A stretch of 64,000 nucleotides of DNA from Robiginitalea aurantiaca (lineage in GTDB: Bacteria > Bacteroidota > Bacteroidia > Flavobacteriales > Flavobacteriaceae). Made by a program: the position numbers and the translations under genes. Below, one piece after another: positions 1 through 64,000 of the stretch. The DNA is taken from positions 186,001 through 250,000 of the forward strand of contig NZ_JAUDUY010000001.1 in the NCBI RefSeq assembly GCF_030380815.1. Reading direction: 5' to 3'. The notes under the pieces were generated by a model that worked only from the letters and a program-made list of their open reading frames with translations, was not told the DNA's origin and searched no databases. Within the stretch, counting starts at the first letter, position 1; each line of letters opens with the position of its first letter.

Positions 1-2
1 GC

Positions 3-89
3 GAAAGGGATGTGGTCACCGTGGCCCAGATCATTTTAAGGCTGCGAAATGAGCCATTATTGACTGAAGACCAAATCATTCATGTTTAG
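3..89 (+). CDS. 3' end of a DEDDy 3'-5' exonuclease (DNA_pol_B_exo2 family), cut by window edge
   Basis: The frame is open from base 3 and ends with TAG at 87-89. It encodes the last 28 residues of a predicted 3'-5' exonuclease related to the PolB exonuclease domain. The readable part starts at CERD, the end of the exoIII motif Y-x3-D that supplies a catalytic Asp, and runs through TVAQIILRLRNE. It may be the tail of the intact gene lying upstream, or only another displaced 3' end like the five copies that follow. The window edge prevents a choice. The last 40 bases are nearly identical to the copy ending at 6117. Confidence 0.6.
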   Translation, partial: ERDVVTVAQIILRLRNEPLLTEDQIIHV

Positions 90-94
90 AGGCT

Positions 95-390
95 TTAAGC
101 CAGCCGGTGCTGCCCATCGTCCACCCTGTAGAGAGTAAAGGGAATACAGTGTAACACTTCATACAACTCCTTGTCTTTTATCATAGGCAGGGCATGAATA
201 TCCAATACCCGTTTCAACCCTCCTCAATCGTTATATCGTCAGCATTAGAACTAAAGGACTCTATAAACCTTAAATGAGAAACCTTTTAGCTTAAGCTTTG
301 TTTGTTTTGGGATAGCCTTGCCGATAGGTTTCTTGTGAATGAAAATAAGATCGAAGCCATAAGAATATGTCAAGCCATTTTTAAATTAGA
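95..390 (-). pseudogene. Possible decayed minus-strand coding remnant
   Basis: This 354-base gap between the first exonuclease tail and the S41 gene has no intact gene. On the minus strand, coding-like stretches follow one another in shifted frames. One, of about 40 codons, contains IHKKPIGKAIPKQTKLKLKG. A second contains FIESFSSNADDITIEEG. A third, starting in the run LKRVLDIHALPMIKDKELYE, ends with TAA at 95-97. They would join into one protein only after at least two frameshifts. I recognise no family. Open runs this short can arise by chance, so confidence is low. On the plus strand a 34-codon GTG-initiated frame (335-439) also ends just before the next gene and is equally uncertain. Confidence 0.25.
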
Positions 391-443
391 TTGTTATCAC
401 GCCAATGTCAAACAAATGCTGGATAAAATAAAAATATAAGATT

Positions 444-1544
444 ATGAGTGCCAATTACACTAAGATTAAACTACTCCTTGTAGTTTTCATTTTTGCAGCA
501 GTTAATGCCTGTAAGGACAAATCTCCCGAAAAACCACTTAAGCCACTAAACGCAGACTTAATAGAAGTAGCAGATAGTATTTCTGTATTAATGAACACTT
601 TTCATTATAACCCCAAAGAGTTAACCACAGATAAATACCTGCAATTAGAAAAAGAGGTGAAAAACCTTGCAGAAACTGCTCAAACTAAAGAAGAGTTTAT
701 TAGGGAGTATAATTTGTTATGGCAAAATGGTCCTTTCTCGCATGTGCGTCTGGATAACATGAAACAGCCAGCTCAGGAAATAGCAAAATTCATTGATACC
801 CTGAGAGTGGGCGATCAAAGCGTGTCGTTGGAATGGATGGAGAATACGGCCATTTTGACGGTAAATACGATGATGGGTGTGGATACGAAAGAAAGGGTGG
901 AAGACGCCTATAAAGAGATTGACAAGAGGGACATTGAATATCTCATTGTAGACCTGAGAAATAACGATGGGGGAACTTTTGCCGGGATCCCACTTATAGC
1001 CCATCTGATCTCGGATCCACTGGAAATAGGCGTATTTGTTTCACAGAAATGGTGGAACAGTAACTCAAACCCTCCAATTAAGGAGAATACCCTGGGCCTC
1101 ACACCATGGCAGGGATGGTCGATTCAAACTTTCTGGAATGACGCACAAGAGAATCCGCTTACCCGGCTCCAAATCCAGCCGATGGCTCCACGTTTCGATG
1201 GGCAGGTGTATGTTTTGATCAGTGATAACGCCTTTAGTGCGGCCGAGTTAACATCCGATGGCTTGGCCAATATAGAGAATGTATCGCTTATAGGAGAAAC
1301 CACTGGCGGGGAAGTACTTTCCCAAAAGATGTATGATCTGCCAATGGATATGCAACTATCAATTCCTATTGCCGATTACTATTCTTTTCGAATAGGCAGA
1401 ATCGAAGGCCAGGGAGTGAGTCCCGATATAGAAATAGATCCTCGGGTGGCAAAGGATCTCGCGATATCTTTAACAAACGGAGTGAATCTGGAAGATGCCG
1501 TAACAAAAGCTAAAGACGATCTAAAAAATATGTCAAAAAATTAA
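444..1544 (+). CDS. S41 family peptidase-like lipoprotein
   Basis: A 366-residue protein with a lipoprotein signal: hydrophobic residues about 8-21 and a lipobox ending AVNAC, so it is probably anchored in the envelope facing the periplasm. The C-terminal half has the tail-specific protease (S41) fold signatures: LIVDLRNNDGG near residue 170 and NAFSAAELTSDGL with the likely nucleophile Ser265, followed by GETTGGE. No PDZ domain is evident, which places it nearer the IRBP-like than the CtpA-like branch. Proteolysis of periplasmic proteins or peptides is the expected role, but the substrate is unknown. It is the sole gene between the first two exonuclease-end repeats and is A+T-richer than genes beyond 9 kb. 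Confidence 0.82.
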   Translation: MSANYTKIKLLLVVFIFAAVNACKDKSPEKPLKPLNADLIEVADSISVLMNTFHYNPKELTTDKYLQLEKEVKNLAETAQTKEEFIREYNLLWQNGPFSHVRLDNMKQPAQEIAKFIDTLRVGDQSVSLEWMENTAILTVNTMMGVDTKERVEDAYKEIDKRDIEYLIVDLRNNDGGTFAGIPLIAHLISDPLEIGVFVSQKWWNSNSNPPIKENTLGLTPWQGWSIQTFWNDAQENPLTRLQIQPMAPRFDGQVYVLISDNAFSAAELTSDGLANIENVSLIGETTGGEVLSQKMYDLPMDMQLSIPIADYYSFRIGRIEGQGVSPDIEIDPRVAKDLAISLTNGVNLEDAVTKAKDDLKNMSKN

Positions 1545-1649
1545 GTTTTTAAGCGAGTAAAACATAATTAGGTTTAGGACAGCTACATTCTTGTTATCTA
1601 CCCTGACAAGGCAATCTTATTCAGATAGAATTTGCCGCCCTGCAATTTG

Positions 1650-1776
1650 TTTATGAAAAAAAGGCCTGGATCGCATTATTCAATACTGCGAACAGGATGT
1701 GATTACCGTGGCCCAGATCATTTTAAGGCTGCGGAATGAGGAATTGTGGACGGAAGCCGAAATAGTCTATATTTAG
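1650..1776 (+). pseudogene. Exonuclease 3'-end repeat, copy 2 (5'-truncated)
   Basis: The reading frame VYEKKGLDRIIQYCEQDVIT followed by VAQIILRLRNEE and a TAG at 1774-1776 matches the end of the DNA_pol_B_exo2 exonuclease. The exoIII motif Y-x3-D (YCEQD) is kept. The segment coding for the Trp-to-Asp-Gly half present in copies 3 and 5 is missing, with similarity fading just before 1650. There is no start codon of its own. It is the most diverged of the open-frame copies, mostly at third codon positions. The rest of the 387-base gap (1545-1931) shows nothing recognisable. Confidence 0.8.
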
Positions 1777-1931
1777 AAGTATTCCACCAGACCGTGAATT
1801 GTTCTTCACAAATAAATCATCAATTACTACAATATAAAAAGAGATCTGAGGTCTAAATGAATCGAGCAAGTCTGTAACATTGCTCCCCGTTAAACGTCAT
1901 AACTTAAAACCAACTATAAAGTCAAACAAGA

Positions 1932-2378
1932 TTGAGTACAAAAAGCTCCAGGCCTAAATCATTGACGGATTACAGAATCAACATAAAAATCAAACTAGCC
2001 TTTCTTTGGGCTTCATTGATGTTCCTGTACATCTATGCCGACTATTTTCAGCTAATGACCCCAGGTAAACTGGAGCGAATGATAGAGATGCAAACACCAA
2101 TGGGACCAACATCGCCGGGGCTATTGGTGATATTCTCTCTGATTTTGATTGTTCCGGCCCTGATGATATTTCTATCCGTCTTTTTAACAGCGCAAATCAA
2201 TAAATGGTTAAACCTTGTAACTGCATTCCTATATGCGAGTATTTCAATTCTGATTATCGTTTCTAATATCGGTTATGAGTGGCATACATTCTATATTTTA
2301 TTCAACCTGGTAGAACTTCTGATATTCGCCCTGATCATTTCACAGGCATGGAAATGGCCGAGGGGTGAATCTGCATGA
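1932..2378 (+). CDS. DUF6326-like integral membrane protein
   Basis: A 148-residue protein with four predicted membrane spans (about 22-40, 65-88, 93-112 and 118-138). The motif KLAFLWASLMFLYIYADYF in span 1 resembles the DUF6326 family of small Bacteroidota membrane proteins, of unknown function. The start is TTG at 1932. No ATG precedes the first conserved span, so TTG is the best choice. It lies 51 bases upstream of a DUF4386 gene in the same direction and the two form one cargo unit between repeats 2 and 3. The family name is from memory of the motif and could be wrong; the membrane topology is clear. Confidence 0.6.
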   Translation: MSTKSSRPKSLTDYRINIKIKLAFLWASLMFLYIYADYFQLMTPGKLERMIEMQTPMGPTSPGLLVIFSLILIVPALMIFLSVFLTAQINKWLNLVTAFLYASISILIIVSNIGYEWHTFYILFNLVELLIFALIISQAWKWPRGESA

Positions 2379-2429
2379 TCAACAGATAACATTTATATCT
2401 AATCCGCAAAAGAACGAATACCTATTACT

Positions 2430-3113
2430 ATGATTGCAAATGATAAACAAAGTCCGTTAGTTGCTACAGCAAGAACTGCTGGAATCTGGTACCTAATGTT
2501 GGCCATTTCAGGCATTTTAGGATTTATGGTATTTCATAAACAGGTTTATACTGCGGACCCCCAGCAAACACTTAACAATTTGGTAGAAGGAGAATCCCTT
2601 GCACGCCTTCGCCTGCTGCTAGAATTTGCAATCATTCTCTCTCAAGCACTAGCCGCCATCTGGTTTTACAGATTATTCCGCAACATCAATGAGTGGGCCG
2701 CCCTGGCAACTGGAATTTGGGGAACTGTGAATGCCGTTGTAATTATGGTTAGTGCCATATCTATGGGTGCTGCCATTAAAATTGGCCTGTCTTCCGGAGT
2801 GATGGAAGATAAAGTTGTATTAATTGACTTACTTAATAATTTGATCTCCAACTCCTGGAATATAGGAGGCCTATTCTTTGGTCTTTGGCTTATCCCTATG
2901 GGCTACATCATTACTAGCTCAAAAAGAATGCCTGTCTGGTTAGGCAGAACTTTGATAATAGGAGGTTTTGGTTATTTGATTAGTACAGCCATAAGGTACG
3001 CAGGTGTTTCAGGTTCATGGGTAGGCATCCTAACTATACCTGCTACAATAGGTGAGTTCTGGATGATAGGCTATTTATTGATTTTCGGAATACGACCAGA
3101 GAATAAAAAATGA
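2430..3113 (+). CDS. DUF4386 domain-containing membrane protein
   Basis: A 227-residue polytopic membrane protein with about six spans. The N-terminal ATARTAGIWYLMLAISGI segment and the central FYRLFRNINEWAALATGIWG segment are typical of DUF4386, a family of unknown function often found beside stress or transport genes in Bacteroidota and Firmicutes. Length agrees with the family. It follows the DUF6326-like gene at 51 bases and is probably co-transcribed with it. It ends shortly before the best preserved exonuclease-end repeat. Confidence 0.8.
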   Translation: MIANDKQSPLVATARTAGIWYLMLAISGILGFMVFHKQVYTADPQQTLNNLVEGESLARLRLLLEFAIILSQALAAIWFYRLFRNINEWAALATGIWGTVNAVVIMVSAISMGAAIKIGLSSGVMEDKVVLIDLLNNLISNSWNIGGLFFGLWLIPMGYIITSSKRMPVWLGRTLIIGGFGYLISTAIRYAGVSGSWVGILTIPATIGEFWMIGYLLIFGIRPENKK

Positions 3114-3243
3114 GTAATAAAACCAAAAACAGCCATAAGAACAATACATCTGATCTTACTTTATTGGAGTCTATAATTCATCCGATTTAATGCACACCAG
3201 TATTCACCTTCATTGAAATTTTTGTTTTTTTAGTTATTAAAAA

Positions 3244-3489
3244 TTAGACATCTGGCGGTTTGGTGATTACAAGCATTACACCTCCCTGAAGTTACTGGCC
3301 TACGTATTGGGGGTACCTTCTCCCAAGGAGGACATTGACGGGAGCATGGTCAGGGAGGTATATTATGAAGAAAATGATCTGGAACGGATTACCAAATACT
3401 GCGAAAGGGATGTGGTCACCGTGGCACAGGTGTTTTTAAGGCTTCGGAATGAGGAGCTCTTGACGGAAGACCAGATCGTTTATGTTTAG
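3244..3489 (+). pseudogene. Exonuclease 3'-end repeat, copy 3 (longest open copy)
   Basis: An open frame reads KLDIWRFGDYKHYTSLKLL and continues through VPSPKEDIDGSMVREVYY, EENDLERITKYCERDVVTV and AQVFLRLRNEELLTED to TAG at 3487-3489. This is about 80 residues, the C-terminal third of a DNA_pol_B_exo2 exonuclease including exoIII (YCERD). The exoI and exoII motifs are absent, so the fragment cannot be active. The ATG at 3307 is internal to the conserved domain and not a real start. Copy 3 and copy 5 are almost identical over the middle stretch (DIDGSMVREV to VAQVFLR) but differ at most synonymous sites before it. The remainder of the gap 3114-3560 holds nothing else recognisable. Confidence 0.88.
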
Positions 3490-3560
3490 AAACATTTAAA
3501 TACTTCCCTTAACTTAAAGAGATATAATTATGTTTATTTGAAGGTTCACAACTATACATT

Positions 3561-4634
3561 ATGAAGAAAATTCTATTTACAACCATCCTACTCGTTACAC
3601 TGTCTTGTGCAGACACTAAAAAAAATATAGAGGAGGATAAATCCTTAATGGACCAAAGCTATTTCAGACATTTAAGCTATTTAATAAACATCAAAAATGA
3701 AGTAGCACAGGAGCATTGGCCTGACTTCGCAGAAAATGATTTTTATGCACCGGTAGTATATTACAGTAAAGAAAATGCCTTCGTACTTAACCCCAACGAA
3801 CATATTCGTAAAATTACCGATCGACCACAAGAGCTATCTTTCAATAAAGTACCGGTCATCAAACTATCGGAAACGTATACAGATACAACCAGCCTGAAGT
3901 TTAATAATGGTATGACTAGTGACAGTACTTCCTTTGCCTACATGCAACCCGTTTTATATTTCCAGAGTTTTGAATTGACCAAAAAATTCCTTCAAGACGA
4001 CCTTGTTGATATTCAAGATTGGTCAATTATGGTTATTCACGAGCTATTTCATTCATATGAATGGTCAATCCCAGAAATGTTTGAATATGCCGAAACAGTG
4101 TCGAAACATATGCCTGGAGGGCCTGATAATTTCCTTGGTTCTTATCACCAAGATCTTGAGTGGTATAAAGAAAGCGTTAAACAAGAAAATGAGCTGTTGA
4201 AGGAAATTTGGATTGATGAAGCTGACTTAATTCAAAATCTCAATAAATATAATTCACTTCGTAATCAGAGGATTGAAAGAATAAAAAGGGAATACGATGT
4301 TGACATTCGTATTGCTGAAGATTACGAAATCACAATTGAAGGACAAGCAAGATATTTTGAATCATTAGTTAAAAGATATCTATCTAAAAATGTTCCTGAA
4401 GCAGCTTTCTTGACGCAAGAAGATAAGGAAGGTATCACCAATATGTTTAAAGGGTATGAGGTTTCAAAAGACAAAAACCTATCGGACATCTTTAACAATA
4501 GATATTATTATCCAATGGGTTATAACATTTCCATGATTCTTGAAAAATATAATGTAGACTATAAAAATTCGATTTTTAGAGAAGAACAAAACATCCATCA
4601 CTATCTGGAAGAATTAAAAAACTCACAACAATAA
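3561..4634 (+). CDS. Putative zinc metallopeptidase lipoprotein (HExxH)
   Basis: A 357-residue protein with a lipoprotein signal (MKKILFTTILLVTLSC) followed by a charged linker. The key feature is VIHELFHSYEW, an HExxH zinc-binding motif at His160-Glu161-His164. About 100 residues later TIEGQARYFES offers Glu260 in an E-G-x-A-x-Y context, as in the third ligand of gluzincin-type peptidases. I do not recognise a named family. The likely role is a periplasm-facing or surface metallopeptidase, but catalysis is inferred from the motif only. It is the most A+T-rich gene of the window and sits alone between repeats 3 and 4, consistent with acquisition by transfer. Confidence 0.65.
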   Translation: MKKILFTTILLVTLSCADTKKNIEEDKSLMDQSYFRHLSYLINIKNEVAQEHWPDFAENDFYAPVVYYSKENAFVLNPNEHIRKITDRPQELSFNKVPVIKLSETYTDTTSLKFNNGMTSDSTSFAYMQPVLYFQSFELTKKFLQDDLVDIQDWSIMVIHELFHSYEWSIPEMFEYAETVSKHMPGGPDNFLGSYHQDLEWYKESVKQENELLKEIWIDEADLIQNLNKYNSLRNQRIERIKREYDVDIRIAEDYEITIEGQARYFESLVKRYLSKNVPEAAFLTQEDKEGITNMFKGYEVSKDKNLSDIFNNRYYYPMGYNISMILEKYNVDYKNSIFREEQNIHHYLEELKNSQQ

Positions 4635-4721
4635 ATAAACGGCACTAAAACGACCGTTTATTTTGACTGTTGCTAAATCAAGAGCAGTATAGAAAGGATA
4701 CGCTTCGTAGTTAGTGTTTAA

Positions 4722-4839
4722 AAATTATACTTCTGGGAATTCGGAGACTTTAAATACTACACCTTCCTGAAGTTACTAGCGTATATTCTGGGTATTCCAT
4801 CCCCAGGATGTGTTATTGACTGAAGACTAAATCTTTTAG
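4722..4839 (+). pseudogene. Exonuclease 3'-end repeat, copy 4 (internally deleted)
   Basis: The frame WEFGDFKYYTFLKLLAYILG then IPSP reproduces the first 25 codons of the repeat unit and then jumps, at about 4805, to bases matching only the last 30 bases of the unit (ttattgactgaagacta). About 130-150 bases of the middle, including exoIII, are gone and the frame is lost. The 19 bases up to the Trp codon closely match those before copy 3. The rest of the 438-base gap 4635-5072 has no gene. A hairpin with arms TGGCAA/TTGCCA at 5008-5028 lacks a T tract and has no assigned role. Confidence 0.8.
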
Positions 4840-5072
4840 ATTTAAGATTAATCCTCCCGCAAGCTCGTAATGTATTTTTCATAAAGAATAGTAGGGAATT
4901 ACTCTGGCTAACTAGGTTCGTGGTTTGTGCATGTAATGTGCTTACAATATTTGCTGTAGTTTTTAGGTTATATAAAAGTTCCGTAGGTACTAGCTAAATC
5001 TCATTGTTGGCAATTATAAGAGTTGCCAGGAATGAAAAACACATCAACTACCAAATACCACTTTAGCCCTTT

Positions 5073-5726
5073 ATGAAGTATTTTTTAGAAGCAATTAAAA
5101 ACTATGCAGTTTTCCAAGGCAGATCGAGTCGAATAGAATTTTGGATGTTCGCACTATTTGGACTCTTAATTATTCCTGTTGCGTTAAGTCTTATTGGAGA
5201 ATTTTTCTTTTATATATATAGTCTGTTTATACTCATCCCCACCTTGGCGATTATGACCAGAAGAGTGCATGATACCGGGAAGCAAGGGGCGTTAGTATTT
5301 CTTGCTTTAATACCCTTCATCGGGTTTATAATCGTTTTAATTTTGTGTCTTCAGGAAGGAAATGCGGGTCCTAATATGTATGGACCCGGGTCCGGAGACA
5401 TCAGGGGCATTGAACCGAATCAACCCGAAAACCAAAGCTCATATCCCAAGACTGCTGTGTCAGATCAGACATCCCGCACAGAACAGCAAAATATCAATCC
5501 TCAGGAGCTGGGCAGGAATAAAGGCTATGGATGCGCATTCGCCTCTGGCGGTTTATTATTAGGCGGCCTGGCCGGCGGAATTATTGGATTTAGTATTGGC
5601 CTTTCCCAAGGGTATACAGGAGGAGAATCTATAGGGGCTATTTTATTTGGAATTATTGGAATACCGATTGGAGCAATCGCAGGAATGGCATTGGGGGCAG
5701 TTTTTGGAAGTAAAAAACGGAGATGA
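5073..5726 (+). CDS. DUF805 membrane protein with glycine-rich C-terminal membrane region
   Basis: A 217-residue protein. Residues 1-115 form a DUF805 domain: YAVFQGRSSRIEFWMFALF, then two or three spans, then MTRRVHDTGKQG, then a GPNMYGPG-type end. DUF805 proteins are inner-membrane proteins of unknown function. Residues 115-150 are a polar linker rich in Gln, Asn and Ser. Residues 150-213 carry two Gly/Ala-rich hydrophobic segments resembling glycine-zipper membrane regions, with a basic tail KKRR. The fused C-terminal half is less usual for the family. It is the only gene between repeats 4 and 5. Confidence 0.8.
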   Translation: MKYFLEAIKNYAVFQGRSSRIEFWMFALFGLLIIPVALSLIGEFFFYIYSLFILIPTLAIMTRRVHDTGKQGALVFLALIPFIGFIIVLILCLQEGNAGPNMYGPGSGDIRGIEPNQPENQSSYPKTAVSDQTSRTEQQNINPQELGRNKGYGCAFASGGLLLGGLAGGIIGFSIGLSQGYTGGESIGAILFGIIGIPIGAIAGMALGAVFGSKKRR

Positions 5727-5866
5727 TGAATTCTTATTTATGAGATTTCTTTCATGGTGAAGGGACCTCATGCTTTTTCTATGTACGAATCATTTGACTC
5801 TATTGATTTGCTTTTACACGGTCATTGACTCCCATGGAAATAATTGCTAGTTCAGATATTAAAAAA

Positions 5867-6117
5867 CCGATCTCTGGAAATTAGGTGATTTTAAGCACTA
5901 CACCTCTTTAAAACTCATGGCTTACGTGCTGGGAATACCCTCCCCAAAAGAAGATATTGACGGGAGCATGGTCAGGGAGGTATTTTATGAAGAAAATGAT
6001 CTGGAACGTATCGTCCATTACTGCGAAAGGGATGTGGTCACCGTGGCACAGGTGTTTTTAAGGCTGCGAAATGAGCCATTATTGACTGAAGACCAAATCG
6101 TTCAGGTTCAGGTATGA
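5867..6117 (+). pseudogene. Exonuclease 3'-end repeat, copy 5 (open, altered stop)
   Basis: The frame TDLWKLGDFKHYTSLKLMAY, then VLGIPSPKEDIDGSMV, REVFYEENDLERIVHYCERD and VVTVAQVFLRLRNEPLLTED, ends QIVQVQV with TGA at 6115-6117 instead of the usual TAG three codons earlier. ExoIII (YCERD) is intact; the N-terminal two thirds of the exonuclease are absent. The ATG at 5917 lies inside the domain and is not a credible start. The final third is nearly identical to copy 1 and the middle to copy 3, so the unit is a mosaic. The rest of the gap 5727-6281 shows no gene. Confidence 0.87.
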
Positions 6118-6281
6118 AATACCCGATAGCCTGCAATTCAGGGAGGATAGGCTTTGTTTATTTTAAACAGCAGGACCCTTGAATATAAATGATTGGAGTC
6201 GCGAGTCGGGATTAGTGCTTTCATAAGATCCTATTTATTACTATTTTGGTTTGTTATCGGTAATTTTTAAAAAAAACATAA

Positions 6282-8177
6282 ATGATGAAAAAATTGGTTT
6301 GCCTGTTTGCTTTTATTACCATTTTGGGATGTAATGAGAATCAATCTTTTGACAGTGACTTGCTGGATCCGGAAGTAATTGATCACAATGTCCAAATGGA
6401 GGTTGAACCCTATGCAGATGAAGAAATATTAAAAAATCTGGCTCCCATTCGCGCCAGGTTTGACAATTATGCCATAACTGAAGACAGTGAATTCATAAAC
6501 GACAGAATGACGTCTTTTGGCAAGCAAATGCCCAAAACCATTTATGAACCTGTAAAGGATAAAGCCTTTTTAATGGCTGGCTGGCAGTTGACATCTACGT
6601 TGATTGTAGTGGGTGATGATGGATTGATTGTTGTGGACCCAGGAGAAAGTGACGAGGCTTCGGGGCGAATACTAGGTGATTTTAGGAAAGAAACAAATAT
6701 CCAACTACCTGTTAAGGCTGTGGTTTATACGCACAGGCATCCTGATCACTCATTTGGTTCTGCGGGAATGGGAGTTACACAAGAGCAGGTCAACAAAGGT
6801 GAAGTAAAAATATTCGCCCATCATCAGTTCATGGAGTACCTGGCCAATGATGCCAGTGTGGTTGGCGCTATTCTTACAGAGCGCACAGCTTACGGTGGGG
6901 CAACCTATTTGGGCCAGAATGAAAAGGGGCTCGTACATGCTGGTTTGGGTCCTACCTTCGCCGGGGGTAAAATTTCCTTTTACCGTCCAACAGATATTGT
7001 TACCGGAAAACTGGAAGCAGAAGTTTCTGGCGTGAAAATGGTTTTGTTTGAGGCCTATGGTGATGCAGAAGACGAAATAGATGTTTATTTTCCGGATCTA
7101 AAGCATGTGCACGGTTCTGAAACGATTCAGGGAGAATCATATCCGAATCTTTACACTTTGAGGGGAACGAAATACCGGGACCTGGTCAAGTGGTATAAAG
7201 GAGTAGATAACCTATTAGACTATGCAAAGATGAGTGACAGTTACAGTCATTCTCATATGAGATCATGGGTTGGAAATGGCTTTATCGTGGAACGAATCCA
7301 AAACTACAGAGATGCCATTCAGTTTACCCACGATCAATCTATTTATTACATGAATCAGGGGGCAACCCCGGAGGAATTGGTAGAACTGGTAAAGTTGCCT
7401 GAAAACCTAAAAAAAGACCCCTGGTTGCAGGAGTTTTACGGTAGTGTGGAACACGTTGTCAGAAATGTTTATAATGGTTATTTAGGCTGGTATTCTGGCG
7501 ATGCCACCGAACTCGCAACCCCTTCCTTTAAGCGAAAGGCAGCACTCTACGTTTCGGCCATGGGGGGACGCGACAATGTCCTTAAAATTGCCAATCAGGC
7601 AATTGATGCCGGGGACTATGGATGGGCGATGGAAATTACTACTCACTTAATACGTTCTAACCCGGAAGATTCGGACGCGCGAAAAGTGAAAGCTAAGGCG
7701 ATGCAAGAATGGGGCTATGATCAGTCGAATATTTATTACAGGAATTTTGCCCTTTCAGGGGCAAAAGAACTCGATGAAACACTTGACAAATCAGGCGCGT
7801 TTGATTTTGCAAACCCTGTCATTATTCAACAATTCGGGATCGGAACCATTCTGGAAAACCTTCGGGTAAAAATTAACGCCTCCAAGGCAACAGATGCCGA
7901 CTTTAAAATAGGATTTAATATTACAGACCGGAATGAAAAGTATGGCTTTCATGTACGAAATGGCATAGCTGCCTTTTATGAGTACGTTCCTGATGATGCC
8001 GATCTGGTAGTTAATATCCCGAGCAATGTGGTATACGATTTCGTCCTGGGTAAGGGACGTGTGAAAGATGCGATTAATAATGGTAACGGCACTGCCGAGG
8101 GCGACATTGACCAGTTGGATGTATTTGCCGGTTTCTTTGATTTTTCAAAATCTGAAATAAACCTGTCTTCAAGATAA
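6282..8177 (+). CDS. Alkylsulfatase-like metallo-beta-lactamase lipoprotein
   Basis: A 631-residue protein of the linear primary-alkylsulfatase type (SdsA1/YjcS group), which hydrolyses alkyl sulfate esters. A lipoprotein signal ends TILGC. The MBL metal motif YTHRHPDH gives His151, His153, Asp155 and His156. Further family marks are HGSETIQG and the following YPNLYTLRGTKYRD, then SYSHSHMRSW with a likely metal His. After that come the helical dimerisation domain (QAIDAGDYGWAMEITTHLI) and a C-terminal SCP2-like domain. The length is normal. Start is the ATG at 6282 or the adjacent ATG at 6285. A sulfatase of this sort would suit a marine surfactant or sulfated-lipid diet. It is the last cargo gene before the decayed copy 6. 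Confidence 0.88.
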   Translation: MMKKLVCLFAFITILGCNENQSFDSDLLDPEVIDHNVQMEVEPYADEEILKNLAPIRARFDNYAITEDSEFINDRMTSFGKQMPKTIYEPVKDKAFLMAGWQLTSTLIVVGDDGLIVVDPGESDEASGRILGDFRKETNIQLPVKAVVYTHRHPDHSFGSAGMGVTQEQVNKGEVKIFAHHQFMEYLANDASVVGAILTERTAYGGATYLGQNEKGLVHAGLGPTFAGGKISFYRPTDIVTGKLEAEVSGVKMVLFEAYGDAEDEIDVYFPDLKHVHGSETIQGESYPNLYTLRGTKYRDLVKWYKGVDNLLDYAKMSDSYSHSHMRSWVGNGFIVERIQNYRDAIQFTHDQSIYYMNQGATPEELVELVKLPENLKKDPWLQEFYGSVEHVVRNVYNGYLGWYSGDATELATPSFKRKAALYVSAMGGRDNVLKIANQAIDAGDYGWAMEITTHLIRSNPEDSDARKVKAKAMQEWGYDQSNIYYRNFALSGAKELDETLDKSGAFDFANPVIIQQFGIGTILENLRVKINASKATDADFKIGFNITDRNEKYGFHVRNGIAAFYEYVPDDADLVVNIPSNVVYDFVLGKGRVKDAINNGNGTAEGDIDQLDVFAGFFDFSKSEINLSSR

Positions 8178-8267
8178 ATCACACGGGCCTGTCTTGATAA
8201 GACATAAAATAAGGGCTTCTTTGAGCTGACCCTTATCTCAGATTAGAGCAATACATCATTTTGCTCC

Positions 8268-8490
8268 ATTTTATGGAAATTCGGCGATTTTAAGCATTAT
8301 GCCTCTCTGATGATGCTGGCCTATATTCCGGGCATTCCTGCACCTTAACAAGATCTGGACGACGACTAAGTCCGATCGGTATATTATGAAGCAAGGGATT
8401 TTGAAGGGATTGCCAGGTGCTATGCGCTAGCCGGCTTCAATAAGGCCCAGGTCTTTTTGAAGTATAGGGGAGAAGTCCCTTTTAAGAGAC
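8268..8490 (+). pseudogene. Exonuclease 3'-end repeat, copy 6 (degenerate)
   Basis: The frame starting WKFGDFKHYASLMMLAYIPG then IPAP meets a stop, continues DLDDD, meets another stop, and resumes VYYEARDFEGIARCYALAGF and KAQVFLKYRGE. Alignment to copies 3 and 5 is clear, but two in-frame stops are present and the exoIII Asp is lost (CYALAG in place of YCERD). This is the most decayed copy and marks the right edge of the array, directly against the 3' end of the opposite-strand EEP gene. In the preceding spacer an inverted repeat ATAAGGG/CCCTTAT (8209-8236) follows the alkylsulfatase gene but lacks a T tract. Confidence 0.82.
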
Positions 8491-8521
8491 AATTAAAACA
8501 TACTAAACAGTATATAAAGAT

Positions 8522-9484
8522 CTACGGCAGGTCGTAATAACGGAGAAGGACGTATACAGGGAAGTGATCTGAATAGCCCCCCAGGTATTTCTTCCCCACA
8601 AAGGTTCTGAAGGGTTTGCCTTTATAGGGTCGTTTCCATTCCTGGAGGAAATGTTCGTCAAAAATATCTGCCTGATCGAAGGTATGGGTTCCCGGAGAGG
8701 TCTTCAGAAAGGAACGTGAGAGTATGATCTGATCAAATACAGACCACTCCCCCCTGTAGTTTGCACTTCCCCTATCTGGGCTTTGCAGGGTTTCCATGGG
8801 ATTATACAGCGGTTTCTGACTCATCAGGTGTCGGATGCTCCTGGAATCCGGACCATCGTTAAAATCCCCCATGATCACATAATTTGGGTTTTCTTCTTCC
8901 ATTTCCAGGGATTCCATAAAGGATAGAATTGTTGTGGCTGCCGCTATTCGCTTAGAATCGGTCCGCTCTGCGCCATCTCTGCGGGATGGCCAGTGATTTA
9001 CGAATATGTGTAAACGTTCCCCATTCAGGTTACCACGCACGTAAGTGATATCGCGGGTGTAATCCCGACCTCCATCATCATTGTAGATTATAACTGGTAT
9101 GGGCTGGCAGTGCTCAGGCTCAAAAAAATCCCGGTGGTAGAGTAGTGCATTGTCGATACCGCGTTCATCCGGAGAATCGTGGTGGATAAAGTCCATGCCA
9201 TTTTTCTTCATGGATTCCATTTCCAGCAGGTCATCCAGCACCTTATCGTTTTCTAATTCGGCAAGCCCCATCAGGACGGGATACTCGACTCTGCTCAGAC
9301 TCCCCAGACGCGAAATGGTTTTACCAATATGCCGTAATTTTTTTTCATACCGTTTCGGGGTCCAATGTTTATGTCCATTGGGCGTGAAATCGTCATCGAG
9401 GACATTCGGCTGGTTTTCCGGGTCAAATAAATTCTCCAGATTATAAAAGCCAACCAAAAGGTTGTTTTCCCTGTCGTCACTCAT
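8522..9484 (-). CDS. Endonuclease/exonuclease/phosphatase (EEP) family protein
   Basis: A 320-residue EEP-fold hydrolase. Motifs in order: FYNLENLFDPEN (metal Asn/Glu), GLAELEND, IFVNHWPSRRDG (catalytic His), VIMGDFNDGPDSRS (Asp/Asn), and YSDHFPV at the end (Asp-His pair). The family cleaves phosphodiester bonds in nucleic acids or phospholipids; the substrate here is unknown. No signal peptide is seen, so it is probably cytoplasmic. A TTG ten codons further upstream is also in frame, but it overlaps a -7 box at 9512-9519, so the ATG at 9484 is preferred. It is divergent from hflX. Confidence 0.87.
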   Translation of the reverse strand: MSDDRENNLLVGFYNLENLFDPENQPNVLDDDFTPNGHKHWTPKRYEKKLRHIGKTISRLGSLSRVEYPVLMGLAELENDKVLDDLLEMESMKKNGMDFIHHDSPDERGIDNALLYHRDFFEPEHCQPIPVIIYNDDGGRDYTRDITYVRGNLNGERLHIFVNHWPSRRDGAERTDSKRIAAATTILSFMESLEMEEENPNYVIMGDFNDGPDSRSIRHLMSQKPLYNPMETLQSPDRGSANYRGEWSVFDQIILSRSFLKTSPGTHTFDQADIFDEHFLQEWKRPYKGKPFRTFVGKKYLGGYSDHFPVYVLLRYYDLP

Positions 9485-9511
9485 TGCATAAAATTTAAGA
9501 GGGGGATTATT

Positions 9512-9519
9512 CAAAAATA
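9512..9519 (-). promoter_or_regulatory. TAnnTTTG -7 box for the EEP gene
   Basis: On the minus strand the bases read TATTTTTG, matching the Bacteroidota -7 consensus. They lie 27 bases upstream of the ATG at 9484. No clear -33 TTG is seen at the expected spacing. Confidence 0.45.
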
Positions 9520-9542
9520 CAAAAGACTTGATCCTGATTCCG

Positions 9543-9550
9543 TAGCTTTG
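9543..9550 (+). promoter_or_regulatory. TAnnTTTG -7 box for hflX
   Basis: TAGCTTTG ends 17 bases before the hflX ATG. It sits back-to-back with the EEP box, giving a compact divergent promoter. The nearest upstream TTG (9528-9530) is closer than the usual spacing. Confidence 0.5.
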
Positions 9551-9567
9551 TAAAAGATCGAGGTTCT

Positions 9568-10794
9568 ATGCTGGACAAAGAGACAATTTCTTACGAACGT
9601 ACTGTACTTGTTGGGATTCTCAACAGGGAACAACCTGAAGAGAAACTCAGGGAATACCTGGATGAACTCGAGTTCTTAACCTATACCGCCGGAGGGGAAG
9701 TTGTAGGACGCTTTATACAGCGTGTGGACACCCCCAATCCAAAAACTTTTGTAGGTAGTGGGAAGATAGCAGAAATCGAAGAATTCGTCAGGGAAAACGA
9801 TGTGGGAGCCGTAATCTTTGACGATGAACTTAGTGCGGTACAACAACGGAATATCGAAAAACAGCTACGCAGGAAGATTCTGGACCGCACCGGGCTGATC
9901 CTGGATATTTTTGCGCAGCGCGCGAGCACGAGCTACGCACGGACCCAGGTGGAGCTGGCCCAATATGAATACCTGCTCCCAAGACTAACGGGTTTGTGGA
10001 CACACCTTGAACGCCAGCGCGGGGGTATCGGAATGCGGGGGCCTGGAGAAACGGAAATAGAAACTGACCGCAGGATTGTACGTGATCGGATTTCTCTTCT
10101 GAAGAAGAAACTCACCCGTATTGATAAACAGATGGAAACCCAAAGAGGCAACCGTGGATCTCTGGTCCGGGTAGCCCTAGTAGGCTATACCAATGTTGGG
10201 AAATCCACGCTGATGAACGTGATCAGCAAAAGTGAGGTCTTTGCGGAGAACAAACTTTTTGCAACCCTGGACACCACGGTACGAAAAGTAGTGCTTGGAA
10301 ACTTGCCCTTCTTACTGAGTGATACCGTTGGATTTATCCGAAAGCTCCCAACTCAACTGGTTGAGAGTTTTAAGAGTACACTCGATGAAGTTCGGGAGGC
10401 GGATTTGTTATTGCACGTCGTAGACATCTCTCATCCGAGTTTTGAGGACCATATTGCGTCTGTAAATCAGATCCTCTCCGAGATAAAATGTGCGGATAAG
10501 CAGACCGTCATGGTTTTCAATAAGATCGATCTGTATAAGCCGGAAACATTGGATGAGGACGATCTGATAACCCCCCGGACGAGCAGGCATTATTCGATGG
10601 GAGAATGGCGAAAGACCTGGATGCACAGAATGGGGGGGAATGCGGTTTTTATTTCGGCCCTGAACAGGGAAAACCTGGATGAATTCCGGAAAACAGTTTA
10701 CCGGGAAGTTCGAAAAATCCACATCAGCAGGTTTCCTTACAACAATTTCTTATATCCGGAGCACCTCGACGAATATACGCAGGAGGAGCCATAG
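9568..10794 (+). CDS. hflX: Ribosome-associated GTPase HflX
   Basis: A 408-residue TRAFAC-class GTPase that binds the ribosome and can split 70S or 100S particles under stress. The N-terminal HflX domain (residues about 1-180) includes TFVGSGKIAEI and ends with the family signature GPGETEIETDRR. The G domain follows: P-loop GYTNVGKST (206-214), G3 DTVGFIRKLP, G4 NKID and a G5 SALN. Length is normal. It starts with ATG 17 bases after a -7 box and is apparently transcribed alone; the next gene is on the opposite strand. Confidence 0.95.
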   Translation: MLDKETISYERTVLVGILNREQPEEKLREYLDELEFLTYTAGGEVVGRFIQRVDTPNPKTFVGSGKIAEIEEFVRENDVGAVIFDDELSAVQQRNIEKQLRRKILDRTGLILDIFAQRASTSYARTQVELAQYEYLLPRLTGLWTHLERQRGGIGMRGPGETEIETDRRIVRDRISLLKKKLTRIDKQMETQRGNRGSLVRVALVGYTNVGKSTLMNVISKSEVFAENKLFATLDTTVRKVVLGNLPFLLSDTVGFIRKLPTQLVESFKSTLDEVREADLLLHVVDISHPSFEDHIASVNQILSEIKCADKQTVMVFNKIDLYKPETLDEDDLITPRTSRHYSMGEWRKTWMHRMGGNAVFISALNRENLDEFRKTVYREVRKIHISRFPYNNFLYPEHLDEYTQEEP

Positions 10795-10842
10795 GACACC
10801 TATTAGGAGTTCGGGAGTTATATAATTATTGCGTTTCCATTC

Positions 10843-11530
10843 TTAGAATTGGAAACCGATGTGCAGAATAAACCCTCTTAAATTACCATTAAAAATAGCA
10901 TCCTCTTCAGGAATTTCCAGGGAATAAGTTCTGTACCCAAGGGAGGTGTAAAAGGTCTTGGTGAAGTGGTACTGTGCCGCCCCGATAAACTGAAAAGATC
11001 CATCCGTCCCGAATACGGGTATTCCGAAATCTGCATACCCTACAAAACCGAATTTCTTCGAAGGATTATACCTGATATTTGCACCCAGTACGGGATCAAT
11101 CCAGCCCCGATCTCTTGCCCCTTCGACATCCCTGGAGCCGCCGACAGTCGATACCAGATCCACGCCAAAGTAGAAGAATTTCAAACCCGCCAGGGCGTCA
11201 ATCTCAAGCTTGGGATTTTTAAACACCCTGTACCCCGCTTCGAGATCCCCGCCGAAATACGTTAGTTTGACGACATTATCCTGAAGCAGTATCTCCAGGG
11301 GTGTAATCGCTTCGCTTTCGAGGATGAGGTTCCGGAATATTAGTAGGTTGTGGCGGTCGGACGAGCTCTCCTTTAAAGCCGATAGCCCAGATATACGGGC
11401 TTACACGAAAATTCCAATTGTTCCAACGGATGGAATCCGTTTCCATCTGGCTTTGGCCAAAAACTGGGCATGCAAAAAGGAGTGTCATGAACACTCCTAG
11501 AAACATTCTGTTTTTAGAACTGTTGTGCAT
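10843..11530 (-). pseudogene. Broken outer-membrane beta-barrel protein gene
   Basis: The 5' part (11530-11276) encodes a signal peptide ending PVFGQSQ and a mature start NFRVSPYIWAIGFKGE, then runs out of frame to a stop at 11276. The 3' part is in another frame. It is open from about 11340, includes ITPLEILLQDNVVKLTYFGG, and continues through FGFVGYADFGIPVFG to a C-terminal Phe (HIGFQF) typical of outer-membrane barrels. The two frames overlap near 11330, where NIPEPHP meets LILESEAITP. Compared with what I expect for this kind of barrel, a block of middle strands seems to be missing, so an internal deletion with frameshift is likelier than a one-base error. Either is possible. Confidence 0.72.
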
Positions 11531-11582
11531 GTGCTTGGCGAATCCCTAAAAGCAATAATACTCCGCCTGAATACGTCTAAAA

Positions 11583-12509
11583 CTAGAAATCATACGTCAG
11601 GCCGAAAAGCCAATAGGTCTGAAGCTTGTTGTCGATGTTGTCAAAAGTAGCTCCTGTATTTCCCAGGGTATTGATTTCATAATTAAGGGCTTCCTGTTTA
11701 TTGTCGCGAAGTCCGAATTCAAACCCGAGGCCAATGTCTCTCCATACCTTGTAGGCGAAATTATTCGTCCAGGTCCAGTTGGAGAGGTTGCTGTCTTTAT
11801 AACTGGCAAAGGCTGAGAACTGGGATTTCCAATTAAATTTCCCGATGGATTTACTGTAATTCGCCAGCAACTTTGCACCGAAAGAAGATTCGAAAATAGC
11901 ATTGTCGTTGCTGAACACGAAGTTGTAGTTGGCAGGGTGTGCGACAATGATCAGGCCATCTATCGGCTTCCAGGTGATACCCACCCCTAAATCGAGATAG
12001 CCGGGGTCGTTGAAATTACTCAGTATCGTTGAGCGGTACTCCATTAAGGTTGAAGCCGCTATTTTATTTGTCAGGTTATACCCGAAAAGTGAGGTGATAT
12101 TAAATACGTCATTAGATTGCCTGTACCCGTTCTGATCGTCCGGGTCATCTTTGTCGTCGAATTTGACCCAACCCAGGTTTATCTGAGCATTGGTATACCA
12201 GAAGTACTTATCCCGATCCAATTTGGCATACGGGTTTATTGTGATACCAATTCGCCCTGCGGAGTTGTTCGGATTCTGTTGCGCATACCAATTATTAAAT
12301 TCAGAAATACTCGCACCGATCGTTCCGAATGCGCCGAATTTCCATCCTGGAAATGCATTGATCTGAGATTCCAAATCTCCGATTCGCCCCTCAATGGCAC
12401 TGACGGAATCTTCTTTTATTTTTTTAGCTTCTTTGAGTTCTTCCAGCGTCTGGCCGTATGAGGATACTCCGGCTATAAGAAAAGTAAATACGAATACGAG
12501 TTTTTTCAT
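11583..12509 (-). CDS. DUF3078 domain-containing outer-membrane protein
   Basis: A 308-residue exported protein with signal peptide (cleavage near SSYGQ), a short coiled coil (LEELKEAKKIKEDSVSAIEG), then alternating beta-strand segments ending in Phe (LFGLTYDF), as in outer-membrane barrels. The pattern GWKFGAFGTIGASISEFNNW matches DUF3078 proteins, whose role is unknown. It is the last gene of the suf operon, following DUF2480, an arrangement common in Flavobacteriia. Its link to Fe-S biogenesis is by position only. Confidence 0.8.
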   Translation of the reverse strand: MKKLVFVFTFLIAGVSSYGQTLEELKEAKKIKEDSVSAIEGRIGDLESQINAFPGWKFGAFGTIGASISEFNNWYAQQNPNNSAGRIGITINPYAKLDRDKYFWYTNAQINLGWVKFDDKDDPDDQNGYRQSNDVFNITSLFGYNLTNKIAASTLMEYRSTILSNFNDPGYLDLGVGITWKPIDGLIIVAHPANYNFVFSNDNAIFESSFGAKLLANYSKSIGKFNWKSQFSAFASYKDSNLSNWTWTNNFAYKVWRDIGLGFEFGLRDNKQEALNYEINTLGNTGATFDNIDNKLQTYWLFGLTYDF

Positions 12510-12569
12510 CTTTTAAAGTTTTTCATAACGGTCTCAAAGATAGGGAAACTAGTGAATTAGATTTTTGCT

Positions 12570-13076
12570 TCAGGTTCTTTTAAATAAAGGAACAGAGGAA
12601 CACGCCTCGCCGAACATTACGGATTTTGCAACTTCCTGGATTCGCTGGATTGCCCAGACATAGGCCGAGGCAGGTACCGGAACATTGCTACACCCTTTGA
12701 TGATTACCGGGCGGTCTTTGAGGGATTCGAGATCAATTGTGCTAAGAGCTTCCCGAAAAAGAATGGTTTCCAGAACTTCAAGGGATCCGACGACCGTTTC
12801 CCGGGCGATGCCCTTGAGGTAATTACCGGCCAACATATAGGCCCAAACAGGAACAATGGCGTCAGTACTGCAGTGAACTGCCACATACCCGTCTTTATAG
12901 GATTCCCATTGATGTTCTTTCAGTGCATTCCGGAATGGGGTTTCCCTTAAGATGAGGCCTTCATCCAGCCACTGGCTCAAATCAATCTCAAAACGGGGCC
13001 CCCTGGGATAGAAGGTTTCCAGGTCCAGGGTGGTTAATTTACTTTTCGCTACGCGGTTGACGATTTCTTTTTCCAT
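12570..13076 (-). CDS. DUF2480 family protein
   Basis: A 168-residue cytoplasmic protein. VAKSKLTTLDLETFYPRG near the start and DAIVPVWAYMLAGNYL in the middle are characteristic of DUF2480, a Bacteroidota family fixed in suf operons. IIKGCSNVPVPASAY, with a Cys near residue 130, may bind a metal or cluster, but this is a guess. It follows the SufT-like gene by 11 bases and is clearly in the same operon. No enzymatic role is established that I know of. Confidence 0.85.
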   Translation of the reverse strand: MEKEIVNRVAKSKLTTLDLETFYPRGPRFEIDLSQWLDEGLILRETPFRNALKEHQWESYKDGYVAVHCSTDAIVPVWAYMLAGNYLKGIARETVVGSLEVLETILFREALSTIDLESLKDRPVIIKGCSNVPVPASAYVWAIQRIQEVAKSVMFGEACSSVPLFKRT

Positions 13077-13087
13077 ACCTGAAGTTA

Positions 13088-13417
13088 TCAGAGCATGCCG
13101 AGTTCCAGTTTGGCTTCTTCGCTCATCAATTCCTGTGTCCAGGGCGGGTCAAAGGTGATTTCCACCTCGGCATCCTTAACCAGATCCAGGGATTTGACTT
13201 TTTCCTCAACTTCTACAGGAAGCGTTTCAGCCACCGGGCAGTTCGGAGAGGTTAGCGTCATAAGGATCCGAACTTCGAGGTCCTCATTTACAAAGACATC
13301 GTAGATCAATCCCAACTCATAAATATCCACAGGGATTTCCGGGTCGTAAATGGTCTTGAGTACCCTTACGATTTTTTCGCCGAGTTCCTGAGTGTCTATT
13401 GTGGTTTCTGATTCCAT
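13088..13417 (-). CDS. sufT: SUF system Fe-S cluster assembly protein, SufT/MIP18-like (DUF59)
   Basis: A 109-residue MIP18/DUF59 protein. KTIYDPEIPVDIYELGLIYD is the family hallmark, and TSPNCPVAE carries the conserved Cys thought to take part in cluster transfer or target maturation. The C-terminal FDPPWTQELMSEEAK matches the SufT and PaaD group. It acts in the cytoplasm as a maturation factor for Fe-S proteins. It sits between sufE and DUF2480 with very short gaps. The symbol is by family analogy. Confidence 0.85.
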   Translation of the reverse strand: MESETTIDTQELGEKIVRVLKTIYDPEIPVDIYELGLIYDVFVNEDLEVRILMTLTSPNCPVAETLPVEVEEKVKSLDLVKDAEVEITFDPPWTQELMSEEAKLELGML

Positions 13418-13445
13418 GGATTCTTTTTTAAAGGTTTAGGTTTAC

Positions 13446-13871
13446 TCAGGATTCTATTTTAGCCTGGTAAGCCAAAGCGTAGAGCTTCAGTTGTTTGATC
13501 ATGCTGACAAGCCCGTTTGCACGTGTGGGGGAAAGATGCTCTTTAAGTCCGATCTCGTCAATAAAATCTGTTTTAGCACTGAGAATATCTGCAGGTTTCT
13601 GGTTGCTGAAAGCGCGGATCAGGATACCGATGATGCCTTTTGTGATTATGGCATCACTGTCGGCAGTAAAAACGACTTTCCCATCCTCCATGTCTGCATG
13701 AACCCAAACCTTGCTCTGACAGCCTTTGATCAGGTGGTCGTCTGTCTTGAATTCATCCGAGATTTTGGGCAGGGATTTTCCGAGTTCAATCATGTATTCG
13801 TACCGCTGCATCCAATCGTCAAACATGGAAAATTCATCGACAATTTCTTCCTGAATCGCTTCGATCTGCAT
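13446..13871 (-). CDS. sufE: Cysteine desulfuration protein SufE
   Basis: A 141-residue sulfur-acceptor protein that takes persulfide sulfur from SufS and stimulates it. The active-site loop reads LIKGCQSKVW with Cys51. DDWMQRYEYMIELGKSLP near the N-terminus and GLKEHLSPTRANGLVSM near the C-terminus are typical. An in-frame TTG six codons upstream (13889) exists, but the ATG at 13871 gives the family's usual N-terminus. It lies 78 bases after sufS. Confidence 0.93.
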   Translation of the reverse strand: MQIEAIQEEIVDEFSMFDDWMQRYEYMIELGKSLPKISDEFKTDDHLIKGCQSKVWVHADMEDGKVVFTADSDAIITKGIIGILIRAFSNQKPADILSAKTDFIDEIGLKEHLSPTRANGLVSMIKQLKLYALAYQAKIES

Positions 13872-13949
13872 CTTTATAATTTTTGTCAAAATTACGACAT
13901 GATAGGCCTATTTTCAAGGGGTACAGATTTCTTCCCTCCTGAAATGCAT

Positions 13950-15173
13950 TCATGAAAGCATCTGGGCGGCTTTTTTAACCCCTTCTACCAGTCTATCTAC
14001 CTCCGATAGGGTATTGTAGAAGGCAAAACTCGCGCGAACAGTCCCTGGGATTTGATAAAAATCCATAATGGGCTGTGCGCAATGATGTCCTGTGCGTACT
14101 GCAATTCCCATCTGATCGAGAAGGGTTCCCACGTCGTATGGATGAATGCCCTCAAGATTAAATGAGATCACGGAAGTCTTATTTGTGCCTTCGCCGTATA
14201 TCCTCAGACCATTGATCTTCAATAATTCTGAAGTCGCGTATTGCAGCAGTTCCGTTTCGTAAGCCGCGATTCGATCCATGCCTATGGCGTTGAGGTAGTC
14301 CAGTGCAGCCCCAAAGGCAATCCCTCCGCAAATATTAGGTGTCCCTGCTTCAAATTTATGCGGCAGCCCGGCGTAAGTCGTCTTTTCAAAGCTCACCTCG
14401 GCAATCATCTCTCCTCCACCCTGGTAAGGCGGCAGTTTTTCGAGCCATTCCGTCTTTCCGTAGAGGGCCCCAACCCCTGTCGGACCGCATATTTTGTGAG
14501 CTGATATGGTGTAAAAATCGACATCAAGGGCCTGCAGGTCTGCCTTAATATGGGGTGCTGCCTGTGCCCCGTCAATAAGGACTGCGGCGCCTACTTCGTG
14601 GGCAGCTTCAATAATTTCTTCAATAGGGTTTATGGTGCCCAGCGCATTTGAGATATGGTTGCAGAAAACCAATTGTGTCCGCTCGGACAATTCTTCATAA
14701 AAGGGCTGCAGTACCAGCTCCCCTGTGGTATTCATTGGAATCACCCGCAGCTCTGCCCCCGTGCGTTCACACAACATTTGCCAGGGCACAATATTGGAGT
14801 GGTGCTCCATAGCGGAGACCCAAATTTCATCTCCCGGGTTCAGGAAGGAGGTGAATCCGGAGGCGACCATGTTGATTCCGTGCGTAGTCCCGGAGGTCAT
14901 GATGACCTCGTGGCTGTGCTGGATGTTGAAATGTTTTTGAATGGTGATCCGCGCTTTTTCGTAAGCATCTGTAGCTTCCTGTGAAAGACTGTGCACGCCC
15001 CTGTGGATATTGGCATTGTAACGTGAGTAGTAATCTACGATCACATCGATCACCTGCTGGGGCGTCTGGGAAGTGGCTGCATTGTCCAGGTAAACCAGGG
15101 GCTGTCCGTGAACCTGACGTCCTAAAATGGGAAAATCTTTTCGTATTTCAGCAACGTTCAGCATGGGATGCAT
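13950..15173 (-). CDS. sufS: Cysteine desulfurase SufS
   Basis: A 407-residue PLP enzyme that removes sulfur from cysteine as enzyme persulfide for Fe-S cluster assembly. EHHSNIVPWQ, DGAQAAPH and SAHKICGPTG with the PLP Lys227 are seen. RTGHHCAQP supplies the catalytic Cys365 in the group II (SufS) loop. Length fits the family. Two nearby ATGs (15173 and 15164) are possible starts. It is separated from sufD by a 121-base gap without a gene, but order and direction place it in the suf operon. Confidence 0.95.
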   Translation of the reverse strand: MHPMLNVAEIRKDFPILGRQVHGQPLVYLDNAATSQTPQQVIDVIVDYYSRYNANIHRGVHSLSQEATDAYEKARITIQKHFNIQHSHEVIMTSGTTHGINMVASGFTSFLNPGDEIWVSAMEHHSNIVPWQMLCERTGAELRVIPMNTTGELVLQPFYEELSERTQLVFCNHISNALGTINPIEEIIEAAHEVGAAVLIDGAQAAPHIKADLQALDVDFYTISAHKICGPTGVGALYGKTEWLEKLPPYQGGGEMIAEVSFEKTTYAGLPHKFEAGTPNICGGIAFGAALDYLNAIGMDRIAAYETELLQYATSELLKINGLRIYGEGTNKTSVISFNLEGIHPYDVGTLLDQMGIAVRTGHHCAQPIMDFYQIPGTVRASFAFYNTLSEVDRLVEGVKKAAQMLS

Positions 15174-15294
15174 TAAGTTCGGAAATAAAGGGATCCTGTA
15201 ACGATACTTTTAACAAACCGGTGCGAGGACAATTCGAAGGGTCTCATTCGGTCCCCGGATAAAACTATCGGGATTCCCTTTTTAAGCGATGTCC

Positions 15295-16611
15295 TCAAAG
15301 TTCAAATCCGAGATTAACACCTAGTTTTTGGGCGATCAATTTATTGATTCGCTGTTTGAGCTCTTGAATGCGCACGCTTTCCAGAACATTGTTGGCAAAG
15401 GCATACATCATCAGAGCCGAAGCTTCTTTCTCAGGGATCCCCCGCGCACGGAGGTAAAAAAGCGCTTCCTTGTCGAGCTGGCCAATGGTACATCCATGTG
15501 AACAACGCACATCATCCGCGAAGATTTCGAGTTGCGGTTTTGTGTTCACCGTGGCTTTATCGCTGATCAGTAAATTGTTATTCTGCTGGAAGGCATTTGT
15601 TTTCTGTGCGATTTTATCAACGATGATTTTTCCGTTGAACACCCCTGTTGAACGTTGACCGTAGATTCCTTTATAATCCTGATGGCTTTCGCAATTTGGC
15701 TGCTGATGGTGGACAAGGGTGTGATGGTCCACGTGTTGTTTCTCTCCCAACAGGGTTACGCCTTTCAGGGTAGAATCAATATGCTCTCCATCCTGATAGA
15801 AATTCAGGTTGTTTCGGGTGAGTTTACCGCCAAAGGAGAAGGTGTGGACACTCACATGACTTTTCCCTTTCTGGTCGATGTAGGTGTTGTCGATCAGGCT
15901 TGCAGTTTCCCTGTCATTCTGGACCTTGTAGTAATCCACAATGGCATCTTTACCTGCATAGATTTCAGTGACGGAATTTGTCAGGACCTCGTTGTCGGTC
16001 AGACTTTGGTGCCTTTCAATGACCTGCAGTTCCGCGTTCTCTTCAGTCACGATCAAATTTCTCGGCTGAAGCATTTGAGCTGTTTCACTACCTGTTGAGA
16101 AATGAAGGATCTCGACGGGTTTGCGAGGCACTTTGTTCTTGGGGACATAGATAAATGCACCCTCTCTGGCGAAAGCTGTATTTAAGGACACCAGTGAATC
16201 TTCCCTGGAGGCAACTTTATTGAAGTAGACATCGATGATGGGTTTATACATAGGCTTGGTGAGGGCTGCGCTCATCAGGCAAATATCCACTCCATCATGC
16301 GTGGTCTCAGAAAGGTATGAACTGTAAACCCCATCGATAAACACGATTTTATAGGTGTCTATTTCATGCAGGAAGTACTTTTTGACATCCCGGTACTCCA
16401 GGGCATTATCCTGCCTGGGAAACAGGCTGAAATCTATCTTCTGCAGGCGTTCAAGAGAGGTGTATTTCCAGGCCTCGGACTTCCTTCCCGGGAAGCCTTT
16501 TGCCTCAAAATTCCTAAGCGCCTCAGAACGTATTTCGTGTACCGGATGCGTGAGGTCCACCTCATTTTCAAAAGCCATAAAAGAGGCGATGAGTTTATCC
16601 TTTAATTCCAT
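15295..16611 (-). CDS. sufD: Fe-S cluster assembly protein SufD
   Basis: A 438-residue scaffold subunit that forms the SufBC2D complex with SufB and SufC. The C-terminal beta-helix has DVRCSHGCTIGQLDKEALFY, which includes the conserved SufD His/Cys region, and ends in the helical EKEASALMMYAFANNVLE core. The frame stays open 43 codons further upstream, but that extension overlaps the region just after sufC and looks non-coding. The ATG at 16611 (MELKDKLIASF) is the proper start, 37 bases after sufC. Confidence 0.94.
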   Translation of the reverse strand: MELKDKLIASFMAFENEVDLTHPVHEIRSEALRNFEAKGFPGRKSEAWKYTSLERLQKIDFSLFPRQDNALEYRDVKKYFLHEIDTYKIVFIDGVYSSYLSETTHDGVDICLMSAALTKPMYKPIIDVYFNKVASREDSLVSLNTAFAREGAFIYVPKNKVPRKPVEILHFSTGSETAQMLQPRNLIVTEENAELQVIERHQSLTDNEVLTNSVTEIYAGKDAIVDYYKVQNDRETASLIDNTYIDQKGKSHVSVHTFSFGGKLTRNNLNFYQDGEHIDSTLKGVTLLGEKQHVDHHTLVHHQQPNCESHQDYKGIYGQRSTGVFNGKIIVDKIAQKTNAFQQNNNLLISDKATVNTKPQLEIFADDVRCSHGCTIGQLDKEALFYLRARGIPEKEASALMMYAFANNVLESVRIQELKQRINKLIAQKLGVNLGFEL

Positions 16612-16648
16612 TGATCCTTCATTTAATGGGCACCAGTTGCCGTGTGAA

Positions 16649-17401
16649 TTAGAGTACTGCTTCCTGTTTGATCCAGTCGTAACCTTTTTCTTCAAGTTCC
16701 AGGGCGAGATCTTTTGTGCCCGACTTAACGATTTTACCATCGTGTATCACATGTACGAAATCCGGTACGATATAATCCAGCAAGCGCTGGTAATGGGTGA
16801 TTACGATCACAGCATTGTCTTTGCTTCGCAGTTTATTCACCCCGTTTGCAACGATTCTCAAGGCATCGATATCCAGGCCTGAATCTGTTTCATCCAGCAC
16901 AGCAAGGCGGGGCTCCAGCATGGCCATCTGAAAGATTTCATTCCGTTTTTTCTCGCCTCCTGAAAATCCTTCATTCAGGGATCGCGAAAGGAATTTGCGA
17001 TCGATTTCCAGCATTTCAGCTTTCTCTTTCAGGAGTTTGAGCATCTCGTTGGCCGGCATGTCCTCCTGTCCCCTGGCTTTCCGGGTTTCATTTATGGCTG
17101 TCTTCACAAAATTGGTCACCGAGACGCCGGGGATCTCAACCGGATATTGGAATGAAAGGAAGATGCCTTTATGAGCGCGTTCTTCAGGAGCAACTTCATC
17201 CAGGTCCTCTCCTTCGAATATGATTTTCCCGCGAGTTACCTCGAAATCCTCTTTACCTGCTATAACCGAGGCAAGCGTACTTTTCCCGGAACCATTTGGG
17301 CCCATAATTGCGTGGATTTCTCCGGGGTTTACCTCCAGATTGATCCCCTTTAGAATTTTCTTGTTGTCCACACCAGCGTGCAGGTTCTTTATTGTTAACA
17401 T
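16649..17401 (-). CDS. sufC: Fe-S cluster assembly ATPase SufC
   Basis: A 250-residue ABC-type ATPase that powers the SufBCD scaffold. Walker A GPNGSGKSTL lies near residues 34-43. LSFQYPVEIPGVS is the SufC-specific Q-loop region, GFSGGEKKRNEI the ABC signature and LAVLDETDSGLD Walker B. VIVITHYQRLLDYI is the H-loop. Length is normal. It is 5 bases downstream of an MBL lipoprotein gene that interrupts the usual sufB-sufC order. Confidence 0.96.
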   Translation of the reverse strand: MLTIKNLHAGVDNKKILKGINLEVNPGEIHAIMGPNGSGKSTLASVIAGKEDFEVTRGKIIFEGEDLDEVAPEERAHKGIFLSFQYPVEIPGVSVTNFVKTAINETRKARGQEDMPANEMLKLLKEKAEMLEIDRKFLSRSLNEGFSGGEKKRNEIFQMAMLEPRLAVLDETDSGLDIDALRIVANGVNKLRSKDNAVIVITHYQRLLDYIVPDFVHVIHDGKIVKSGTKDLALELEEKGYDWIKQEAVL

Positions 17402-17406
17402 AGCAG

Positions 17407-18291
17407 TTAGTTTAAAAAATTTGGTGCCTTTGGCATTTTGTCAAAATCCTCTTTTTGATGTTGGAGATATACTTCAGCTCCTGTTTCTTCTGCAAACCTT
17501 TCGAAGCGATCCATGCTCTCCAATGTTTGCTTCACGTCGTAATTGAATATCGGGACGCGTTTGTTTTTACGGTTGGCATACAGGTGATACAGGTCCCCGG
17601 TAAGCAATATTGGCCCGTGTTCTTTTAAATCCAGATAAAGTACCGAATGCCCCGGAGTATGGCCTGGCATTAATTTTATAACCACCGAGCCGTCGCCAAA
17701 AACATCGTGGTCCCCTTCGATTTTTTTGAGATCCCCGATATCTTTAACGGCATTGTATTCATTCGGATAGGATTTTTGGATTTCCGGACTCGTAATAAAA
17801 TCGTATTCTGCTTTTTGAACCAGCCAGAGGGAATGTTCCATGCGTGCGGCGTGCCCACTGTGGTCAAAGTGGGTATGCGACAGGGCGATGTAGTCGATGT
17901 CTTCCATTGTCATTCCCGCCTTGGCAAGCTGGTTTTGAACCGAATCTGACCGGGAAACCGTAAAGTTGCCGTCGGGGGAGGTAAAGGGTTCCTGCATGGG
18001 AACAAGTGCCTCCGGTAAACCTGCATCCCACATCAGGTTGCCTTTGGGGTGCTGAATCACGTAAAAAGCATTGGCGAATTCCTTTGACTTTCCCCGATAC
18101 ACCGAATCCTGGGAAAACAATTCCAGCTTGTTTACCTGTACGGTGCCCCCATCGAAAGTGTAGAGGCGGATTTCGGGTTTTTCATCCACTGCCTGGGCGA
18201 TCTCCTTTTTGTCTTCAGCAGTTCCCTTGCAAGCCGTAAACAAAGCCGTAAGCAATACAGTCCAAAGTGCGATATAAGTGAGTATTTTCAT
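17407..18291 (-). CDS. MBL-fold lactonase-like lipoprotein inside the suf operon
   Basis: A 294-residue protein with a lipoprotein signal (VLLTALFTAC), so it is envelope-anchored. The metallo-beta-lactamase fold shows SHTHFDHSGH, then GHTPGHSVLYL and LLTGDLYHLY, the order seen in N-acyl homoserine lactonases of the AiiA/AttM type. The reaction would be hydrolysis of a lactone or related ester; the real substrate is unknown. It lies 10 bases after sufB and 5 bases before sufC, so it must be co-transcribed with them. Its export makes a direct role in cytosolic cluster assembly unlikely. Confidence 0.85.
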   Translation of the reverse strand: MKILTYIALWTVLLTALFTACKGTAEDKKEIAQAVDEKPEIRLYTFDGGTVQVNKLELFSQDSVYRGKSKEFANAFYVIQHPKGNLMWDAGLPEALVPMQEPFTSPDGNFTVSRSDSVQNQLAKAGMTMEDIDYIALSHTHFDHSGHAARMEHSLWLVQKAEYDFITSPEIQKSYPNEYNAVKDIGDLKKIEGDHDVFGDGSVVIKLMPGHTPGHSVLYLDLKEHGPILLTGDLYHLYANRKNKRVPIFNYDVKQTLESMDRFERFAEETGAEVYLQHQKEDFDKMPKAPNFLN

Positions 18292-18301
18292 AGAAGAGAC
18301 T

Positions 18302-19747
18302 TTATCCTACAGATCCTTCCAGACTGATTTCTAATAGTTTCTGGGCTTCTACCGCAAATTCCATCGGCAGCTTATTCAAGACTTCCTTACTAAAGCCATT
18401 TACGATCAGGGCGATCGCTTTTTCGGTATCGATCCCTCTCTGATTGCAGTAAAAGATCTGATCCTCCCCGATTTTGCTCGTAGTGGCTTCGTGTTCAACC
18501 TGTGCCGTCTGGTTTTTAGCTTCGATGTAAGGAAAGGTATGTGCCCCACATTCATTGCCCATTAAGAGCGAATCGCACTGTGAAAAATTCCTCGCATTTT
18601 CAGCTCTTGAATTTATCTGCACCAGGCCTCTGTAGCTGTTCTGAGATTTACCCGCGGAAATCCCCTTGGAAATAATAGTACTCCGCGTATTCTTACCCAG
18701 GTGGATCATTTTGGTTCCGGTATCGGCCTGTTGGTGGTTGTTTGTTACGGCAATAGAATAAAATTCCCCTATGGAATTATCCCCCTTGAGGATACAGGAA
18801 GGGTACTTCCAGGTGATGGCGGAACCCGTTTCGACCTGGGTCCATGAAATCTTGGCATTGGTTTCGCAAAGACCCCGTTTTGTAACGAAGTTATATACAC
18901 CGCCCCGGCCCTCTTTGTCGCCCGGGAACCAGTTCTGTACCGTTGAATATTTAATTTCCGCGTCGTCAAGGGCAATGAGTTCCACAACTGCGGCGTGCAG
19001 TTGGTTTTCATCTCTTGAAGGAGCTGTGCAACCTTCGAGGTAACTCACATAACTGCCTTTATCGGCGATGACCAGGGTTCTTTCGAATTGTCCGGTTCCT
19101 GCCTGGTTGATCCGGAAATAAGTAGAGAGTTCCATCGGACAACGCACACCTTTGGGAATATAACAGAAAGAACCGTCCGAGAAGACCGCTGAATTTAAAG
19201 CTGCGTAGAAGTTGTCTTTCTGGGGTACTACCGAACCGATGTACTTCTTAACGAGTTCCGGGTGCTCTTTAATAGCTTCGGAAATGGAACAGAAGATTAT
19301 CCCCTTTTCGGCAAGTGTTTTCTTAAATGTGGTAGCCACGGAAACCGAATCCATCACCACGTCGACCGCTACCCCGGCCAATTTCTTTTGTTCATCCAGC
19401 GAAATACCCAGCCTGCTGAAGGTATCGAGCAATTCCGGATCCACTTCATCAAGGCTATTGTATTTTGGCTTTTTATTCGGAGCAGAATAATAGGAAATGG
19501 CCTGGAAATCCGGCTTGACATAATGGACGTTTGCCCATTCCGGCTCTACCATCTCTTTCCAGATTCGAAAAGATTCCAGCCTCCACGCAGTCATCCATTC
19601 GGGCTCTTCTTTCTTTTTGGAAATGGCGATCACAATTTCCTCGTTCAAACCCTTGGGAAAAGTATCCGATTCAATATCGGTGTAGAACCCGTATTCGTAT
19701 TCCTTGGTTTCGAGTTCCTTCTTTAATTCTTCTTCTGTATAGGCCAT
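18302..19747 (-). CDS. sufB: Fe-S cluster assembly protein SufB
   Basis: A 481-residue core scaffold subunit on which clusters are built with SufC and Suf[21 protein letters not shown] and [19 protein letters not shown] contain the conserved residues used for sulfur relay and cluster ligation. [20 protein letters not shown] is the family hallmark near the C-terminus. Length matches the family. It is the second gene of the operon, 64 bases after the IscA-like gene. Confidence 0.96.
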
Positions 19748-19811
19748 GTGCTCACAATTACATTAAACGCCTGCTTGAGACGCCTTTGATCTAAGTTGTT
19801 CCTGACGCCGC

Positions 19812-20141
19812 TTAAAGGGAAAAACTCTCCCCGCACCCGCAGGTGCGTTCAGCATTCGGATTATTAAAGACAAACCCCTTGCCGTTCAACCCTCCGGAAT
19901 ACTCCAGGGTTGTTCCGACGAGATAGAGGAAACTCTTTTTGTCCACAATAATGCGAACCGCATTATCTTCAAAAATCTTATCGGTTTCACCGATTTCCCG
20001 ATCGAACCCGAGTTCATATGACAATCCACTGCACCCGCCACTTTTAACTCCGACGCGCACATAATCCACAGTGCCGTCGAAACCTTCTTCCTGCATAAGG
20101 GTCAGGACTTTTTGCCTGGCGGTATCCGAAACCTTTATCAT
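19812..20141 (-). CDS. HesB/IscA family Fe-S assembly accessory protein (SufA-like)
   Basis: A 109-residue A-type cluster carrier. The three conserved cysteines are present: VKSGGCSGLSYEL near residue 35 and ERTCGCGESFSL at the C-terminus. Such proteins bind and deliver [2Fe-2S] or [4Fe-4S] clusters to target enzymes. It is the first gene of the suf operon and is preceded by a -7 box at 20171-20178. It could be named SufA or IscA; the sequence alone does not separate them. Confidence 0.92.
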   Translation of the reverse strand: MIKVSDTARQKVLTLMQEEGFDGTVDYVRVGVKSGGCSGLSYELGFDREIGETDKIFEDNAVRIIVDKKSFLYLVGTTLEYSGGLNGKGFVFNNPNAERTCGCGESFSL

Positions 20142-20170
20142 GGTTATTTGAAATTAATCTAAATAGAAAG

Positions 20171-20178
20171 CAAATATA
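20171..20178 (-). promoter_or_regulatory. TAnnTTTG -7 box of the suf operon
   Basis: TATATTTG on the minus strand, 29 bases before the first suf gene. No perfect -33 TTG is visible at the normal distance. It is the only such box seen upstream of the ten-gene run. I do not see an obvious IscR- or Fur-like palindrome. Confidence 0.55.
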
Positions 20179-20333
20179 GCAAGTAAGTCCCATTTTAACA
20201 GCATTCCTAACATTATTATAACGTATGGATGTATTTGAAAAACCTATGGGGATTTTTGGCCCCTAATCGGCGGTCTGAGAGGGTTTTATCTGGTTTTTTT
20301 ATCCGAAATAGGAGGTTTCACAAACAGGGATAG

Positions 20334-20341
20334 TATTTTTG
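20334..20341 (+). promoter_or_regulatory. TAnnTTTG -7 box abutting the thiL start
   Basis: TATTTTTG ends only 4 bases before the thiL ATG at 20346. With transcription normally starting about 5-7 bases after this box, the mRNA would have no leader or almost none. Confidence 0.5.
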
Positions 20342-20345
20342 CGGC

Positions 20346-21413
20346 ATGTTTGACAATAAGGATTCGAAGCGGACACAGCTCGAAGAACTCGGGGAGTTCG
20401 AATTAATCGCACATCTTACCGAGGCTTTGCCCATTTTGCAACCCTCTACTCGCAAGGGAATTGGGGACGACGCTGCTATTATTTCTCTGGGGTCCCATTT
20501 TATGGCGATCACCACTGACATGCTGGTGGAGGGCGTTCATTTCGACCTGGGTTTCACCCCATTGAAACATCTGGGTTACAAAGCCGTGGTTGTAAACCTC
20601 AGTGATGTCTGCGCCATGAACCTGATCCCAACTCAGGTAACGGTTTCCATGGCGGTGTCCAACCGATTTCCTCTGGAAGCTCTTGAAGAACTTTATCTGG
20701 GGATTGGCCTGGCGGCAAAACAATATGGAATAGATGTAGTTGGAGGCGACACCACCTCTTCCACCAAGGGGATGATCCTTTCCGTCACTGCCATTGGGCA
20801 GACGGATTCTGAAAAACAAATAGCCTACCGAAGCGGGGCAGAGGCCAACGACCTGCTCGTTGTCAGTGGAGACCTGGGAGGCGCTTATATGGGACTTCAG
20901 GTGCTCAGGAGGGAACAGGAGGTCTTTAAGGTCAACCCAAATCATCAGCCGGATTTGGAACCGTATCACTATATCGTGGAGCGACAACTCAAACCCGAAG
21001 CGCGCAAAGATATCATTGCCCTTTTGGAATCACTTCAGGTGCAGCCTACTTCGATGATCGACATCAGTGACGGCCTTTCTTCTGAAATCCTTCACCTCTG
21101 CACTTCCAGTGGGGTTGGGTGTAATTTGTTTGAGGATAAAATCCCTTTGGATCCGATGGTGATAAGTACCTGTGAGGAATTTAAGGTAGACAGCACGCTG
21201 GCTGCTCTGAGTGGAGGGGAAGATTACGAATTGTTATTTACGATTTCCCAGGATGATTATTCGAAAATAAAGGGAAATCCTGATTTAACGGTTATCGGGC
21301 ATATGACTGAAAAAGGCTCTGGGGCAAACCTGATTACAAGAGGGGGGAACTCCATTCCACTGACTGCACAGGGATGGAATGCCTTTGGGAAAGGTCATGA
21401 TCACGCTAACTGA
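20346..21413 (+). CDS. thiL: Thiamine-monophosphate kinase
   Basis: A 355-residue enzyme that phosphorylates thiamine monophosphate to thiamine diphosphate, the last step of cofactor synthesis. GIGDDAAII, ITTDMLVEGVHFDL, VVGGDTTSS and MIDISDGLSSE are the metal and nucleotide motifs of the PurM/ThiL fold. A GGEDYELLFT signature follows near residue 295. Length agrees. It stands alone and its 3' end overlaps by 13 bases the 3' end of a small opposite-strand gene. Confidence 0.95.
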   Translation: MFDNKDSKRTQLEELGEFELIAHLTEALPILQPSTRKGIGDDAAIISLGSHFMAITTDMLVEGVHFDLGFTPLKHLGYKAVVVNLSDVCAMNLIPTQVTVSMAVSNRFPLEALEELYLGIGLAAKQYGIDVVGGDTTSSTKGMILSVTAIGQTDSEKQIAYRSGAEANDLLVVSGDLGGAYMGLQVLRREQEVFKVNPNHQPDLEPYHYIVERQLKPEARKDIIALLESLQVQPTSMIDISDGLSSEILHLCTSSGVGCNLFEDKIPLDPMVISTCEEFKVDSTLAALSGGEDYELLFTISQDDYSKIKGNPDLTVIGHMTEKGSGANLITRGGNSIPLTAQGWNAFGKGHDHAN

Positions 21414-21622
21414 TGCGATCCTTGTCCATGCCTTTTTTGGTAGATATTCTCCAGTGTTTCGTTGATTTCTTTCATCTCGGGCGTCAGAAGAGACAAATTA
21501 CCACTTGCGTCAGTAGTTACCTGTTTGCCACAATGCACGCAAGAATATTCTTTGATATGGGAAGTCACTTTTTTTGAAACGCTGTAATGGTGTCCAAATA
21601 GGGAACAAAAGAGTTTTTTCAT
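21401..21622 (-). CDS. Small zinc-ribbon-like hypothetical protein
   Basis: A 73-residue protein starting at the ATG MKKLFCSLFGHHYSVSKKV; the longer upstream frame looks non-coding. Residues 7-15 give a Cys followed by His-His, and EYSCVHCGKQV near residue 30 gives a CxxC pair, which together could bind a metal ion. The C-terminal third is a predicted helix (LTPEMKEINETLENIYQKR). I do not recognise a named family. It is convergent with thiL and overlaps its end slightly. Confidence 0.6.
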   Translation of the reverse strand: MKKLFCSLFGHHYSVSKKVTSHIKEYSCVHCGKQVTTDASGNLSLLTPEMKEINETLENIYQKRHGQGSHQLA

Positions 21623-21860
21623 GGCAGTAGGTTTTGTGGGATATTGTCGGCTCGATTGGGAATTCGATATTGCCTTATAATCACCTCGTTTATTCGTATA
21701 CTTTAGATTCAATTAGTTGTTCAGACTATTCTCCAACGAACGGTCCATCCGTTTTATTGGATAGTTCCGATAATTTCTTCTTTTTTTCGACAAAAAGCAG
21801 TAGAGTTGTCCGGAAAACCTAAATTGGGTCTGAGGATCCAAATCGTTAAAAGCGGCAGTA

Positions 21861-23147
21861 TTGGCAAGATCAAAAATCAAACGAAAATCTGAATGGATTC
21901 TGGCACTGGCCTTGTTCTCATTGTTTTTCGGTGCCGGAAATCTCATCCTTCCACCTCAATTGGGAATGCGCTCGGGCATTTCCTGGTGGCAGACAGGGAT
22001 CGGATTCAGCATTTCCGCGGTGGGTATCCCCATGCTGGGAATACTGGCCCATGCCCGCCTTCAGGGCGACATGTTCGATTTTGCCCGAAAGGTTTCTCCC
22101 AGATTTAGCCTGGTTTTCTGCTATCTGGTCTACGCAATTTCCATTTCACTGCCGGCCCCCAGGACAGCTTCAGTAACTCACGAAATGGGCGTCGCCCCCT
22201 TTTTCGATATCTCAGCTCTGGGAACCAGCCTGATCTATTTTGGTTTGGTGTTTATTCTGGTCCTTAACCGGTCGCGGATTGTACCCCTTATCGGTAAATG
22301 GCTTACACCGACCATCCTCCTTGTCCTGCTTGTCCTGATCGGAAGCATTACCTTGTTTGGAGGAGGAGTACCCGGTGAAACACTACTTGAAAACCCCTTT
22401 TCGGCGGGTATTCTGGAGGGCTATCAGACTTTTGATGCGATTGGGGCCGTAGTCGTTGGGGGCGTGATCCTCATATCCCTAAGAAATGAAATGCCGGATT
22501 TGGAGGTTAAAGAGCGGTTTCTTTATATATCCCGCGCTGGATGGTTGGCAGGTACGGGCCTCCTTGTACTGTACGCCGGCCTGATCCTTTCCGGTGCCAT
22601 GTTGGGAGCTGAACTGGATGAAAGTTTAAGCCGAACTGAGGTGTTGCAACAAATGAGCTCGAGGGCACTGGGCTACAATGGCAATATTTTCTTAAGTGTG
22701 TTGATTGCCCTCGCCTGTTTTACAACCGCGGTGGGGATTGTGACCGGGACGGCTGATTTTATGAAGTCGAGATTCGGGGATTCCAACCTCGCCTACAGGA
22801 TTACGGCATTTATCGGTTGTTTCCTGGGGGTACTGATGGGACAATTCCCCGTAGACTACATTATTGCAATTGCCTTTCCTGCCCTTATGTTCATTTACCC
22901 ACTGACCATTGTATTGATCCTTCTTAATATAATGCCAGGAAAATGGACCCCGCCAACGGTCTTCAGAACCGTGGTCTTTACCACACTTTTCTTTTCGATT
23001 CCGGATTTTATGAGCAGCATAGGGATGCCACAAATAAGTGAATTTCTTCAGGGGTGGTGGCCATTACAAAGCTATCAGCTGGGGTGGGTCATTCCGGCCA
23101 TCGGGGTATTCTTTTTGTTCCGGATTTTCCGGAAAGTGAGCGATTAG
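21861..23147 (+). CDS. brnQ: Branched-chain amino acid transport system II carrier protein
   Basis: A 428-residue inner-membrane symporter of the BrnQ/LIVCS family, expected to import Leu, Ile and Val with a cation. About twelve spans can be traced. FFGAGNLILPPQLGMRSG near residue 22 is the family hallmark, and QTFDAIGAVVVGGVI follows near residue 190. The start is TTG at 21861 (MARSKIKRKSEW); no ATG lies before the first span. It is preceded by 238 bases without a gene on its own strand. Confidence 0.9.
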   Translation: MARSKIKRKSEWILALALFSLFFGAGNLILPPQLGMRSGISWWQTGIGFSISAVGIPMLGILAHARLQGDMFDFARKVSPRFSLVFCYLVYAISISLPAPRTASVTHEMGVAPFFDISALGTSLIYFGLVFILVLNRSRIVPLIGKWLTPTILLVLLVLIGSITLFGGGVPGETLLENPFSAGILEGYQTFDAIGAVVVGGVILISLRNEMPDLEVKERFLYISRAGWLAGTGLLVLYAGLILSGAMLGAELDESLSRTEVLQQMSSRALGYNGNIFLSVLIALACFTTAVGIVTGTADFMKSRFGDSNLAYRITAFIGCFLGVLMGQFPVDYIIAIAFPALMFIYPLTIVLILLNIMPGKWTPPTVFRTVVFTTLFFSIPDFMSSIGMPQISEFLQGWWPLQSYQLGWVIPAIGVFFLFRIFRKVSD

Positions 23148-23242
23148 GTGGAATTCTACGGGGATTATTCCTGAAGATTTCTGTTCCTAAGAGAATTTTA
23201 TTCTTTCAGCCACTTGATGTATGTTTACGGCAAATCCCGCCA

Positions 23243-23782
23243 ATGGCCGAGTATTATAATTACATAAAATCCCTGCATTTAATTTTTGTGGTTACCTGGT
23301 TTGCCGGGCTTTTTTATATGCCTCGTCTGTTTATTTATCATATTGAAGCCAGGGACAAACCCGACGCCGCCCGTGAAGTGCTTTCCAGCCAGTTCCGGAT
23401 CATGGAAAAAAGACTTTGGTATATTATTACCTGGCCTTCTGCCATCCTGTGTACCTTGTTTGCCCTGGGTTTATTGGTCGCCATGCCCTCCTGGCTTTCC
23501 CAACCCTGGATGCATGTCAAACTCGGATTTATTGCCTTGCTTTTTATTTACCATTTAAAAACACATCAAATGTTCCTGAAGTTCCAGCGGGAAACGTTTA
23601 CCTATACTTCACAATACATGCGTATTTGGAATGAGGGCGCAACCCTTATCCTGTTTGCCGTGGTCTTTCTCGCGATTCTGAAAAGCAGTTTTCAATGGCT
23701 CTATGGTTTGGGAGGCCTTGTTGTGCTCGCAGTCCTCCTGATGCTGGGAATACGGCTGTATAAAAAAGTCAGGGGCCGTTAA
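23243..23782 (+). CDS. hemJ: HemJ-type protoporphyrinogen IX oxidase (CopD family)
   Basis: A 179-residue membrane protein with four or five spans. LHLIFVVTWFAGLFYMPRLF holds the conserved His and Trp of HemJ, and QPWMHVKLGFIALLFIYH a second conserved His. HemJ oxidises protoporphyrinogen IX to protoporphyrin IX in heme synthesis. The open frame extends upstream into brnQ in another phase, but MAEYYNYIKSLHL at 23243 gives the normal family N-terminus. It lies 95 bases after brnQ and may be read through from it. Confidence 0.85.
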   Translation: MAEYYNYIKSLHLIFVVTWFAGLFYMPRLFIYHIEARDKPDAAREVLSSQFRIMEKRLWYIITWPSAILCTLFALGLLVAMPSWLSQPWMHVKLGFIALLFIYHLKTHQMFLKFQRETFTYTSQYMRIWNEGATLILFAVVFLAILKSSFQWLYGLGGLVVLAVLLMLGIRLYKKVRGR

Positions 23783-23891
23783 CGGGCAGGATTTCGACCA
23801 AAGAAGACAGCCTTTAGTTTTCGTTTCGCCAATAGAAGACACAGAAAATTTTGGTGCGATTATTGCTATCTTTAGCCTTAAACCTATAAGC

Positions 23892-25364
23892 TTGTTCTCG
23901 AAGGTATCATTGCGGTCCCGGATCTTTGTCTCTATGATCTTATTGGTGCTGATCGCCTCGGTCTTAATTGCCGGGGTAACGGTCTATCAGTTCCAGGAGC
24001 AATCCAGAGAATACCATGAAGACCGATTGGGGCGGAAAGAAGTCCAGATTAAACAGGCCATTACCTTTGCCCTTCAACGGACAACTTACCCGATTGCTTC
24101 AGAGTATTTATCCCTTATTTTTAAGGATGAAATTTACAGGATTGCCATTATTGAAGGCACGAACTTTAACCTGTACGACCTGCAGGGGCGCCTGATTAAG
24201 AGTTCCCGTCCCCAATTCGACAATGACTCCGTTTCCGTCCGGCTGGAAACCCATATCCTGGATTCCCTTCGCAATAGCGTGGACAAACATTTTATAGAAG
24301 CCAATGTGGCTGCCGGCTTTAACTACCAGGCCTCTTATTCGTATATCACAGACAGCCATTTTAAGCCCATTGGAATTTTACATCTTCCTTATTTTGAAGA
24401 GAATTCCTTTTACGATAAAGAACTGCGAGAATTCCTCATGCGTTTGGGGATTGTTTACCTCTTTATGTTGCTGCTGGCGATAGCCCTTGCTTATTTTATT
24501 TCCAAATACATTACCCGGTCCCTGCAAACGGTTTCCGAAAAGTTGAATCAGACGCGCCTGGCCCGGACGAATGAAAAAATCCTGATCGAAGACCCAAGCC
24601 TTGAAATTTCCCAACTCGTGGATGCCTATAATGCAATGATTGACGAACTTTCCCATAGCGCCGCTATGCTGGCCCGGAGCGAACGCGAACAGGCCTGGAG
24701 GGAAATGGCGAAACAAGTGGCCCATGAGATCAAAAACCCACTGACCCCCATGCGCCTGAGTGTCCAGAGTTTTGAGCGGAAATTCGATCCGGCTGATCCG
24801 GAGATTGGTCAGAAAATGAAGGAGTTTTCAAAAACCCTGATCCAGCAAATCGATACGCTGAGCAGTATTGCCTCCGCCTTTTCGAATTTTGCAGAAATGC
24901 CCGCCCAGCAAAACGAAACACTGAATGTTTCAAAAGTGGTGAAACTCGCCCTTGATATTTTTAATGAACCTTTTATTCATTTTATATCCGAGGCGGATAA
25001 TCTCGTGGTGAAAATGGATCGCACCCAACTGATCAGAGTCATTACAAACCTGGTTAAAAATGCGATTCAGGCGCTACCCGACGTAGAAAATCCGAAAATC
25101 CTGGTCGTCGTTTCCGCAGAGGATGACATGGCCAAAATTTCTGTGGCTGATAACGGGAAGGGGATAGAAGAGGAGTTCAGGGATAAAATATTTGAACCGA
25201 AATTTACAACCAAGAGCAGTGGTATGGGCCTTGGCCTGGGCATGGTTAAGACAATCGTCGAGACGTACAAAGGCAGTATTGAGTTTACCTCAACAACAGG
25301 AAAGGGGACGGTTTTTACCGTCCGGATACCTCAAATTTCAAAACATAAATCCGTAGTCGCATGA
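23892..25364 (+). CDS. NtrY-like membrane sensor histidine kinase
   Basis: A 490-residue kinase. Span 1 is at about 12-32, an extracytoplasmic sensing region at 33-180, span 2 at 182-203 and a HAMP-like linker at 204-258. The H-box is VAHEIKNPLTPMRLSVQ with His278. The ATPase domain has NLVKNAIQAL, DNGKGIEEEF and SGMGLGLGMVKTIVE. The H-box wording is that of NtrY-type kinases. The start is TTG at 23892, giving a conserved FSKVSLRSRIFVSM start. No response regulator gene is adjacent; instead the stop overlaps the start of an enoyl-CoA hydratase gene by 4 bases. Confidence 0.88.
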   Translation: MFSKVSLRSRIFVSMILLVLIASVLIAGVTVYQFQEQSREYHEDRLGRKEVQIKQAITFALQRTTYPIASEYLSLIFKDEIYRIAIIEGTNFNLYDLQGRLIKSSRPQFDNDSVSVRLETHILDSLRNSVDKHFIEANVAAGFNYQASYSYITDSHFKPIGILHLPYFEENSFYDKELREFLMRLGIVYLFMLLLAIALAYFISKYITRSLQTVSEKLNQTRLARTNEKILIEDPSLEISQLVDAYNAMIDELSHSAAMLARSEREQAWREMAKQVAHEIKNPLTPMRLSVQSFERKFDPADPEIGQKMKEFSKTLIQQIDTLSSIASAFSNFAEMPAQQNETLNVSKVVKLALDIFNEPFIHFISEADNLVVKMDRTQLIRVITNLVKNAIQALPDVENPKILVVVSAEDDMAKISVADNGKGIEEEFRDKIFEPKFTTKSSGMGLGLGMVKTIVETYKGSIEFTSTTGKGTVFTVRIPQISKHKSVVA

Positions 25365-26143
25365 ATTTTAATTCCGTAGCCGTTCAAGTTGAAGCGGGAA
25401 TAGCCGTTATTTCCGTGGACCGTCCAGAGAAACTCAACGCCCTGAACCGGGAAACCATCTCCGAACTGGGCAGTGCCCTTGCAACCCTTGAGGATGACCG
25501 GGAGGTGCGGGTTATCATTCTGACGGGTTCCGGCTCCAAAGCTTTTGTAGCCGGGGCTGATATTGCTGAATTTGCCGCTTATTCCACAGAGGAGGGCCGG
25601 GCACTTGCCGCTGAGGGACAGCGGCAGCTTTTTGATCGCATCGAACAGTTGAATACCCCTGTTATAGCTGCCATAAATGGCTTTGCCCTTGGAGGCGGAC
25701 TCGAACTCGCTATGGCATGCCATTTCAGGGTTGCCAGCGCAAATGCCAAAATGGGGTTGCCGGAAGTTTCGCTTGGAGTCATTCCGGGTTATGGAGGCAC
25801 CCAGCGCCTTCCTATGCTCATCGGCAGGGGAAGAGCGATGGAAATGATTCTCTCCGGAGGAATGATTAAGGCGGATAAGGCACTGGAATACGGTCTGGTG
25901 AACCACGTCACCCCTCAGGAGGATCTTATGGAATTTTGCCGTACGCTTGGAAAACAGATTCTCAAAAATTCACCGGTGGCAATTTCCTATGCAATAAAAG
26001 CTGTAAATGCTGGTTTTAGTAGTAGCCAACCCGGATTTCAGGCTGAAATAACTGCCTTTGGCGACTGTTTTGGCACTGAAGATTTTAAGGAGGGGACCAG
26101 GGCTTTCCTGGAAAAACGATCTCCAGATTTTCCGGGCGCTTGA
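25361..26143 (+). CDS. Enoyl-CoA hydratase/isomerase family protein
   Basis: A 260-residue crotonase-fold enzyme. AFVAGADIAEFAAYS and FALGGGLELAMACHFRVAS form the oxyanion hole, and GLPEVSLGVIPGYGGTQRL carries the second catalytic Glu region. It is expected to hydrate a 2-enoyl-CoA in beta-oxidation or a related acyl-CoA route. The start overlaps the kinase stop (ATGA), so translation is probably coupled. The next gene follows by 16 bases. Confidence 0.9.
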   Translation: MNFNSVAVQVEAGIAVISVDRPEKLNALNRETISELGSALATLEDDREVRVIILTGSGSKAFVAGADIAEFAAYSTEEGRALAAEGQRQLFDRIEQLNTPVIAAINGFALGGGLELAMACHFRVASANAKMGLPEVSLGVIPGYGGTQRLPMLIGRGRAMEMILSGGMIKADKALEYGLVNHVTPQEDLMEFCRTLGKQILKNSPVAISYAIKAVNAGFSSSQPGFQAEITAFGDCFGTEDFKEGTRAFLEKRSPDFPGA

Positions 26144-26159
26144 CCTAAATTGAGCATCC

Positions 26160-27713
26160 ATGTTACGAAATCTTTGCCTGCTTGCCGGCATCCTTACCTT
26201 ATGGGTATGCAATGGGCAGGAAATGCCATTGGATTACGAGTTCGGCGATAAATATAAAGATCGGTATAAATACTCCAACCTCCTTACTTTTTCAGAAACG
26301 GTTTCCTCAGATAAGATCCTGGTGCGAGGATATTATTCGGGCCTCTTAGTGCGCCCAAAGGGCTATTTGATCGAAAGGTATGATTCTGAACTCAAGCTCT
26401 TAGAAGAATATAACTATAAGTATAAAGATGGAGACTTTGTACATGGTTTAGTGGCAAATGATCAGATATACCTTTTGTTTTTGGAATATGATTCCGAAAA
26501 GCAAACCTATCAATATACCGTGCACCAGAGCCCGGTGGGCAACTACAATTTTACCGTCCGGAATCTGCTTTCCCTTAAGGCAGATTATGTAGACCAGCCT
26601 ATAGAGAAGAACTATTACAACCGCAGTTTCAAATCCGGTTTTTCGACAACGGTTCTCTCTGATCCTGACTCCCGTGTTTTTGCCATAAGTATCCTCCAAT
26701 CCCAGAACAAGGAACTCAGTCATCGGATACTCGTTTACAATAATAAGCTCGAGCAGATCATGGACAAGGATTTCTCATCGGAAAGCGAGGAGAAGAATTA
26801 CGCTTTTGAAGAACTTGCTGTTTCTCCGGATCTGTCGTCCGTATATCTGGTGGGAAAGGCCTATTTCAGAAAGCGCCGGTTTAAGGCAGAGGAGCGAAAG
26901 TTTCAATACGAACTTTTAAGGCTCCACAACGGGGGTATAAAGACGCAGGTGTTTGATGATGTCCCGGGAAAATATTCAGAAGGAGTCAAACCCCTTTGGA
27001 ATGGAAACAAGCTTATTTGTGCAGGGTTTTATGCAGATCGAAAGGACAACCGCTACAATGGCTTACAGTATTTGGTCCTGGATCCGGAGAAACTGACGGT
27101 CCTCAAACGAAAATACAATCCATTCTCTGAACAATTTATGATTGATAAATTCGGGCAGGAGTCCGACAAGGTCGTTAAAAACCTCGTTTTTAAAGGTGCC
27201 CAGTTCACTGAGGATGGCTCACTGCTATTTAACGCTGAGGAATTCTTTATGACCGAGAGTATGCAGGCAAATGCCAGCGGCGGCCGGGTGCGAATTCAAC
27301 GCTTTCACCACAACGATATAATCAGCGCAAAACTGGATTCTGAAGGGAATCTGATTTGGGCGAGGAACATCAACAAAACCGAAGTCACCCAGGGTGATGG
27401 GGCGTATACCTCATACAGTTCGTATTCCAAAGACGGTCAAACGTATTTCTTTCTTTGCCTCGCCACCGAAGAACCCCAGCTTATCGGTAAGGAAAGGCTT
27501 ATTTTTAAACAGGGATATAGCCGCAGCCGAAATGTTTTTGTGATCCGCCTCGATTCGGAAGGTTCCCTCAGTTATGAGAAAATCATCGATTCCGATGAGG
27601 CACGCCTGCCTTTTATGGTTTCCATGCCCTTTGTTGACTCGGACAGCGATAAACTGCTATTCTATGCCAAGCAGGGATCGCGAAAACAATTGGTGTCCAT
27701 AAAAGTGCGATAG
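26160..27713 (+). CDS. Secreted protein of unknown function
   Basis: A 517-residue protein with a signal peptide (LCLLAGILTLWVCNGQE). It is rich in aromatic and charged residues with repeating short beta segments such as RILVYNNKLEQIMDKDF and VFVIRLDSEGSLSYEKI, suggesting a beta-propeller-like structure. I do not recognise a family and see no catalytic motif. A Gly/Arg-rich stretch (NASGGRVRIQRFHH) lies near residue 380. It follows the hydratase gene by 16 bases and probably shares its transcript. Location is probably periplasm or outer membrane. Confidence 0.7.
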   Translation: MLRNLCLLAGILTLWVCNGQEMPLDYEFGDKYKDRYKYSNLLTFSETVSSDKILVRGYYSGLLVRPKGYLIERYDSELKLLEEYNYKYKDGDFVHGLVANDQIYLLFLEYDSEKQTYQYTVHQSPVGNYNFTVRNLLSLKADYVDQPIEKNYYNRSFKSGFSTTVLSDPDSRVFAISILQSQNKELSHRILVYNNKLEQIMDKDFSSESEEKNYAFEELAVSPDLSSVYLVGKAYFRKRRFKAEERKFQYELLRLHNGGIKTQVFDDVPGKYSEGVKPLWNGNKLICAGFYADRKDNRYNGLQYLVLDPEKLTVLKRKYNPFSEQFMIDKFGQESDKVVKNLVFKGAQFTEDGSLLFNAEEFFMTESMQANASGGRVRIQRFHHNDIISAKLDSEGNLIWARNINKTEVTQGDGAYTSYSSYSKDGQTYFFLCLATEEPQLIGKERLIFKQGYSRSRNVFVIRLDSEGSLSYEKIIDSDEARLPFMVSMPFVDSDSDKLLFYAKQGSRKQLVSIKVR

Positions 27714-27782
27714 GGCAAAACCCGCTTTAAGGGGACATATCTCAGACCTTAAATCAACATTTTTTAAATTGGAATAAATCCA

Positions 27783-27790
27783 TATATTTG
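27783..27790 (+). promoter_or_regulatory. TAnnTTTG -7 box abutting a start codon
   Basis: TATATTTG ends 4 bases before the ATG at 27795 of the radical SAM gene. As at thiL, this predicts a leaderless or nearly leaderless mRNA. A TTG lies at 27769-27771, closer than usual for a -33 element. Confidence 0.5.
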
Positions 27791-27794
27791 GACA

Positions 27795-28883
27795 ATGTCC
27801 GATATTTCTATTCAGAACTCAAATGCCCTCAACAGAGGCCGGGGTGCCCAGGAAAAGCGGAACAACCGTTTTGAAAAACTTAGGCACGAAGAATCACCTG
27901 AATATTTGGAACACCTTTTCAGGGAAGGGGAACCCCAAAAGGTAAAGACGACCTATCAGAAAATTTTTCCGAAAACCATTGTCAATCAGGTGCAAAGCCC
28001 CGATATCGGAATCGGTTACAGCATGAACCCTTACCAGGGTTGTGAACACGGATGTGTCTATTGCTACGCCCGGAACACCCATGAATATTGGGGATACGGC
28101 CCGGGGATTGATTTTGAGTCAAAGATCCTGGTGAAGGAAGAGGCCCCAAAACTATTGGATGCATTTTTAAGGAAGCCCAAGTGGAAAGCTACGCCCATTG
28201 TGCTCTCGGGCAATACGGACTGTTACCAACCCGCCGAGAAACACTTCGAGATTACGCGCGCATGCCTGGAGGTGTTTTTAAAGTACAGACACCCTGTTGG
28301 GATTATTACAAAGAACGCCATGATATTGAGGGACCTGGATTTATTAAAGGCACTGCACAAAGACCGCCTAATAGGTGTTCATGTCTCTGTGACCTCGCTT
28401 AATAAAGAGACCCGAAGCCTGCTTGAGCCAAGAACAACCACAACACCCCAGCGGTTAAAAACGATTAGGTTGCTGTCTGAGGCGGGAATCCCGGTCAATG
28501 CGATGCTCGCCCCCATTATACCCGGAATCAACAGCCATGAGATTATGGCATTGGCAGAGGCTGTGGCTGGGGTAGGCGCGCGATCATTCGGCTTAACGGT
28601 GGTTCGACTCAATGGCGCCATAGGAGATATCTTCACATCCTGGATCCAGAAAGCACTTCCGGATAAGGCAGAAAAAGTGCTTTCACTGATTAAATCCTGC
28701 CATGGCGGCTCTGTCAATGACAGTAGATTTGGTATACGGCAAAAAGGGGAAGGAGCCGTTGCTGAACAATTGCACCATATGGCGGGAATTGCCCGGAGAC
28801 GTTATTTTAAGCATCGTGAATTTCCCGAATTAAATACGGCTTTACATCAGCAGTACAAGACCGGGCAGTTACCGCTCTTTTAG
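27795..28883 (+). CDS. PA0069 family radical SAM protein
   Basis: A 362-residue radical SAM enzyme. MNPYQGCEHGCVYCYARNTH contains the CX3CX2C cluster motif, and the following EYWGYGPGIDFESKILVK is typical of the SplB-like PA0069 group. NRGRGAQEKRNNRFEKL is the conserved N-terminal tail. The group's reaction is not settled; nucleic acid repair chemistry like that of spore photoproduct lyase has been suggested by similarity. It is transcribed alone. Confidence 0.9.
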   Translation: MSDISIQNSNALNRGRGAQEKRNNRFEKLRHEESPEYLEHLFREGEPQKVKTTYQKIFPKTIVNQVQSPDIGIGYSMNPYQGCEHGCVYCYARNTHEYWGYGPGIDFESKILVKEEAPKLLDAFLRKPKWKATPIVLSGNTDCYQPAEKHFEITRACLEVFLKYRHPVGIITKNAMILRDLDLLKALHKDRLIGVHVSVTSLNKETRSLLEPRTTTTPQRLKTIRLLSEAGIPVNAMLAPIIPGINSHEIMALAEAVAGVGARSFGLTVVRLNGAIGDIFTSWIQKALPDKAEKVLSLIKSCHGGSVNDSRFGIRQKGEGAVAEQLHHMAGIARRRYFKHREFPELNTALHQQYKTGQLPLF

Positions 28884-28897
28884 GGGCTGCAAGCGCT

Positions 28898-30322
28898 TCA
28901 GGTTAGTTCCCAGCCGCTTCTGTAACTCCCGTTGACCCACTCATTCGCCTTGTCAAAATTCGTCACGCGCATATTGGGGCCATCCCACTGGATTTTTCTT
29001 CTTCCCGGGTAGTCAAAGGGATCCCAATCCCCTATGTTTTTTCCGGGTTTCAGGGTTTTATTCTGGAAAGCGCGAATCGCTAAATTCCCCATGAGTACGG
29101 ATTCCGTCAGGGGTCCGGATCGACTGAAATCAGAGGAGGTAGTTCCCCCATTCATGCAGGCGTCTACCCAATTCTTCTGATGACCTTCCACATCCCCTGC
29201 AATCCTTGGATATACCGGTTTAGGAGGGTTTAACAAATCCATCATTTCCGAGGGCAGGAGGCGGGCGTTTCTGGAATATACATCACAAACCATAATTCCC
29301 TTTGAACCGTAGAAAATACTTCCGCCACCCGTACCTCCTATCCGTTCCCCATCTTTTAATTCATCAGGCAGGTCCGGCAGGATACCTCCGTCGTACCAAT
29401 TAAGGCGCACTTCTCCATGTTTTTCGGTGTCGAATTTTAACCGGACAATGGAAGAGGAGGGGCAGGAGGCGCTGTAATCCGCTTCCACAAAATCCCCGAC
29501 CCAATTCGTTGTGCAGCTCGCTTCAGCTTCTGTAGGGTATCCCAGATCCAGGACACTAAAAGGGGTTTCCATAATATGACATCCCATATCTCCCATGGCT
29601 CCTGTTCCGAAATCCCACCATCCCCTCCATTTAAAAGGAAGGTATGCGTCGTTGTAGTCGCGCATTGCTGCCGGGCCGAGCCATAAATCCCAGTCCAGGC
29701 CTTCGGGAATGGAATGTATGTCTTTGGGGATCGGAATGCCCTGGGGCCAGACCGGACGATTCGTCCAGCAATCCACACGTTCTATTGAGCCGATGACCCC
29801 GGCTTCAACCCATTCCCTGGCGATTCGGCTATCATCACTCGAGGCGCCCTGATTCCCCATCTGTGTCACGATCCCCATCTCCTGGGCGGTTTTGGTCATG
29901 AGCCGTGCTTCCCGGATATTATGGGTAAGGGGTTTTTCAACATATGCGTGTTTTTTAGCCCTCATAAAAGGGAGGGCAATAGTCGCATGGGTGTGATCCG
30001 GGGTGGCGACCATAATGGCATCGATCTCCTTGAGGTGCTTGTCATATACCTTTCTGAAATCCCTGTATATTGCTGCCTCCGGATATTTCTCATAACTTCC
30101 CGAAGCGCGTCGATCGTCAACATCGCAAAGGGCAACGTATTTTACCTTTCCAGTTGCATCCAGTCCCTGCATGACCCCGCTGCCCCTTCCGCCAACACCA
30201 AAGGCGGCAACATACAGGGTATCGCTGGGTGGAACATGTCCTTTGCCGAGCACATAACTGGGGACAATACTAAAAGCCGCTGAACTTGCAGCTGCATTCT
30301 TGAGAAAGGTTCTTCTGCGCAT
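28898..30322 (-). CDS. Tat-exported Gfo/Idh/MocA family oxidoreductase
   Basis: A 474-residue NAD(P)-dependent sugar oxidoreductase-like protein. A twin-arginine signal (RRRTFLKNAAASSAAFSIV) sends it to the periplasm. The Rossmann part has VAAFGVGGRGSGVMQGLD and the family motif YVEKPLTHN near residue 132; MGDMGCHIMETPF follows in the C-terminal domain. Exported members probably carry their own cofactor and act on sugars or glycosides. It is convergent with the radical SAM gene and lies 11 kb from the related sugar cluster. Confidence 0.9.
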   Translation of the reverse strand: MRRRTFLKNAAASSAAFSIVPSYVLGKGHVPPSDTLYVAAFGVGGRGSGVMQGLDATGKVKYVALCDVDDRRASGSYEKYPEAAIYRDFRKVYDKHLKEIDAIMVATPDHTHATIALPFMRAKKHAYVEKPLTHNIREARLMTKTAQEMGIVTQMGNQGASSDDSRIAREWVEAGVIGSIERVDCWTNRPVWPQGIPIPKDIHSIPEGLDWDLWLGPAAMRDYNDAYLPFKWRGWWDFGTGAMGDMGCHIMETPFSVLDLGYPTEAEASCTTNWVGDFVEADYSASCPSSSIVRLKFDTEKHGEVRLNWYDGGILPDLPDELKDGERIGGTGGGSIFYGSKGIMVCDVYSRNARLLPSEMMDLLNPPKPVYPRIAGDVEGHQKNWVDACMNGGTTSSDFSRSGPLTESVLMGNLAIRAFQNKTLKPGKNIGDWDPFDYPGRRKIQWDGPNMRVTNFDKANEWVNGSYRSGWELT

Positions 30323-30376
30323 TTATGATAGGATTAAAAATAGTTTAGGTCAAAAAGATACAAAAAGCGGTTGATT

Positions 30377-31036
30377 TCAAGCTTTTCCATTCCATTCATT
30401 ATAGAACTCCTCCAGGAAATCCAACATGAACTGGTGGCGCCTTTCGGCCAGTCTTTTCCCCGTTTTGGTATGCATTAGGTCTTTGAGCAACAAGAGTTTT
30501 TCGTAAAAGTGATTTATGGTAGGGCCTGTGTTCTTTTTGTAGGCAGCCTTGTCCATTTTGGGATTGGGGGCGATCTCAGGATCATAGAGTTTACGACCAG
30601 CGAATCCTCCAAAATTAAAAGCCCTTGCGATACCAATGGCCCCCATGGCATCCAGTCTGTCTGCGTCCCGAACCACATGGAGCTCCTTGGAATCGAAAGG
30701 ATTTTTGGGGCTGTCAAGGGTGTTTTTAAAGGACATGTGGCGGATTATTTTAATTACGTGATCCCTCTGTCCTTCAGGAATTTTGAGCTTTTCCAGAAAA
30801 GTGGAAGCTTTTTCCGGTCCGATTTCCTCATTCCCATCGTGGAATTTAGGATCGGCTATATCGTGCAGCAGTGCAGCCAGACTTACCACCAGGACGTCTA
30901 CCTCCTCATCTTTTGCGATCAGAAGCGTATTTCGAAATACCCGCTGAATGTGAAACCAATCGTGTCCCCCTTCGGAGTCCTTTAATGCTTCCCGGACGTA
31001 AGTAATTGTTTCTTCGACAATTTCGGCATCGTTCAT
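30377..31036 (-). CDS. HD domain phosphohydrolase
   Basis: A 219-residue cytoplasmic protein. GHDWFHIQRVFRNTLLIA and LAALLHDIADPKFHDG give the H...HD...D metal pattern, and VVRDADRLDAMGAIGIAR the last Asp. This matches the YedJ/YpgQ type of nucleotide phosphohydrolase or pyrophosphatase; the substrate is not shown by sequence. Its start overlaps the stop of the acyltransferase gene by 4 bases (ATGA), so the two are translationally coupled. Confidence 0.88.
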   Translation of the reverse strand: MNDAEIVEETITYVREALKDSEGGHDWFHIQRVFRNTLLIAKDEEVDVLVVSLAALLHDIADPKFHDGNEEIGPEKASTFLEKLKIPEGQRDHVIKIIRHMSFKNTLDSPKNPFDSKELHVVRDADRLDAMGAIGIARAFNFGGFAGRKLYDPEIAPNPKMDKAAYKKNTGPTINHFYEKLLLLKDLMHTKTGKRLAERRHQFMLDFLEEFYNEWNGKA

Positions 31037-31770
31037 TTGCTGACTTTTATGGCTGAGCCAATGGTGGCTTCAATTTCTTCCAGTGTTTTATCTGTGCATC
31101 CCGCTGCCGGGACAGGAGGGTGTATTGTGAATTCAAGCCGTGCACCAAGGCCGTATGGAAACTTGCCAAACCGAAGTATTTTCCACGAATTATTGATGCT
31201 GACAGGGATAATTTGAGCGGAAGGAGCACTCCTTGTTAGCATTTTCAGGCCGACCATTCGAAATGCCTTCGGGTTTCCATCCCTGCTCCGGGTGCCCTCC
31301 GGAAAGATAACGGCACAACGACCGGTCCTTTCGATATAATCGCCAAGTTCCTTGATGGCTCCCAGGGACTGTTTTCGATCCTTGCGATCAATAAGTACGG
31401 AACCCCCGTGTCTGAGGTTATAGGAGACACTCGGGAGACCTCTTCCCAATTCTTTTTTGCTCACAAACTTGGGGTGCAATCTCCTGAGCTTCCATATAAT
31501 GGGTGGGATGTCGTACATGCTCTGATGATTCGCAACCACGATGGTCGGTCCTGTAGCGGGGAGGAGTTCTGTGTTGTAGAATTTATAGCGGGTACCCAGA
31601 ATGTGGGTACAACGCATCAGACAGAGGTTTAAGACGCTGACACTTTGTTTGTGCGCCTGGTATCCAAATACATTAAAACAGATCCATTGAATCGGATGAA
31701 AGATGACCAGGGTGAGGCCAAAGATCACCATGTAAAGGGCCGAAATAGGATAGGAAATGATTCGTTCCAT
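31033..31770 (-). CDS. 1-acyl-sn-glycerol-3-phosphate acyltransferase (PlsC family)
   Basis: A 245-residue membrane-associated acyltransferase. The HX4D motif is VANHQSMYDIPP and the substrate-binding motif VIFPEGTRSRDG. Hydrophobic residues 8-32 anchor the N-terminus. It is expected to acylate lysophosphatidic acid to phosphatidic acid in phospholipid synthesis. It heads a two-gene unit with the HD hydrolase. Confidence 0.9.
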   Translation of the reverse strand: MERIISYPISALYMVIFGLTLVIFHPIQWICFNVFGYQAHKQSVSVLNLCLMRCTHILGTRYKFYNTELLPATGPTIVVANHQSMYDIPPIIWKLRRLHPKFVSKKELGRGLPSVSYNLRHGGSVLIDRKDRKQSLGAIKELGDYIERTGRCAVIFPEGTRSRDGNPKAFRMVGLKMLTRSAPSAQIIPVSINNSWKILRFGKFPYGLGARLEFTIHPPVPAAGCTDKTLEEIEATIGSAIKVSK

Positions 31771-31785
31771 GCCTTCAAAAATAAA

Positions 31786-31809
31786 AAACCGCCTGATAAC
31801 AAGCGGTTT
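31786..31809 (-). terminator. Intrinsic terminator after the bacilliredoxin gene
   Basis: A perfect 7-base stem AAACCGC/GCGGTTT with a 10-base loop. On the minus strand it is followed at once by a T-rich run (31779-31788 complement). It sits 30 bases after the bacilliredoxin stop and before the plsC start, so it separates the two transcription units. Confidence 0.75.
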
Positions 31810-31839
31810 GTACTATAGAATTCTAAAATAGATTACGAT

Positions 31840-32250
31840 CTAGCAGAATTCATCAAAAGCCTGAACAAGATTTTCGGCAATCATTTCCGCCGGACGGCCT
31901 TCGATATGGTGCCTTTCGATCATATGAACGAGTTCCCCATCCCTGAAAAGAGCCATACTTGGTGAAGAAGGTGGAAAGGGAACCATCAGGTTACGCGCAG
32001 CGTCAACGGCCTCGCGGTCTACTCCTGCAAAAACGGTTACGAGCCGCTCAGGGGTTTTTTCATTCTGAAGGCTCATTTTTGCTGCCGGTCTAGCATTGGC
32101 AGCGGCACATCCACAAACCGAATTCACAACGACAAGGGTAGTTCCCTCGTTCTTTATAGCGTTTTCTACGGCTTCTGCCGTATATAGCTCTTCAAATCCG
32201 GCGGAGGCCAGATCATCGCGCATGGGTTTAACTAACTCTGCTGGGTACAT
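31840..32250 (-). CDS. BrxA/BrxB family bacilliredoxin
   Basis: A 136-residue thioredoxin-fold protein with the family's CGC active site in [15 protein letters not shown] (Cys46 and Cys48). Bacilliredoxins remove bacillithiol from mixed disulfides on proteins under oxidative stress. [19 protein letters not shown] is typical of the C-terminal half. It is monocistronic, with a promoter at 32275-32303 and a terminator at 31786-31809. Confidence 0.92.
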
Positions 32251-32274
32251 AGCGTTTTTAATTTTAGTGATTTA

Positions 32275-32303
32275 CAAAGGTACAAAAACATACGAATTTT
32301 CAA
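32275..32303 (-). promoter_or_regulatory. Complete Bacteroidota-type promoter of the bacilliredoxin gene
   Basis: On the minus strand TTG (complement of 32301-32303), an 18-base spacer, then TACCTTTG (complement of 32275-32282). Both elements and the spacing fit the TTG-N17-23-TAnnTTTG consensus. The box ends 24 bases before the ATG. It is the best promoter in the window. Confidence 0.65.
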
Positions 32304-32350
32304 GGTTTTCCAATGGGTATGGAAGGGTATCGATTTCATATTGAATCTTC

Positions 32351-32358
32351 TATCTTTG
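32351..32358 (+). promoter_or_regulatory. TAnnTTTG -7 box of the DnaJ-like gene
   Basis: TATCTTTG lies within the first codons of the longest open frame. It shows that the true start is the ATG at 32374, 15 bases after the box, rather than the TTG at 32341. Confidence 0.55.
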
Positions 32359-32373
32359 CCCAAAATTGTTAAA

Positions 32374-33099
32374 ATGATCAAATGGGTTGCGGCCATACTC
32401 GGGTACTTCCTTTTCCGGCTTCCGGGAGCCCTGCTCGGGTTTTTTATGGGAAGCCTGGTCGACGCGATGAGTGATAAAGGAGGAAGCGTCTTCCGGGATT
32501 TGAACCGTTCTCAGGTTTCCCCCCAGGATTTTGAGCTTCACCTGATTTCACTTTGTTCAATTGTGATTAAGGCGGATGGCAGCGTGAGCCAGAGAGAGCT
32601 CGACTATGTCCGGCAGTATTTTCTCAGCACCTATGGGAAGGAAAAGGCAAATGCCATTTTTAGAACCTTTAATGAAGTCGTTAAGAAACGCGAGATATCG
32701 GCTCAGCGGATTTGCACTACGCTGAATCAGCGGACGCGCTATGAAGTTCGCTTACAGCTGGTTCATTTCCTGTTCGGCATTGCCGGGGCGGATGGAAGGG
32801 TCAGCCCGGCGGAATACGATAAATTAAGGGAAATTGCAGGATACCTCAGGCTTGGGAAAAGGGATTTTGAAAGCATCAAAGCGATGTTCGTAGAATCTGC
32901 TGATACTGCCTATACCATACTCGAAATTGAACGCACGGCCACCGATCAGGAGGTCAAAAAGGCCTATAGGGAGATGGCTAAAAAGTACCACCCGGATCGG
33001 GTAAATACCCAGGATGAAGCCATCCGAAAAGGGGCTGAAGAGAAGTTCAAAAGGGTACAACTGGCTTATGAAAGGATACAAAAGGAAAGGGGACTGTAG
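32374..33099 (+). CDS. TerB/DnaJ-domain membrane protein (DjlA-like)
   Basis: A 241-residue protein. Residues 1-25 hold a hydrophobic segment with Gly-rich turns ([19 protein letters not shown]). Residues about 45-170 are a TerB-like helical domain with two similar halves ([17 protein letters not shown] and [18 protein letters not shown]). Residues 178-241 are a J domain with the HPD motif at 206-208. This is the layout of DjlA, a membrane-bound co-chaperone that stimulates DnaK. The N-terminal 11 codons of the longer frame are excluded by the promoter box. Confidence 0.88.
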
Positions 33100-33110
33100 G
33101 CCGCGGGTAT

Positions 33111-33118
33111 TAAATTTG
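33111..33118 (+). promoter_or_regulatory. TAnnTTTG -7 box before the HupE-like gene
   Basis: TAAATTTG ends 6 bases before the ATG at 33125, again very close to the start codon. Confidence 0.45.
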
Positions 33119-33124
33119 TAGAGA

Positions 33125-33700
33125 ATGAATGATTTTTGGTTTTATACTGAATTGGGATTCACCCATGTTTTGGATCCGAACGGTTACGATCACGTACTCT
33201 TTCTGACCGCCCTTGCCCTGCCCTTTACCTTTGTACAGTGGAAAAAAGTCTTCTGGCTGGCGACCCTCTTTACCACTACCCATTGTATTTCACTGGCGCT
33301 GGCTGCTTATGGAATTGTCGAAGTAAATTCGGATCTGGTGGAATTGTTGATTCCCGTAACCATACTGGTCACCGCCCTTTTCAACCTGAATATATCCGAT
33401 AAGGCAGATGCCTCCAGGAAAGCCTTTCAGATAGACTTGGTCACCACAGGCTTTTTTGGCCTGATACACGGGCTGGGATTTTCGAATTACTTCAGGATGC
33501 TGATGGCGGGGGAGGATGAAAAAACAGGGCCACTTCTCGGTTTTGCCGCTGGAATTGAAGGGGCTCAAATCCTGGTACTCCTCGCAGTGCTGACCCTGAC
33601 TTTTATTGCCCTCAATTGGATAAAAGTTCCCCGGAAGTACTATGTATGGGGCCTCAGTATTTTAATAGCCCTTATCTCCCTCAAGTTAATTTTTCTCTGA
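33125..33700 (+). CDS. HupE/UreJ family membrane protein
   Basis: A 191-residue protein with about six membrane spans. GFTHVLDPNGYDHVLFLTAL and TTTHCISLALAAY near the start, and GLIHGLGFSNYF in the middle, supply the conserved His and Asp residues of the HupE/UreJ_2 group. Members are linked to nickel or other metal uptake, but no hydrogenase or urease gene is in this window, so the substrate is open. It follows the DnaJ-like gene by 25 bases. Confidence 0.85.
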   Translation: MNDFWFYTELGFTHVLDPNGYDHVLFLTALALPFTFVQWKKVFWLATLFTTTHCISLALAAYGIVEVNSDLVELLIPVTILVTALFNLNISDKADASRKAFQIDLVTTGFFGLIHGLGFSNYFRMLMAGEDEKTGPLLGFAAGIEGAQILVLLAVLTLTFIALNWIKVPRKYYVWGLSILIALISLKLIFL

Positions 33701-33815
33701 AACGGGTGTTTTTTCACTTAAAATTAACCCTGTAAAGGTTGTCAGGCTTTTTTAAAGCGGGTATCTTAGTGGATTACCGCAACAATAGCGCCTTAGGACA
33801 CGTTAGCAATTCAGT

Positions 33816-34268
33816 GTGAAGAGTAAGAAACAGGAAAAATACGACCGGGCTTATTTGAGAATGGCTCACGAGTGGGGTAAGCTATCCTATTGCAAACGCA
33901 AACAGGTTGGTGCCATCGTCGTAAAAGACCGAATGATCATCTCAGACGGGTACAATGGAACACCGACCGGGTTTGAAAATTTTTGCGAGGATGAAGAAGG
34001 GTACACTAAATGGTATGTGCTTCACGCCGAAGCCAATGCCATTTCAAAATTGGCAGCCTCGACCCAATCGTGCGTGGGAGCAACTTTGTATATCACCCTT
34101 TCCCCCTGCCGGGAATGCAGTAAACTCATCCACCAGTCCGGCATAAACAGGGTCGTGTATCAGTATGCATATAAGGACGGTTCAGGATTGGAGTTCCTTA
34201 AAAGGGCCGGAGTGGTTTTGAGTCATTTGCCGGTAATTGAAGAGGGTGTGGAAATAGAAGAAAATTAA
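33816..34268 (+). CDS. dCMP deaminase family protein
   Basis: A 150-residue zinc deaminase. LHAEANAIS has the Zn ligand His70 and catalytic Glu72; SPCRECSKLI gives Cys98 and Cys101. The N-terminal YLRMAHEWGKLSYCKRKQVG matches ComEB-type dCMP deaminases, which convert dCMP to dUMP for thymidylate synthesis. The start is GTG at 33816. It is 1 base from the following peptidase gene, so the two form an operon. Confidence 0.9.
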   Translation: MKSKKQEKYDRAYLRMAHEWGKLSYCKRKQVGAIVVKDRMIISDGYNGTPTGFENFCEDEEGYTKWYVLHAEANAISKLAASTQSCVGATLYITLSPCRECSKLIHQSGINRVVYQYAYKDGSGLEFLKRAGVVLSHLPVIEEGVEIEEN

Positions 34269-34269
34269 G

Positions 34270-35865
34270 GTGAAGAAGAGCTATTTTATCGGACCCACAG
34301 TTGTGGCATTTGCCCTTGCCCTCGGCATATTTGTCGGCGGCAAGCTCCACTTTGACGATAACCCCGAAAAGCTCTTTACCACGAATTCCAAAAAGGATAA
34401 ACTCAACAGGCTAATCGATTATATCGACTATGAGTACGTAGATGAAGTGGATACGGATAGTATTGTGGATGTTACAGTCAATAATATCCTCGATAAACTG
34501 GATCCCCACTCTGTATACATTCCCAAGGATGAAATGGAGCGCGTCTCAGAGAACATGAAAGGCGATTTTGTGGGCATTGGCATCAATTTTTATATGTTCC
34601 GGGATACCATAACCGTTACCCGAACCATTAAAGGAGGTCCAAGTCAGCGACGCGGTTTGCGCCCCGGAGATAAAATTCTGATGGCAGATCAGGACACCCT
34701 TTATGACTTAAGGCTTGCCAATGACGAAATTGTATCCCGCCTCAAAGGCCAGGAGGGAAGCGAAGTCGTACTCACGGTATACCGGAAATCAGAGGACCGC
34801 ATTTTTAAAATGCGCTTGCAGCGGGATCATGTGCCCATACGAAGTATTGATGCCTATTATATGTTAAAGCCTGACATGGGGTATATCCGGATGAACAGGT
34901 TTGCCGAATCGACTTTTGACGAGTTTCGGGAGGCCCTCCGGGACCTGAAGGATGATGGGGCCGAGAAACTGGTACTCGATCTGAGGGATAATCCGGGCGG
35001 GTATCTGAATGTGGCTGAAGATATTGCTGACGTCTTTCTTCCAAAAGGCCAGCTGATCCTTTTTACAAAGAACAAAAAGGGGCAAATCGAGAAAACTTTT
35101 GCCACATCGAAAGGCGGGTTTGAGGAAAAACCTGTCTATGTGCTCATCAATGAACGATCCGCTTCTGCCTCGGAAATAATTGCAGGGGCATTGCAGGACA
35201 ACGACGTGGGAACCATTGTCGGCAGACGTTCCTTTGGGAAAGGCCTCGTACAGAGGGAAATGGCCCTTGGAGACGGGTCTGCGGTCCGGCTAACCGTGTC
35301 GAGATACTATACCCCAACGGGCCGTTCTATCCAGCGGGAATACCAAAATGGAACTCAGGACTATTACCACCAGTACATGCAGCGCTACCGCAATGGTGAA
35401 TTGGAGTCTGCCGATAGTATCAGGGTAGCGGATTCCCTTAAATTTACCACGCCTAAAGGCAAGGTAGTCTACGGGGGGGGTGGTATTATCCCAGATGTTT
35501 TCGTTCCTATCGGGAGCAATGAAGAAGAGGCACTTGCAGCCATGGACGCCCGGGGCTTTTTCTCCTCATTCGGATTTGAACACCTTGAAGAAGATCGGGC
35601 GCGCTACGCGGATTATACAGAGGACGATTTCCGCACTGCGTACAGGGCCGATGACATTCTTTTCGAGCGCTTTATTGATTTTATGGACAGGTATAATTTC
35701 AGGCTGGATTATTACCGGCACCAGGATCTGATAAAGCGATACCTAAAAGCCGCTCTGGCAGAACAGTTATTCTCTCCGGATTTAAAAGCGGAGATTCTCG
35801 GGCAGGCCGATCCCATGCTCCAGCGTATCCTCGAAATGGATCAGCCCGGGGCAGAAGAGGAGTAA
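34270..35865 (+). CDS. S41 C-terminal processing peptidase (CtpA/Prc type)
   Basis: A 531-residue protease with an N-terminal signal anchor (residues about 6-24). The PDZ domain (about 85-165) has GIGINFYMFRDTITV and GGPSQRRGLRPGDKIL. The S41 domain has LVLDLRDNPGGYLN, the nucleophile region RSASASEIIAGAL at about 296-308 and the catalytic Lys324 in RRSFGKGLVQ. It degrades or trims periplasmic proteins from the C-terminus. A C-terminal helical tail of about 150 residues is rich in acidic and aromatic residues. The start is GTG at 34270, directly after the deaminase stop. Confidence 0.93.
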   Translation: MKKSYFIGPTVVAFALALGIFVGGKLHFDDNPEKLFTTNSKKDKLNRLIDYIDYEYVDEVDTDSIVDVTVNNILDKLDPHSVYIPKDEMERVSENMKGDFVGIGINFYMFRDTITVTRTIKGGPSQRRGLRPGDKILMADQDTLYDLRLANDEIVSRLKGQEGSEVVLTVYRKSEDRIFKMRLQRDHVPIRSIDAYYMLKPDMGYIRMNRFAESTFDEFREALRDLKDDGAEKLVLDLRDNPGGYLNVAEDIADVFLPKGQLILFTKNKKGQIEKTFATSKGGFEEKPVYVLINERSASASEIIAGALQDNDVGTIVGRRSFGKGLVQREMALGDGSAVRLTVSRYYTPTGRSIQREYQNGTQDYYHQYMQRYRNGELESADSIRVADSLKFTTPKGKVVYGGGGIIPDVFVPIGSNEEEALAAMDARGFFSSFGFEHLEEDRARYADYTEDDFRTAYRADDILFERFIDFMDRYNFRLDYYRHQDLIKRYLKAALAEQLFSPDLKAEILGQADPMLQRILEMDQPGAEEE

Positions 35866-35883
35866 CCATACCCGACCCCCTAC

Positions 35884-36090
35884 TCAGGATTCCTCGTCTA
35901 TCCTCTTTTGAATTTTTCTGGCTGTGTTAAAGATCAGCAGTAAGACGATGGCACAAAGGGAAGCGATAATGCAGATAATTGCGATAAAACTTTCCCCTTC
36001 AAAAGGACGCTCAAAATCCAGCACTGTGGTATTGTAACCAATAAGTGCAAAGGCGAGCAGAAGTAGTACAACAAGCAGTATTCTATTCAT
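35884..36090 (-). CDS. Small two-span membrane protein
   Basis: A 68-residue protein starting at the ATG of MNRILLVVLLLLAFALIGYN; seven further in-frame codons upstream are unlikely. Two hydrophobic segments (3-20 and 37-58) flank a short acidic loop (DFERPFEGES). The C-terminus is basic (ARKIQKRIDEES). No family is recognised. It is convergent with the S41 peptidase gene. A -7 box on the same strand at 36310-36317 could drive it with a leader of about 210 bases. Confidence 0.6.
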   Translation of the reverse strand: MNRILLVVLLLLAFALIGYNTTVLDFERPFEGESFIAIICIIASLCAIVLLLIFNTARKIQKRIDEES

Positions 36091-36309
36091 TTTAATCAGT
36101 TGTGGGCTCAAAAGAGCCGTTTTAAACTACGGGTGCAATCGTTTCTTCAGCAAACCAGTAGTATTCCCTTTATTCCTTCCTTTCATGAACCCGGCTCCCG
36201 GAATCCATTATGCAGGGAGGCAGGATTTTGCGTTTAAATCGGGATGCACCAAAGATAACACTCAGGAAAGATGTTGTAAAACGAAATGCCATTTGATAAA
36301 CTCCGTATG

Positions 36310-36317
36310 CAAAGGTA
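36310..36317 (-). promoter_or_regulatory. TAnnTTTG -7 box on the minus strand
   Basis: TACCTTTG on the minus strand. The nearest downstream assured gene is the small membrane protein whose ATG is at 36090, which would imply a leader of about 210 bases. Confidence 0.4.
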
Positions 36318-36380
36318 CAGTACACGGGGCGATGGTAAAAGCACTTTGTTAGGTGTCTGCGGGCATTAGTCCGGATTCGA

Positions 36381-36388
36381 TATCTTTG
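36381..36388 (+). promoter_or_regulatory. TAnnTTTG -7 box of the DUF3109 gene
   Basis: TATCTTTG ends 22 bases before the ATG at 36411. Confidence 0.5.
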
Positions 36389-36410
36389 AGCCAACTTACC
36401 TGAATAAATC

Positions 36411-36989
36411 ATGTTTCAAATTGGAAAGACCCTTATTTCAGAAGAAATTCTTGAAACCGCATTTGTGTGTGACCTCAAGTCCTGCAAAGGTGCGTGTTGT
36501 GTTGAGGGAACCTCCGGGGCTCCGCTCCAATCGGAGGAACTAGATATGCTGGAAGAGATCTATCCGAAAGTAAGACCTTATCTCAGGCCGGAGGGAATCC
36601 GGGCTATTGAAAAGCAGGGGACTTATGTTAAAGGATCCGACGGGGAGTGGGAAACGCCCCTTGTGAACAACAGGGAATGTGCTTACGCCGTATTCGAGAA
36701 AGGAGTGGCCCAATGCGGGCTTGAAAAAGCGCATAAAGCGGGGGAGACTACCTGGAAAAAACCGGTTTCCTGCCATTTATACCCTGTCCGGGTTCGGGAA
36801 TACACTCAGGTAACTGCCGTAAATTATCATCAATGGCATATTTGCGACCCTGCCTGCGGCTTAGGCGCAAGTCTGGAAGTTCCCATCTATAAATTTGTTC
36901 GGGAAGCCCTGATTCGGAAGTTTGGTGCTGCCTGGTATGAGGAGCTGGAGGAGGTAGCCGATCAGCATCTAAACGGTAGGGATTCTTAG
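36411..36989 (+). CDS. DUF3109 family cysteine-rich protein
   Basis: A 192-residue cytoplasmic protein. FVCDLKSCKGACCVEG near residue 20 has the CxnCx3CC pattern seen in Zn/Fe-binding YkgJ-type proteins. More cysteines follow in AQCGLEKAH, PVSCHLYPVRV and HICDPACGLG, enough for one or two metal sites. The family is common in Bacteroidota with no proven function. Its end overlaps the end of the opposite-strand histidine kinase gene by 21 bases. Confidence 0.9.
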   Translation: MFQIGKTLISEEILETAFVCDLKSCKGACCVEGTSGAPLQSEELDMLEEIYPKVRPYLRPEGIRAIEKQGTYVKGSDGEWETPLVNNRECAYAVFEKGVAQCGLEKAHKAGETTWKKPVSCHLYPVRVREYTQVTAVNYHQWHICDPACGLGASLEVPIYKFVREALIRKFGAAWYEELEEVADQHLNGRDS

Positions 36990-38900
36990 GACGACCTCTG
37001 TGCCTGCCACCTTGCCATCTGCACCGATCACATCCGTTATGGACAAATCAAATGAATTCTGATAGACCCTTGAGAAATTTATAAGCCGTTCCCGGGTTAT
37101 CGGTATTCCGACGGACTTTCGCTCTAAGGTTTTCTGCAGGTTCAATTTCTCAGACGCTTCCCTTCCGATCCCGTTATCCCGTATCGTAATTTCGATATAA
37201 TCAGGACTGCTCCGGGTGACTTTAAGGCGAATTATTTTTTCCCCTTTTTTTGATGACAACCCGTGCCAGAGCGCATTTTCCAGGAAGGGTTGAAGCACGA
37301 GAGAGGGTGTTTTTATGGCCGCTGGGTTGATATCCGGAGCCACCTCTATTTTAAAATCGATTTCATCGTTGAATCGCGTATTCTCGATTTTCATATAGAG
37401 GTCCACTGTTTCGAGCTCTTCCTGAAGGCTGATGTCTTTTTCGGAGGAGGCATCAAGGATTTTCCGCACCAGCTTGGAGAATTTATTCAGGTATCGGATC
37501 GCATTCTTTTGCTCGTTATTGATGATAAAATGTTTGATGGAATTCAGGGAATTAAACAAAAAATGCGGGTTCATTTGACTCCGCAACCTGCTCTGCTCCA
37601 ATGCGAGGACCTTCTTTTCGTTATTGAGCTTATTCTGCCGAAAAATGGTGTAGAGTATCAGGGAAAGCAATACGAGTAAAAGGGCCCCTACCAAAAGCGT
37701 ATTGCGGTTGCGCCGGAGTTTGAGGTTTACGATTTCGTTTTCCTGCCGGAGTCTCTGAGCTACTTCTTTCTGCTTCTCAGATTCATATCTGAAAATGACG
37801 TCATTTACATATTTTATGTTGACATCGTTCGTGACCTGCCTTCGATATTTGTCCGATTCCCTGAAGTATTCCAGTGCGGTTTTAAAATTTCCACGTTCGG
37901 ATTCGAGTTCCGAAAGCCTTTCATAGCTCTCGCAAACCCCTCTTAACAATTGATTTTCCCGAGCGATATCCAGGCCTTTTCGAAGATTGGTTTCCGCCAG
38001 GTTCCAGTTTCCCATCTTAAGATGGGCCCATCCCAGATTGTTGTATGCCGGGGCGATAATATGCTGATCCTTTGTTTGAAGTGCCATCGGCATGTTGGCA
38101 TTCAGGAGTTCTATGGCATCTTCATACCGCTCCTGTATTATGTAAATGCGCGAAATACTATTTCCGCAAATAGCCTTACCGCGTTCTGAGTCGATTTCGG
38201 TATTGAAGAGCAATGACCTCTGGAAGCTTTGCAGCGCCTCTTCCAGCTTGCCCTGGGCCTCCAGGCATTCCCCGCTGTTCTGCAGGTTGATGGCCATTCC
38301 GAGCTTGTTTCCCAGAGCCTCTTCGAGACGAAATGATTGGCGGTAATGTTCCAGGGCAATGTCATATTGTTCCAGGGCCTGATAGATATTGCCAATACTG
38401 TTCAGGGATACATTCTTGCTTCGCTGTATGCCCGTCGATGGATTTTCAATACTCTCAGCCAGTCGCAGGGCTTCCTGGTTGTAGTCCAGAGCTGTCTTGA
38501 TGGCATCCAGGCGTCGATAAACAACCCCGAGCATATTCAGACTGTAGATACGAAGTTCAATATTGCCGGATTCTCTGGCGGCATTCAGCGCTTTTTCATG
38601 GAATTCGATAGCCCTCCCGTATTGCGAGATGTTTCGATATAAAGTTCCGAGTTGGTTATAGCTATAACTTAAACCATCGTAAAAAAGGGCCTTTTCACTT
38701 TTTTCAATGAAATAGGTCATCAGAACTGAATCCCTTCTGTACGGCCTGAGAAAACCATCAAATCCTTTGTAAGTTTTCGGCTTTTCGGTAAGTACACTAT
38801 CTACAACACGGAGGAAATCGTCAGGCACATCCTGGGCGCTCCCAACAAGTAGTGAGAGGCCAAAAATCAGGAAACAGATACGATGAGGTAAACGCAGCAT
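36969..38900 (-). CDS. TPR-containing LytS-type sensor histidine kinase
   Basis: A 643-residue kinase. A signal peptide (residues 1-22) is followed by tetratricopeptide repeats (about 70-350) predicted to lie in the periplasm. A coiled segment then a membrane span (LLVGALLLVLLSLILYTIF, about 398-418) lead to the His_kinase domain with QMNPHFLFNSLNSIKHFI (His446). An ATPase domain with LENALWHGLSSKKGE and IRDNGIGREAS follows. It lies 13 bases after the LytTR regulator gene and is its evident partner. The sensed signal is unknown. Confidence 0.92.
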   Translation of the reverse strand: MLRLPHRICFLIFGLSLLVGSAQDVPDDFLRVVDSVLTEKPKTYKGFDGFLRPYRRDSVLMTYFIEKSEKALFYDGLSYSYNQLGTLYRNISQYGRAIEFHEKALNAARESGNIELRIYSLNMLGVVYRRLDAIKTALDYNQEALRLAESIENPSTGIQRSKNVSLNSIGNIYQALEQYDIALEHYRQSFRLEEALGNKLGMAINLQNSGECLEAQGKLEEALQSFQRSLLFNTEIDSERGKAICGNSISRIYIIQERYEDAIELLNANMPMALQTKDQHIIAPAYNNLGWAHLKMGNWNLAETNLRKGLDIARENQLLRGVCESYERLSELESERGNFKTALEYFRESDKYRRQVTNDVNIKYVNDVIFRYESEKQKEVAQRLRQENEIVNLKLRRNRNTLLVGALLLVLLSLILYTIFRQNKLNNEKKVLALEQSRLRSQMNPHFLFNSLNSIKHFIINNEQKNAIRYLNKFSKLVRKILDASSEKDISLQEELETVDLYMKIENTRFNDEIDFKIEVAPDINPAAIKTPSLVLQPFLENALWHGLSSKKGEKIIRLKVTRSSPDYIEITIRDNGIGREASEKLNLQKTLERKSVGIPITRERLINFSRVYQNSFDLSITDVIGADGKVAGTEVVLRIPTV

Positions 38901-38913
38901 TTTTGTTGACAGC

Positions 38914-39642
38914 TTAAATCAAATCCAAGAAATCGGATTTCTTCTTTCTGGAAACGGGGATTTTATGATTGGACACCAAAACCACATATCCATCCGTTTT
39001 CAGATACTCCTTTACTTTTTCCAGATTTATGATATAGGAATTGTGGATCCTGAAAAACGTATCCGGGGGTAAAAGTTCGTCTATTTCCTTAAGTTTTTTG
39101 GTCAATACAATCTTTCGTCCATCGGAGAGGAAAAGTGTGCTGTAATTCCCGTCTGATTCCGCATACAAGACGTCCTCATTGTCCAGGAACAATAATTTCC
39201 CATCCGTATTTACCGTAATCTTTTTACTGTGTGCATGCTTCCCGGTTAGGAGTCTTTCCAAACGGTCAACAGAAATGTTTTTTGATTTGTACCGATGAAT
39301 TTTAGCAATGGTTTCCCTGAGGTCATCGGCATCAATCGGTTTAAGCAAATAGTCTATAGCCTCGTTTTTCAGGGCCTTTATGGCATACTGATTGTAAGCC
39401 GTTGTAATAATGATGGCCAGATCCTTATTCTGGAGTTTTTGAATGAACTGGAACCCATCCATGGCGGGCATTTCAATATCCAGAAAAAGGCAGTCCGGGG
39501 AGTTTAAATGCAGGTAATCAAGTGCTTTTGAAGCATCGTTAAAGGTAGCCACAACGGTGATCTCGTTTGGAAAGTGGCTTAATTCCCAGGCAAGGCTTTG
39601 AATGGCTTTTTCTTCGTCGTCAACGATTACAGCTTTAATCAT
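38914..39642 (-). CDS. LytTR family response regulator
   Basis: A 242-residue regulator. The receiver domain (1-125) has VDDEEKA, the phospho-acceptor Asp55 in FLDIEMPAMDG and the KPIDADDL loop. The LytTR DNA-binding domain (about 140-240) has DVLYAESDGNYSTLFL and FFRIHNSYIINLEKV. It is the first gene of a two-gene unit with its kinase. Its target genes cannot be read from this window. Confidence 0.94.
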   Translation of the reverse strand: MIKAVIVDDEEKAIQSLAWELSHFPNEITVVATFNDASKALDYLHLNSPDCLFLDIEMPAMDGFQFIQKLQNKDLAIIITTAYNQYAIKALKNEAIDYLLKPIDADDLRETIAKIHRYKSKNISVDRLERLLTGKHAHSKKITVNTDGKLLFLDNEDVLYAESDGNYSTLFLSDGRKIVLTKKLKEIDELLPPDTFFRIHNSYIINLEKVKEYLKTDGYVVLVSNHKIPVSRKKKSDFLDLI

Positions 39643-39983
39643 GGCCCAAGGTATTATTCCTGAAATTTATAAAAAATGCACGGAACTGTCCGCTGTTCTC
39701 TTGCAGAGATCCAAAAATGGGGACAGCTATCGAACTTGGGATGTCAATACCGCACTTGAATGAAGAATAATCATACAATTAAACAAATGAAATTCAAGGA
39801 GTTGAAGGCTAACTCCGGATGGACCCATATTTATCGGGAAATAGAACTTTCTTTTTGATTTCAAATTGCGGTTTATACAAATTTTAAAGCGGTCCATACA
39901 TAAACCCCAAATCGATAGGAACAATTCACCTAGATTGGTTATGGTTTTACTGAAAACAGGACATTGCAGTAATTGAAAAGATT
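39643..39983. other. 341-base intergenic region, nothing recognised
   Basis: Divergent region between the LytTR regulator and a small secreted-protein gene. It is A+T-rich. I see no perfect TAnnTTTG box, repeat or RNA gene. Partial matches such as TAAATTTC near 39667 (minus) are too weak to call. Confidence 0.4.
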
Positions 39984-40187
39984 ATGAAAAGATGTTTATT
40001 TTTCTTTTTAGCCCTTGTTGTGGCCATCTCTTTGGCTTTACTGACAGAATCTCCTGTGGTAGATGACCTGCAAGATCAAACCGCTTCCAACTATATTAAG
40101 GACGATATGCAAAGCCCGGAAGTGCCTGAAGAAGGTACTGCCGTCGATCTTGCCGATGCCTATGGGAGTCAACCTCAGAATCCATGA
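39984..40187 (+). CDS. Small exported hypothetical protein
   Basis: A 67-residue protein with a clear signal or anchor segment (LFFFLALVVAISLALL). The remaining 45 residues are acidic and Pro/Gln-rich (DDMQSPEVPEEGTAVDLADA) with no predicted fold or Cys. Its stop overlaps the start of the next gene (ATGA), which supports it as a real, co-translated gene. No family is recognised. Confidence 0.55.
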   Translation: MKRCLFFFLALVVAISLALLTESPVVDDLQDQTASNYIKDDMQSPEVPEEGTAVDLADAYGSQPQNP

Positions 40188-40759
40188 AAATGAATAATAC
40201 CAGGTGGTTAAGGCTTGCATTGCCACTTCTTTTGGTCTTCATCCTGGTGATTACCATTTCCTATATCGATCCGCAGACCTTTCGGAAGAATGTTGATCTG
40301 GCCTCAGGGAATTATATGATTGAAACCCTGGTGGACCACAAAAGTAATATGTTGCGCGGCCCGGTATATTTTGAGTATTCAGAACAACAGAACAATCCCG
40401 TGGAAACACGGATATTTAAACTCCATTTTGTCAACCCGCTGATCGCAGAAGGCCCGGGATTTGGTTTTATGATTCCCCTTCCAGGTACGGAAGAAAGGAT
40501 AGAGGCTGGGACGTATTCCGTGGATAGGGAGCATCGGGGGATAATGAATAATTCTGAAACCGTATTCGGATATGCCGATATGGGAGGTAATACGTCCGCC
40601 CTGTATTTTAGTGATTCCGGATCGATCTCTATTTTGACTTCTGCTCCAACCGAAATCCTGGGTAAAATCGATATGGTTTTAGACGATGGAAGTGGAGGAT
40701 CAATTAGAGTAATAGGAGATTTTAAAGCACAGCAACTCCCACCAGGTATTGGGAAATAG
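40184..40759 (+). CDS. Membrane-anchored hypothetical protein
   Basis: A 191-residue protein with one N-terminal span (LALPLLLVFILVITISYI, about 11-28) and an extracytoplasmic beta-rich domain of about 160 residues. PGFGFMIPLPGTEERIEAGT and GGNTSALYFSDSGSISIL suggest a beta-sandwich. No family is recognised. It overlaps the 67-residue gene by 4 bases; the two probably work together. Confidence 0.6.
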   Translation: MKMNNTRWLRLALPLLLVFILVITISYIDPQTFRKNVDLASGNYMIETLVDHKSNMLRGPVYFEYSEQQNNPVETRIFKLHFVNPLIAEGPGFGFMIPLPGTEERIEAGTYSVDREHRGIMNNSETVFGYADMGGNTSALYFSDSGSISILTSAPTEILGKIDMVLDDGSGGSIRVIGDFKAQQLPPGIGK

Positions 40760-41136
40760 GCTTAGTGTACAATTTGAAGTCAAACAATTGAAGTACGGTT
40801 CCTGAAGCTTGTTATTAACATAGCAACTTTATAGGGCGCAGTTGACATCGGAACTGGTAGACTCCTTTTGTGAGTTTACTCAGATTGAATTTAGGTTTCG
40901 GGGGAACTACCTGATTCATTTGCCGGTATCAATGATAGATTTAAGCGTCTTGGGGCCGTACTGTTTGACTTTATAAATCCACAAAACCAGTCAGATCAGG
41001 TATAGACGCTCCCTTTTTTGGAACAGGAATTCTTTTGTTTTGCACGTTTACGGGATACAGAAATGACAGCAGTTTGCTTTTTACGGACAGGTGTCCCTTT
41101 TTCTGAGCTAAGATGATATCCCTAACAGGAATAATT
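40760..41136. other. 377-base intergenic region, nothing recognised
   Basis: Convergent gap between the membrane-anchored hypothetical gene and the sugar isomerase gene. No gene, repeat family or RNA structure was recognised, and no clear T-tailed terminator hairpin was found. Confidence 0.4.
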
Positions 41137-42045
41137 TTAAGGGTCTACCGCCCGGTAGGCTTCAATAATCGCCTGTTCGCCTTCCTTGCCGCTTTTCGAA
41201 TTCCCGTGTTCCATGCCCAAAATCCCGGAATAGCCTTTGGTTTCGATAAACTTAAAGACGTTACTGTAGTTAATTTCTCCAGTTCCCGGTTCCTTGCGGC
41301 CGGGATTGTCACCAATTTGAAAATATGCGATTTCATCCCAGCACGCTTCGATGTTAGGGATCAGGTTGCCTTCCTGAATTTGCTGGTGATAGATATCGAA
41401 AAGGATTTTGCAGGAAGGTGAGTTTACAGCCCTGCAGATTTCATAGGCCTGAGGGGATTCTGAGAGAAATTGCCCGGGATGATCTCTGAAATTAAGGGGC
41501 TCCAGCACCATAATCAGGTTGTGCGGCTCCAGGATTTCAGCGGCTCGGCGCAAGGAGTCCGTAACATGCGCAGTTTGGTAAGCCATGGATTGCTGCATAT
41601 CCACATGCCCGGGGACCACTGTCATCCAGGTGGCGCCGATGCGTTTGGCAACTTCGACCGATGCGCTTATTTCATCTAAAAAAACCTTTCTGATTTCCGG
41701 GTTCCCCGAGGCCAGGTGCGGTTTGGACCAAGAGATGGTATGGGCAACAAAAACACCCATTTGCATCTTGTTATCGGACAGGAATCGCCCCATCTTTTCC
41801 TGCAGGGATACGGGGCGATTTTTCATTTCGTTGTCTTCGAAAGCCCTAAATCCCTGTTCGGCCATAAAGCGGAGCTGATCCATAGGATCTTTCCCGGCAT
41901 GTGCCTGAAACATTCCCAGGTGGGGTGCAAAATTCAAACGGAAAGGGTTGGGAGGCATCCCAGAGTCCTTCCCATAAATTCCGGGTATTGTCGCAGAGGC
42001 AACTGCAGCAAGACTTGAATTGCGGATGAAGGTGCGACGTTTCAA
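41137..42045 (-). CDS. Exported hydroxypyruvate isomerase-like sugar epimerase
   Basis: A TIM-barrel protein of the xylose isomerase-like superfamily, 302 residues from the TTG at 42045. The start gives MKRRTFIRNSSLAAVASATI, a twin-arginine signal matching those of neighbouring genes. The frame stays open to an ATG at 42096, but that start overlaps the upstream gene by 38 bases and buries the signal. Metal ligands are in VLEPLNFRDH, LFDIYHQQ and GMEHGN; QIGDNPGRKEPGTGEINY is the hydroxypyruvate isomerase-type motif. In this cluster a 3-keto-sugar is a likelier substrate than hydroxypyruvate (inference). Confidence 0.85.
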   Translation of the reverse strand: MKRRTFIRNSSLAAVASATIPGIYGKDSGMPPNPFRLNFAPHLGMFQAHAGKDPMDQLRFMAEQGFRAFEDNEMKNRPVSLQEKMGRFLSDNKMQMGVFVAHTISWSKPHLASGNPEIRKVFLDEISASVEVAKRIGATWMTVVPGHVDMQQSMAYQTAHVTDSLRRAAEILEPHNLIMVLEPLNFRDHPGQFLSESPQAYEICRAVNSPSCKILFDIYHQQIQEGNLIPNIEACWDEIAYFQIGDNPGRKEPGTGEINYSNVFKFIETKGYSGILGMEHGNSKSGKEGEQAIIEAYRAVDP

Positions 42046-42058
42046 AAAACCTCTTCTG

Positions 42059-42709
42059 TTAAATGGACCAGGCCTTACCTCCTGTAAGTTCGTCAAGATC
42101 CCCGCATCCGATGTACTCTCCGGGTACGGGCAAATAGGCGAGCACTTCTTCCCCTACGTATTCTGAAGTCTTGTAAGACCAGATTACCGCCCCCCTGAAC
42201 TGGGTGGCGAAGGCAAATGCGGAGGCGTCTTCATCCAATGTTGCAGTCTTTCCTTGAGCAATAGCTTCATTATAGGTTTGGAGGGTTTCACCTATGAGAT
42301 CTTCTTCTGCCTTATCCCGTTTTTTCAGGGCCTCTGCCAGAACGGGCTCAAGTTCTTCAGGACTTAAAGATTCCCCCATCTGCTTTCCGGCTTTTTCCGT
42401 CGCTTTTTTGATAAAGTTTCCGAGGTGCATCCGGAACATTTGCTGTTCTTCCGGCTCCGAAACCTCATTCATATAACGATCCAGAAATTTGTGTACACCC
42501 ACTTCTGAAGCCGAGGGGGTATCGGTTTTCGGAAGAATCAGGTCAGCTACCTGCCGGATAACAGCCCCTTCTTCCGGGGTGAAAAATTCCGGAATCCATT
42601 CCGGAGCGGTATCCTGCTTACAACTTTGCATCAGGCTGATCAGGGTAGGGGTGGCTACGGTGTATCCCAGGGCCAGCCCCATATTCTTTAATGCGATTCT
42701 TCTGTCCAT
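42059..42709 (-). CDS. Gluconate 2-dehydrogenase subunit 3 family protein (Tat small subunit)
   Basis: A 216-residue protein with a twin-arginine signal (MDRRIALKNMGLALGYTV). FFTPEEGAVIRQVADLILPK is the family hallmark. Such small subunits pair with a GMC-type FAD subunit and carry it across the membrane as a hitch-hiker. The GMC gene directly upstream has no signal of its own and overlaps this gene by one base, as expected for partners. Together they resemble the glucoside 3-dehydrogenase LacA/LacC pair; a LacB-like cytochrome gene is not in the window. Confidence 0.9.
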   Translation of the reverse strand: MDRRIALKNMGLALGYTVATPTLISLMQSCKQDTAPEWIPEFFTPEEGAVIRQVADLILPKTDTPSASEVGVHKFLDRYMNEVSEPEEQQMFRMHLGNFIKKATEKAGKQMGESLSPEELEPVLAEALKKRDKAEEDLIGETLQTYNEAIAQGKTATLDEDASAFAFATQFRGAVIWSYKTSEYVGEEVLAYLPVPGEYIGCGDLDELTGGKAWSI

Positions 42710-44427
42710 CAGATATTTCCTTTTTTAAGTTCTTGTACTGCGTGTTGTGCAGCTCTGGCTGTAAATGCCATATAGGTAAGCGAGGGATTCACACAGGCCG
42801 CCGAGGTCATAAAAGCACCGTCGGTCACATAGACATTCTTAACGGCATGAATCTGATTGTATCCATTGAGGACAGATGTTTTGGGGTCTCTGCCCATACG
42901 TGCAGTTCCCATTTCGTGAATTCCCAGGCCGAGGGCTCCCGGATCGTCGAATGGCTGTACGTCCTTCAATCCTGCCTTTTCAAGCATATCCACCGCCTGT
43001 TCCTTCATGTCTTCACGCATCTTCCATTCGTTGTCTTTGAATTCGGCATCAAATGTAACTGTTGGAAGTCCCCATTGATCGAGGTTGTCATAATCCATGG
43101 TCATGCGGTTATCCTCATAAGGCAGGACTTCTCCGAAGCCACCCATCCCAAAATTCCAACCCCCGGGTTTAAGGATCTCCTCTTTGAGTCCTTTTCCATG
43201 AGAAAGTTCTTTGATTGTATTTTCCCAATTTCCTCTGCTCGCACCTCCCTGATATCCATAGCCGCGGATAAACTTGTCGGTATTTGAACTACCGCCCAGA
43301 TTACGGAACCTCGGGACATAGATCCCGTTGGGTTTTCGGCCTTTATAGTATTTGTCTTCAAAGCCTTCAAACCTGCCCCCGGCACCAACCCCCAGGTGGT
43401 GGTCCATGATATTGCGTCCGAGTTGGTCTGAATCGTTGCCCATCCCGTTCGGAAAACGATCCGATTTGGATTGCATCAATATGGAGGTAGAGGCAATTGA
43501 GGAAGCGCAGAGGAAAATTACCTTCGCCTTGAATTCATACGTCTCTTTGGTAACCCTGTCGATGACCTTGACGCCCGTCGCCTTCTTGGTGTCGGGGTCG
43601 TACATCACTTCGTGTACAATAGAATCGGGTCTCAGGGTCATATTTCCGGTAGCTTCTGCAGCCGGAAGTGTGGAGGAATTACTGCTGAAATAGGCCCCGA
43701 AAGGACATCCGCGTATACAGCGGTTGCGATACTGGCAGCGCATGCGGTTCTTCCCCTCGAATTGTTTGTCGCTATTAATATGTGCAACCCGGCCGGCGGT
43801 AATCACCCTGCCGTCAAAATGCTCGGAGACCTTTTCACGCACATGCTGTTCTACGCAGTTGAGTTCCATCATCGGTTCGAAGACCCCGTCAGGGAGTTGT
43901 GGAAGTCCCAGGTTTTCCCCTGTAACACCGATATAGGCTTCGACCTTGTCATACCAGGGTGCGATATCCCTGTATCGGACCGGCCAGTCTACGGCAATGC
44001 GATCCTTTTTATTGGCTTCAAAATCCATGTCGCTCCACCGGTAACTGTGACGTCCCCACATGATGGAGCGCCCACCTACATGGTAGCCGCGCATCCAGTC
44101 GAAGCGTTTGGTTTCGTTATACGGATGCACAAGGTCGTCTACGAACCAAAAATTATGCTGTGCTCGTACCGTATAGCCGGTACGGGCCTGTTTGAGCTGT
44201 TTGGCTTTCTCTTCTCGCGATAGTTGTCCGTTGTTTGGAAAATCCCAGTCGTCCATGTTGGCAGTGGGATAATCTTCTATATGGTTGACCATTCGGCCCC
44301 GCTCAAGGACCAGTGTTTTAAGACCTTGCTCACATAATTCTTTGGCTGCCCAGCCACCGCTGATTCCGGTGCCCACCACAATGGCATCATATGATTCGGC
44401 TTCCTGATTGTAAAAGAACTTACTCAT
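42709..44427 (-). CDS. GMC oxidoreductase, glucoside 3-dehydrogenase-like large subunit (1)
   Basis: A 572-residue FAD enzyme. The dinucleotide motif VVGTGISGGWAAKELCEQG is at the N-terminus. CQYRNRCIRGC gives Cys231-x5-Cys237-x3-Cys241, the spacing reported for the [3Fe-4S] cysteines of FAD-dependent glucose dehydrogenase large subunits. The C-terminal catalytic part has GLGIHEMGTARMG (His) and SAACVNPSLTYMAF (Asn). It should oxidise a sugar or glycoside, probably at C3, passing electrons through the cluster. No signal peptide: export would rely on the Tat small subunit next door. Confidence 0.9.
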   Translation of the reverse strand: MSKFFYNQEAESYDAIVVGTGISGGWAAKELCEQGLKTLVLERGRMVNHIEDYPTANMDDWDFPNNGQLSREEKAKQLKQARTGYTVRAQHNFWFVDDLVHPYNETKRFDWMRGYHVGGRSIMWGRHSYRWSDMDFEANKKDRIAVDWPVRYRDIAPWYDKVEAYIGVTGENLGLPQLPDGVFEPMMELNCVEQHVREKVSEHFDGRVITAGRVAHINSDKQFEGKNRMRCQYRNRCIRGCPFGAYFSSNSSTLPAAEATGNMTLRPDSIVHEVMYDPDTKKATGVKVIDRVTKETYEFKAKVIFLCASSIASTSILMQSKSDRFPNGMGNDSDQLGRNIMDHHLGVGAGGRFEGFEDKYYKGRKPNGIYVPRFRNLGGSSNTDKFIRGYGYQGGASRGNWENTIKELSHGKGLKEEILKPGGWNFGMGGFGEVLPYEDNRMTMDYDNLDQWGLPTVTFDAEFKDNEWKMREDMKEQAVDMLEKAGLKDVQPFDDPGALGLGIHEMGTARMGRDPKTSVLNGYNQIHAVKNVYVTDGAFMTSAACVNPSLTYMAFTARAAQHAVQELKKGNI

Positions 44428-44628
44428 TAAAGGATTTGTTTGGTTTCTAAAAGTATTAAATATTAAATTAATTTTCTACATTTAAAATCTGTTAAAACCG
44501 GGATGACTCGGATTCAAACGCCCTTTAAACAGGGATTTTCAGCTTCCGAACCGGAGGCGATATGAATTCTCTGAACGGCGAGACTTCAGGGTTTTCCTAT
44601 AAAACCGAAATAGCGATACCCCCTTTAT

Positions 44629-45630
44629 ATGAAACGCAGAAATTTTATTTACAAGAGTGGTCAGGCCGGGATTGCCCTGGGCATATTGGGCATGATGGCC
44701 TGCAAAGAGAAAGCAAAAGAGGAAAACATGGATGCCGATACGGCAGCTCCTGAAGTTAAAGCCGAACCCTTCTTCAAGTTCTCTCTGGCCCAATGGTCCA
44801 TCCACCGAATGATACAAGAGGAAGGCCTTGACCCCTATGAATTTGCTGCAAAGGCAAAATCCTGGGGCTTCAGTGGGCTTGAGTATGTGAGCCAGTTATA
44901 TGATGACGAATTGAAACCTGCCTCCTTTTCCCCCGAGGCCATGCAGGCTTTTATCGACAAGTCTAATGAGGAAGCCCGAAAATACGGCCTTCAAAACCTG
45001 TTGATCATGATTGATGATCAGGGAGACCTTGCCCTCAGCGATGAAGGGGAGCGAATCGCAGCAGTGGAGAATCATTATAAATGGGTGGATGCGGCTCAGG
45101 CAATGGGATGCCATTCCATCCGGGTTAACCTCTCCGGGAGCAGTGATCCGGAACAATGGGTTCCAAATTCAGTCGATGGCCTGCGCAGACTGGCTACCTA
45201 TGCTAGTGGTAAGGGAATCAATGTGCTGGTCGAAAACCATGGGGGCCTATCCTCGAATGCCGGCTTACTGGCAAAAGTCATGGAAGAGGTGGGCATGGAA
45301 AATTGCGGAACCCTTCCCGACTTTGGTAATTTTTGTATCCACAGTGTTCAAATGCCCGACGGGGACGATAAGTGCGAGGAATCCTATGACCGATATAAGG
45401 GAGTGACCGAACTCATGCCTTATGCTAAAGCGGTGAGTGCAAAATCAAATGTTTTTGATGCATCGGGGAATGAGGCCGTAATCGATTATGTAAAGATGCT
45501 TCAAATTGTGAAAGACGCAGGATACACCGGGTTTATCGGAGTGGAGTATGAGGGCGATGACCTCAGCGAGGAAGCGGGGATAGCCGCTACACGCGATCTT
45601 CTGATAAAAGCTGGGAAGCAGGTCTCCTAA
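44629..45630 (+). CDS. Exported sugar phosphate isomerase/epimerase-like protein
   Basis: A 333-residue xylose isomerase-like TIM barrel. The N-terminus KRRNFIYKSGQAGIALGILG ends MMAC, so it has both a twin-arginine motif and a possible lipobox. Ligand positions are seen in VLVENHGGLS, LPDFGNF and IGVEYEGDD; the usual His-x-Lys strand reads VSAKSN, so one ligand may differ. It is the first gene of a plus-strand unit and diverges from the GMC gene across 201 bases. In context a 3-keto-glycoside lyase or epimerase is plausible. Confidence 0.85.
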   Translation: MKRRNFIYKSGQAGIALGILGMMACKEKAKEENMDADTAAPEVKAEPFFKFSLAQWSIHRMIQEEGLDPYEFAAKAKSWGFSGLEYVSQLYDDELKPASFSPEAMQAFIDKSNEEARKYGLQNLLIMIDDQGDLALSDEGERIAAVENHYKWVDAAQAMGCHSIRVNLSGSSDPEQWVPNSVDGLRRLATYASGKGINVLVENHGGLSSNAGLLAKVMEEVGMENCGTLPDFGNFCIHSVQMPDGDDKCEESYDRYKGVTELMPYAKAVSAKSNVFDASGNEAVIDYVKMLQIVKDAGYTGFIGVEYEGDDLSEEAGIAATRDLLIKAGKQVS

Positions 45631-45643
45631 GCCACAGAGCGCA

Positions 45644-46087
45644 ATGAAGACATTCTTCCACCAGATTTTCGACTATAATTATTTCTCCAACAAACAACTG
45701 ATTACGGCTTGTTCTGCCCTGGAAGAAGTTCCCGCGAGGAGCGGGAAGCTTTTCAACCACATCCTCAATGCCCATCATATCTGGAATGCGCGGATTCTGG
45801 AGCGGGCGTCTGAATTTGGCGTCTGGCAAAACCATGAAATGGATGCATGGGAGGAAATCCATTACGACAACCAGCGCAACTCTTTTGAAATCATCAGCAA
45901 TACAGAACTGTGGGAGCGGCGCATCAAATATGAGGATTCCGAAGGTTCTCATTTCTCGAGTAGCCTGCAGGATATCCTTTTTCATATCATCAACCATTCC
46001 ACACATCACCGGGGACAGATCCTGACAGATTTCCGGGCTCAGGGTATCGACCCCCCCATACAGGATTACATATACTATAAACGATAA
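45644..46087 (+). CDS. DinB family metal-binding protein
   Basis: A 147-residue four-helix protein. LFNHILNAHHIWNARIL, with a His in helix 2, and IINHSTHHRGQILTDFR, with His residues in the last helix, form the DinB three-His metal site. The superfamily includes thiol-dependent transferases and uncharacterised proteins. It lies 13 bases after the isomerase gene and 12 before the permease gene, so it belongs to the sugar operon; its part there is unknown. Confidence 0.87.
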   Translation: MKTFFHQIFDYNYFSNKQLITACSALEEVPARSGKLFNHILNAHHIWNARILERASEFGVWQNHEMDAWEEIHYDNQRNSFEIISNTELWERRIKYEDSEGSHFSSSLQDILFHIINHSTHHRGQILTDFRAQGIDPPIQDYIYYKR

Positions 46088-46099
46088 ACCAACTACTCC

Positions 46100-47329
46100 A
46101 TGAAACCGACCGTCAAATTTCAATTATCCCTGATGATGTTTCTCGAATTCTTTATTTGGGGAGGCTGGTTTGTTACCCTGGGCACATTTCTCGGGGATAA
46201 CCTGAAAGCGGACGGGGGTGAAATTGCCATGGCATTTTCCACACAATCCTGGGGAGCCATAATCGCTCCATTTATCATAGGGCTTGTGGCGGATCGTTAT
46301 TTTAATGCCGAACGGATCCTGGGCGTATTGCATCTTCTTGGAGCAGTCTTAATGTATCAGATGTACACTTCGGTTGATTTTGCCGGATTCTACCCTTATG
46401 TGCTGGGCTATATGATCATTTATATGCCTACCCTGGCCCTTGTGAATTCCATTTCCTTTAATCAAATGAAGGATCCGGCCAAGGAGTTTTCCCTGGTACG
46501 CGTCTTTGGAACAATCGGTTGGATTGTGGCCGGGCTGATCATCAGCTACGTCTTTTTATGGGACTCCCCCGGGGCGAGGGCAGAAGGGATGTTAAAAAAC
46601 ACTTTTTTAATGGTGGCCATCGCCTCTGCAGCACTGGGATTGTTTAGCTTTTTTCTACCCAAAACCCCTCCCACCGCGGACCGGGGGGAGAAAGTGGGTA
46701 TTTCCGAAATCCTTGGGTTGGATGCCCTGAAACTCCTGAAGGACCGCAATTTCCTGATCTTTTTTATCTCCTCCATCTTAATTTGTATCCCGCTCGCATT
46801 TTACTACCAGAATGCGAATCCGTTTCTGGCCGAAATTGGGGTGGATAACCCAACTGGAAAAATGACAATCGGACAGGCCTCGGAAGTGTTGTTTATGCTT
46901 CTGCTGCCCTTCTTTTTCAAGCGATTCGGATTTAAAAAAACCATCATGGCCGGGATGCTGGCCTGGACAATTCGCTATGCGCTTTTTGCGTATGGCAATG
47001 CAGGGGATCTGGCATTTATGCTAATTCTGGGGATTGCGCTTCACGGAATTTGTTACGATTTCTTTTTTGTGTCCGGTCAGATTTACACAGATTCCAAGGC
47101 CGGAGAAAAATACAAGAGCGCGGCTCAGGGACTCATTACGCTGGCAACCTATGGTTTGGGCATGCTCATCGGGTTTTGGGTGGCCGGTAAGATTTACGAC
47201 ATGAACCTTATTTCAGAGAACAGCCACGACTGGAACAGTATCTGGACCTTCCCTGCCATATTCGCATTGGGGGTATCAGTCCTTTTCGCGCTGTTCTTTA
47301 AGAATGAGGTAATCGAATACAAGGAATAA
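46100..47329 (+). CDS. MFS transporter, NupG-like nucleoside/sugar permease
   Basis: A 409-residue inner-membrane protein with about twelve spans. FLEFFIWGGWFVTLGTFLG at the start and SLVRVFGTIGWIVAGLIISY in the middle are typical of the NupG branch of the major facilitator superfamily. In this operon it more likely imports a sugar or 3-keto-sugar than a nucleoside; the specificity is inferred from neighbours. Gaps to the adjoining genes are 12 and 17 bases. Confidence 0.88.
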   Translation: MKPTVKFQLSLMMFLEFFIWGGWFVTLGTFLGDNLKADGGEIAMAFSTQSWGAIIAPFIIGLVADRYFNAERILGVLHLLGAVLMYQMYTSVDFAGFYPYVLGYMIIYMPTLALVNSISFNQMKDPAKEFSLVRVFGTIGWIVAGLIISYVFLWDSPGARAEGMLKNTFLMVAIASAALGLFSFFLPKTPPTADRGEKVGISEILGLDALKLLKDRNFLIFFISSILICIPLAFYYQNANPFLAEIGVDNPTGKMTIGQASEVLFMLLLPFFFKRFGFKKTIMAGMLAWTIRYALFAYGNAGDLAFMLILGIALHGICYDFFFVSGQIYTDSKAGEKYKSAAQGLITLATYGLGMLIGFWVAGKIYDMNLISENSHDWNSIWTFPAIFALGVSVLFALFFKNEVIEYKE

Positions 47330-47346
47330 CATCAAAGTTTAGAATT

Positions 47347-48483
47347 ATGCCAAAAAAAATACGGCTTGGGATTCTTGGGGGTGGCGGGGACTCGCTCATC
47401 GGAGTCCTTCACCGGGTAGCGGCCCATATGTATGACAGCTATGAAATTACAGGTGCTGTGTTTAGCCCGGATCTTCAGGAGAGTTTGGATTTTGCAAAGG
47501 AAATCGACATTCCCTTAGACCGGATTTATCCGGATTTCGATACCCTGATAGCCGAGGAAATGAAGCTGCCGGAGTCAGAGCGCATACAGGTATGCTCGGT
47601 TCAGACCCCGAACTTCCTTCACTTTCCAATGGCTAAAAAACTATTGGAGAACGGATTCCATGTGATTTGTGAAAAACCCATGACCACGACTTATGAGGAA
47701 GCTAAAATCCTCAGGGACACCCATAAAAAGGCGGGAAGCGTCTTTGCCGTAACCCATACCTATACGGGGTATCCTATGGTGCGTCAAATGCGTGAACTGA
47801 TCAAATCCGGCGCACTGGGTAAAATTCACAAGGTAGACGCACGCTATTATCAGGGATGGATAAACCCGATCATTCACGATGCTGAAAAGCGCGCTTCGGT
47901 TTGGAGGCTCGATCCGGCTAAAGCGGGAATCAGCTCCTGCATGGGAGACATTGGAGTACACGCCTTCAACATGATCGAATACACTACAGGCCTGCAGATT
48001 AAATCCCTCCTTTGCGATTTTAATTACCTCTATACAGATAACCTTATGGATGTGGACGGCACGGTGCTTATCCGCATGGATGAACACGTAAAAGGAGTCA
48101 TTCGTGCAAGTCAGGTCGCTACGGGTGAAGAGAATGGTCTGGCCATCCGGATCTACGGTGAAAAAGGCGGTCTGGTCTGGGAGCAGGAACGCCCGAATTT
48201 CCTCTACAAGCTCAGCGATGCGGAACCTTTGCAGGTATATAAACCGGGCCATGCCTACAATTCTGACTTATCTCTGGACGGGACTAAATTACCTGCAGGA
48301 CACCCTGAAGGGATTTTTGATGCCATGGGCAATATTTACCGGGGTGTCGCCAGAGCCATAAGGGGTGAAGCATTCGATGCCGGGGAGTTCCCTACGATGA
48401 CCGATGGGGTGCGGGGCCTGAATTTTATTGAGGCCACAGTAGCCTCTCATAAATCCGGGAATACCTGGGTTACGCTCGATTGA
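47347..48483 (+). CDS. Cytoplasmic Gfo/Idh/MocA family oxidoreductase
   Basis: A 378-residue NAD(P)-dependent enzyme. LGILGGGGDSLIGVLHRVAA is the Rossmann nucleotide loop, FHVICEKPMTTTY the conserved EKP motif with the catalytic Lys, and MGDIGVHAFNMIEY the C-terminal domain His motif. No signal peptide is seen, unlike the Tat-exported member at 28898. It is last in the isomerase-DinB-permease unit and may reduce an imported 3-keto-sugar back to the parent sugar. Confidence 0.9.
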   Translation: MPKKIRLGILGGGGDSLIGVLHRVAAHMYDSYEITGAVFSPDLQESLDFAKEIDIPLDRIYPDFDTLIAEEMKLPESERIQVCSVQTPNFLHFPMAKKLLENGFHVICEKPMTTTYEEAKILRDTHKKAGSVFAVTHTYTGYPMVRQMRELIKSGALGKIHKVDARYYQGWINPIIHDAEKRASVWRLDPAKAGISSCMGDIGVHAFNMIEYTTGLQIKSLLCDFNYLYTDNLMDVDGTVLIRMDEHVKGVIRASQVATGEENGLAIRIYGEKGGLVWEQERPNFLYKLSDAEPLQVYKPGHAYNSDLSLDGTKLPAGHPEGIFDAMGNIYRGVARAIRGEAFDAGEFPTMTDGVRGLNFIEATVASHKSGNTWVTLD

Positions 48484-48533
48484 GTATTAAAAAGGAAGAT
48501 ACAAATTTTTCAGGGCTAACCCCGGGTTTGCTT

Positions 48534-49001
48534 TTAGGGCAGTTTGTAGATAAGTTCAAATTCTTCGCAAACGATGATCATACTCTCCACAGGGGTCTTC
48601 CCGAAAGCTTCCAGCTCCCTGGTGTAGTAGTCCCAATGTGATGTTTTCCAATATTCCAGTGATCCGTCACCCTCCCCTTCAAGGCGGGCGTGCTCTGCGG
48701 AAATGCTGAAAAAGGGTTTTAAGCGGACCTTAAGGGTTCGAGTGATTCCATAGGCCTTACCTTCCCAATCTGTTATGATGTTGAGGTCTCCAATTTTAGG
48801 CAGGCGCTCTTTCCGAAATTGCAGTCCGAGCAAGGAATGTGAGGTAACCCTTTTCTTCCCTGAAAGCACCAGTTCAATACAGGATGCAGCAATCTCTTCC
48901 GAGTCTCCGAAATGATCGGCGGGCGGATGGGGCTGAGATTGGTATTCGGGATGGTCTGCGATAAATGCTTCCCATAATTCAGATACAGACGAATGACTCA
49001 T
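48534..49001 (-). CDS. ASCH domain-containing protein
   Basis: A 155-residue protein. AASCIELVLSGKKRVTSHSL and GLQFRKERLPKIGDLNIITD are the ASCH/YqfB-type signature, a PUA-like fold that binds RNA or modified nucleosides; some relatives are amidohydrolases of N4-acetylcytidine. It lies 14 bases after the second GMC gene on the same strand, so it is probably co-transcribed with it, though no functional link is evident. Confidence 0.88.
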   Translation of the reverse strand: MSHSSVSELWEAFIADHPEYQSQPHPPADHFGDSEEIAASCIELVLSGKKRVTSHSLLGLQFRKERLPKIGDLNIITDWEGKAYGITRTLKVRLKPFFSISAEHARLEGEGDGSLEYWKTSHWDYYTRELEAFGKTPVESMIIVCEEFELIYKLP

Positions 49002-49015
49002 AAGCGTTGATTCGA

Positions 49016-50731
49016 TTAGTTGAATGCTCCTTTTTTAAACTGTTGCGCCGCGTGATCTGCAGCTCTTGCCGTAAAGGCCATATACGTAAGAGAAGGATTG
49101 ACGCAGGATGAGGAGGTCATAAAGGCCCCATCAGTAACGTAAATATTGGGAACTTCGTGTACCTGGTTGTGTTTGTTCACTACGGATGTACGGGCATCAT
49201 GTCCCATACGGGCCCCACCCATTTCGTGGATTCCCAATCCCGGACCCGTTTCCCGTTCGTAGGTTTGAACCTCCTTAAAACCGGCAGCCTCGAACATCGC
49301 TGCTATTTCCCTGAGGATATCTTCCCGCATTTTGTATTCGTTTTCCTTAAAGGCAACATCGAAATCCAGTTGGGGCAGCCCCCATTGGTCTCTTTCAGTT
49401 GCGCTCAGGGTAACGCGGTTTTCCCAATAGGGCAGCATTTCACCAAATCCTGTGGCCCCTATTTGCCAATTACCCGGGGTGAGCACCTTTGATTTAAGGT
49501 CTGCGCCATATCCCAGTTCAGCGACTGCCTCAGACCAGTCACCCCTTGAGGCTCCCCCCTGATACCCGAAGCCACGCAGGTAATCCCTTTTCTGCTGCCC
49601 CTTAAGGTTGACAAAACGCGGGATATAAAAACCATTGGGCCTCCGTCCCTTATAATAGGTGTTCAGATGGCCTGGGACTTTCGCATTTGCCCCCAACTGG
49701 TAATGGTGGTCCATAATATAGCGCCCCAACTGGTCGTGATTGTTCCCGATCCCCTCTGGAAACCTTTCAGATTTCGACTGCAATAAAATCCCAACAGACG
49801 CCATAGCGGAGGCACAAAGAAAGATGACGCTGGCATTGAAGGTATAGGCCTCCTGCGTTTCGGCATCTACGATCCGAACACCTGCGGCCCGTCCAGACCC
49901 GTCATCGTATATGATTTCATGGACAATTGAATGGGGGCGGAGGGTCATATTTCCGGTTCGCTCCGCCGCAGGAAGGGTAGAAGAATTGCTGCTGAAATAG
50001 CCCCCAAACGGACATCCCCTCCAGCACCGGTCGCGGAACTGGCAGGGATTCCGCCCTTCGGGAACATTTGTTTTATCCGTGATGTGGGCTGCCCTTCCGA
50101 TGGTCAGCACGCGGCCGTCTTCGAATTTTTCAGACAGGGTTTCCCTGAGTTCTTTTTCAGGACAGGTAAGCTCCATTGGGGGTTGAAATTTCCCATCCGG
50201 GAGGTGGTCAAGCCCCAGGGCCTCTCCACTGACACCTATATAGGATTCAACCTTATCATACCAGGGCGCAATATCCTTATATCTGACCGGCCAGTCCACG
50301 CCAATCCCTTCTTTGAGGTTGGCTTCAAAATCGAGGTCGCTCCACCGGTAACTCTGCCGCCCCCAGGTCAGGGAGCGTCCCCCTACCTGATAGCCCCGTA
50401 TCCAATCAAATCTTTTGGTTTCCTGATAGGGGTGTTCCCGGTCATTTACAAAGAAATGGGCAATGGCCGGATTGGGCGCCCAACCCACTCTCAATTGTTT
50501 CTCATAGTTTTTCCGATCTTCTCTGGAGAATTGATTCCCATTGGGCAGGTCCCAGGTATCGAGATTCATCGTAGGATAATCCGTAATGTGTTTTACCATC
50601 GGACCGCGTTCAAGGACGAGGGTTTTCAAGCCTTTTTCGCAGAGCTCTTTGGCTGCCCAGCCACCTGTGATTCCAGTTCCGATTACAATGGCGTCAAAAG
50701 ATTCTGAAGAGTTGTCGATATGAGAAGGCAT
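49016..50731 (-). CDS. GMC oxidoreductase, glucoside 3-dehydrogenase-like large subunit (2)
   Basis: A 571-residue paralogue of the GMC protein at 42709, similar over its whole length. VIGTGITGGWAAKELCEKG binds FAD; CQFRDRCWRGC gives Cys230-x5-Cys236-x3-Cys240, the same Fe-S-type spacing. GLGIHEMGGARMG and SSSCVNPSLTYMAF are catalytic. The start is the ATG at 50731 (MPSHIDNSS); a 35-codon in-frame extension upstream reads as non-coding. No small-subunit gene is beside it, so it may share the one at 42059 or work in the cytoplasm. Confidence 0.9.
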   Translation of the reverse strand: MPSHIDNSSESFDAIVIGTGITGGWAAKELCEKGLKTLVLERGPMVKHITDYPTMNLDTWDLPNGNQFSREDRKNYEKQLRVGWAPNPAIAHFFVNDREHPYQETKRFDWIRGYQVGGRSLTWGRQSYRWSDLDFEANLKEGIGVDWPVRYKDIAPWYDKVESYIGVSGEALGLDHLPDGKFQPPMELTCPEKELRETLSEKFEDGRVLTIGRAAHITDKTNVPEGRNPCQFRDRCWRGCPFGGYFSSNSSTLPAAERTGNMTLRPHSIVHEIIYDDGSGRAAGVRIVDAETQEAYTFNASVIFLCASAMASVGILLQSKSERFPEGIGNNHDQLGRYIMDHHYQLGANAKVPGHLNTYYKGRRPNGFYIPRFVNLKGQQKRDYLRGFGYQGGASRGDWSEAVAELGYGADLKSKVLTPGNWQIGATGFGEMLPYWENRVTLSATERDQWGLPQLDFDVAFKENEYKMREDILREIAAMFEAAGFKEVQTYERETGPGLGIHEMGGARMGHDARTSVVNKHNQVHEVPNIYVTDGAFMTSSSCVNPSLTYMAFTARAADHAAQQFKKGAFN

Positions 50732-50863
50732 GAATTCTTTTGTATTTTCTATATTTATAACCAGCCCCGACAGCGCGTTTCTTTTAGCCGAAGCATCTGT
50801 TAAATATAGGATATTATAGCAAAACCTGATGGGCAAAAACAGCTAACAAATTTTGTGGTATTT

Positions 50864-51928
50864 ATGAAAACGATTAAAGGCCCGGCTGTGTTCCTGGCAC
50901 AATTTGTAGATAGTAAAGCGCCCTTTAACTCCCTGGACGGGATGTGTAAATGGGCTGCTGACCTTGGGTATAAGGGGATTCAAATCCCGACATGGGAGTC
51001 TTTTCTTATCGATTTGGATAAGGCAGCTGAAAGCCAGACCTACTGCGATGAACTCAAAGGAAAAATCAATTCCTATGGCCTTGAAATTACAGAGCTGTCA
51101 ACTCATTTACAAGGGCAACTCGTGGCGGTACATCCCGCCTATGACCTGATGTTTGATAATTTCGCCCCGGATGCGGTCAAGAATAATCCAAAGGCCCGAA
51201 CCGAGTGGGCCGTAGATGTTGTTAAAAAGGCGGCCACTGCGAGCCGACGCCTCGGGTTAAAGGCACACGCCACGTTCTCAGGGGCTTTACTTTGGCATAC
51301 CTGGCATCCCTGGCCACAGCGACCTCCCGGTCTTGTGGAGATGGGGTTTGAAGAACTGGCCAGGCGCTGGAAGCCCATTCTGGACCATTTTGACGCAGAG
51401 GGTGTGGATGTATGCTACGAGATACATCCGGGGGAAGATCTTCATGACGGGGATACCTTTGAGCGTTTTTTGGCGGCCACAGGGAATCATCCAAGGGTTA
51501 ATATCCTCTACGACCCAAGTCATTTTGTCCTGCAACAACTCGACTATATTGAATATATCGATTACTACCACGAATTTATCAGATCCTTTCATGTTAAAGA
51601 CTCTGAATTTAACCCTACGGGCAAAAAAGGCGCCTTTGGAGGCTATAACGACTGGGGAGATCGGGCCGGACGCTACAGGTCCCTGGGGGATGGACAAATC
51701 GATTTTAAAACCATTTTTTCCAAGCTCACCCAGTATGGTTGCGATGTTTGGGCCGTCATGGAATGGGAGTGCTGTATTAAGTCCCCGGAGCAGGGAGCCC
51801 GCGAAGGAGCTCGGTTTATACAGGACCATATTATCGAAGCAACCGAAAAAACGTTTGACGACTTCGCCGGGGGAGCCGTCGATAAAGAAATGCTCCGGAA
51901 AATACTCGGACAAAACCCTGATTTATGA
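50864..51928 (+). CDS. Sugar phosphate isomerase/epimerase (cytoplasmic)
   Basis: A 354-residue xylose isomerase-like TIM barrel without signal peptide. Metal ligands appear in VCYEIHPGEDLHD (Glu), LYDPSHFVLQQ (Asp, His), RSFHVKDSEF and AVMEWECC (Glu). GAFGGYNDWGDRAGRYRSLG is typical of a Bacteroidota branch that travels with Gfo/Idh/MocA and DUF1080 genes. Start is the ATG at 50864; a GTG three codons earlier is possible. Its stop overlaps the start of the first DUF1080 gene by 4 bases. Confidence 0.9.
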   Translation: MKTIKGPAVFLAQFVDSKAPFNSLDGMCKWAADLGYKGIQIPTWESFLIDLDKAAESQTYCDELKGKINSYGLEITELSTHLQGQLVAVHPAYDLMFDNFAPDAVKNNPKARTEWAVDVVKKAATASRRLGLKAHATFSGALLWHTWHPWPQRPPGLVEMGFEELARRWKPILDHFDAEGVDVCYEIHPGEDLHDGDTFERFLAATGNHPRVNILYDPSHFVLQQLDYIEYIDYYHEFIRSFHVKDSEFNPTGKKGAFGGYNDWGDRAGRYRSLGDGQIDFKTIFSKLTQYGCDVWAVMEWECCIKSPEQGAREGARFIQDHIIEATEKTFDDFAGGAVDKEMLRKILGQNPDL

Positions 51929-52674
51929 GAACAGCCACTATTATTACCTGCATGCTTTTACTAATAATTTCGGCATGCAAGGAGAAGCCGTCCAAGGACA
52001 ATCCTGAGATGGAGCAAGACAAACAAACGACATCACCCGCTGCCGAAGAATGGGAAATCCTGTTTGATGGCACCTCTATGGATTCCTGGAAAGGATACAG
52101 GTCAGAGGATGTGCCGGCTACCTGGAAAATTGAAGACGGGGCCATGGTTTTTTACCCCCCCGAGAACGGACCTGAAGGAGAAAGTTATAACCTGGTCAGT
52201 CGAAAAGACTACACAAATTTTGTGCTCTCCCTCGAATGGAGGATCTCTGAAGGAGGGAATTCCGGGATCTTCTGGGGAATTATGGAAGATCCGAAATACG
52301 GACAACCCTACGAGACCGGACCTGAAATCCAGGTGTTGGACAATGGGGGCCATCCGGACGCTTCCAACGGGGACACCCATCAGGCCGGGGCACTTTATGA
52401 TATGGTGGCGCCGGCAACGGACGTCACGAATCCCCCCGGGGAGTGGAATCAATGTGAAATTACAGTAAATTACACCACCAATAAAGGGAAGGTTGTGCTC
52501 AATGGGGAGGAAATCCTGAGTTTTCCCCTGGGGAACGATGCCTGGGATGCCATGGTTGAAAAATCAAAATTTAAGGGATGGGAGGGATTTGGAAAATTCC
52601 AAACCGGAAAAATCGGTTTGCAGGATCACGGTGATGTCGTGGCCTATCGCAACATAAGGATCAAATCTTTATAG
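51925..52674 (+). CDS. DUF1080 family 3-keto-disaccharide hydrolase-like lipoprotein (1)
   Basis: A 249-residue lipoprotein (signal ending LLLIISAC). The DUF1080 concanavalin-like domain starts EWEILFDGTSMDSWKGYRSE and contains FVLSLEWRISEGGNSGIFW, PEIQVLDNGGHPDA and HQAGALYDMV, ending KIGLQDHGDVVAYRNIRIKS. Members cleave the bond of 3-keto-glycosides or 3-keto-disaccharides. Being a lipoprotein it acts outside the inner membrane. It overlaps the isomerase gene by 4 bases and is 4 bases from its paralogue. Confidence 0.9.
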   Translation: MRTATIITCMLLLIISACKEKPSKDNPEMEQDKQTTSPAAEEWEILFDGTSMDSWKGYRSEDVPATWKIEDGAMVFYPPENGPEGESYNLVSRKDYTNFVLSLEWRISEGGNSGIFWGIMEDPKYGQPYETGPEIQVLDNGGHPDASNGDTHQAGALYDMVAPATDVTNPPGEWNQCEITVNYTTNKGKVVLNGEEILSFPLGNDAWDAMVEKSKFKGWEGFGKFQTGKIGLQDHGDVVAYRNIRIKSL

Positions 52675-52678
52675 GAAC

Positions 52679-53476
52679 ATGAAAAGGAACTTCTACCTTC
52701 TTTCGATCGGGATCCTGCTGATGGGCTGTGGTCAGGAAGCACCGCCTCCGGCAACCCCTCAGGGAATTACGTATCCGGAGTATCAGGGCGTGGAACCGAC
52801 AACCCCTGAAGAAACCGAAGTCTACCAGCCTGTACCGCCGGTAGTTGCCCCGTACAGTCAGGATGGCGCCCCAGCCGACGCCATTGTGCTCTTTGACGGC
52901 ACGGGCTTTGAAAACTGGGTAATGACCCGCGACAGCACCGAAGTTGTCTGGCATTTGAATGAGGACGGCAGTATGACTGTCAATGATAAAACAGGCGATA
53001 TTCAGACGAAACAGAATTTTGGAGCAATTCAGCTCCATATTGAATGGAGGTCTCCTGCAGAAATAGAAGGTTCCGGCCAGAGCCGTGGAAACAGCGGGGT
53101 TTTCCTCAACAACATGTACGAAGTGCAGGTTCTGGACAATAATGACAATGATACTTATGTAAATGGACAGGTAGCGTCTTTTTATAAGCAACACATTCCA
53201 TTGGCCATGGCTTCTGTGCCCAGTGGAGCGTGGAATACTTATGATATTATTTACCATCCTCCCGAGTTCGACCAGGCAGGTAATAAGATTGTATCTGGAA
53301 CGATCACTGTTATGCATAATGGTGTGTTGGTACAGGACCATATCGAGATTAAAGGGACCACCCCTTACATTGGATGGCCGAAAAACCCACCTCATGGAAA
53401 AGGGCCGATCCGGCTTCAGGACCATGGGGATAACAGCCGGGTCAGTTATCGGAACATCTGGGTGCGCGAGCTTTGA
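52679..53476 (+). CDS. DUF1080 family 3-keto-disaccharide hydrolase-like lipoprotein (2)
   Basis: A 265-residue lipoprotein (LLSIGILLMGC) with a Pro/Thr/Glu-rich linker (residues 22-60). The DUF1080 domain has AIVLFDGTGFENWVMTRDST, QLHIEWRSPAEIEGSGQSRG and NSGVFLNNMYEVQVLDNN, and ends PIRLQDHGDNSRVSYRNIWV. It belongs to a different branch from the gene before it, so the pair probably serves different linkages or substrates. It is the last gene of the plus-strand unit. Confidence 0.9.
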   Translation: MKRNFYLLSIGILLMGCGQEAPPPATPQGITYPEYQGVEPTTPEETEVYQPVPPVVAPYSQDGAPADAIVLFDGTGFENWVMTRDSTEVVWHLNEDGSMTVNDKTGDIQTKQNFGAIQLHIEWRSPAEIEGSGQSRGNSGVFLNNMYEVQVLDNNDNDTYVNGQVASFYKQHIPLAMASVPSGAWNTYDIIYHPPEFDQAGNKIVSGTITVMHNGVLVQDHIEIKGTTPYIGWPKNPPHGKGPIRLQDHGDNSRVSYRNIWVREL

Positions 53477-53501
53477 GTATCAGCTCCGAGACGGCTTTTT
53501 T
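53468..53501 (+). terminator. Weak candidate terminator after the DUF1080 pair
   Basis: Arms GAGCT/AGCTC with a 9-base loop begin at the stop codon of the second DUF1080 gene and are followed, 9 bases on, by a T6 run. The gap between stem and T run makes this uncertain. Confidence 0.25.
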
Positions 53502-53790
53502 CAGCAGATTTTTCGACTTCGCAATGACCGATTTTACGGGATTTATAAAACTGTAGGTTATTGAGATTCAGTTTGTTTGCTCCCGAAATAAAATGTTTCT
53601 CATGGGTAGTGTTTACGGGTTATACAGCATACCCTGCTACATACACACCAATCTGGCTTCTCCCTACAATCCATTCAATACTTGCCTTTTTTATTTTGTA
53701 TTTTCCTTAAGATCTAGCGATGAGTTTCTAACCAGCCATTGACTCCAGAGTTCCCCTCTCTAAGGCTGCTATTTTTAAAACACTACCGAA
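53477..53790. other. 314-base intergenic region, no gene
   Basis: Lies between the DUF1080 pair and a secreted-protein gene. Apart from the weak hairpin at its left end, it has a TATTTTTA near 53768 that only partly fits the -7 consensus. No repeat or RNA gene is recognised. Confidence 0.35.
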
Positions 53791-54645
53791 ATGAAAACGA
53801 CCAGAAAAGTAGGCCTCCTAATGGCGCTCTTGTTTGTGGGCAGCAGTATGCAGGCACAATTCCTTAAAAAACTAAAGCAGAAAGTAGAGAACCGGGTGGA
53901 ACAAGCCGTAACGGAGAAAATTGCGGCGAAGGCTGCAGGCGAGGCGGATAAACTTATGGACAAGGCCTTTGATGAATTACTCGAAGGTGGGGTTGGGGAA
54001 AGCGCTGGATTTCCTATAGGAGGGGATCCTGTGGATCCCAATGATATTGCGGACACCTATGACTTTGAATGGGTTTATGAGCTCACCATCACCACAGATA
54101 AAGTGGAAGAGCCTTTTCCAATGGAGTACTTGCTCAAAGAAGGAGCTCCTTATTGGGGTATGAATATCGAGCAGGACGAAACAGCAATCCTAATGGTCTT
54201 CGATGCCGAGAAGATGATGACCCTGATGTTTATGAATAATCAGGAAATGCAGTTTATGACAGCATCTAAAATCCCTGCTGAATCCTTGGAAGGCGAGGAA
54301 TTTTCACCCCAGGAGGGCTATGAGATTAAAGAAATTCCCGGGAAGACCATTATGGGGTATGACTGCAAGGGGTTTGAAATGGAGGATGCACAATACAAAA
54401 CTACGGTATACACAACCTTTGAATCAGAGGTAGGTTTTGGCGACATGTATAAAAAGAACGAGCACTTTCCAGACAGTTTTGACATGGAGTGGATACGTGA
54501 CGGGAACAAATCTGGTATGATTATGGAGATGGTAATCGAGGACAAAACCAAAAATGAACTGGATGCAAAAATGGTTTGTACCCGTCTTGAGCGGGCACCC
54601 AGAACGATTTCAAAAGCGGATTATCAGAGTTTAGGAGGCCGGTAA
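53791..54645 (+). CDS. Secreted DUF4412-like protein
   Basis: A 284-residue exported protein with signal peptide ending SSMQAQ. Residues 22-70 form an amphipathic coiled coil (FLKKLKQKVENRVEQAVTEK). The C-terminal domain has DFEWVYELTITTDKVEEPF, AILMVFDAEKMMTLMF and GYDCKGFEMEDAQYKTTVY, the pattern of DUF4412, a family of unknown role. Met is unusually frequent in the middle. It starts a run of three secreted-protein genes on the plus strand. Confidence 0.65.
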   Translation: MKTTRKVGLLMALLFVGSSMQAQFLKKLKQKVENRVEQAVTEKIAAKAAGEADKLMDKAFDELLEGGVGESAGFPIGGDPVDPNDIADTYDFEWVYELTITTDKVEEPFPMEYLLKEGAPYWGMNIEQDETAILMVFDAEKMMTLMFMNNQEMQFMTASKIPAESLEGEEFSPQEGYEIKEIPGKTIMGYDCKGFEMEDAQYKTTVYTTFESEVGFGDMYKKNEHFPDSFDMEWIRDGNKSGMIMEMVIEDKTKNELDAKMVCTRLERAPRTISKADYQSLGGR

Positions 54646-54667
54646 TCCAAATTAAAACGACATCATT

Positions 54668-55399
54668 ATGAAAAGAGTAATTTTTTTGGTGGCCGCCTTC
54701 ATCATCTCCGGCGGGATCCTGGTTGCCCAGGAGGCAATCACAGGAAGCATCCCCAACTGGGACAACGGGTCTGGTAGCGTTTTTACCGGAATGATTACAC
54801 CCACTATTGTAGGCACTATAGATGACAAAGGCGCCTTGGAAATCATACTAAAACCTGACTTCCTCAGTGAGGTAAAACAACAGATGGAAGCTGAAAATGC
54901 AGATGAATCCAACAAGTGGAAGTCTTCTATGATGACCCTTGAAAAGGCTTATACGTGTAATGGGGGTACCGTGGAAGTAGTCAATGGAGACCAGCACTTT
55001 ACTTCCCTGTCCACTATGGGGTTTTTTATACTTGGCAGTATGGAAAAACAAAAGAGATACGGCGATATGATGCCAGCCTCTTCCTTGGAATTTGTAACCG
55101 CCTTCAGGAAGCTCGGATCGTATATTTTTAAGGAAGGGTATTCATTAGACTGGTATTATGTGGATGAAGCCGGGAGCGTTAAAGGAACGTGTATTGTAAA
55201 CTCCGGCACCTTGAGCGGTGAGATGTACGAACGCACGGCAGAATATGATCTCGACTTCAAAAAAGGCTGGAATCTGGTCAAGTATGAGGTGCAGAAAGTA
55301 TTTGCCGATAAGGATGGAAAGACATATATTGAAAAGGATCACTACAGCACAATTTCCGAAATGCCTCCCGGGGTAGAATTTGTTTTCGTTCCGGAATAA
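54668..55399 (+). CDS. Secreted hypothetical protein, tandem paralogue A
   Basis: A 243-residue protein with a signal peptide (FLVAAFIISGGILVAQ). The mature part begins EAITGSIPNWDNGSGSVFTG and includes EYDLDFKKGWNLVKYEVQKV near the C-terminus. No family is recognised. It is plainly related to the next gene: both start with AQEAI[TS]G, share a GSV/GTI-type beta pattern, a single Cys near residue 97, a DWYYV motif and the GWN-x-[VI]-KYE motif. It follows the DUF4412-like gene by 22 bases. Confidence 0.65.
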   Translation: MKRVIFLVAAFIISGGILVAQEAITGSIPNWDNGSGSVFTGMITPTIVGTIDDKGALEIILKPDFLSEVKQQMEAENADESNKWKSSMMTLEKAYTCNGGTVEVVNGDQHFTSLSTMGFFILGSMEKQKRYGDMMPASSLEFVTAFRKLGSYIFKEGYSLDWYYVDEAGSVKGTCIVNSGTLSGEMYERTAEYDLDFKKGWNLVKYEVQKVFADKDGKTYIEKDHYSTISEMPPGVEFVFVPE

Positions 55400-55425
55400 T
55401 TATCAAAAGCCTAATTTATTTTCAT

Positions 55426-56166
55426 TTGAAAAACCGTATTATTTTACTTATCGCCCTTATCTTTTCCGGGGGGATAATGTTTGCCCAGGAGGCCATCAGC
55501 GGCCAGATCGCAGATTGGAGTAACGGTAATGGAGATGTGATTGGGGGGCTAAGAGCACCTGTGATTTTGGGTTCTGTTGCATCGGACGGCACCTTCGCTA
55601 TTCCCCTGAATGCGGATTACCTTTCCGTTGTAAAAAAGCAACTTGAAGCCTCCAAAAAGGAATCTTCTTCTGATTTTTCAACCTCACTTATAAAGCTGGA
55701 CCGGGCCTTTGGGTGCAGCTCTGAAAATATGGAATTCACCGATACCGATCAGCCGGTTAGCGCCTTGTCTACCCTCGGGATGTTCGCCCTGGGGGACATG
55801 GAACAGGAGCGATTGTTCGGCTATCTTATCGCAGCCAGTTCCGATGAATTTGCGAAGTCCATAAAAAATATAATGAGTAATGAGTTTAAGACCGGATATT
55901 TTGTCGACTGGTATTACGTAGCGAAGCCGGCTTCTATTAAAGGCAGCTGTACTTTTGAATCCTATGCCATAAATCAGGAGGAAATGTATAGCAATACGCA
56001 GGAGTACGATCTCGAGTTCCGGGCGGGATGGAATATCATAAAGTATGAAATCGAAGCCGTTTTTGAGGACAGGGACGGTAAGACCTACCCTTCGAGAGAA
56101 CGCTATACGGTCCTGGATGAACTCCCTAGGGATATGAAATACGTCTTTTTGCCCCACGAGCGTTGA
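55426..56166 (+). CDS. Secreted hypothetical protein, tandem paralogue B
   Basis: A 246-residue protein with a signal peptide (ILLIALIFSGGIMFAQ). The mature start is EAISGQIADWSNGNGDVIGG and the C-terminal part has EYDLEFRAGWNIIKYEIEAV. It is a diverged tandem copy of the gene before it, kept open throughout, so both copies are probably functional. The start is TTG at 55426, 26 bases after the first copy. Role unknown; location periplasm or outer membrane. Confidence 0.65.
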   Translation: MKNRIILLIALIFSGGIMFAQEAISGQIADWSNGNGDVIGGLRAPVILGSVASDGTFAIPLNADYLSVVKKQLEASKKESSSDFSTSLIKLDRAFGCSSENMEFTDTDQPVSALSTLGMFALGDMEQERLFGYLIAASSDEFAKSIKNIMSNEFKTGYFVDWYYVAKPASIKGSCTFESYAINQEEMYSNTQEYDLEFRAGWNIIKYEIEAVFEDRDGKTYPSRERYTVLDELPRDMKYVFLPHER

Positions 56167-56267
56167 TTTGAGAAACGCCATCGGGCAGGAGAATTGCCCG
56201 TCACTTGTAAGATTTAAAGCCTTGCAGGCCCCGTGGATTCAACGCATTCCCCCTTTTCAAATTTTAC

Positions 56268-56275
56268 TACCTTTG
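56268..56275 (+). promoter_or_regulatory. TAnnTTTG -7 box of the yicC-gmk-nadD operon
   Basis: TACCTTTG ends 20 bases before the ATG at 56296. It falls inside the longest open frame that begins at 56233, and so favours the downstream ATG as the true start. Confidence 0.6.
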
Positions 56276-56295
56276 GCAAAATAGCCCCAAAAGGT

Positions 56296-57153
56296 ATGAT
56301 CCAATCCATGACCGGTTTCGGGAAGCATGTGCTTCAGCTGCCCGGAAAAAAGATTACGGTAGAAGTAAAATCCCTGAACAGTAAAAGTCTCGACATCAAC
56401 GCCAGAGTGCCACAGGTGTACCGCGAAAAAGAACTGGAGTTAAGGAACACGATAGCTCAGGCCCTTAACCGGGGAAAGATCGACTTTTCACTTTATGTAG
56501 AATCTAATGGGGAAGAGGCGTCTACCCGGATCAATCAGAGTGTGGTACGAGACTATATGGCGCAGTTAGGTGAGATTAGTCAGGGTGAAGAGCTCAGGTT
56601 GCTCGAAATGGCACTGCGTCTTCCCGATACTTTGAAGACAGAACGCGAGGAACTGGACCCGAAGGAATTTGCCCAAATTCAAGAGGCTGTGTCAAAGGCC
56701 CTGGAAGCCCTTATCGTTTTCAGGTCGGAGGAAGGGTTAACCCTTGAAGCGGACTTTAACCAGAGGATAGAAAACCTTCAGGAATTGCTTAAAGAGGTCG
56801 TAGCCCGGGATACGGAGCGTTTGAGTGCTGTTCGGGAGCGACTGGAAAAAGCAGTGGCCGATCTACAGGAGGCCGCAGATCCGAACCGTTTTGAACAGGA
56901 ACTTATTTACTACCTGGAGAAATACGATATTACAGAGGAGAAGGTCCGGCTGAACAAGCATTTGGAATACTTCCTTAACACCATGAACTCCGAGGCTTCC
57001 AATGGAAAAAAGCTGGGGTTTATCTCCCAGGAAATCGGCCGGGAGATCAATACCATAGGCTCAAAAGCCAATGACGCAACCATGCAGCGACTGGTAGTTC
57101 AAATGAAAGATGAGCTCGAAAAGATCAAGGAACAAATGTTGAATGTGCTGTGA
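56296..57153 (+). CDS. YicC/YloC family endoribonuclease
   Basis: A 285-residue protein of the YicC/YloC family, recently described as an endoribonuclease linked to RNA turnover. MIQSMTGFGKH is the universal N-terminus, which together with the promoter box decides the start. VEVKSLNSKSLDINARVPQ and the C-terminal KLGFISQEIGREINTIGSKA are hallmarks. The C-terminal half is largely helical and charged. Its stop overlaps the gmk start by 4 bases. Confidence 0.94.
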   Translation: MIQSMTGFGKHVLQLPGKKITVEVKSLNSKSLDINARVPQVYREKELELRNTIAQALNRGKIDFSLYVESNGEEASTRINQSVVRDYMAQLGEISQGEELRLLEMALRLPDTLKTEREELDPKEFAQIQEAVSKALEALIVFRSEEGLTLEADFNQRIENLQELLKEVVARDTERLSAVRERLEKAVADLQEAADPNRFEQELIYYLEKYDITEEKVRLNKHLEYFLNTMNSEASNGKKLGFISQEIGREINTIGSKANDATMQRLVVQMKDELEKIKEQMLNVL

Positions 57154-57758
57154 ACAGGGGAGGTAAACTTATCGTGTTTTCAGCTCCTTCCGGAAGTGGG
57201 AAAACAACTATCGTTCGGCACTTGCTCTCGATTCCCGAACTCAACCTGGCGTTTTCGGTCTCGGCGACTTCAAGACCGCGGAGGCCTAAAGAGAAACATG
57301 GGGAACACTATTACTTTATCAGTATTACCGAGTTCAAGAATCACATCAAAAATGGAGATTTTCTGGAGTGGGAGGAAGTCTACCGAGACAATTTCTACGG
57401 AACCCTGAAAACAGAAATAGAACGCCTGTGGGCTGAAGGAAAAAACGTGATCTTCGACATAGATGTGGCAGGCGGACTGCGTATTAAGCGTAAATTTCCG
57501 GAGCGCACTCTGGCTGTTTTTGTCAAGCCACCGAGTGTGGACGAGCTTAAGATCCGTTTGAAAAAACGGAGCACCGAAAGTGATGATAAGATCAACATGC
57601 GTATCGCCAAAGCCTCCATAGAATTGGCGACGGCACCCCAGTTTGATGAAATCATCTACAATCACGACCTGGAGACCGCCCTGAAGGAGTCCTATGAACT
57701 CGTGGCAGATTTCATAAAAAACGCCCAGGAAGATACCGGAAAGACCCCGGCAGAATAA
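57150..57758 (+). CDS. gmk: Guanylate kinase
   Basis: A 202-residue enzyme that phosphorylates GMP to GDP. The P-loop is FSAPSGSGKTTIV near residue 10; SATSRPRRPKEKHGEHYYF binds GMP, and VIFDIDVAGGLRIKRKFP is the NMP-binding/Walker B region. The start is GTG at 57150 within the yicC stop (GTGA), implying coupled translation. It is 16 bases from nadD. This yicC-gmk-nadD order is widespread in Bacteroidota. Confidence 0.95.
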   Translation: MNRGGKLIVFSAPSGSGKTTIVRHLLSIPELNLAFSVSATSRPRRPKEKHGEHYYFISITEFKNHIKNGDFLEWEEVYRDNFYGTLKTEIERLWAEGKNVIFDIDVAGGLRIKRKFPERTLAVFVKPPSVDELKIRLKKRSTESDDKINMRIAKASIELATAPQFDEIIYNHDLETALKESYELVADFIKNAQEDTGKTPAE

Positions 57759-57774
57759 ACAGGGTGGATTCATA

Positions 57775-58359
57775 ATGAAAAAGACCGGCTTATTTTTTGG
57801 AACCTTTAACCCGATTCATATAGGTCATCTGATTATCGCCAACCATATGGCGGAGTTCTCAGATCTCGACCACGTTTGGTTTGTGGTCACCCCTAAAAGT
57901 CCGTTCAAGGCAAAACAGACGCTCCTCGGCGACCATCATCGCTATCAAATGGTTCTCGAAGCCACCCAGGAATATCCGAAACTCGAACCCTGCGATATTG
58001 AGTTTAAGTTGCCCCAGCCAAACTATACCATCGACACGCTGACCCATTTGCAGGAGCGTTATGGGGATTCCCGTCAGTTTGCATTAATTATGGGAGAGGA
58101 TAATCTGAATGGGTTTCATAAATGGAAAAATTACGAAGCCATTCTGGAGTACTACCAGCTTTATGTCTATCCCAGGATTTCGGGCCAAAAAATCGCTGAG
58201 GCCTTAAAAGATCATCCGAAAATCCACAGGGTTGCCGCCCCGGTGATGGAGATTTCTTCGACGTTTATCCGCAGGGAACACAAGGCCGGAAAGAACATCA
58301 GGCCATTGCTTCCAGAGTCGGTCTGGAGGTATATGGACGAGATGAACTTCTACCGGTAA
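57775..58359 (+). CDS. nadD: Nicotinate-nucleotide adenylyltransferase
   Basis: A 194-residue nucleotidyltransferase that makes deamido-NAD from nicotinate mononucleotide and ATP. FFGTFNPIHIGHLIIA near residue 8 has the T/HxGH nucleotide motif, and MEISSTFIRREHKAGKNIRP the C-terminal ISSTxIR motif. Length is normal. It is the third gene of the operon and shares its promoter at 56268. Confidence 0.95.
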   Translation: MKKTGLFFGTFNPIHIGHLIIANHMAEFSDLDHVWFVVTPKSPFKAKQTLLGDHHRYQMVLEATQEYPKLEPCDIEFKLPQPNYTIDTLTHLQERYGDSRQFALIMGEDNLNGFHKWKNYEAILEYYQLYVYPRISGQKIAEALKDHPKIHRVAAPVMEISSTFIRREHKAGKNIRPLLPESVWRYMDEMNFYR

Positions 58360-58409
58360 ATTCCCGATCCCAGTCCTTTTCCCAGTCTGGCTCAAGTGTA
58401 CAGAAGTAG

Positions 58410-58417
58410 TATATTTG
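58410..58417 (+). promoter_or_regulatory. TAnnTTTG -7 box of the S9 peptidase gene
   Basis: TATATTTG ends 21 bases before the ATG at 58439. Confidence 0.5.
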
Positions 58418-58438
58418 ACAAATTCATAAACCGAGCTA

Positions 58439-61234
58439 ATGAACTCCAAAATTATCCCCGTTTTTCTCATGTTTTGTGGCATGCTGTCAGGCCAGAAGAA
58501 AATTCTCGATCACGCTGACTTTGAGATTTGGAACAGTATCGAAAACGAGCAAATCTCCACAGATGGCTCCTTTGTCATGTACAGTCTGGAAGAAGGGGAG
58601 AAGGACCAGTACCTAAAGATCAAAAAGTCTGACGGAAACCCGGTTTTTGAGTATGACAGGGCTGGCGATGGAGCGTTTACTCACGATTCAAAGTTTGCGG
58701 TATTTGCCATTCGTGCCTGGAAGGACAGTGTTGCGGCTCTGAAAAGGCGAAAAGTAAAGAAGGATGACCTCCCCAAGGACAGCCTTGGGATCTACGATCT
58801 CAAAAAAGGTGCCCTGACAAAACTACCAGGGGTACGCTCTTTCAAAGTCCCTGAGAAATGGTCGGAGTACGTAGTCTTTCAGGTAGCCCCTGAAAAGGAG
58901 GTCAAAAAGAAAGATAAAGACAGTACCAACTCCGGGAAATCAAAGAAGAAAAAGAAAAAACCCAGTGCGAAAAACGGATACCACCTTGTGGTTTGGGAGT
59001 TGGAGACCGGGCGTCATGATACGTTTAAGTTCGTCACCGATTATGTGCTTGCCAGGGAAGCAAAACGCCTCGCATTTACTACTACGGGTGAGAATGATTC
59101 ATCGGATACGGGTATTTATGTTTTGGATCTCGAAAAGGAACGACTCAGATTGCTGCACTCCTCCAAAAAGGCGGAGTACAAACAAATGGGGTTTTCGGAT
59201 TCCGGAAAACACTTCGGTTTTGTGACCGATGAAGATACGACCAAAGTACAGGTCCGCCCAACCCGTTTGTATTATTGGAATGATGGGCTCGAAGCTGCGG
59301 AAGTAATTGCCGGACCCGGAATGGAAACTTCGGGCTTACTGCCTTCTAAATATGCCAAAGTTCACTTCTCAGAAGACGATTCCAAAATGTATTTTGGCCT
59401 GGCCAGGCCGGGGATTATAAGGGATACCTCCCTGCTCGAGGAAGAAATTGTGAATGTGGAAGTTTGGACCTATGATGAACCCCGCCTTTACACGGTTCAG
59501 GAATTGCAGCTGAAAAACGATACAATTTCGAGTTATACCGCTGCTATTAATTTACCGTCCCGAAAGGTTTATCCATTGGCCACTGAGGCATATCCCGACA
59601 TTGAACTGGGGGATGAAGGGAATGCACCTTATGCCCTGGTCAGTACGAGTACCCCCTATGATCTGGAGCGTCAATGGACGGGAAGAACTACCAGGGATTA
59701 CGCTGTGGTAAATGTGGCCAGCGGCGCCCGGAAAGAGGTGCTACAAGGCATTTCAGGACGCGTAGATTTAAGTCCCGGGGGCGATTATATTTTTGGGTAT
59801 CAGCGTACAGACAGTACCTGGTTTACGTATAATATCGGGACAGACAAACGCCTGGACCTGACCCGCGGCAAGGTTTTTTACAATGAGCTTCACGACAGTC
59901 CAAGCCTTCCGAGGGATTATGGATTCGCAGGATGGACCGAAAAAGATAAGGCCCTGATCCTTTACGACAGATACGATCTGTGGAAGTTCGATCCAGATAC
60001 GGGTGCAGCGCAGCGACTCACCAAGGGGAGGGAAAACAAAACGGTATACCGATACGTTTGGCAGGATCCTGAACAGCGCTTTATAGACTCCAGGGAGTCT
60101 TGGATACTGACCACCTTTGATGAAAGGGATAAAAGCAGTGGGTATGCGAGCTTCGATCCAAAACGCAATTCGGCAGAACAACTCTTCAAGGGCCCCTTTC
60201 GGTTCGGTTATCCGGTTAAAGCAGAAGGAGCGGACACCTATATGTTTACCAAAGAATCCTTTGAAGTGTTCCCGGACCTGTGGGTCGGCGGCGCAGATTT
60301 TAAAAATCCGGTACAGATCAGTAAGGCGAATCCACAGCAGGATGCATATCGCTGGGGTACCATTGAGCAGGTATCATGGACTTCACTGGACGGACAGCAA
60401 TTGGACGGAATGCTCGTAAAGCCAGAGGGCTTTGATCCTTCAAAGAAGTATCCCATGATTGTCAATTTTTATGAGAGAAGCTCAGACGGCTTACACCGTC
60501 ACAGGGCTCCTTCTCCGGGTCGTTCCACAATCAATTATTCCTTTTACGCCAGCCGTGGGTATCTGATTTTTAACCCGGATGTGCATTATCGGATTGGGTA
60601 TCCGGGGGAGAGTGCCTACAATTGTGTTATTCCCGGGGTGACGGCCCTTATAGAAAAAGGGTTTGTAGACAGTGAAAATATAGGGGTACAGGGCCATAGC
60701 TGGGGAGGCTATCAGATCGCGTATCTGGTAACCAAAACGGATTTATTCAAAGCTGCGGAAGCCGGTGCGCCTGTGCCTAATATGATCAGCGCCTATGGTG
60801 GCATCCGCTGGTGGACGGGCCTTAGCCGGCAATTTCAGTATGAACATACGCAGAGCCGGATAGGAGGTACTCCCTGGGAATACCCTATGCGCTACCTGGA
60901 GAATTCACCTATTTTCAACATCGATAAAATCAATACTCCCTTGCTGATTATGCACAACGATGCTGATGGTCATGTACCCTGGTATCAGGGAATCGAGTTT
61001 TTTGTAAGTCTGCGAAGGCTCGGAAAACCTTCATGGTTTCTGAACTATAACGGGGAGCCCCACTGGCCTTTAAAAATGCAGAACCGAAAGGACTTTAACA
61101 TCCGGATGGCACAATTCTTTGATCACTATTTAAAAGGAGACCCGATTCCCGCCTGGATGGATCGCGGAGTTCCCGCCATGGAAAAGGGGATCAATCAGGG
61201 GTATGAACTTCTGGAAACGGATGGAGATCGCTAG
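58439..61234 (+). CDS. Secreted S9 family prolyl oligopeptidase-like peptidase
   Basis: A 931-residue exported serine peptidase. A short signal (residues 3-18) precedes a beta-propeller of about 600 residues. It includes a Lys/Ser-rich insertion (KEVKKKDKDSTNSGKSKKKK) near residue 160. The alpha/beta-hydrolase domain has VQGHSWGGYQIAYL with Ser754, HNDADGHVPWYQG with Asp841/Asp843 and YNGEPHWPL with His875 as the likely triad. It should cleave peptides in the periplasm, probably of dipeptidyl- or acylaminoacyl-peptidase type. Longer than typical DPP-IV proteins. Confidence 0.9.
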   Translation: MNSKIIPVFLMFCGMLSGQKKILDHADFEIWNSIENEQISTDGSFVMYSLEEGEKDQYLKIKKSDGNPVFEYDRAGDGAFTHDSKFAVFAIRAWKDSVAALKRRKVKKDDLPKDSLGIYDLKKGALTKLPGVRSFKVPEKWSEYVVFQVAPEKEVKKKDKDSTNSGKSKKKKKKPSAKNGYHLVVWELETGRHDTFKFVTDYVLAREAKRLAFTTTGENDSSDTGIYVLDLEKERLRLLHSSKKAEYKQMGFSDSGKHFGFVTDEDTTKVQVRPTRLYYWNDGLEAAEVIAGPGMETSGLLPSKYAKVHFSEDDSKMYFGLARPGIIRDTSLLEEEIVNVEVWTYDEPRLYTVQELQLKNDTISSYTAAINLPSRKVYPLATEAYPDIELGDEGNAPYALVSTSTPYDLERQWTGRTTRDYAVVNVASGARKEVLQGISGRVDLSPGGDYIFGYQRTDSTWFTYNIGTDKRLDLTRGKVFYNELHDSPSLPRDYGFAGWTEKDKALILYDRYDLWKFDPDTGAAQRLTKGRENKTVYRYVWQDPEQRFIDSRESWILTTFDERDKSSGYASFDPKRNSAEQLFKGPFRFGYPVKAEGADTYMFTKESFEVFPDLWVGGADFKNPVQISKANPQQDAYRWGTIEQVSWTSLDGQQLDGMLVKPEGFDPSKKYPMIVNFYERSSDGLHRHRAPSPGRSTINYSFYASRGYLIFNPDVHYRIGYPGESAYNCVIPGVTALIEKGFVDSENIGVQGHSWGGYQIAYLVTKTDLFKAAEAGAPVPNMISAYGGIRWWTGLSRQFQYEHTQSRIGGTPWEYPMRYLENSPIFNIDKINTPLLIMHNDADGHVPWYQGIEFFVSLRRLGKPSWFLNYNGEPHWPLKMQNRKDFNIRMAQFFDHYLKGDPIPAWMDRGVPAMEKGINQGYELLETDGDR

Positions 61235-61254
61235 AGCGTTTAAAACGGTATAAT

Positions 61255-61665
61255 TTATACCGCGGAGCTATCCTCAAGTATTTTCAGGGACCATTTTAAG
61301 GCATCGGACATGGATGAGTGGATCGCATTGGGGCATTGAAGAAATCGCGCCTCGATTTCAGCCACCTGCCGGTTAAAATCGTTATGGACGACCCAGGCAT
61401 AACCCTTCATATAGGGAATCAGTTTTTTGACTTCATAGTACATGGTAGGATCCAGAGAATAGGAGTACTTACGGTCCGAAATATAGACCATTGAGGTGTT
61501 TTGGTAAGCTTCCCAACTCAGGGCGAGCAAGGGGAGGACATTGTCTATTGAGATTTGCATTCCTTCCCGAATCTGCCCTACAATTACGTGCTCATAAAAG
61601 TTGAAGGTTCCTATCGCCAGTTCATGCGTTGTCAGATAGGTTTTTTCTAGGAATTCTGAAGACAT
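61255..61665 (-). CDS. STAS/SpoIIAA-like hypothetical protein
   Basis: A 136-residue cytoplasmic protein. The alternating pattern LAIGTFNFYEHVIVGQIREG, then NTSMVYISDRKYSYSLDP and GYAWVVHNDFNRQVAEIEAR, is that of a family of SpoIIAA/STAS-like proteins common in Flavobacteriaceae. Function is unknown; such folds usually mediate protein contacts or bind small ligands. It is convergent with the S9 gene and separated from the next gene by 245 bases holding no recognisable feature. Confidence 0.65.
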   Translation of the reverse strand: MSSEFLEKTYLTTHELAIGTFNFYEHVIVGQIREGMQISIDNVLPLLALSWEAYQNTSMVYISDRKYSYSLDPTMYYEVKKLIPYMKGYAWVVHNDFNRQVAEIEARFLQCPNAIHSSMSDALKWSLKILEDSSAV

Positions 61666-61910
61666 TTGCCCTAATGCAGTTTAATTAAAGCTACTTTAAA
61701 AACCTTTGTAGTTGTATGTTTTATGGGGGATAATCGATGAAATGCACGATAAATCCTGTGAGATGTCAGTTCTGGGGGGTCGGCCTTCGAGGTTTACATT
61801 CCAACCTCTCAACCCAGCAAGTGATTTTATATTTAATAGGAAACCCCCTTCAAGGATGAAGTATTCTCTGTCATCTTTAAAGATGCTACCTAAAAAAGCA
61901 GGCTATAAGA

Positions 61911-62633
61911 CTATTCCGTTTTTTCGGAATTCATCAGGGTATCTGTCCCGAGATACTTGTCATCCTTATTGTAGTACCATGCCCTAACTTTGGGCATTTT
62001 GATCCCGGAGACATTTTGTATTTCTTTTAGCAGAATATATTCTCCGTCATTTTTGGATTCATCGTGGAAAAATTGATAGACTTCCATCGCGTAGGTAACA
62101 GGGTCAAAATAGAAATACCAAATATCCTTACCCACGGCTTCATCGTAGGTGACTTTTAAAACCAGATACGCTTTGCCCTTAAAGGTCTTCTTTTGTACAG
62201 CAGGATCGAGTTTTGTGCCTTTATCCCTTAATTTCATGGGGAGTCCGTAGAGGTACGAATAATAATCACGATACATACGAGCCCGTTCACAATTCAGGCC
62301 TTGTTCTTCAGCCTCAGCATCCGAAAAAGTCTCCTTTCCGTTCAGCAACAGTGTACATTTTGATCCTGAAACTTCATAGGTTTTTGTAGCTCCATTCTGT
62401 TCTACGTACAGCCGAAACAGACCTGATTCCTGGTTGATAGTGATCTCGCTTATGCGGGCGGGTCGGTCCGGGGTATCCATACGAACCGTGAAAACGCCAT
62501 TCATGGATCCCCAAACCCCATCGGGATCGTGGTAGGCAATACTTTTGGTCAAAAGGTCTTCAGCAGTTAAATCCTGGCTTTTGCCAATAAAAAAGCAAAA
62601 GAGGAAGCAGGACAGGATCAGGAGGTTTCGCAT
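61911..62633 (-). CDS. DUF6503 family secreted protein (LolA-like fold)
   Basis: A 240-residue exported protein with signal peptide ending FFIGKSQ. LLTKSIAYHDPDGVWGSM is the family start motif; WYFYFDPVTYAMEVYQFFHD and MPKVRAWYYNKDDKYLGTD are C-terminal marks. The layout resembles LolA/outer-membrane lipoprotein-sorting folds that bind lipid chains, but the role of DUF6503 is unknown. The end of the gene carries two Cys (about 84 and 105) that could form a disulfide. It is divergent from the Na/Pi transporter gene. Confidence 0.72.
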   Translation of the reverse strand: MRNLLILSCFLFCFFIGKSQDLTAEDLLTKSIAYHDPDGVWGSMNGVFTVRMDTPDRPARISEITINQESGLFRLYVEQNGATKTYEVSGSKCTLLLNGKETFSDAEAEEQGLNCERARMYRDYYSYLYGLPMKLRDKGTKLDPAVQKKTFKGKAYLVLKVTYDEAVGKDIWYFYFDPVTYAMEVYQFFHDESKNDGEYILLKEIQNVSGIKMPKVRAWYYNKDDKYLGTDTLMNSEKTE

Positions 62634-62736
62634 GGGATTTATTTCTCGGATTATTTTCCACGAGTTTAATAAATTTACATTACTCTAACGTTAAATTGAC
62701 ATAATATAAACAAAAAGCCTGTTTGCCGCTGAAGGA

Positions 62737-64000
62737 ATGACATACGGATTCACAGATATCTTACAGTTGGTTGGGGCCCTTGGCCTTTTCCTCTTTGGTA
62801 TGAAAGCCATGAGTGACGCCCTGACTAAACTCGCTGGAGACCGAATGCGGTCCATCTTGGCAGGCCTGACCTCGAACCGTTTTTTCGGGGTCCTTACCGG
62901 TTTTCTGATCACCTCTGTAATTCAATCATCTTCTGCCACGACACTCATGGTGGTGAGTTTTGCCAATGCTTCCCTGTTGACATTAACCGAATCTTTGAGT
63001 GTGATTATGGGAGCCAATATTGGGACAACCATAACGGCCTGGCTGATCACCTTGCTCGGGTTTAAGGTTAGCATGAGCAGTATCGCCCTTCCCCTTGTAG
63101 GGCTTGGGGTAGGACTCACCTTCTTTAAGAATAAGAACTGGGAGTATTGGGGTAGCTTTATCGTGGGGTTTGGATTACTGTTTATCGGACTTGAATTCCT
63201 AAAGGAAAACATGCCGGATATTGAGAAAACCCCTGAGGTCCTCTCTTTTTTACAGCGGTATACCCAGCACGGAATAGGATCAGTCCTGCTTTTTCTTTTG
63301 GTTGGGACCGTATTGACGGTCCTGATTCAGTCCTCCAGTGCAACTATGGCGTTGACGCTGCTAATGGCCGCAAAAGGCTGGATTCCCTTTGAAGCAGCGG
63401 CTGCAATGGTCCTGGGGGAAAATATCGGGACAACCATTACGGCGAATATCGCCGCTATGGTAGGCAATTTCAGGGCAAAACAGACAGCCCTTGCTCATTT
63501 GCTGTTCAATGTTTTAGGGGTCCTATGGATGCTTGCGGTATTCTATCCGTTCCTCCAGGGCGTCGCCTGGGTTACAGAGCGTTTGGGTTCCGGTTCTCCC
63601 TACACGGATCAGGCTGCTGTTCCGGTTGGCATCGCCCTTTTCCACACCTTTTTCAACGTGGCGAATACGTTTGTAATGATCTGGTTCATCAACCCCATGG
63701 CGAAGTTGGTAAGCTTGATCGTTCCGGAAAAAGTGCAACCGGAAAGGCCGATGGAGGAACCTAAGTTCCTGAGCAATGAGGCTCTGAATTATCCGGAGAC
63801 CGCCCTTGTTGCACTGGAGCGGGAAACCCGGTATCTTTTTGAACATGCCGTTTTTGAAATTGTCGCCCATGCCCTTAGCCTTCACCGAAAGGATATCCTT
63901 TCGGAAAGAAAGCCAAAGAAAGTGGTACACAAGTCCAGGGAAGATCTGCAGGTCGATGTCCGGGAGCTTTATTTGATTAAGGTAAAGCGCATCTACAGCG
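62737..64000 (+). CDS. Na/Pi cotransporter family protein, 3' end outside window
   Basis: The frame opens with ATG at 62737 and stays open to the window edge (421 codons). Eight or more spans are visible. The repeated transport motifs SVIQSSSATTLMVVSFAN (about residue 57) and VLIQSSSATMALTLLMAA (about 196), each followed by GANIGTT or GENIGTT, define the NptA/PhoU-linked Na/Pi cotransporter family. The cytoplasmic C-terminal part begins about residue 335 with a helical PhoU-like region. It should import phosphate with sodium. The missing end probably completes the PhoU-like domain. Confidence 0.93.
   Translation, partial: MTYGFTDILQLVGALGLFLFGMKAMSDALTKLAGDRMRSILAGLTSNRFFGVLTGFLITSVIQSSSATTLMVVSFANASLLTLTESLSVIMGANIGTTITAWLITLLGFKVSMSSIALPLVGLGVGLTFFKNKNWEYWGSFIVGFGLLFIGLEFLKENMPDIEKTPEVLSFLQRYTQHGIGSVLLFLLVGTVLTVLIQSSSATMALTLLMAAKGWIPFEAAAAMVLGENIGTTITANIAAMVGNFRAKQTALAHLLFNVLGVLWMLAVFYPFLQGVAWVTERLGSGSPYTDQAAVPVGIALFHTFFNVANTFVMIWFINPMAKLVSLIVPEKVQPERPMEEPKFLSNEALNYPETALVALERETRYLFEHAVFEIVAHALSLHRKDILSERKPKKVVHKSREDLQVDVRELYLIKVKRIYS

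Follow-up and report, generated by a model that had tools for sequence, protein, structure and literature searches.

In Robiginitalea aurantiaca and related Flavobacteriaceae, a group of marine bacteria, small packets of foreign genes appear to have been inserted one after another at the same point inside an exonuclease gene, each bringing a new 3' end that keeps the gene whole and pushing the old end downstream. We analyzed a stretch of 64,000 nucleotides (hereafter the window; assembly GCF_030380815.1, contig NZ_JAUDUY010000001.1, positions 186,001 to 250,000) together with its surroundings in the same genome (G000) and the corresponding loci of relatives (numbered G or, for individual loci, L). 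Our preferred reading, to which we give a probability of about 0.66, is a serial insertion resembling that of the staphylococcal cassette chromosome (SCC), through half-sites of a large serine recombinase (LSR), combined with homologous exchange between the repeats.

An intact 237-codon PF10108 exonuclease gene lies 2 kb upstream of the window, at G000:C11:183330-184043, and is followed by six partial copies of its 3' end separated by unrelated genes. The copies match this gene from codons 157-160 on (copy 2 from codon 199), with tblastn E-values from 5e-41 to 1e-7, far beyond chance, and all 4 PF10108 matches found in the genome lie in one 8.6-kb stretch. In window coordinates, and on the forward strand unless indicated, copy 1 (1-89) is only the 3' part of a repeat that begins 147 bases upstream of the window, at G000:C11:185853, where it is preceded by the arm TTTTAGAAA. 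It is followed by a gene for an S41-family peptidase (PF03572; 444-1544), a relative of which (57% amino acid identity) is the first cargo behind the gene in G435. Copy 2 (1657-1776) comprises codons 199-237 only, with neither the TGG edge nor an arm. Behind it lie genes for a DUF6326 membrane protein (1932-2378), with relatives in G004, G009 and partly G135, and for a DUF4386 membrane protein (2430-3113), with relatives in G002, G004, G007, G009 and G135. Copy 3 (3253-3489; codons 160-237, open frame) is preceded by a right-end arm at 3225-3252 (TAGTTATTAAAAATTAGACATC), a P-type half-site. The next cargo (3561-4634) encodes a 357-aa protein without a Pfam match, in which a HELFH metallopeptidase-like motif was read by eye. 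The right end of that cassette (4635-4733) finishes in the arm GTTTAAAAATTATACTTC, and its last 120 nt match those of G335, a member of another genus, at 116 of 120 positions up to the TG core, after which identity drops. Copy 4 (4734-~4846) is internally deleted and is followed by a leader (4840-4940) also found behind exonuclease 3' ends of other genera (69.6% over 102 nt to the G335 leader, E 1.5e-4) and by a gene for a DUF805 protein (5073-5726). Copy 5 (5875-6117; codons 160-237, open frame), preceded by the arm TATTAAAAAACCGATCTC at 5852-5874, has lost the usual stop and runs two codons further. After a gene for an alkyl-sulfatase-like metallo-beta-lactamase-fold protein (6282-8177), the decayed copy 6 (8274-8474) contains internal stops. 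The array ends at an EEP-family gene (PF19580; 8522-9514, reverse strand) and hflX (9568-10794; named as in the preliminary description and not run against Pfam), which form the conserved right flank of the site.

The preliminary description of this locus, made from the sequence alone, reported six partial copies of one exonuclease gene end delimiting unrelated genes, and this observation is confirmed by our analysis. Some details nevertheless have to be corrected. Copy 2 lacks the common left edge, copies 4, 5 and 6 are altered as described above, and the shared right edge is simply the end of the gene, since what follows differs from copy to copy although some copies share a leader. The interpretation proposed at that time, namely repeated insertion into the gene end with restoration of the gene and displacement of the old end, is supported as well. 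It predicted an intact gene upstream, which was found, and strains with the gene directly joined to the EEP-hflX region, which are represented by the congener G006, where the exonuclease and EEP matches are 28 bp apart. It would have been contradicted by an order of repeats and cargo fixed in all relatives, or by repeats scattered over the genome. However, relatives have an empty site, the same cargo in other orders, or other cargo, and the PF10108 matches occur only at this locus.

We then examined the left edge of the repeats. Among 23 copies from 11 genomes that begin at the TGG of codon 160, 17 (the junction in genome G158 included) are preceded at fixed spacing, at positions -18 to -10, by a non-exonuclease arm (TATTAAAAA) with at most 2 mismatches, whereas this is the case for none of 9 intact genes and for 0.65% of background positions. 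The 23 copies were selected for having the TGG, and six fragments without it were set aside (window copy 2, the second G135 copy, two G435 copies, and the L017 and G430 fragments). Six of the 23 have 3 or more mismatches in the arm, and window copy 6 has 7. The meaning of this edge is suggested by G158, in which the exonuclease gene is interrupted between codons 159 and 160 by a 5,873-bp restriction-modification element, the core shared by both junctions being TG. The insert encodes an LSR with Resolvase, Recombinase and zinc-ribbon domains, whose best PDB hit is the A118 integrase and whose stop codon lies 19 bp before the TGG, within the arm region. The joined halves give a 237-aa gene with 197 of 237 positions identical to the congener G347. 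The reconstructed attP is an inverted repeat of the arm, with 11 consecutive complementary pairs about the TG (background 36 of 311,768), and the arm is the one found in cassettes (21-22 bp at 95% to L032 copy 3 and L156 copy 1). Recombination on these sites was not assayed, and in G158 the insertion breaks the gene instead of restoring it.

Phylogenetic trees show that the 3' end moves. The 5' parts of the exonuclease genes make the genus one clade (support 100/100) with G000 and G001 as sisters (100/99), whereas on the 3' part the AU test rejects both that pair (p 0.0006) and the genus clade (p 0.002). The EEP-adjacent copies of G000 and G001 fall with the intact 3' ends of the three congeners G003, G006 and G007 (100/99), while the intact genes of G000 and G001 carry other ends. 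Window copy 6 is thus the displaced original end, although it sits on a long branch. Two truncated copies (window copy 4 and that of G005) and L040 were left out of the 3' tree. On the 5' data, a clade of G003, G006 and G007 is not rejected (p 0.098), so part of their common 3' type may be due to descent. Cargo also crosses genera, since the window 357-aa protein is 89% identical in G335, against 58.6% for EEP and 82% for hflX. A tandem duplication of the gene end within one genome, with genes drifting in between, would account for repeats that are direct, in one place and in one orientation. It is however contradicted by the grouping of many copies with 3' ends of other genera rather than with their own genome, and by the sharing of cargo, and we consider it very improbable.

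Homologous recombination alone is a more serious alternative. In this view, the 234-bp 3' ends are regions of homology by which circles or transformed DNA enter and leave the array, and the common TG edge goes back to one ancestral serine-recombinase insertion that has merely been copied with each repeat. Mosaic 3' ends support it: the intact end of G001 matches window copy 1 at about 97% for 160 nt and then drops. In addition, 3' end and cargo do not always travel together, being unlinked in two pairs. The 357-aa cargo is mostly over 90% identical by window at the nucleotide level in G000 and G335, but the 3' ends before it only about 74%. Likewise, G003 and G007 have cargo behind an intact end of the native type, and the AraC/SnoaL pair of G007 is also present in G000 behind a different end (70% nucleotide identity). 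Finally, no recombinase was seen in the cassette cargo that we read, apart from the G158 insert. On the other hand, three pairs of copies change identity at the TG, which crossovers spread over 234 bp would not be expected to give. Counted as matches per 20 nt before and after the TG, these are L005c4/L154c2 (20,20|17,13,13,12), L155c1/L154c3 (17,19|18,15,11) and L155c1/L154c5 (12,12|20,20,19), although in one of them only about 80 nt after the TG can be compared because window copy 4 is deleted. Moreover, the arm is kept at fixed spacing although sequence further upstream differs, and G158 shows a complete recombinase gene at the same two bases. We thus regard homologous recombination as unlikely to be the only process.

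One could also assume that the repeats are scars of autonomous LSR elements such as that of G158, each of which broke the gene before incoming DNA with an intact gene and its neighbour genes repaired it by recombination in the 5' part, leaving only the right end of the element and the displaced 3' end. G158 would illustrate the first step, and right ends beyond the arm come in families (about 50 to 139 bp) shared by cassettes with different cargo, as residual element ends would. However, this hypothesis needs a fresh illegitimate join for every cassette. Furthermore, a leader behind the 3' end is shared by cassettes of five genera (three after-stop sequences were left out of this comparison), so that cassettes look like units with two kept ends. 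We therefore find this hypothesis doubtful.

We propose instead that the locus is a stack of gene cassettes inserted one after another at the central TG of codons 159/160, the 3'-5' exonuclease gene acting as the attB of an LSR family. Each cassette would consist of the 234-bp exonuclease 3' end (B'), in some cases a shared leader of about 100-150 nt, one or two cargo genes (sometimes more), and a short right end finishing in an attP-type arm (P) and TG. Insertion would restore the gene with the cassette's own 3' end and leave P-TG-B', the old 3' end, downstream, so that a working attB is rebuilt and the next cassette can insert in front. Homologous recombination between the 3' repeats would then reshuffle ends and cargo. 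The common TG edge, the arm at fixed spacing, the LSR element splitting the gene at the same TG in G158, the exchange of 3' ends, the displacement of the native end and the sharing of cargo between genera are shown by our data. That an LSR of the G158 kind, acting in trans, moves or once moved the recombinase-less cassettes by recombining P-B' with B-B' is our inference, and this reaction is not the textbook attP x attB one. The preliminary description had left it undecided whether the system was non-autonomous or moved by homologous recombination; our data point to an LSR half-site with a TG core at the left edge, with exchange between the repeats occurring as well.

No LSR for this site was found in the window genome: LSR genes of G000 (full-length), G335 and G435 looked like a trans-acting source, but lie beside a truncated yifB-like gene and so belong to another site. 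In 397 Flavobacteriaceae genomes, only G158 itself and G374 had a G158-like LSR (E <= 1e-45), and that of G374, although borne by a related element, is not at an exonuclease gene. The cassettes would thus move in trans or are relics. A pattern search of the 397 genomes gave a hit at <=3 mismatches in 105, but nearly all at 2-3 mismatches, and the reversed control pattern hits at a similar order, so only the hits at 0-1 mismatch are used. With a stricter pattern and <=1 mismatch, a sample of 196 genomes of the order returned only the window genome. Viral contigs contained no relative of the LSR and no P-TG-B' pattern, whereas the symmetric attP-like pattern gave 22 contigs that were not pursued. 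The 78-aa exonuclease tail had no match in plasmid records and 21 in phage records, all below 60% identity, of which the 20 listed are annotated as exonucleases or carry no annotation. Rfam gave no family in 7 loci, and PADLOC no defence family among the 8 cargo proteins. No structure prediction was run. As the preliminary description had stated, we found no described system built on this gene, at least in the titles and opening lines of abstracts that were examined.

A parallel can be drawn with SCC composite islands and pseudo-SCC at orfX/rlmH, in which elements also insert near the 3' end of a conserved gene that stays intact, are stacked in tandem, and may lack a recombinase at the same site (PMC6243372). 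Here, however, the target is a PF10108 exonuclease gene and not orfX/rlmH, the crossover lies 234 bp before the stop so that each cassette must carry 78 codons, the window units are 1-2.5 kb with one or two genes, and the hosts are Flavobacteriaceae. The only recombinase found at the site is a single LSR, while SCC elements use a Ccr pair; as the relation of this LSR to Ccr was not examined, its presence in G158 and its absence from the cassettes read do not settle whether a Ccr-type enzyme is involved. Genomic islands that restore their target gene, such as tRNA islands, likewise have their ends marked by a regenerated target and a displaced fragment (PMC4383910). They use tyrosine integrases and tDNA, and tandem arrays are called there only when each island has its own integrase, whereas here we observe a serine-recombinase half-site and no integrase per unit. 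Pfam searches of the 8 window cargo proteins detected no recombinase domain, neither serine nor tyrosine, while other arrays were examined by reading their open reading frames only. Integron arrays are also made of small promiscuous gene units stacked by repeated insertion at one end and shared between species. In our case no IntI was seen among the 8 cargo proteins or, by eye, in the flanking open reading frames (the rest of the genome was not searched for it), and the repeat is a gene end with an LSR arm; attC folding was not tested. The G158 element uses the identical TG site and the same arm, but carries its own LSR and breaks the gene.

A tentative and more far-reaching hypothesis, which we consider possible but not likely, would be that these cassettes form a distinct and still active class of mobile system. 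Recombinase-less cassettes with a 234-bp gene end, in part a shared leader that may drive cargo expression, and an LSR half-site would be inserted in last-in-first position behind a conserved gene and traded among Flavobacteriaceae genera by a serine recombinase acting in trans, in effect a serine-recombinase counterpart of integron cassettes.

If our main reading is right, a conserved protein-coding gene serves as a reusable docking site through which accessory genes (a transcription factor, peptidases, a sulfatase-like enzyme, membrane proteins) are shared across Flavobacteriaceae without carrying a recombinase. This would extend the SCC principle to another phylum and to a much longer carried gene end, give a simple way to read insertion order from displaced 3' ends, and point to an LSR with a natural landing site. 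It also shows how the 3' part of a conserved gene can have a different history from its 5' part.

The array was read on locus L005, which covers positions 178001-197000 of contig C11 of the window genome (G000), where the window is C11:186001-250000, so that window positions are L005 positions minus 8000. We first looked for the intact exonuclease gene upstream of base 1, as the preliminary description had asked, and an intact 237-codon gene of the PF10108 family (predicted 3'-5' exonuclease) was indeed found at L005 5330-6043. Behind it come AraC and SnoaL-like genes, partial copy 1, an S41 peptidase gene, copy 2, the DUF6326 and DUF4386 genes, copy 3, a gene for a 357-aa protein with a metallopeptidase-like motif (read by eye), copy 4, a DUF805 gene, copy 5, a gene for an alkyl-sulfatase-like protein and copy 6, followed by EEP and hflX. 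All 8 cargo genes read in the direction of the exonuclease.

We then checked whether or not this order is fixed in relatives, which had been put forward as an observation that would count against serial insertion. It is not fixed. In G006, a genome of the same genus, the exonuclease and EEP matches are 28 bp apart, which represents the empty site that had also been sought. Among the other genomes compared, G007 has the AraC and SnoaL genes (80% and 77% aa) and the DUF4386 gene, G009 (same genus) and G004 have the two membrane genes, G002 has the DUF4386 gene alone, G003 has two other genes, G005 has 7 kb of other genes and one broken partial copy, and G001 has other cargo and two partial copies; L006 and G001:C249 (both 21,502 bases) are one contig and were counted once. 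No EEP match was found between the exonuclease and hflX in G002, G004, G005, G009 and Zeaxanthinibacter enoshimensis (loci L117, L119, L120, L123 and L051). In other genera, partial copies number three in L032 (a Eudoraea MAG), six in G335, three in G435, two in G135 (one a fragment) and one each in G158, G278, G429 and G432. A long cargo island behind an intact exonuclease in G347 (L209, G347:C1:775000-794000, reverse) shares genes with arrays of other genera, but the protein search found no partial copies there. In 397 genomes sampled from the family, pattern hits with 0 or 1 mismatch occurred in 5 genomes (G000, G335, G135, G158 and G278), and these were seen to be exonuclease copies, whereas in 196 genomes sampled across the order only G000 matched a stricter pattern.

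The edge of the copies reads as a recombination half-site. We compared 23 copies that have the TGG of codon 160. Upstream of TGG they do not continue the gene, but most have a shared arm at fixed distance, TATTAAAAA at -18..-10, with at most 2 mismatches in 17 of 23 copies and in 0 of 9 intact genes, against 0.65% of positions in six of these loci. Neighbouring positions (TTA at -23..-21, A at -5 and T at -2) are conserved too, and 17 of the 23 copies still have an open frame to codon 237-239. In G158 (L157, G158:C11:773000-792900), the gene stops after codon 159 and codon 160 follows 5,873 bp later, with TG shared by both junctions. The insert holds a cytosine methyltransferase, a SinI-like restriction enzyme, a 224-aa serine resolvase-like protein and a 508-aa large serine recombinase (LSR) whose stop codon lies 19 bp before the TGG, within the arm region. 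Putting the two insert ends together gives an attP with 11 consecutive complementary pairs about TG; a run of that length occurs at 36 of 311,768 sampled positions of the loci collected, which are partly redundant. One arm is the cassette arm (21-22 bp at 95% to L032 copy 3 and to copy 1 of locus L156). The joined gene halves give a full 237-aa protein, with 197 of 237 residues as in the congener G347. This restriction-modification element has broken the exonuclease gene, so loss of the gene is tolerated at least in that genome. A related element (550-aa LSR, 225-aa resolvase, methyltransferase- and nuclease-like genes, named by eye) sits at another chromosomal place in G374 (L161, G374:C5:30000-49900, at 8404-15836).

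The gene end moves and the old end is displaced. In the tree of 5' parts (36 rows) the genus is one clade (100/100) and G000 and G001 are sisters (100/99). In the tree of 3' parts (55 rows), window copy 6 and the EEP-side copy of G001 fall with the intact ends of G003, G006 and G007 (100/99), while the intact ends of G000 and G001 are outside, that of G001 grouping with window copies 1 and 5 (99/97). Copy 6 is a long branch, so its own place is less sure than that of the G001 copy. On the 3' data the AU test rejects G000 and G001 as sisters (p 0.0006) and the genus as a clade (p 0.002). On the 5' data it rejects G001 + G135 (p 0.00008) but not G003 + G006 + G007 (p 0.098), so that the shared 3' type of those three may in part be descent. 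DNA similarity between the right flanks of G000 and G001 begins 3 nt before the TGG of the last copy. This is what repeated insertion with restoration, the reading of the preliminary description, predicts.

The cargo travels as well. The 357-aa window protein is 89% aa identical in G335, where EEP is 58.6%, hflX 82% and the intact exonuclease 67% identical. The 339/316-aa protein of L032 and G278 is mostly 90-98% nt identical by window, while the exonuclease before it is 48-80%. A set of oxidoreductase genes (named phytoene-dehydrogenase-like and flavodoxin/reductase-like by eye) recurs in G135, G158, G435 and G347, with 86% nt identity between G135 and G158 over its first gene.

To examine the boundaries, matches were counted per 20 nt around TG. 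L005 copy 4 against copy 2 of locus L154 has 20,20 before and 17,13,13,12 after, copy 4 being deleted beyond about 80 nt; the copy of locus L155 against L154 copy 3 has 17,19 before and 18,15,11 after; and the same L155 copy against L154 copy 5 has 12,12 before and 20,20,19,20 after, then on through about 140 nt past the stop. So TG is a real join. On the other hand, other pairs speak for homologous exchange inside the repeat. The intact end of G001 follows window copy 1 for 160 nt and then leaves it, the 357-aa cargo has different 3' ends before it in G000 and G335 (about 74%), and G007 has the AraC/SnoaL pair behind a native end. G003 too has cargo behind a native end, and the simple model does not explain these two by itself. 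In G001 (L115, G001:C162, reverse strand ~3620-3700), the right end of the 357-aa cassette seems fused directly to an exonuclease 3' fragment, as if the cargo had been deleted.

Behind the stop codon, 11 of 39 compared sequences (from L032, G004, G135, G278 and the g124 genomes G335, G428, G432 and G434: five genera) are linked by a shared leader of roughly 100-150 nt. In the 7 of these from g124 it ends in a palindrome close to GATATAGTTA-N-TAACTATATC (one of them degenerate) before the cargo, and the other 4 lack it. With the G335 leader as query, every hit among 234 loci was at this site, which is a weak control because most of these loci come from it. In the window genome the leader lies behind copy 4 (69.6% over 102 nt), and a palindrome with 3 mismatches lies behind the intact gene. 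A promoter role is a guess. A second copy of the leader's palindromic end is present at L155 12005-12033 (original strand), just before a cargo gene, with no exonuclease copy found in the ~450 nt between it and the contig end.

A parallel can be drawn with SCC elements at orfX, which share the logic of a gene kept intact, tandem composite islands and recombinase-less pseudo-SCC (PMC6243372). The rule of a regenerated target plus a fragment is established for tRNA islands (PMC4383910). Our literature searches showed no paper on this site. We thus regard the arrays as a variation on these established principles at another site, and our analysis does not say whether they form an active system of their own class.

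We propose that codon 159/160 is the attB of an LSR family. The steps which the data support are the site, the arm, the displaced native end and the transfer, whereas the enzyme that moves the recombinase-less cassettes and the reaction P-B' x B-B' (P being the arm, B' the exonuclease 3' end) have not been shown and belong to the inference. In G000 (L205, G000:C49:1-19000, at 4654-7581, and L210, G000:C44, at ~4959), G335 and G435 (loci L206 and L207), a yifB/comM-like gene (named by eye) is cut at the same place (after ...SPHH.ISDV) next to a different large serine recombinase gene (565-587 aa). These genes lie beside the truncated yifB-like gene and are not evidence for the mechanism. The three genomes are also those with the most exonuclease copies among the 19 searched for PF07508 (5 of 19 had it), possibly a coincidence. 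In this view, the cassettes would carry P-TG-B' and would restore the exonuclease gene when they enter.
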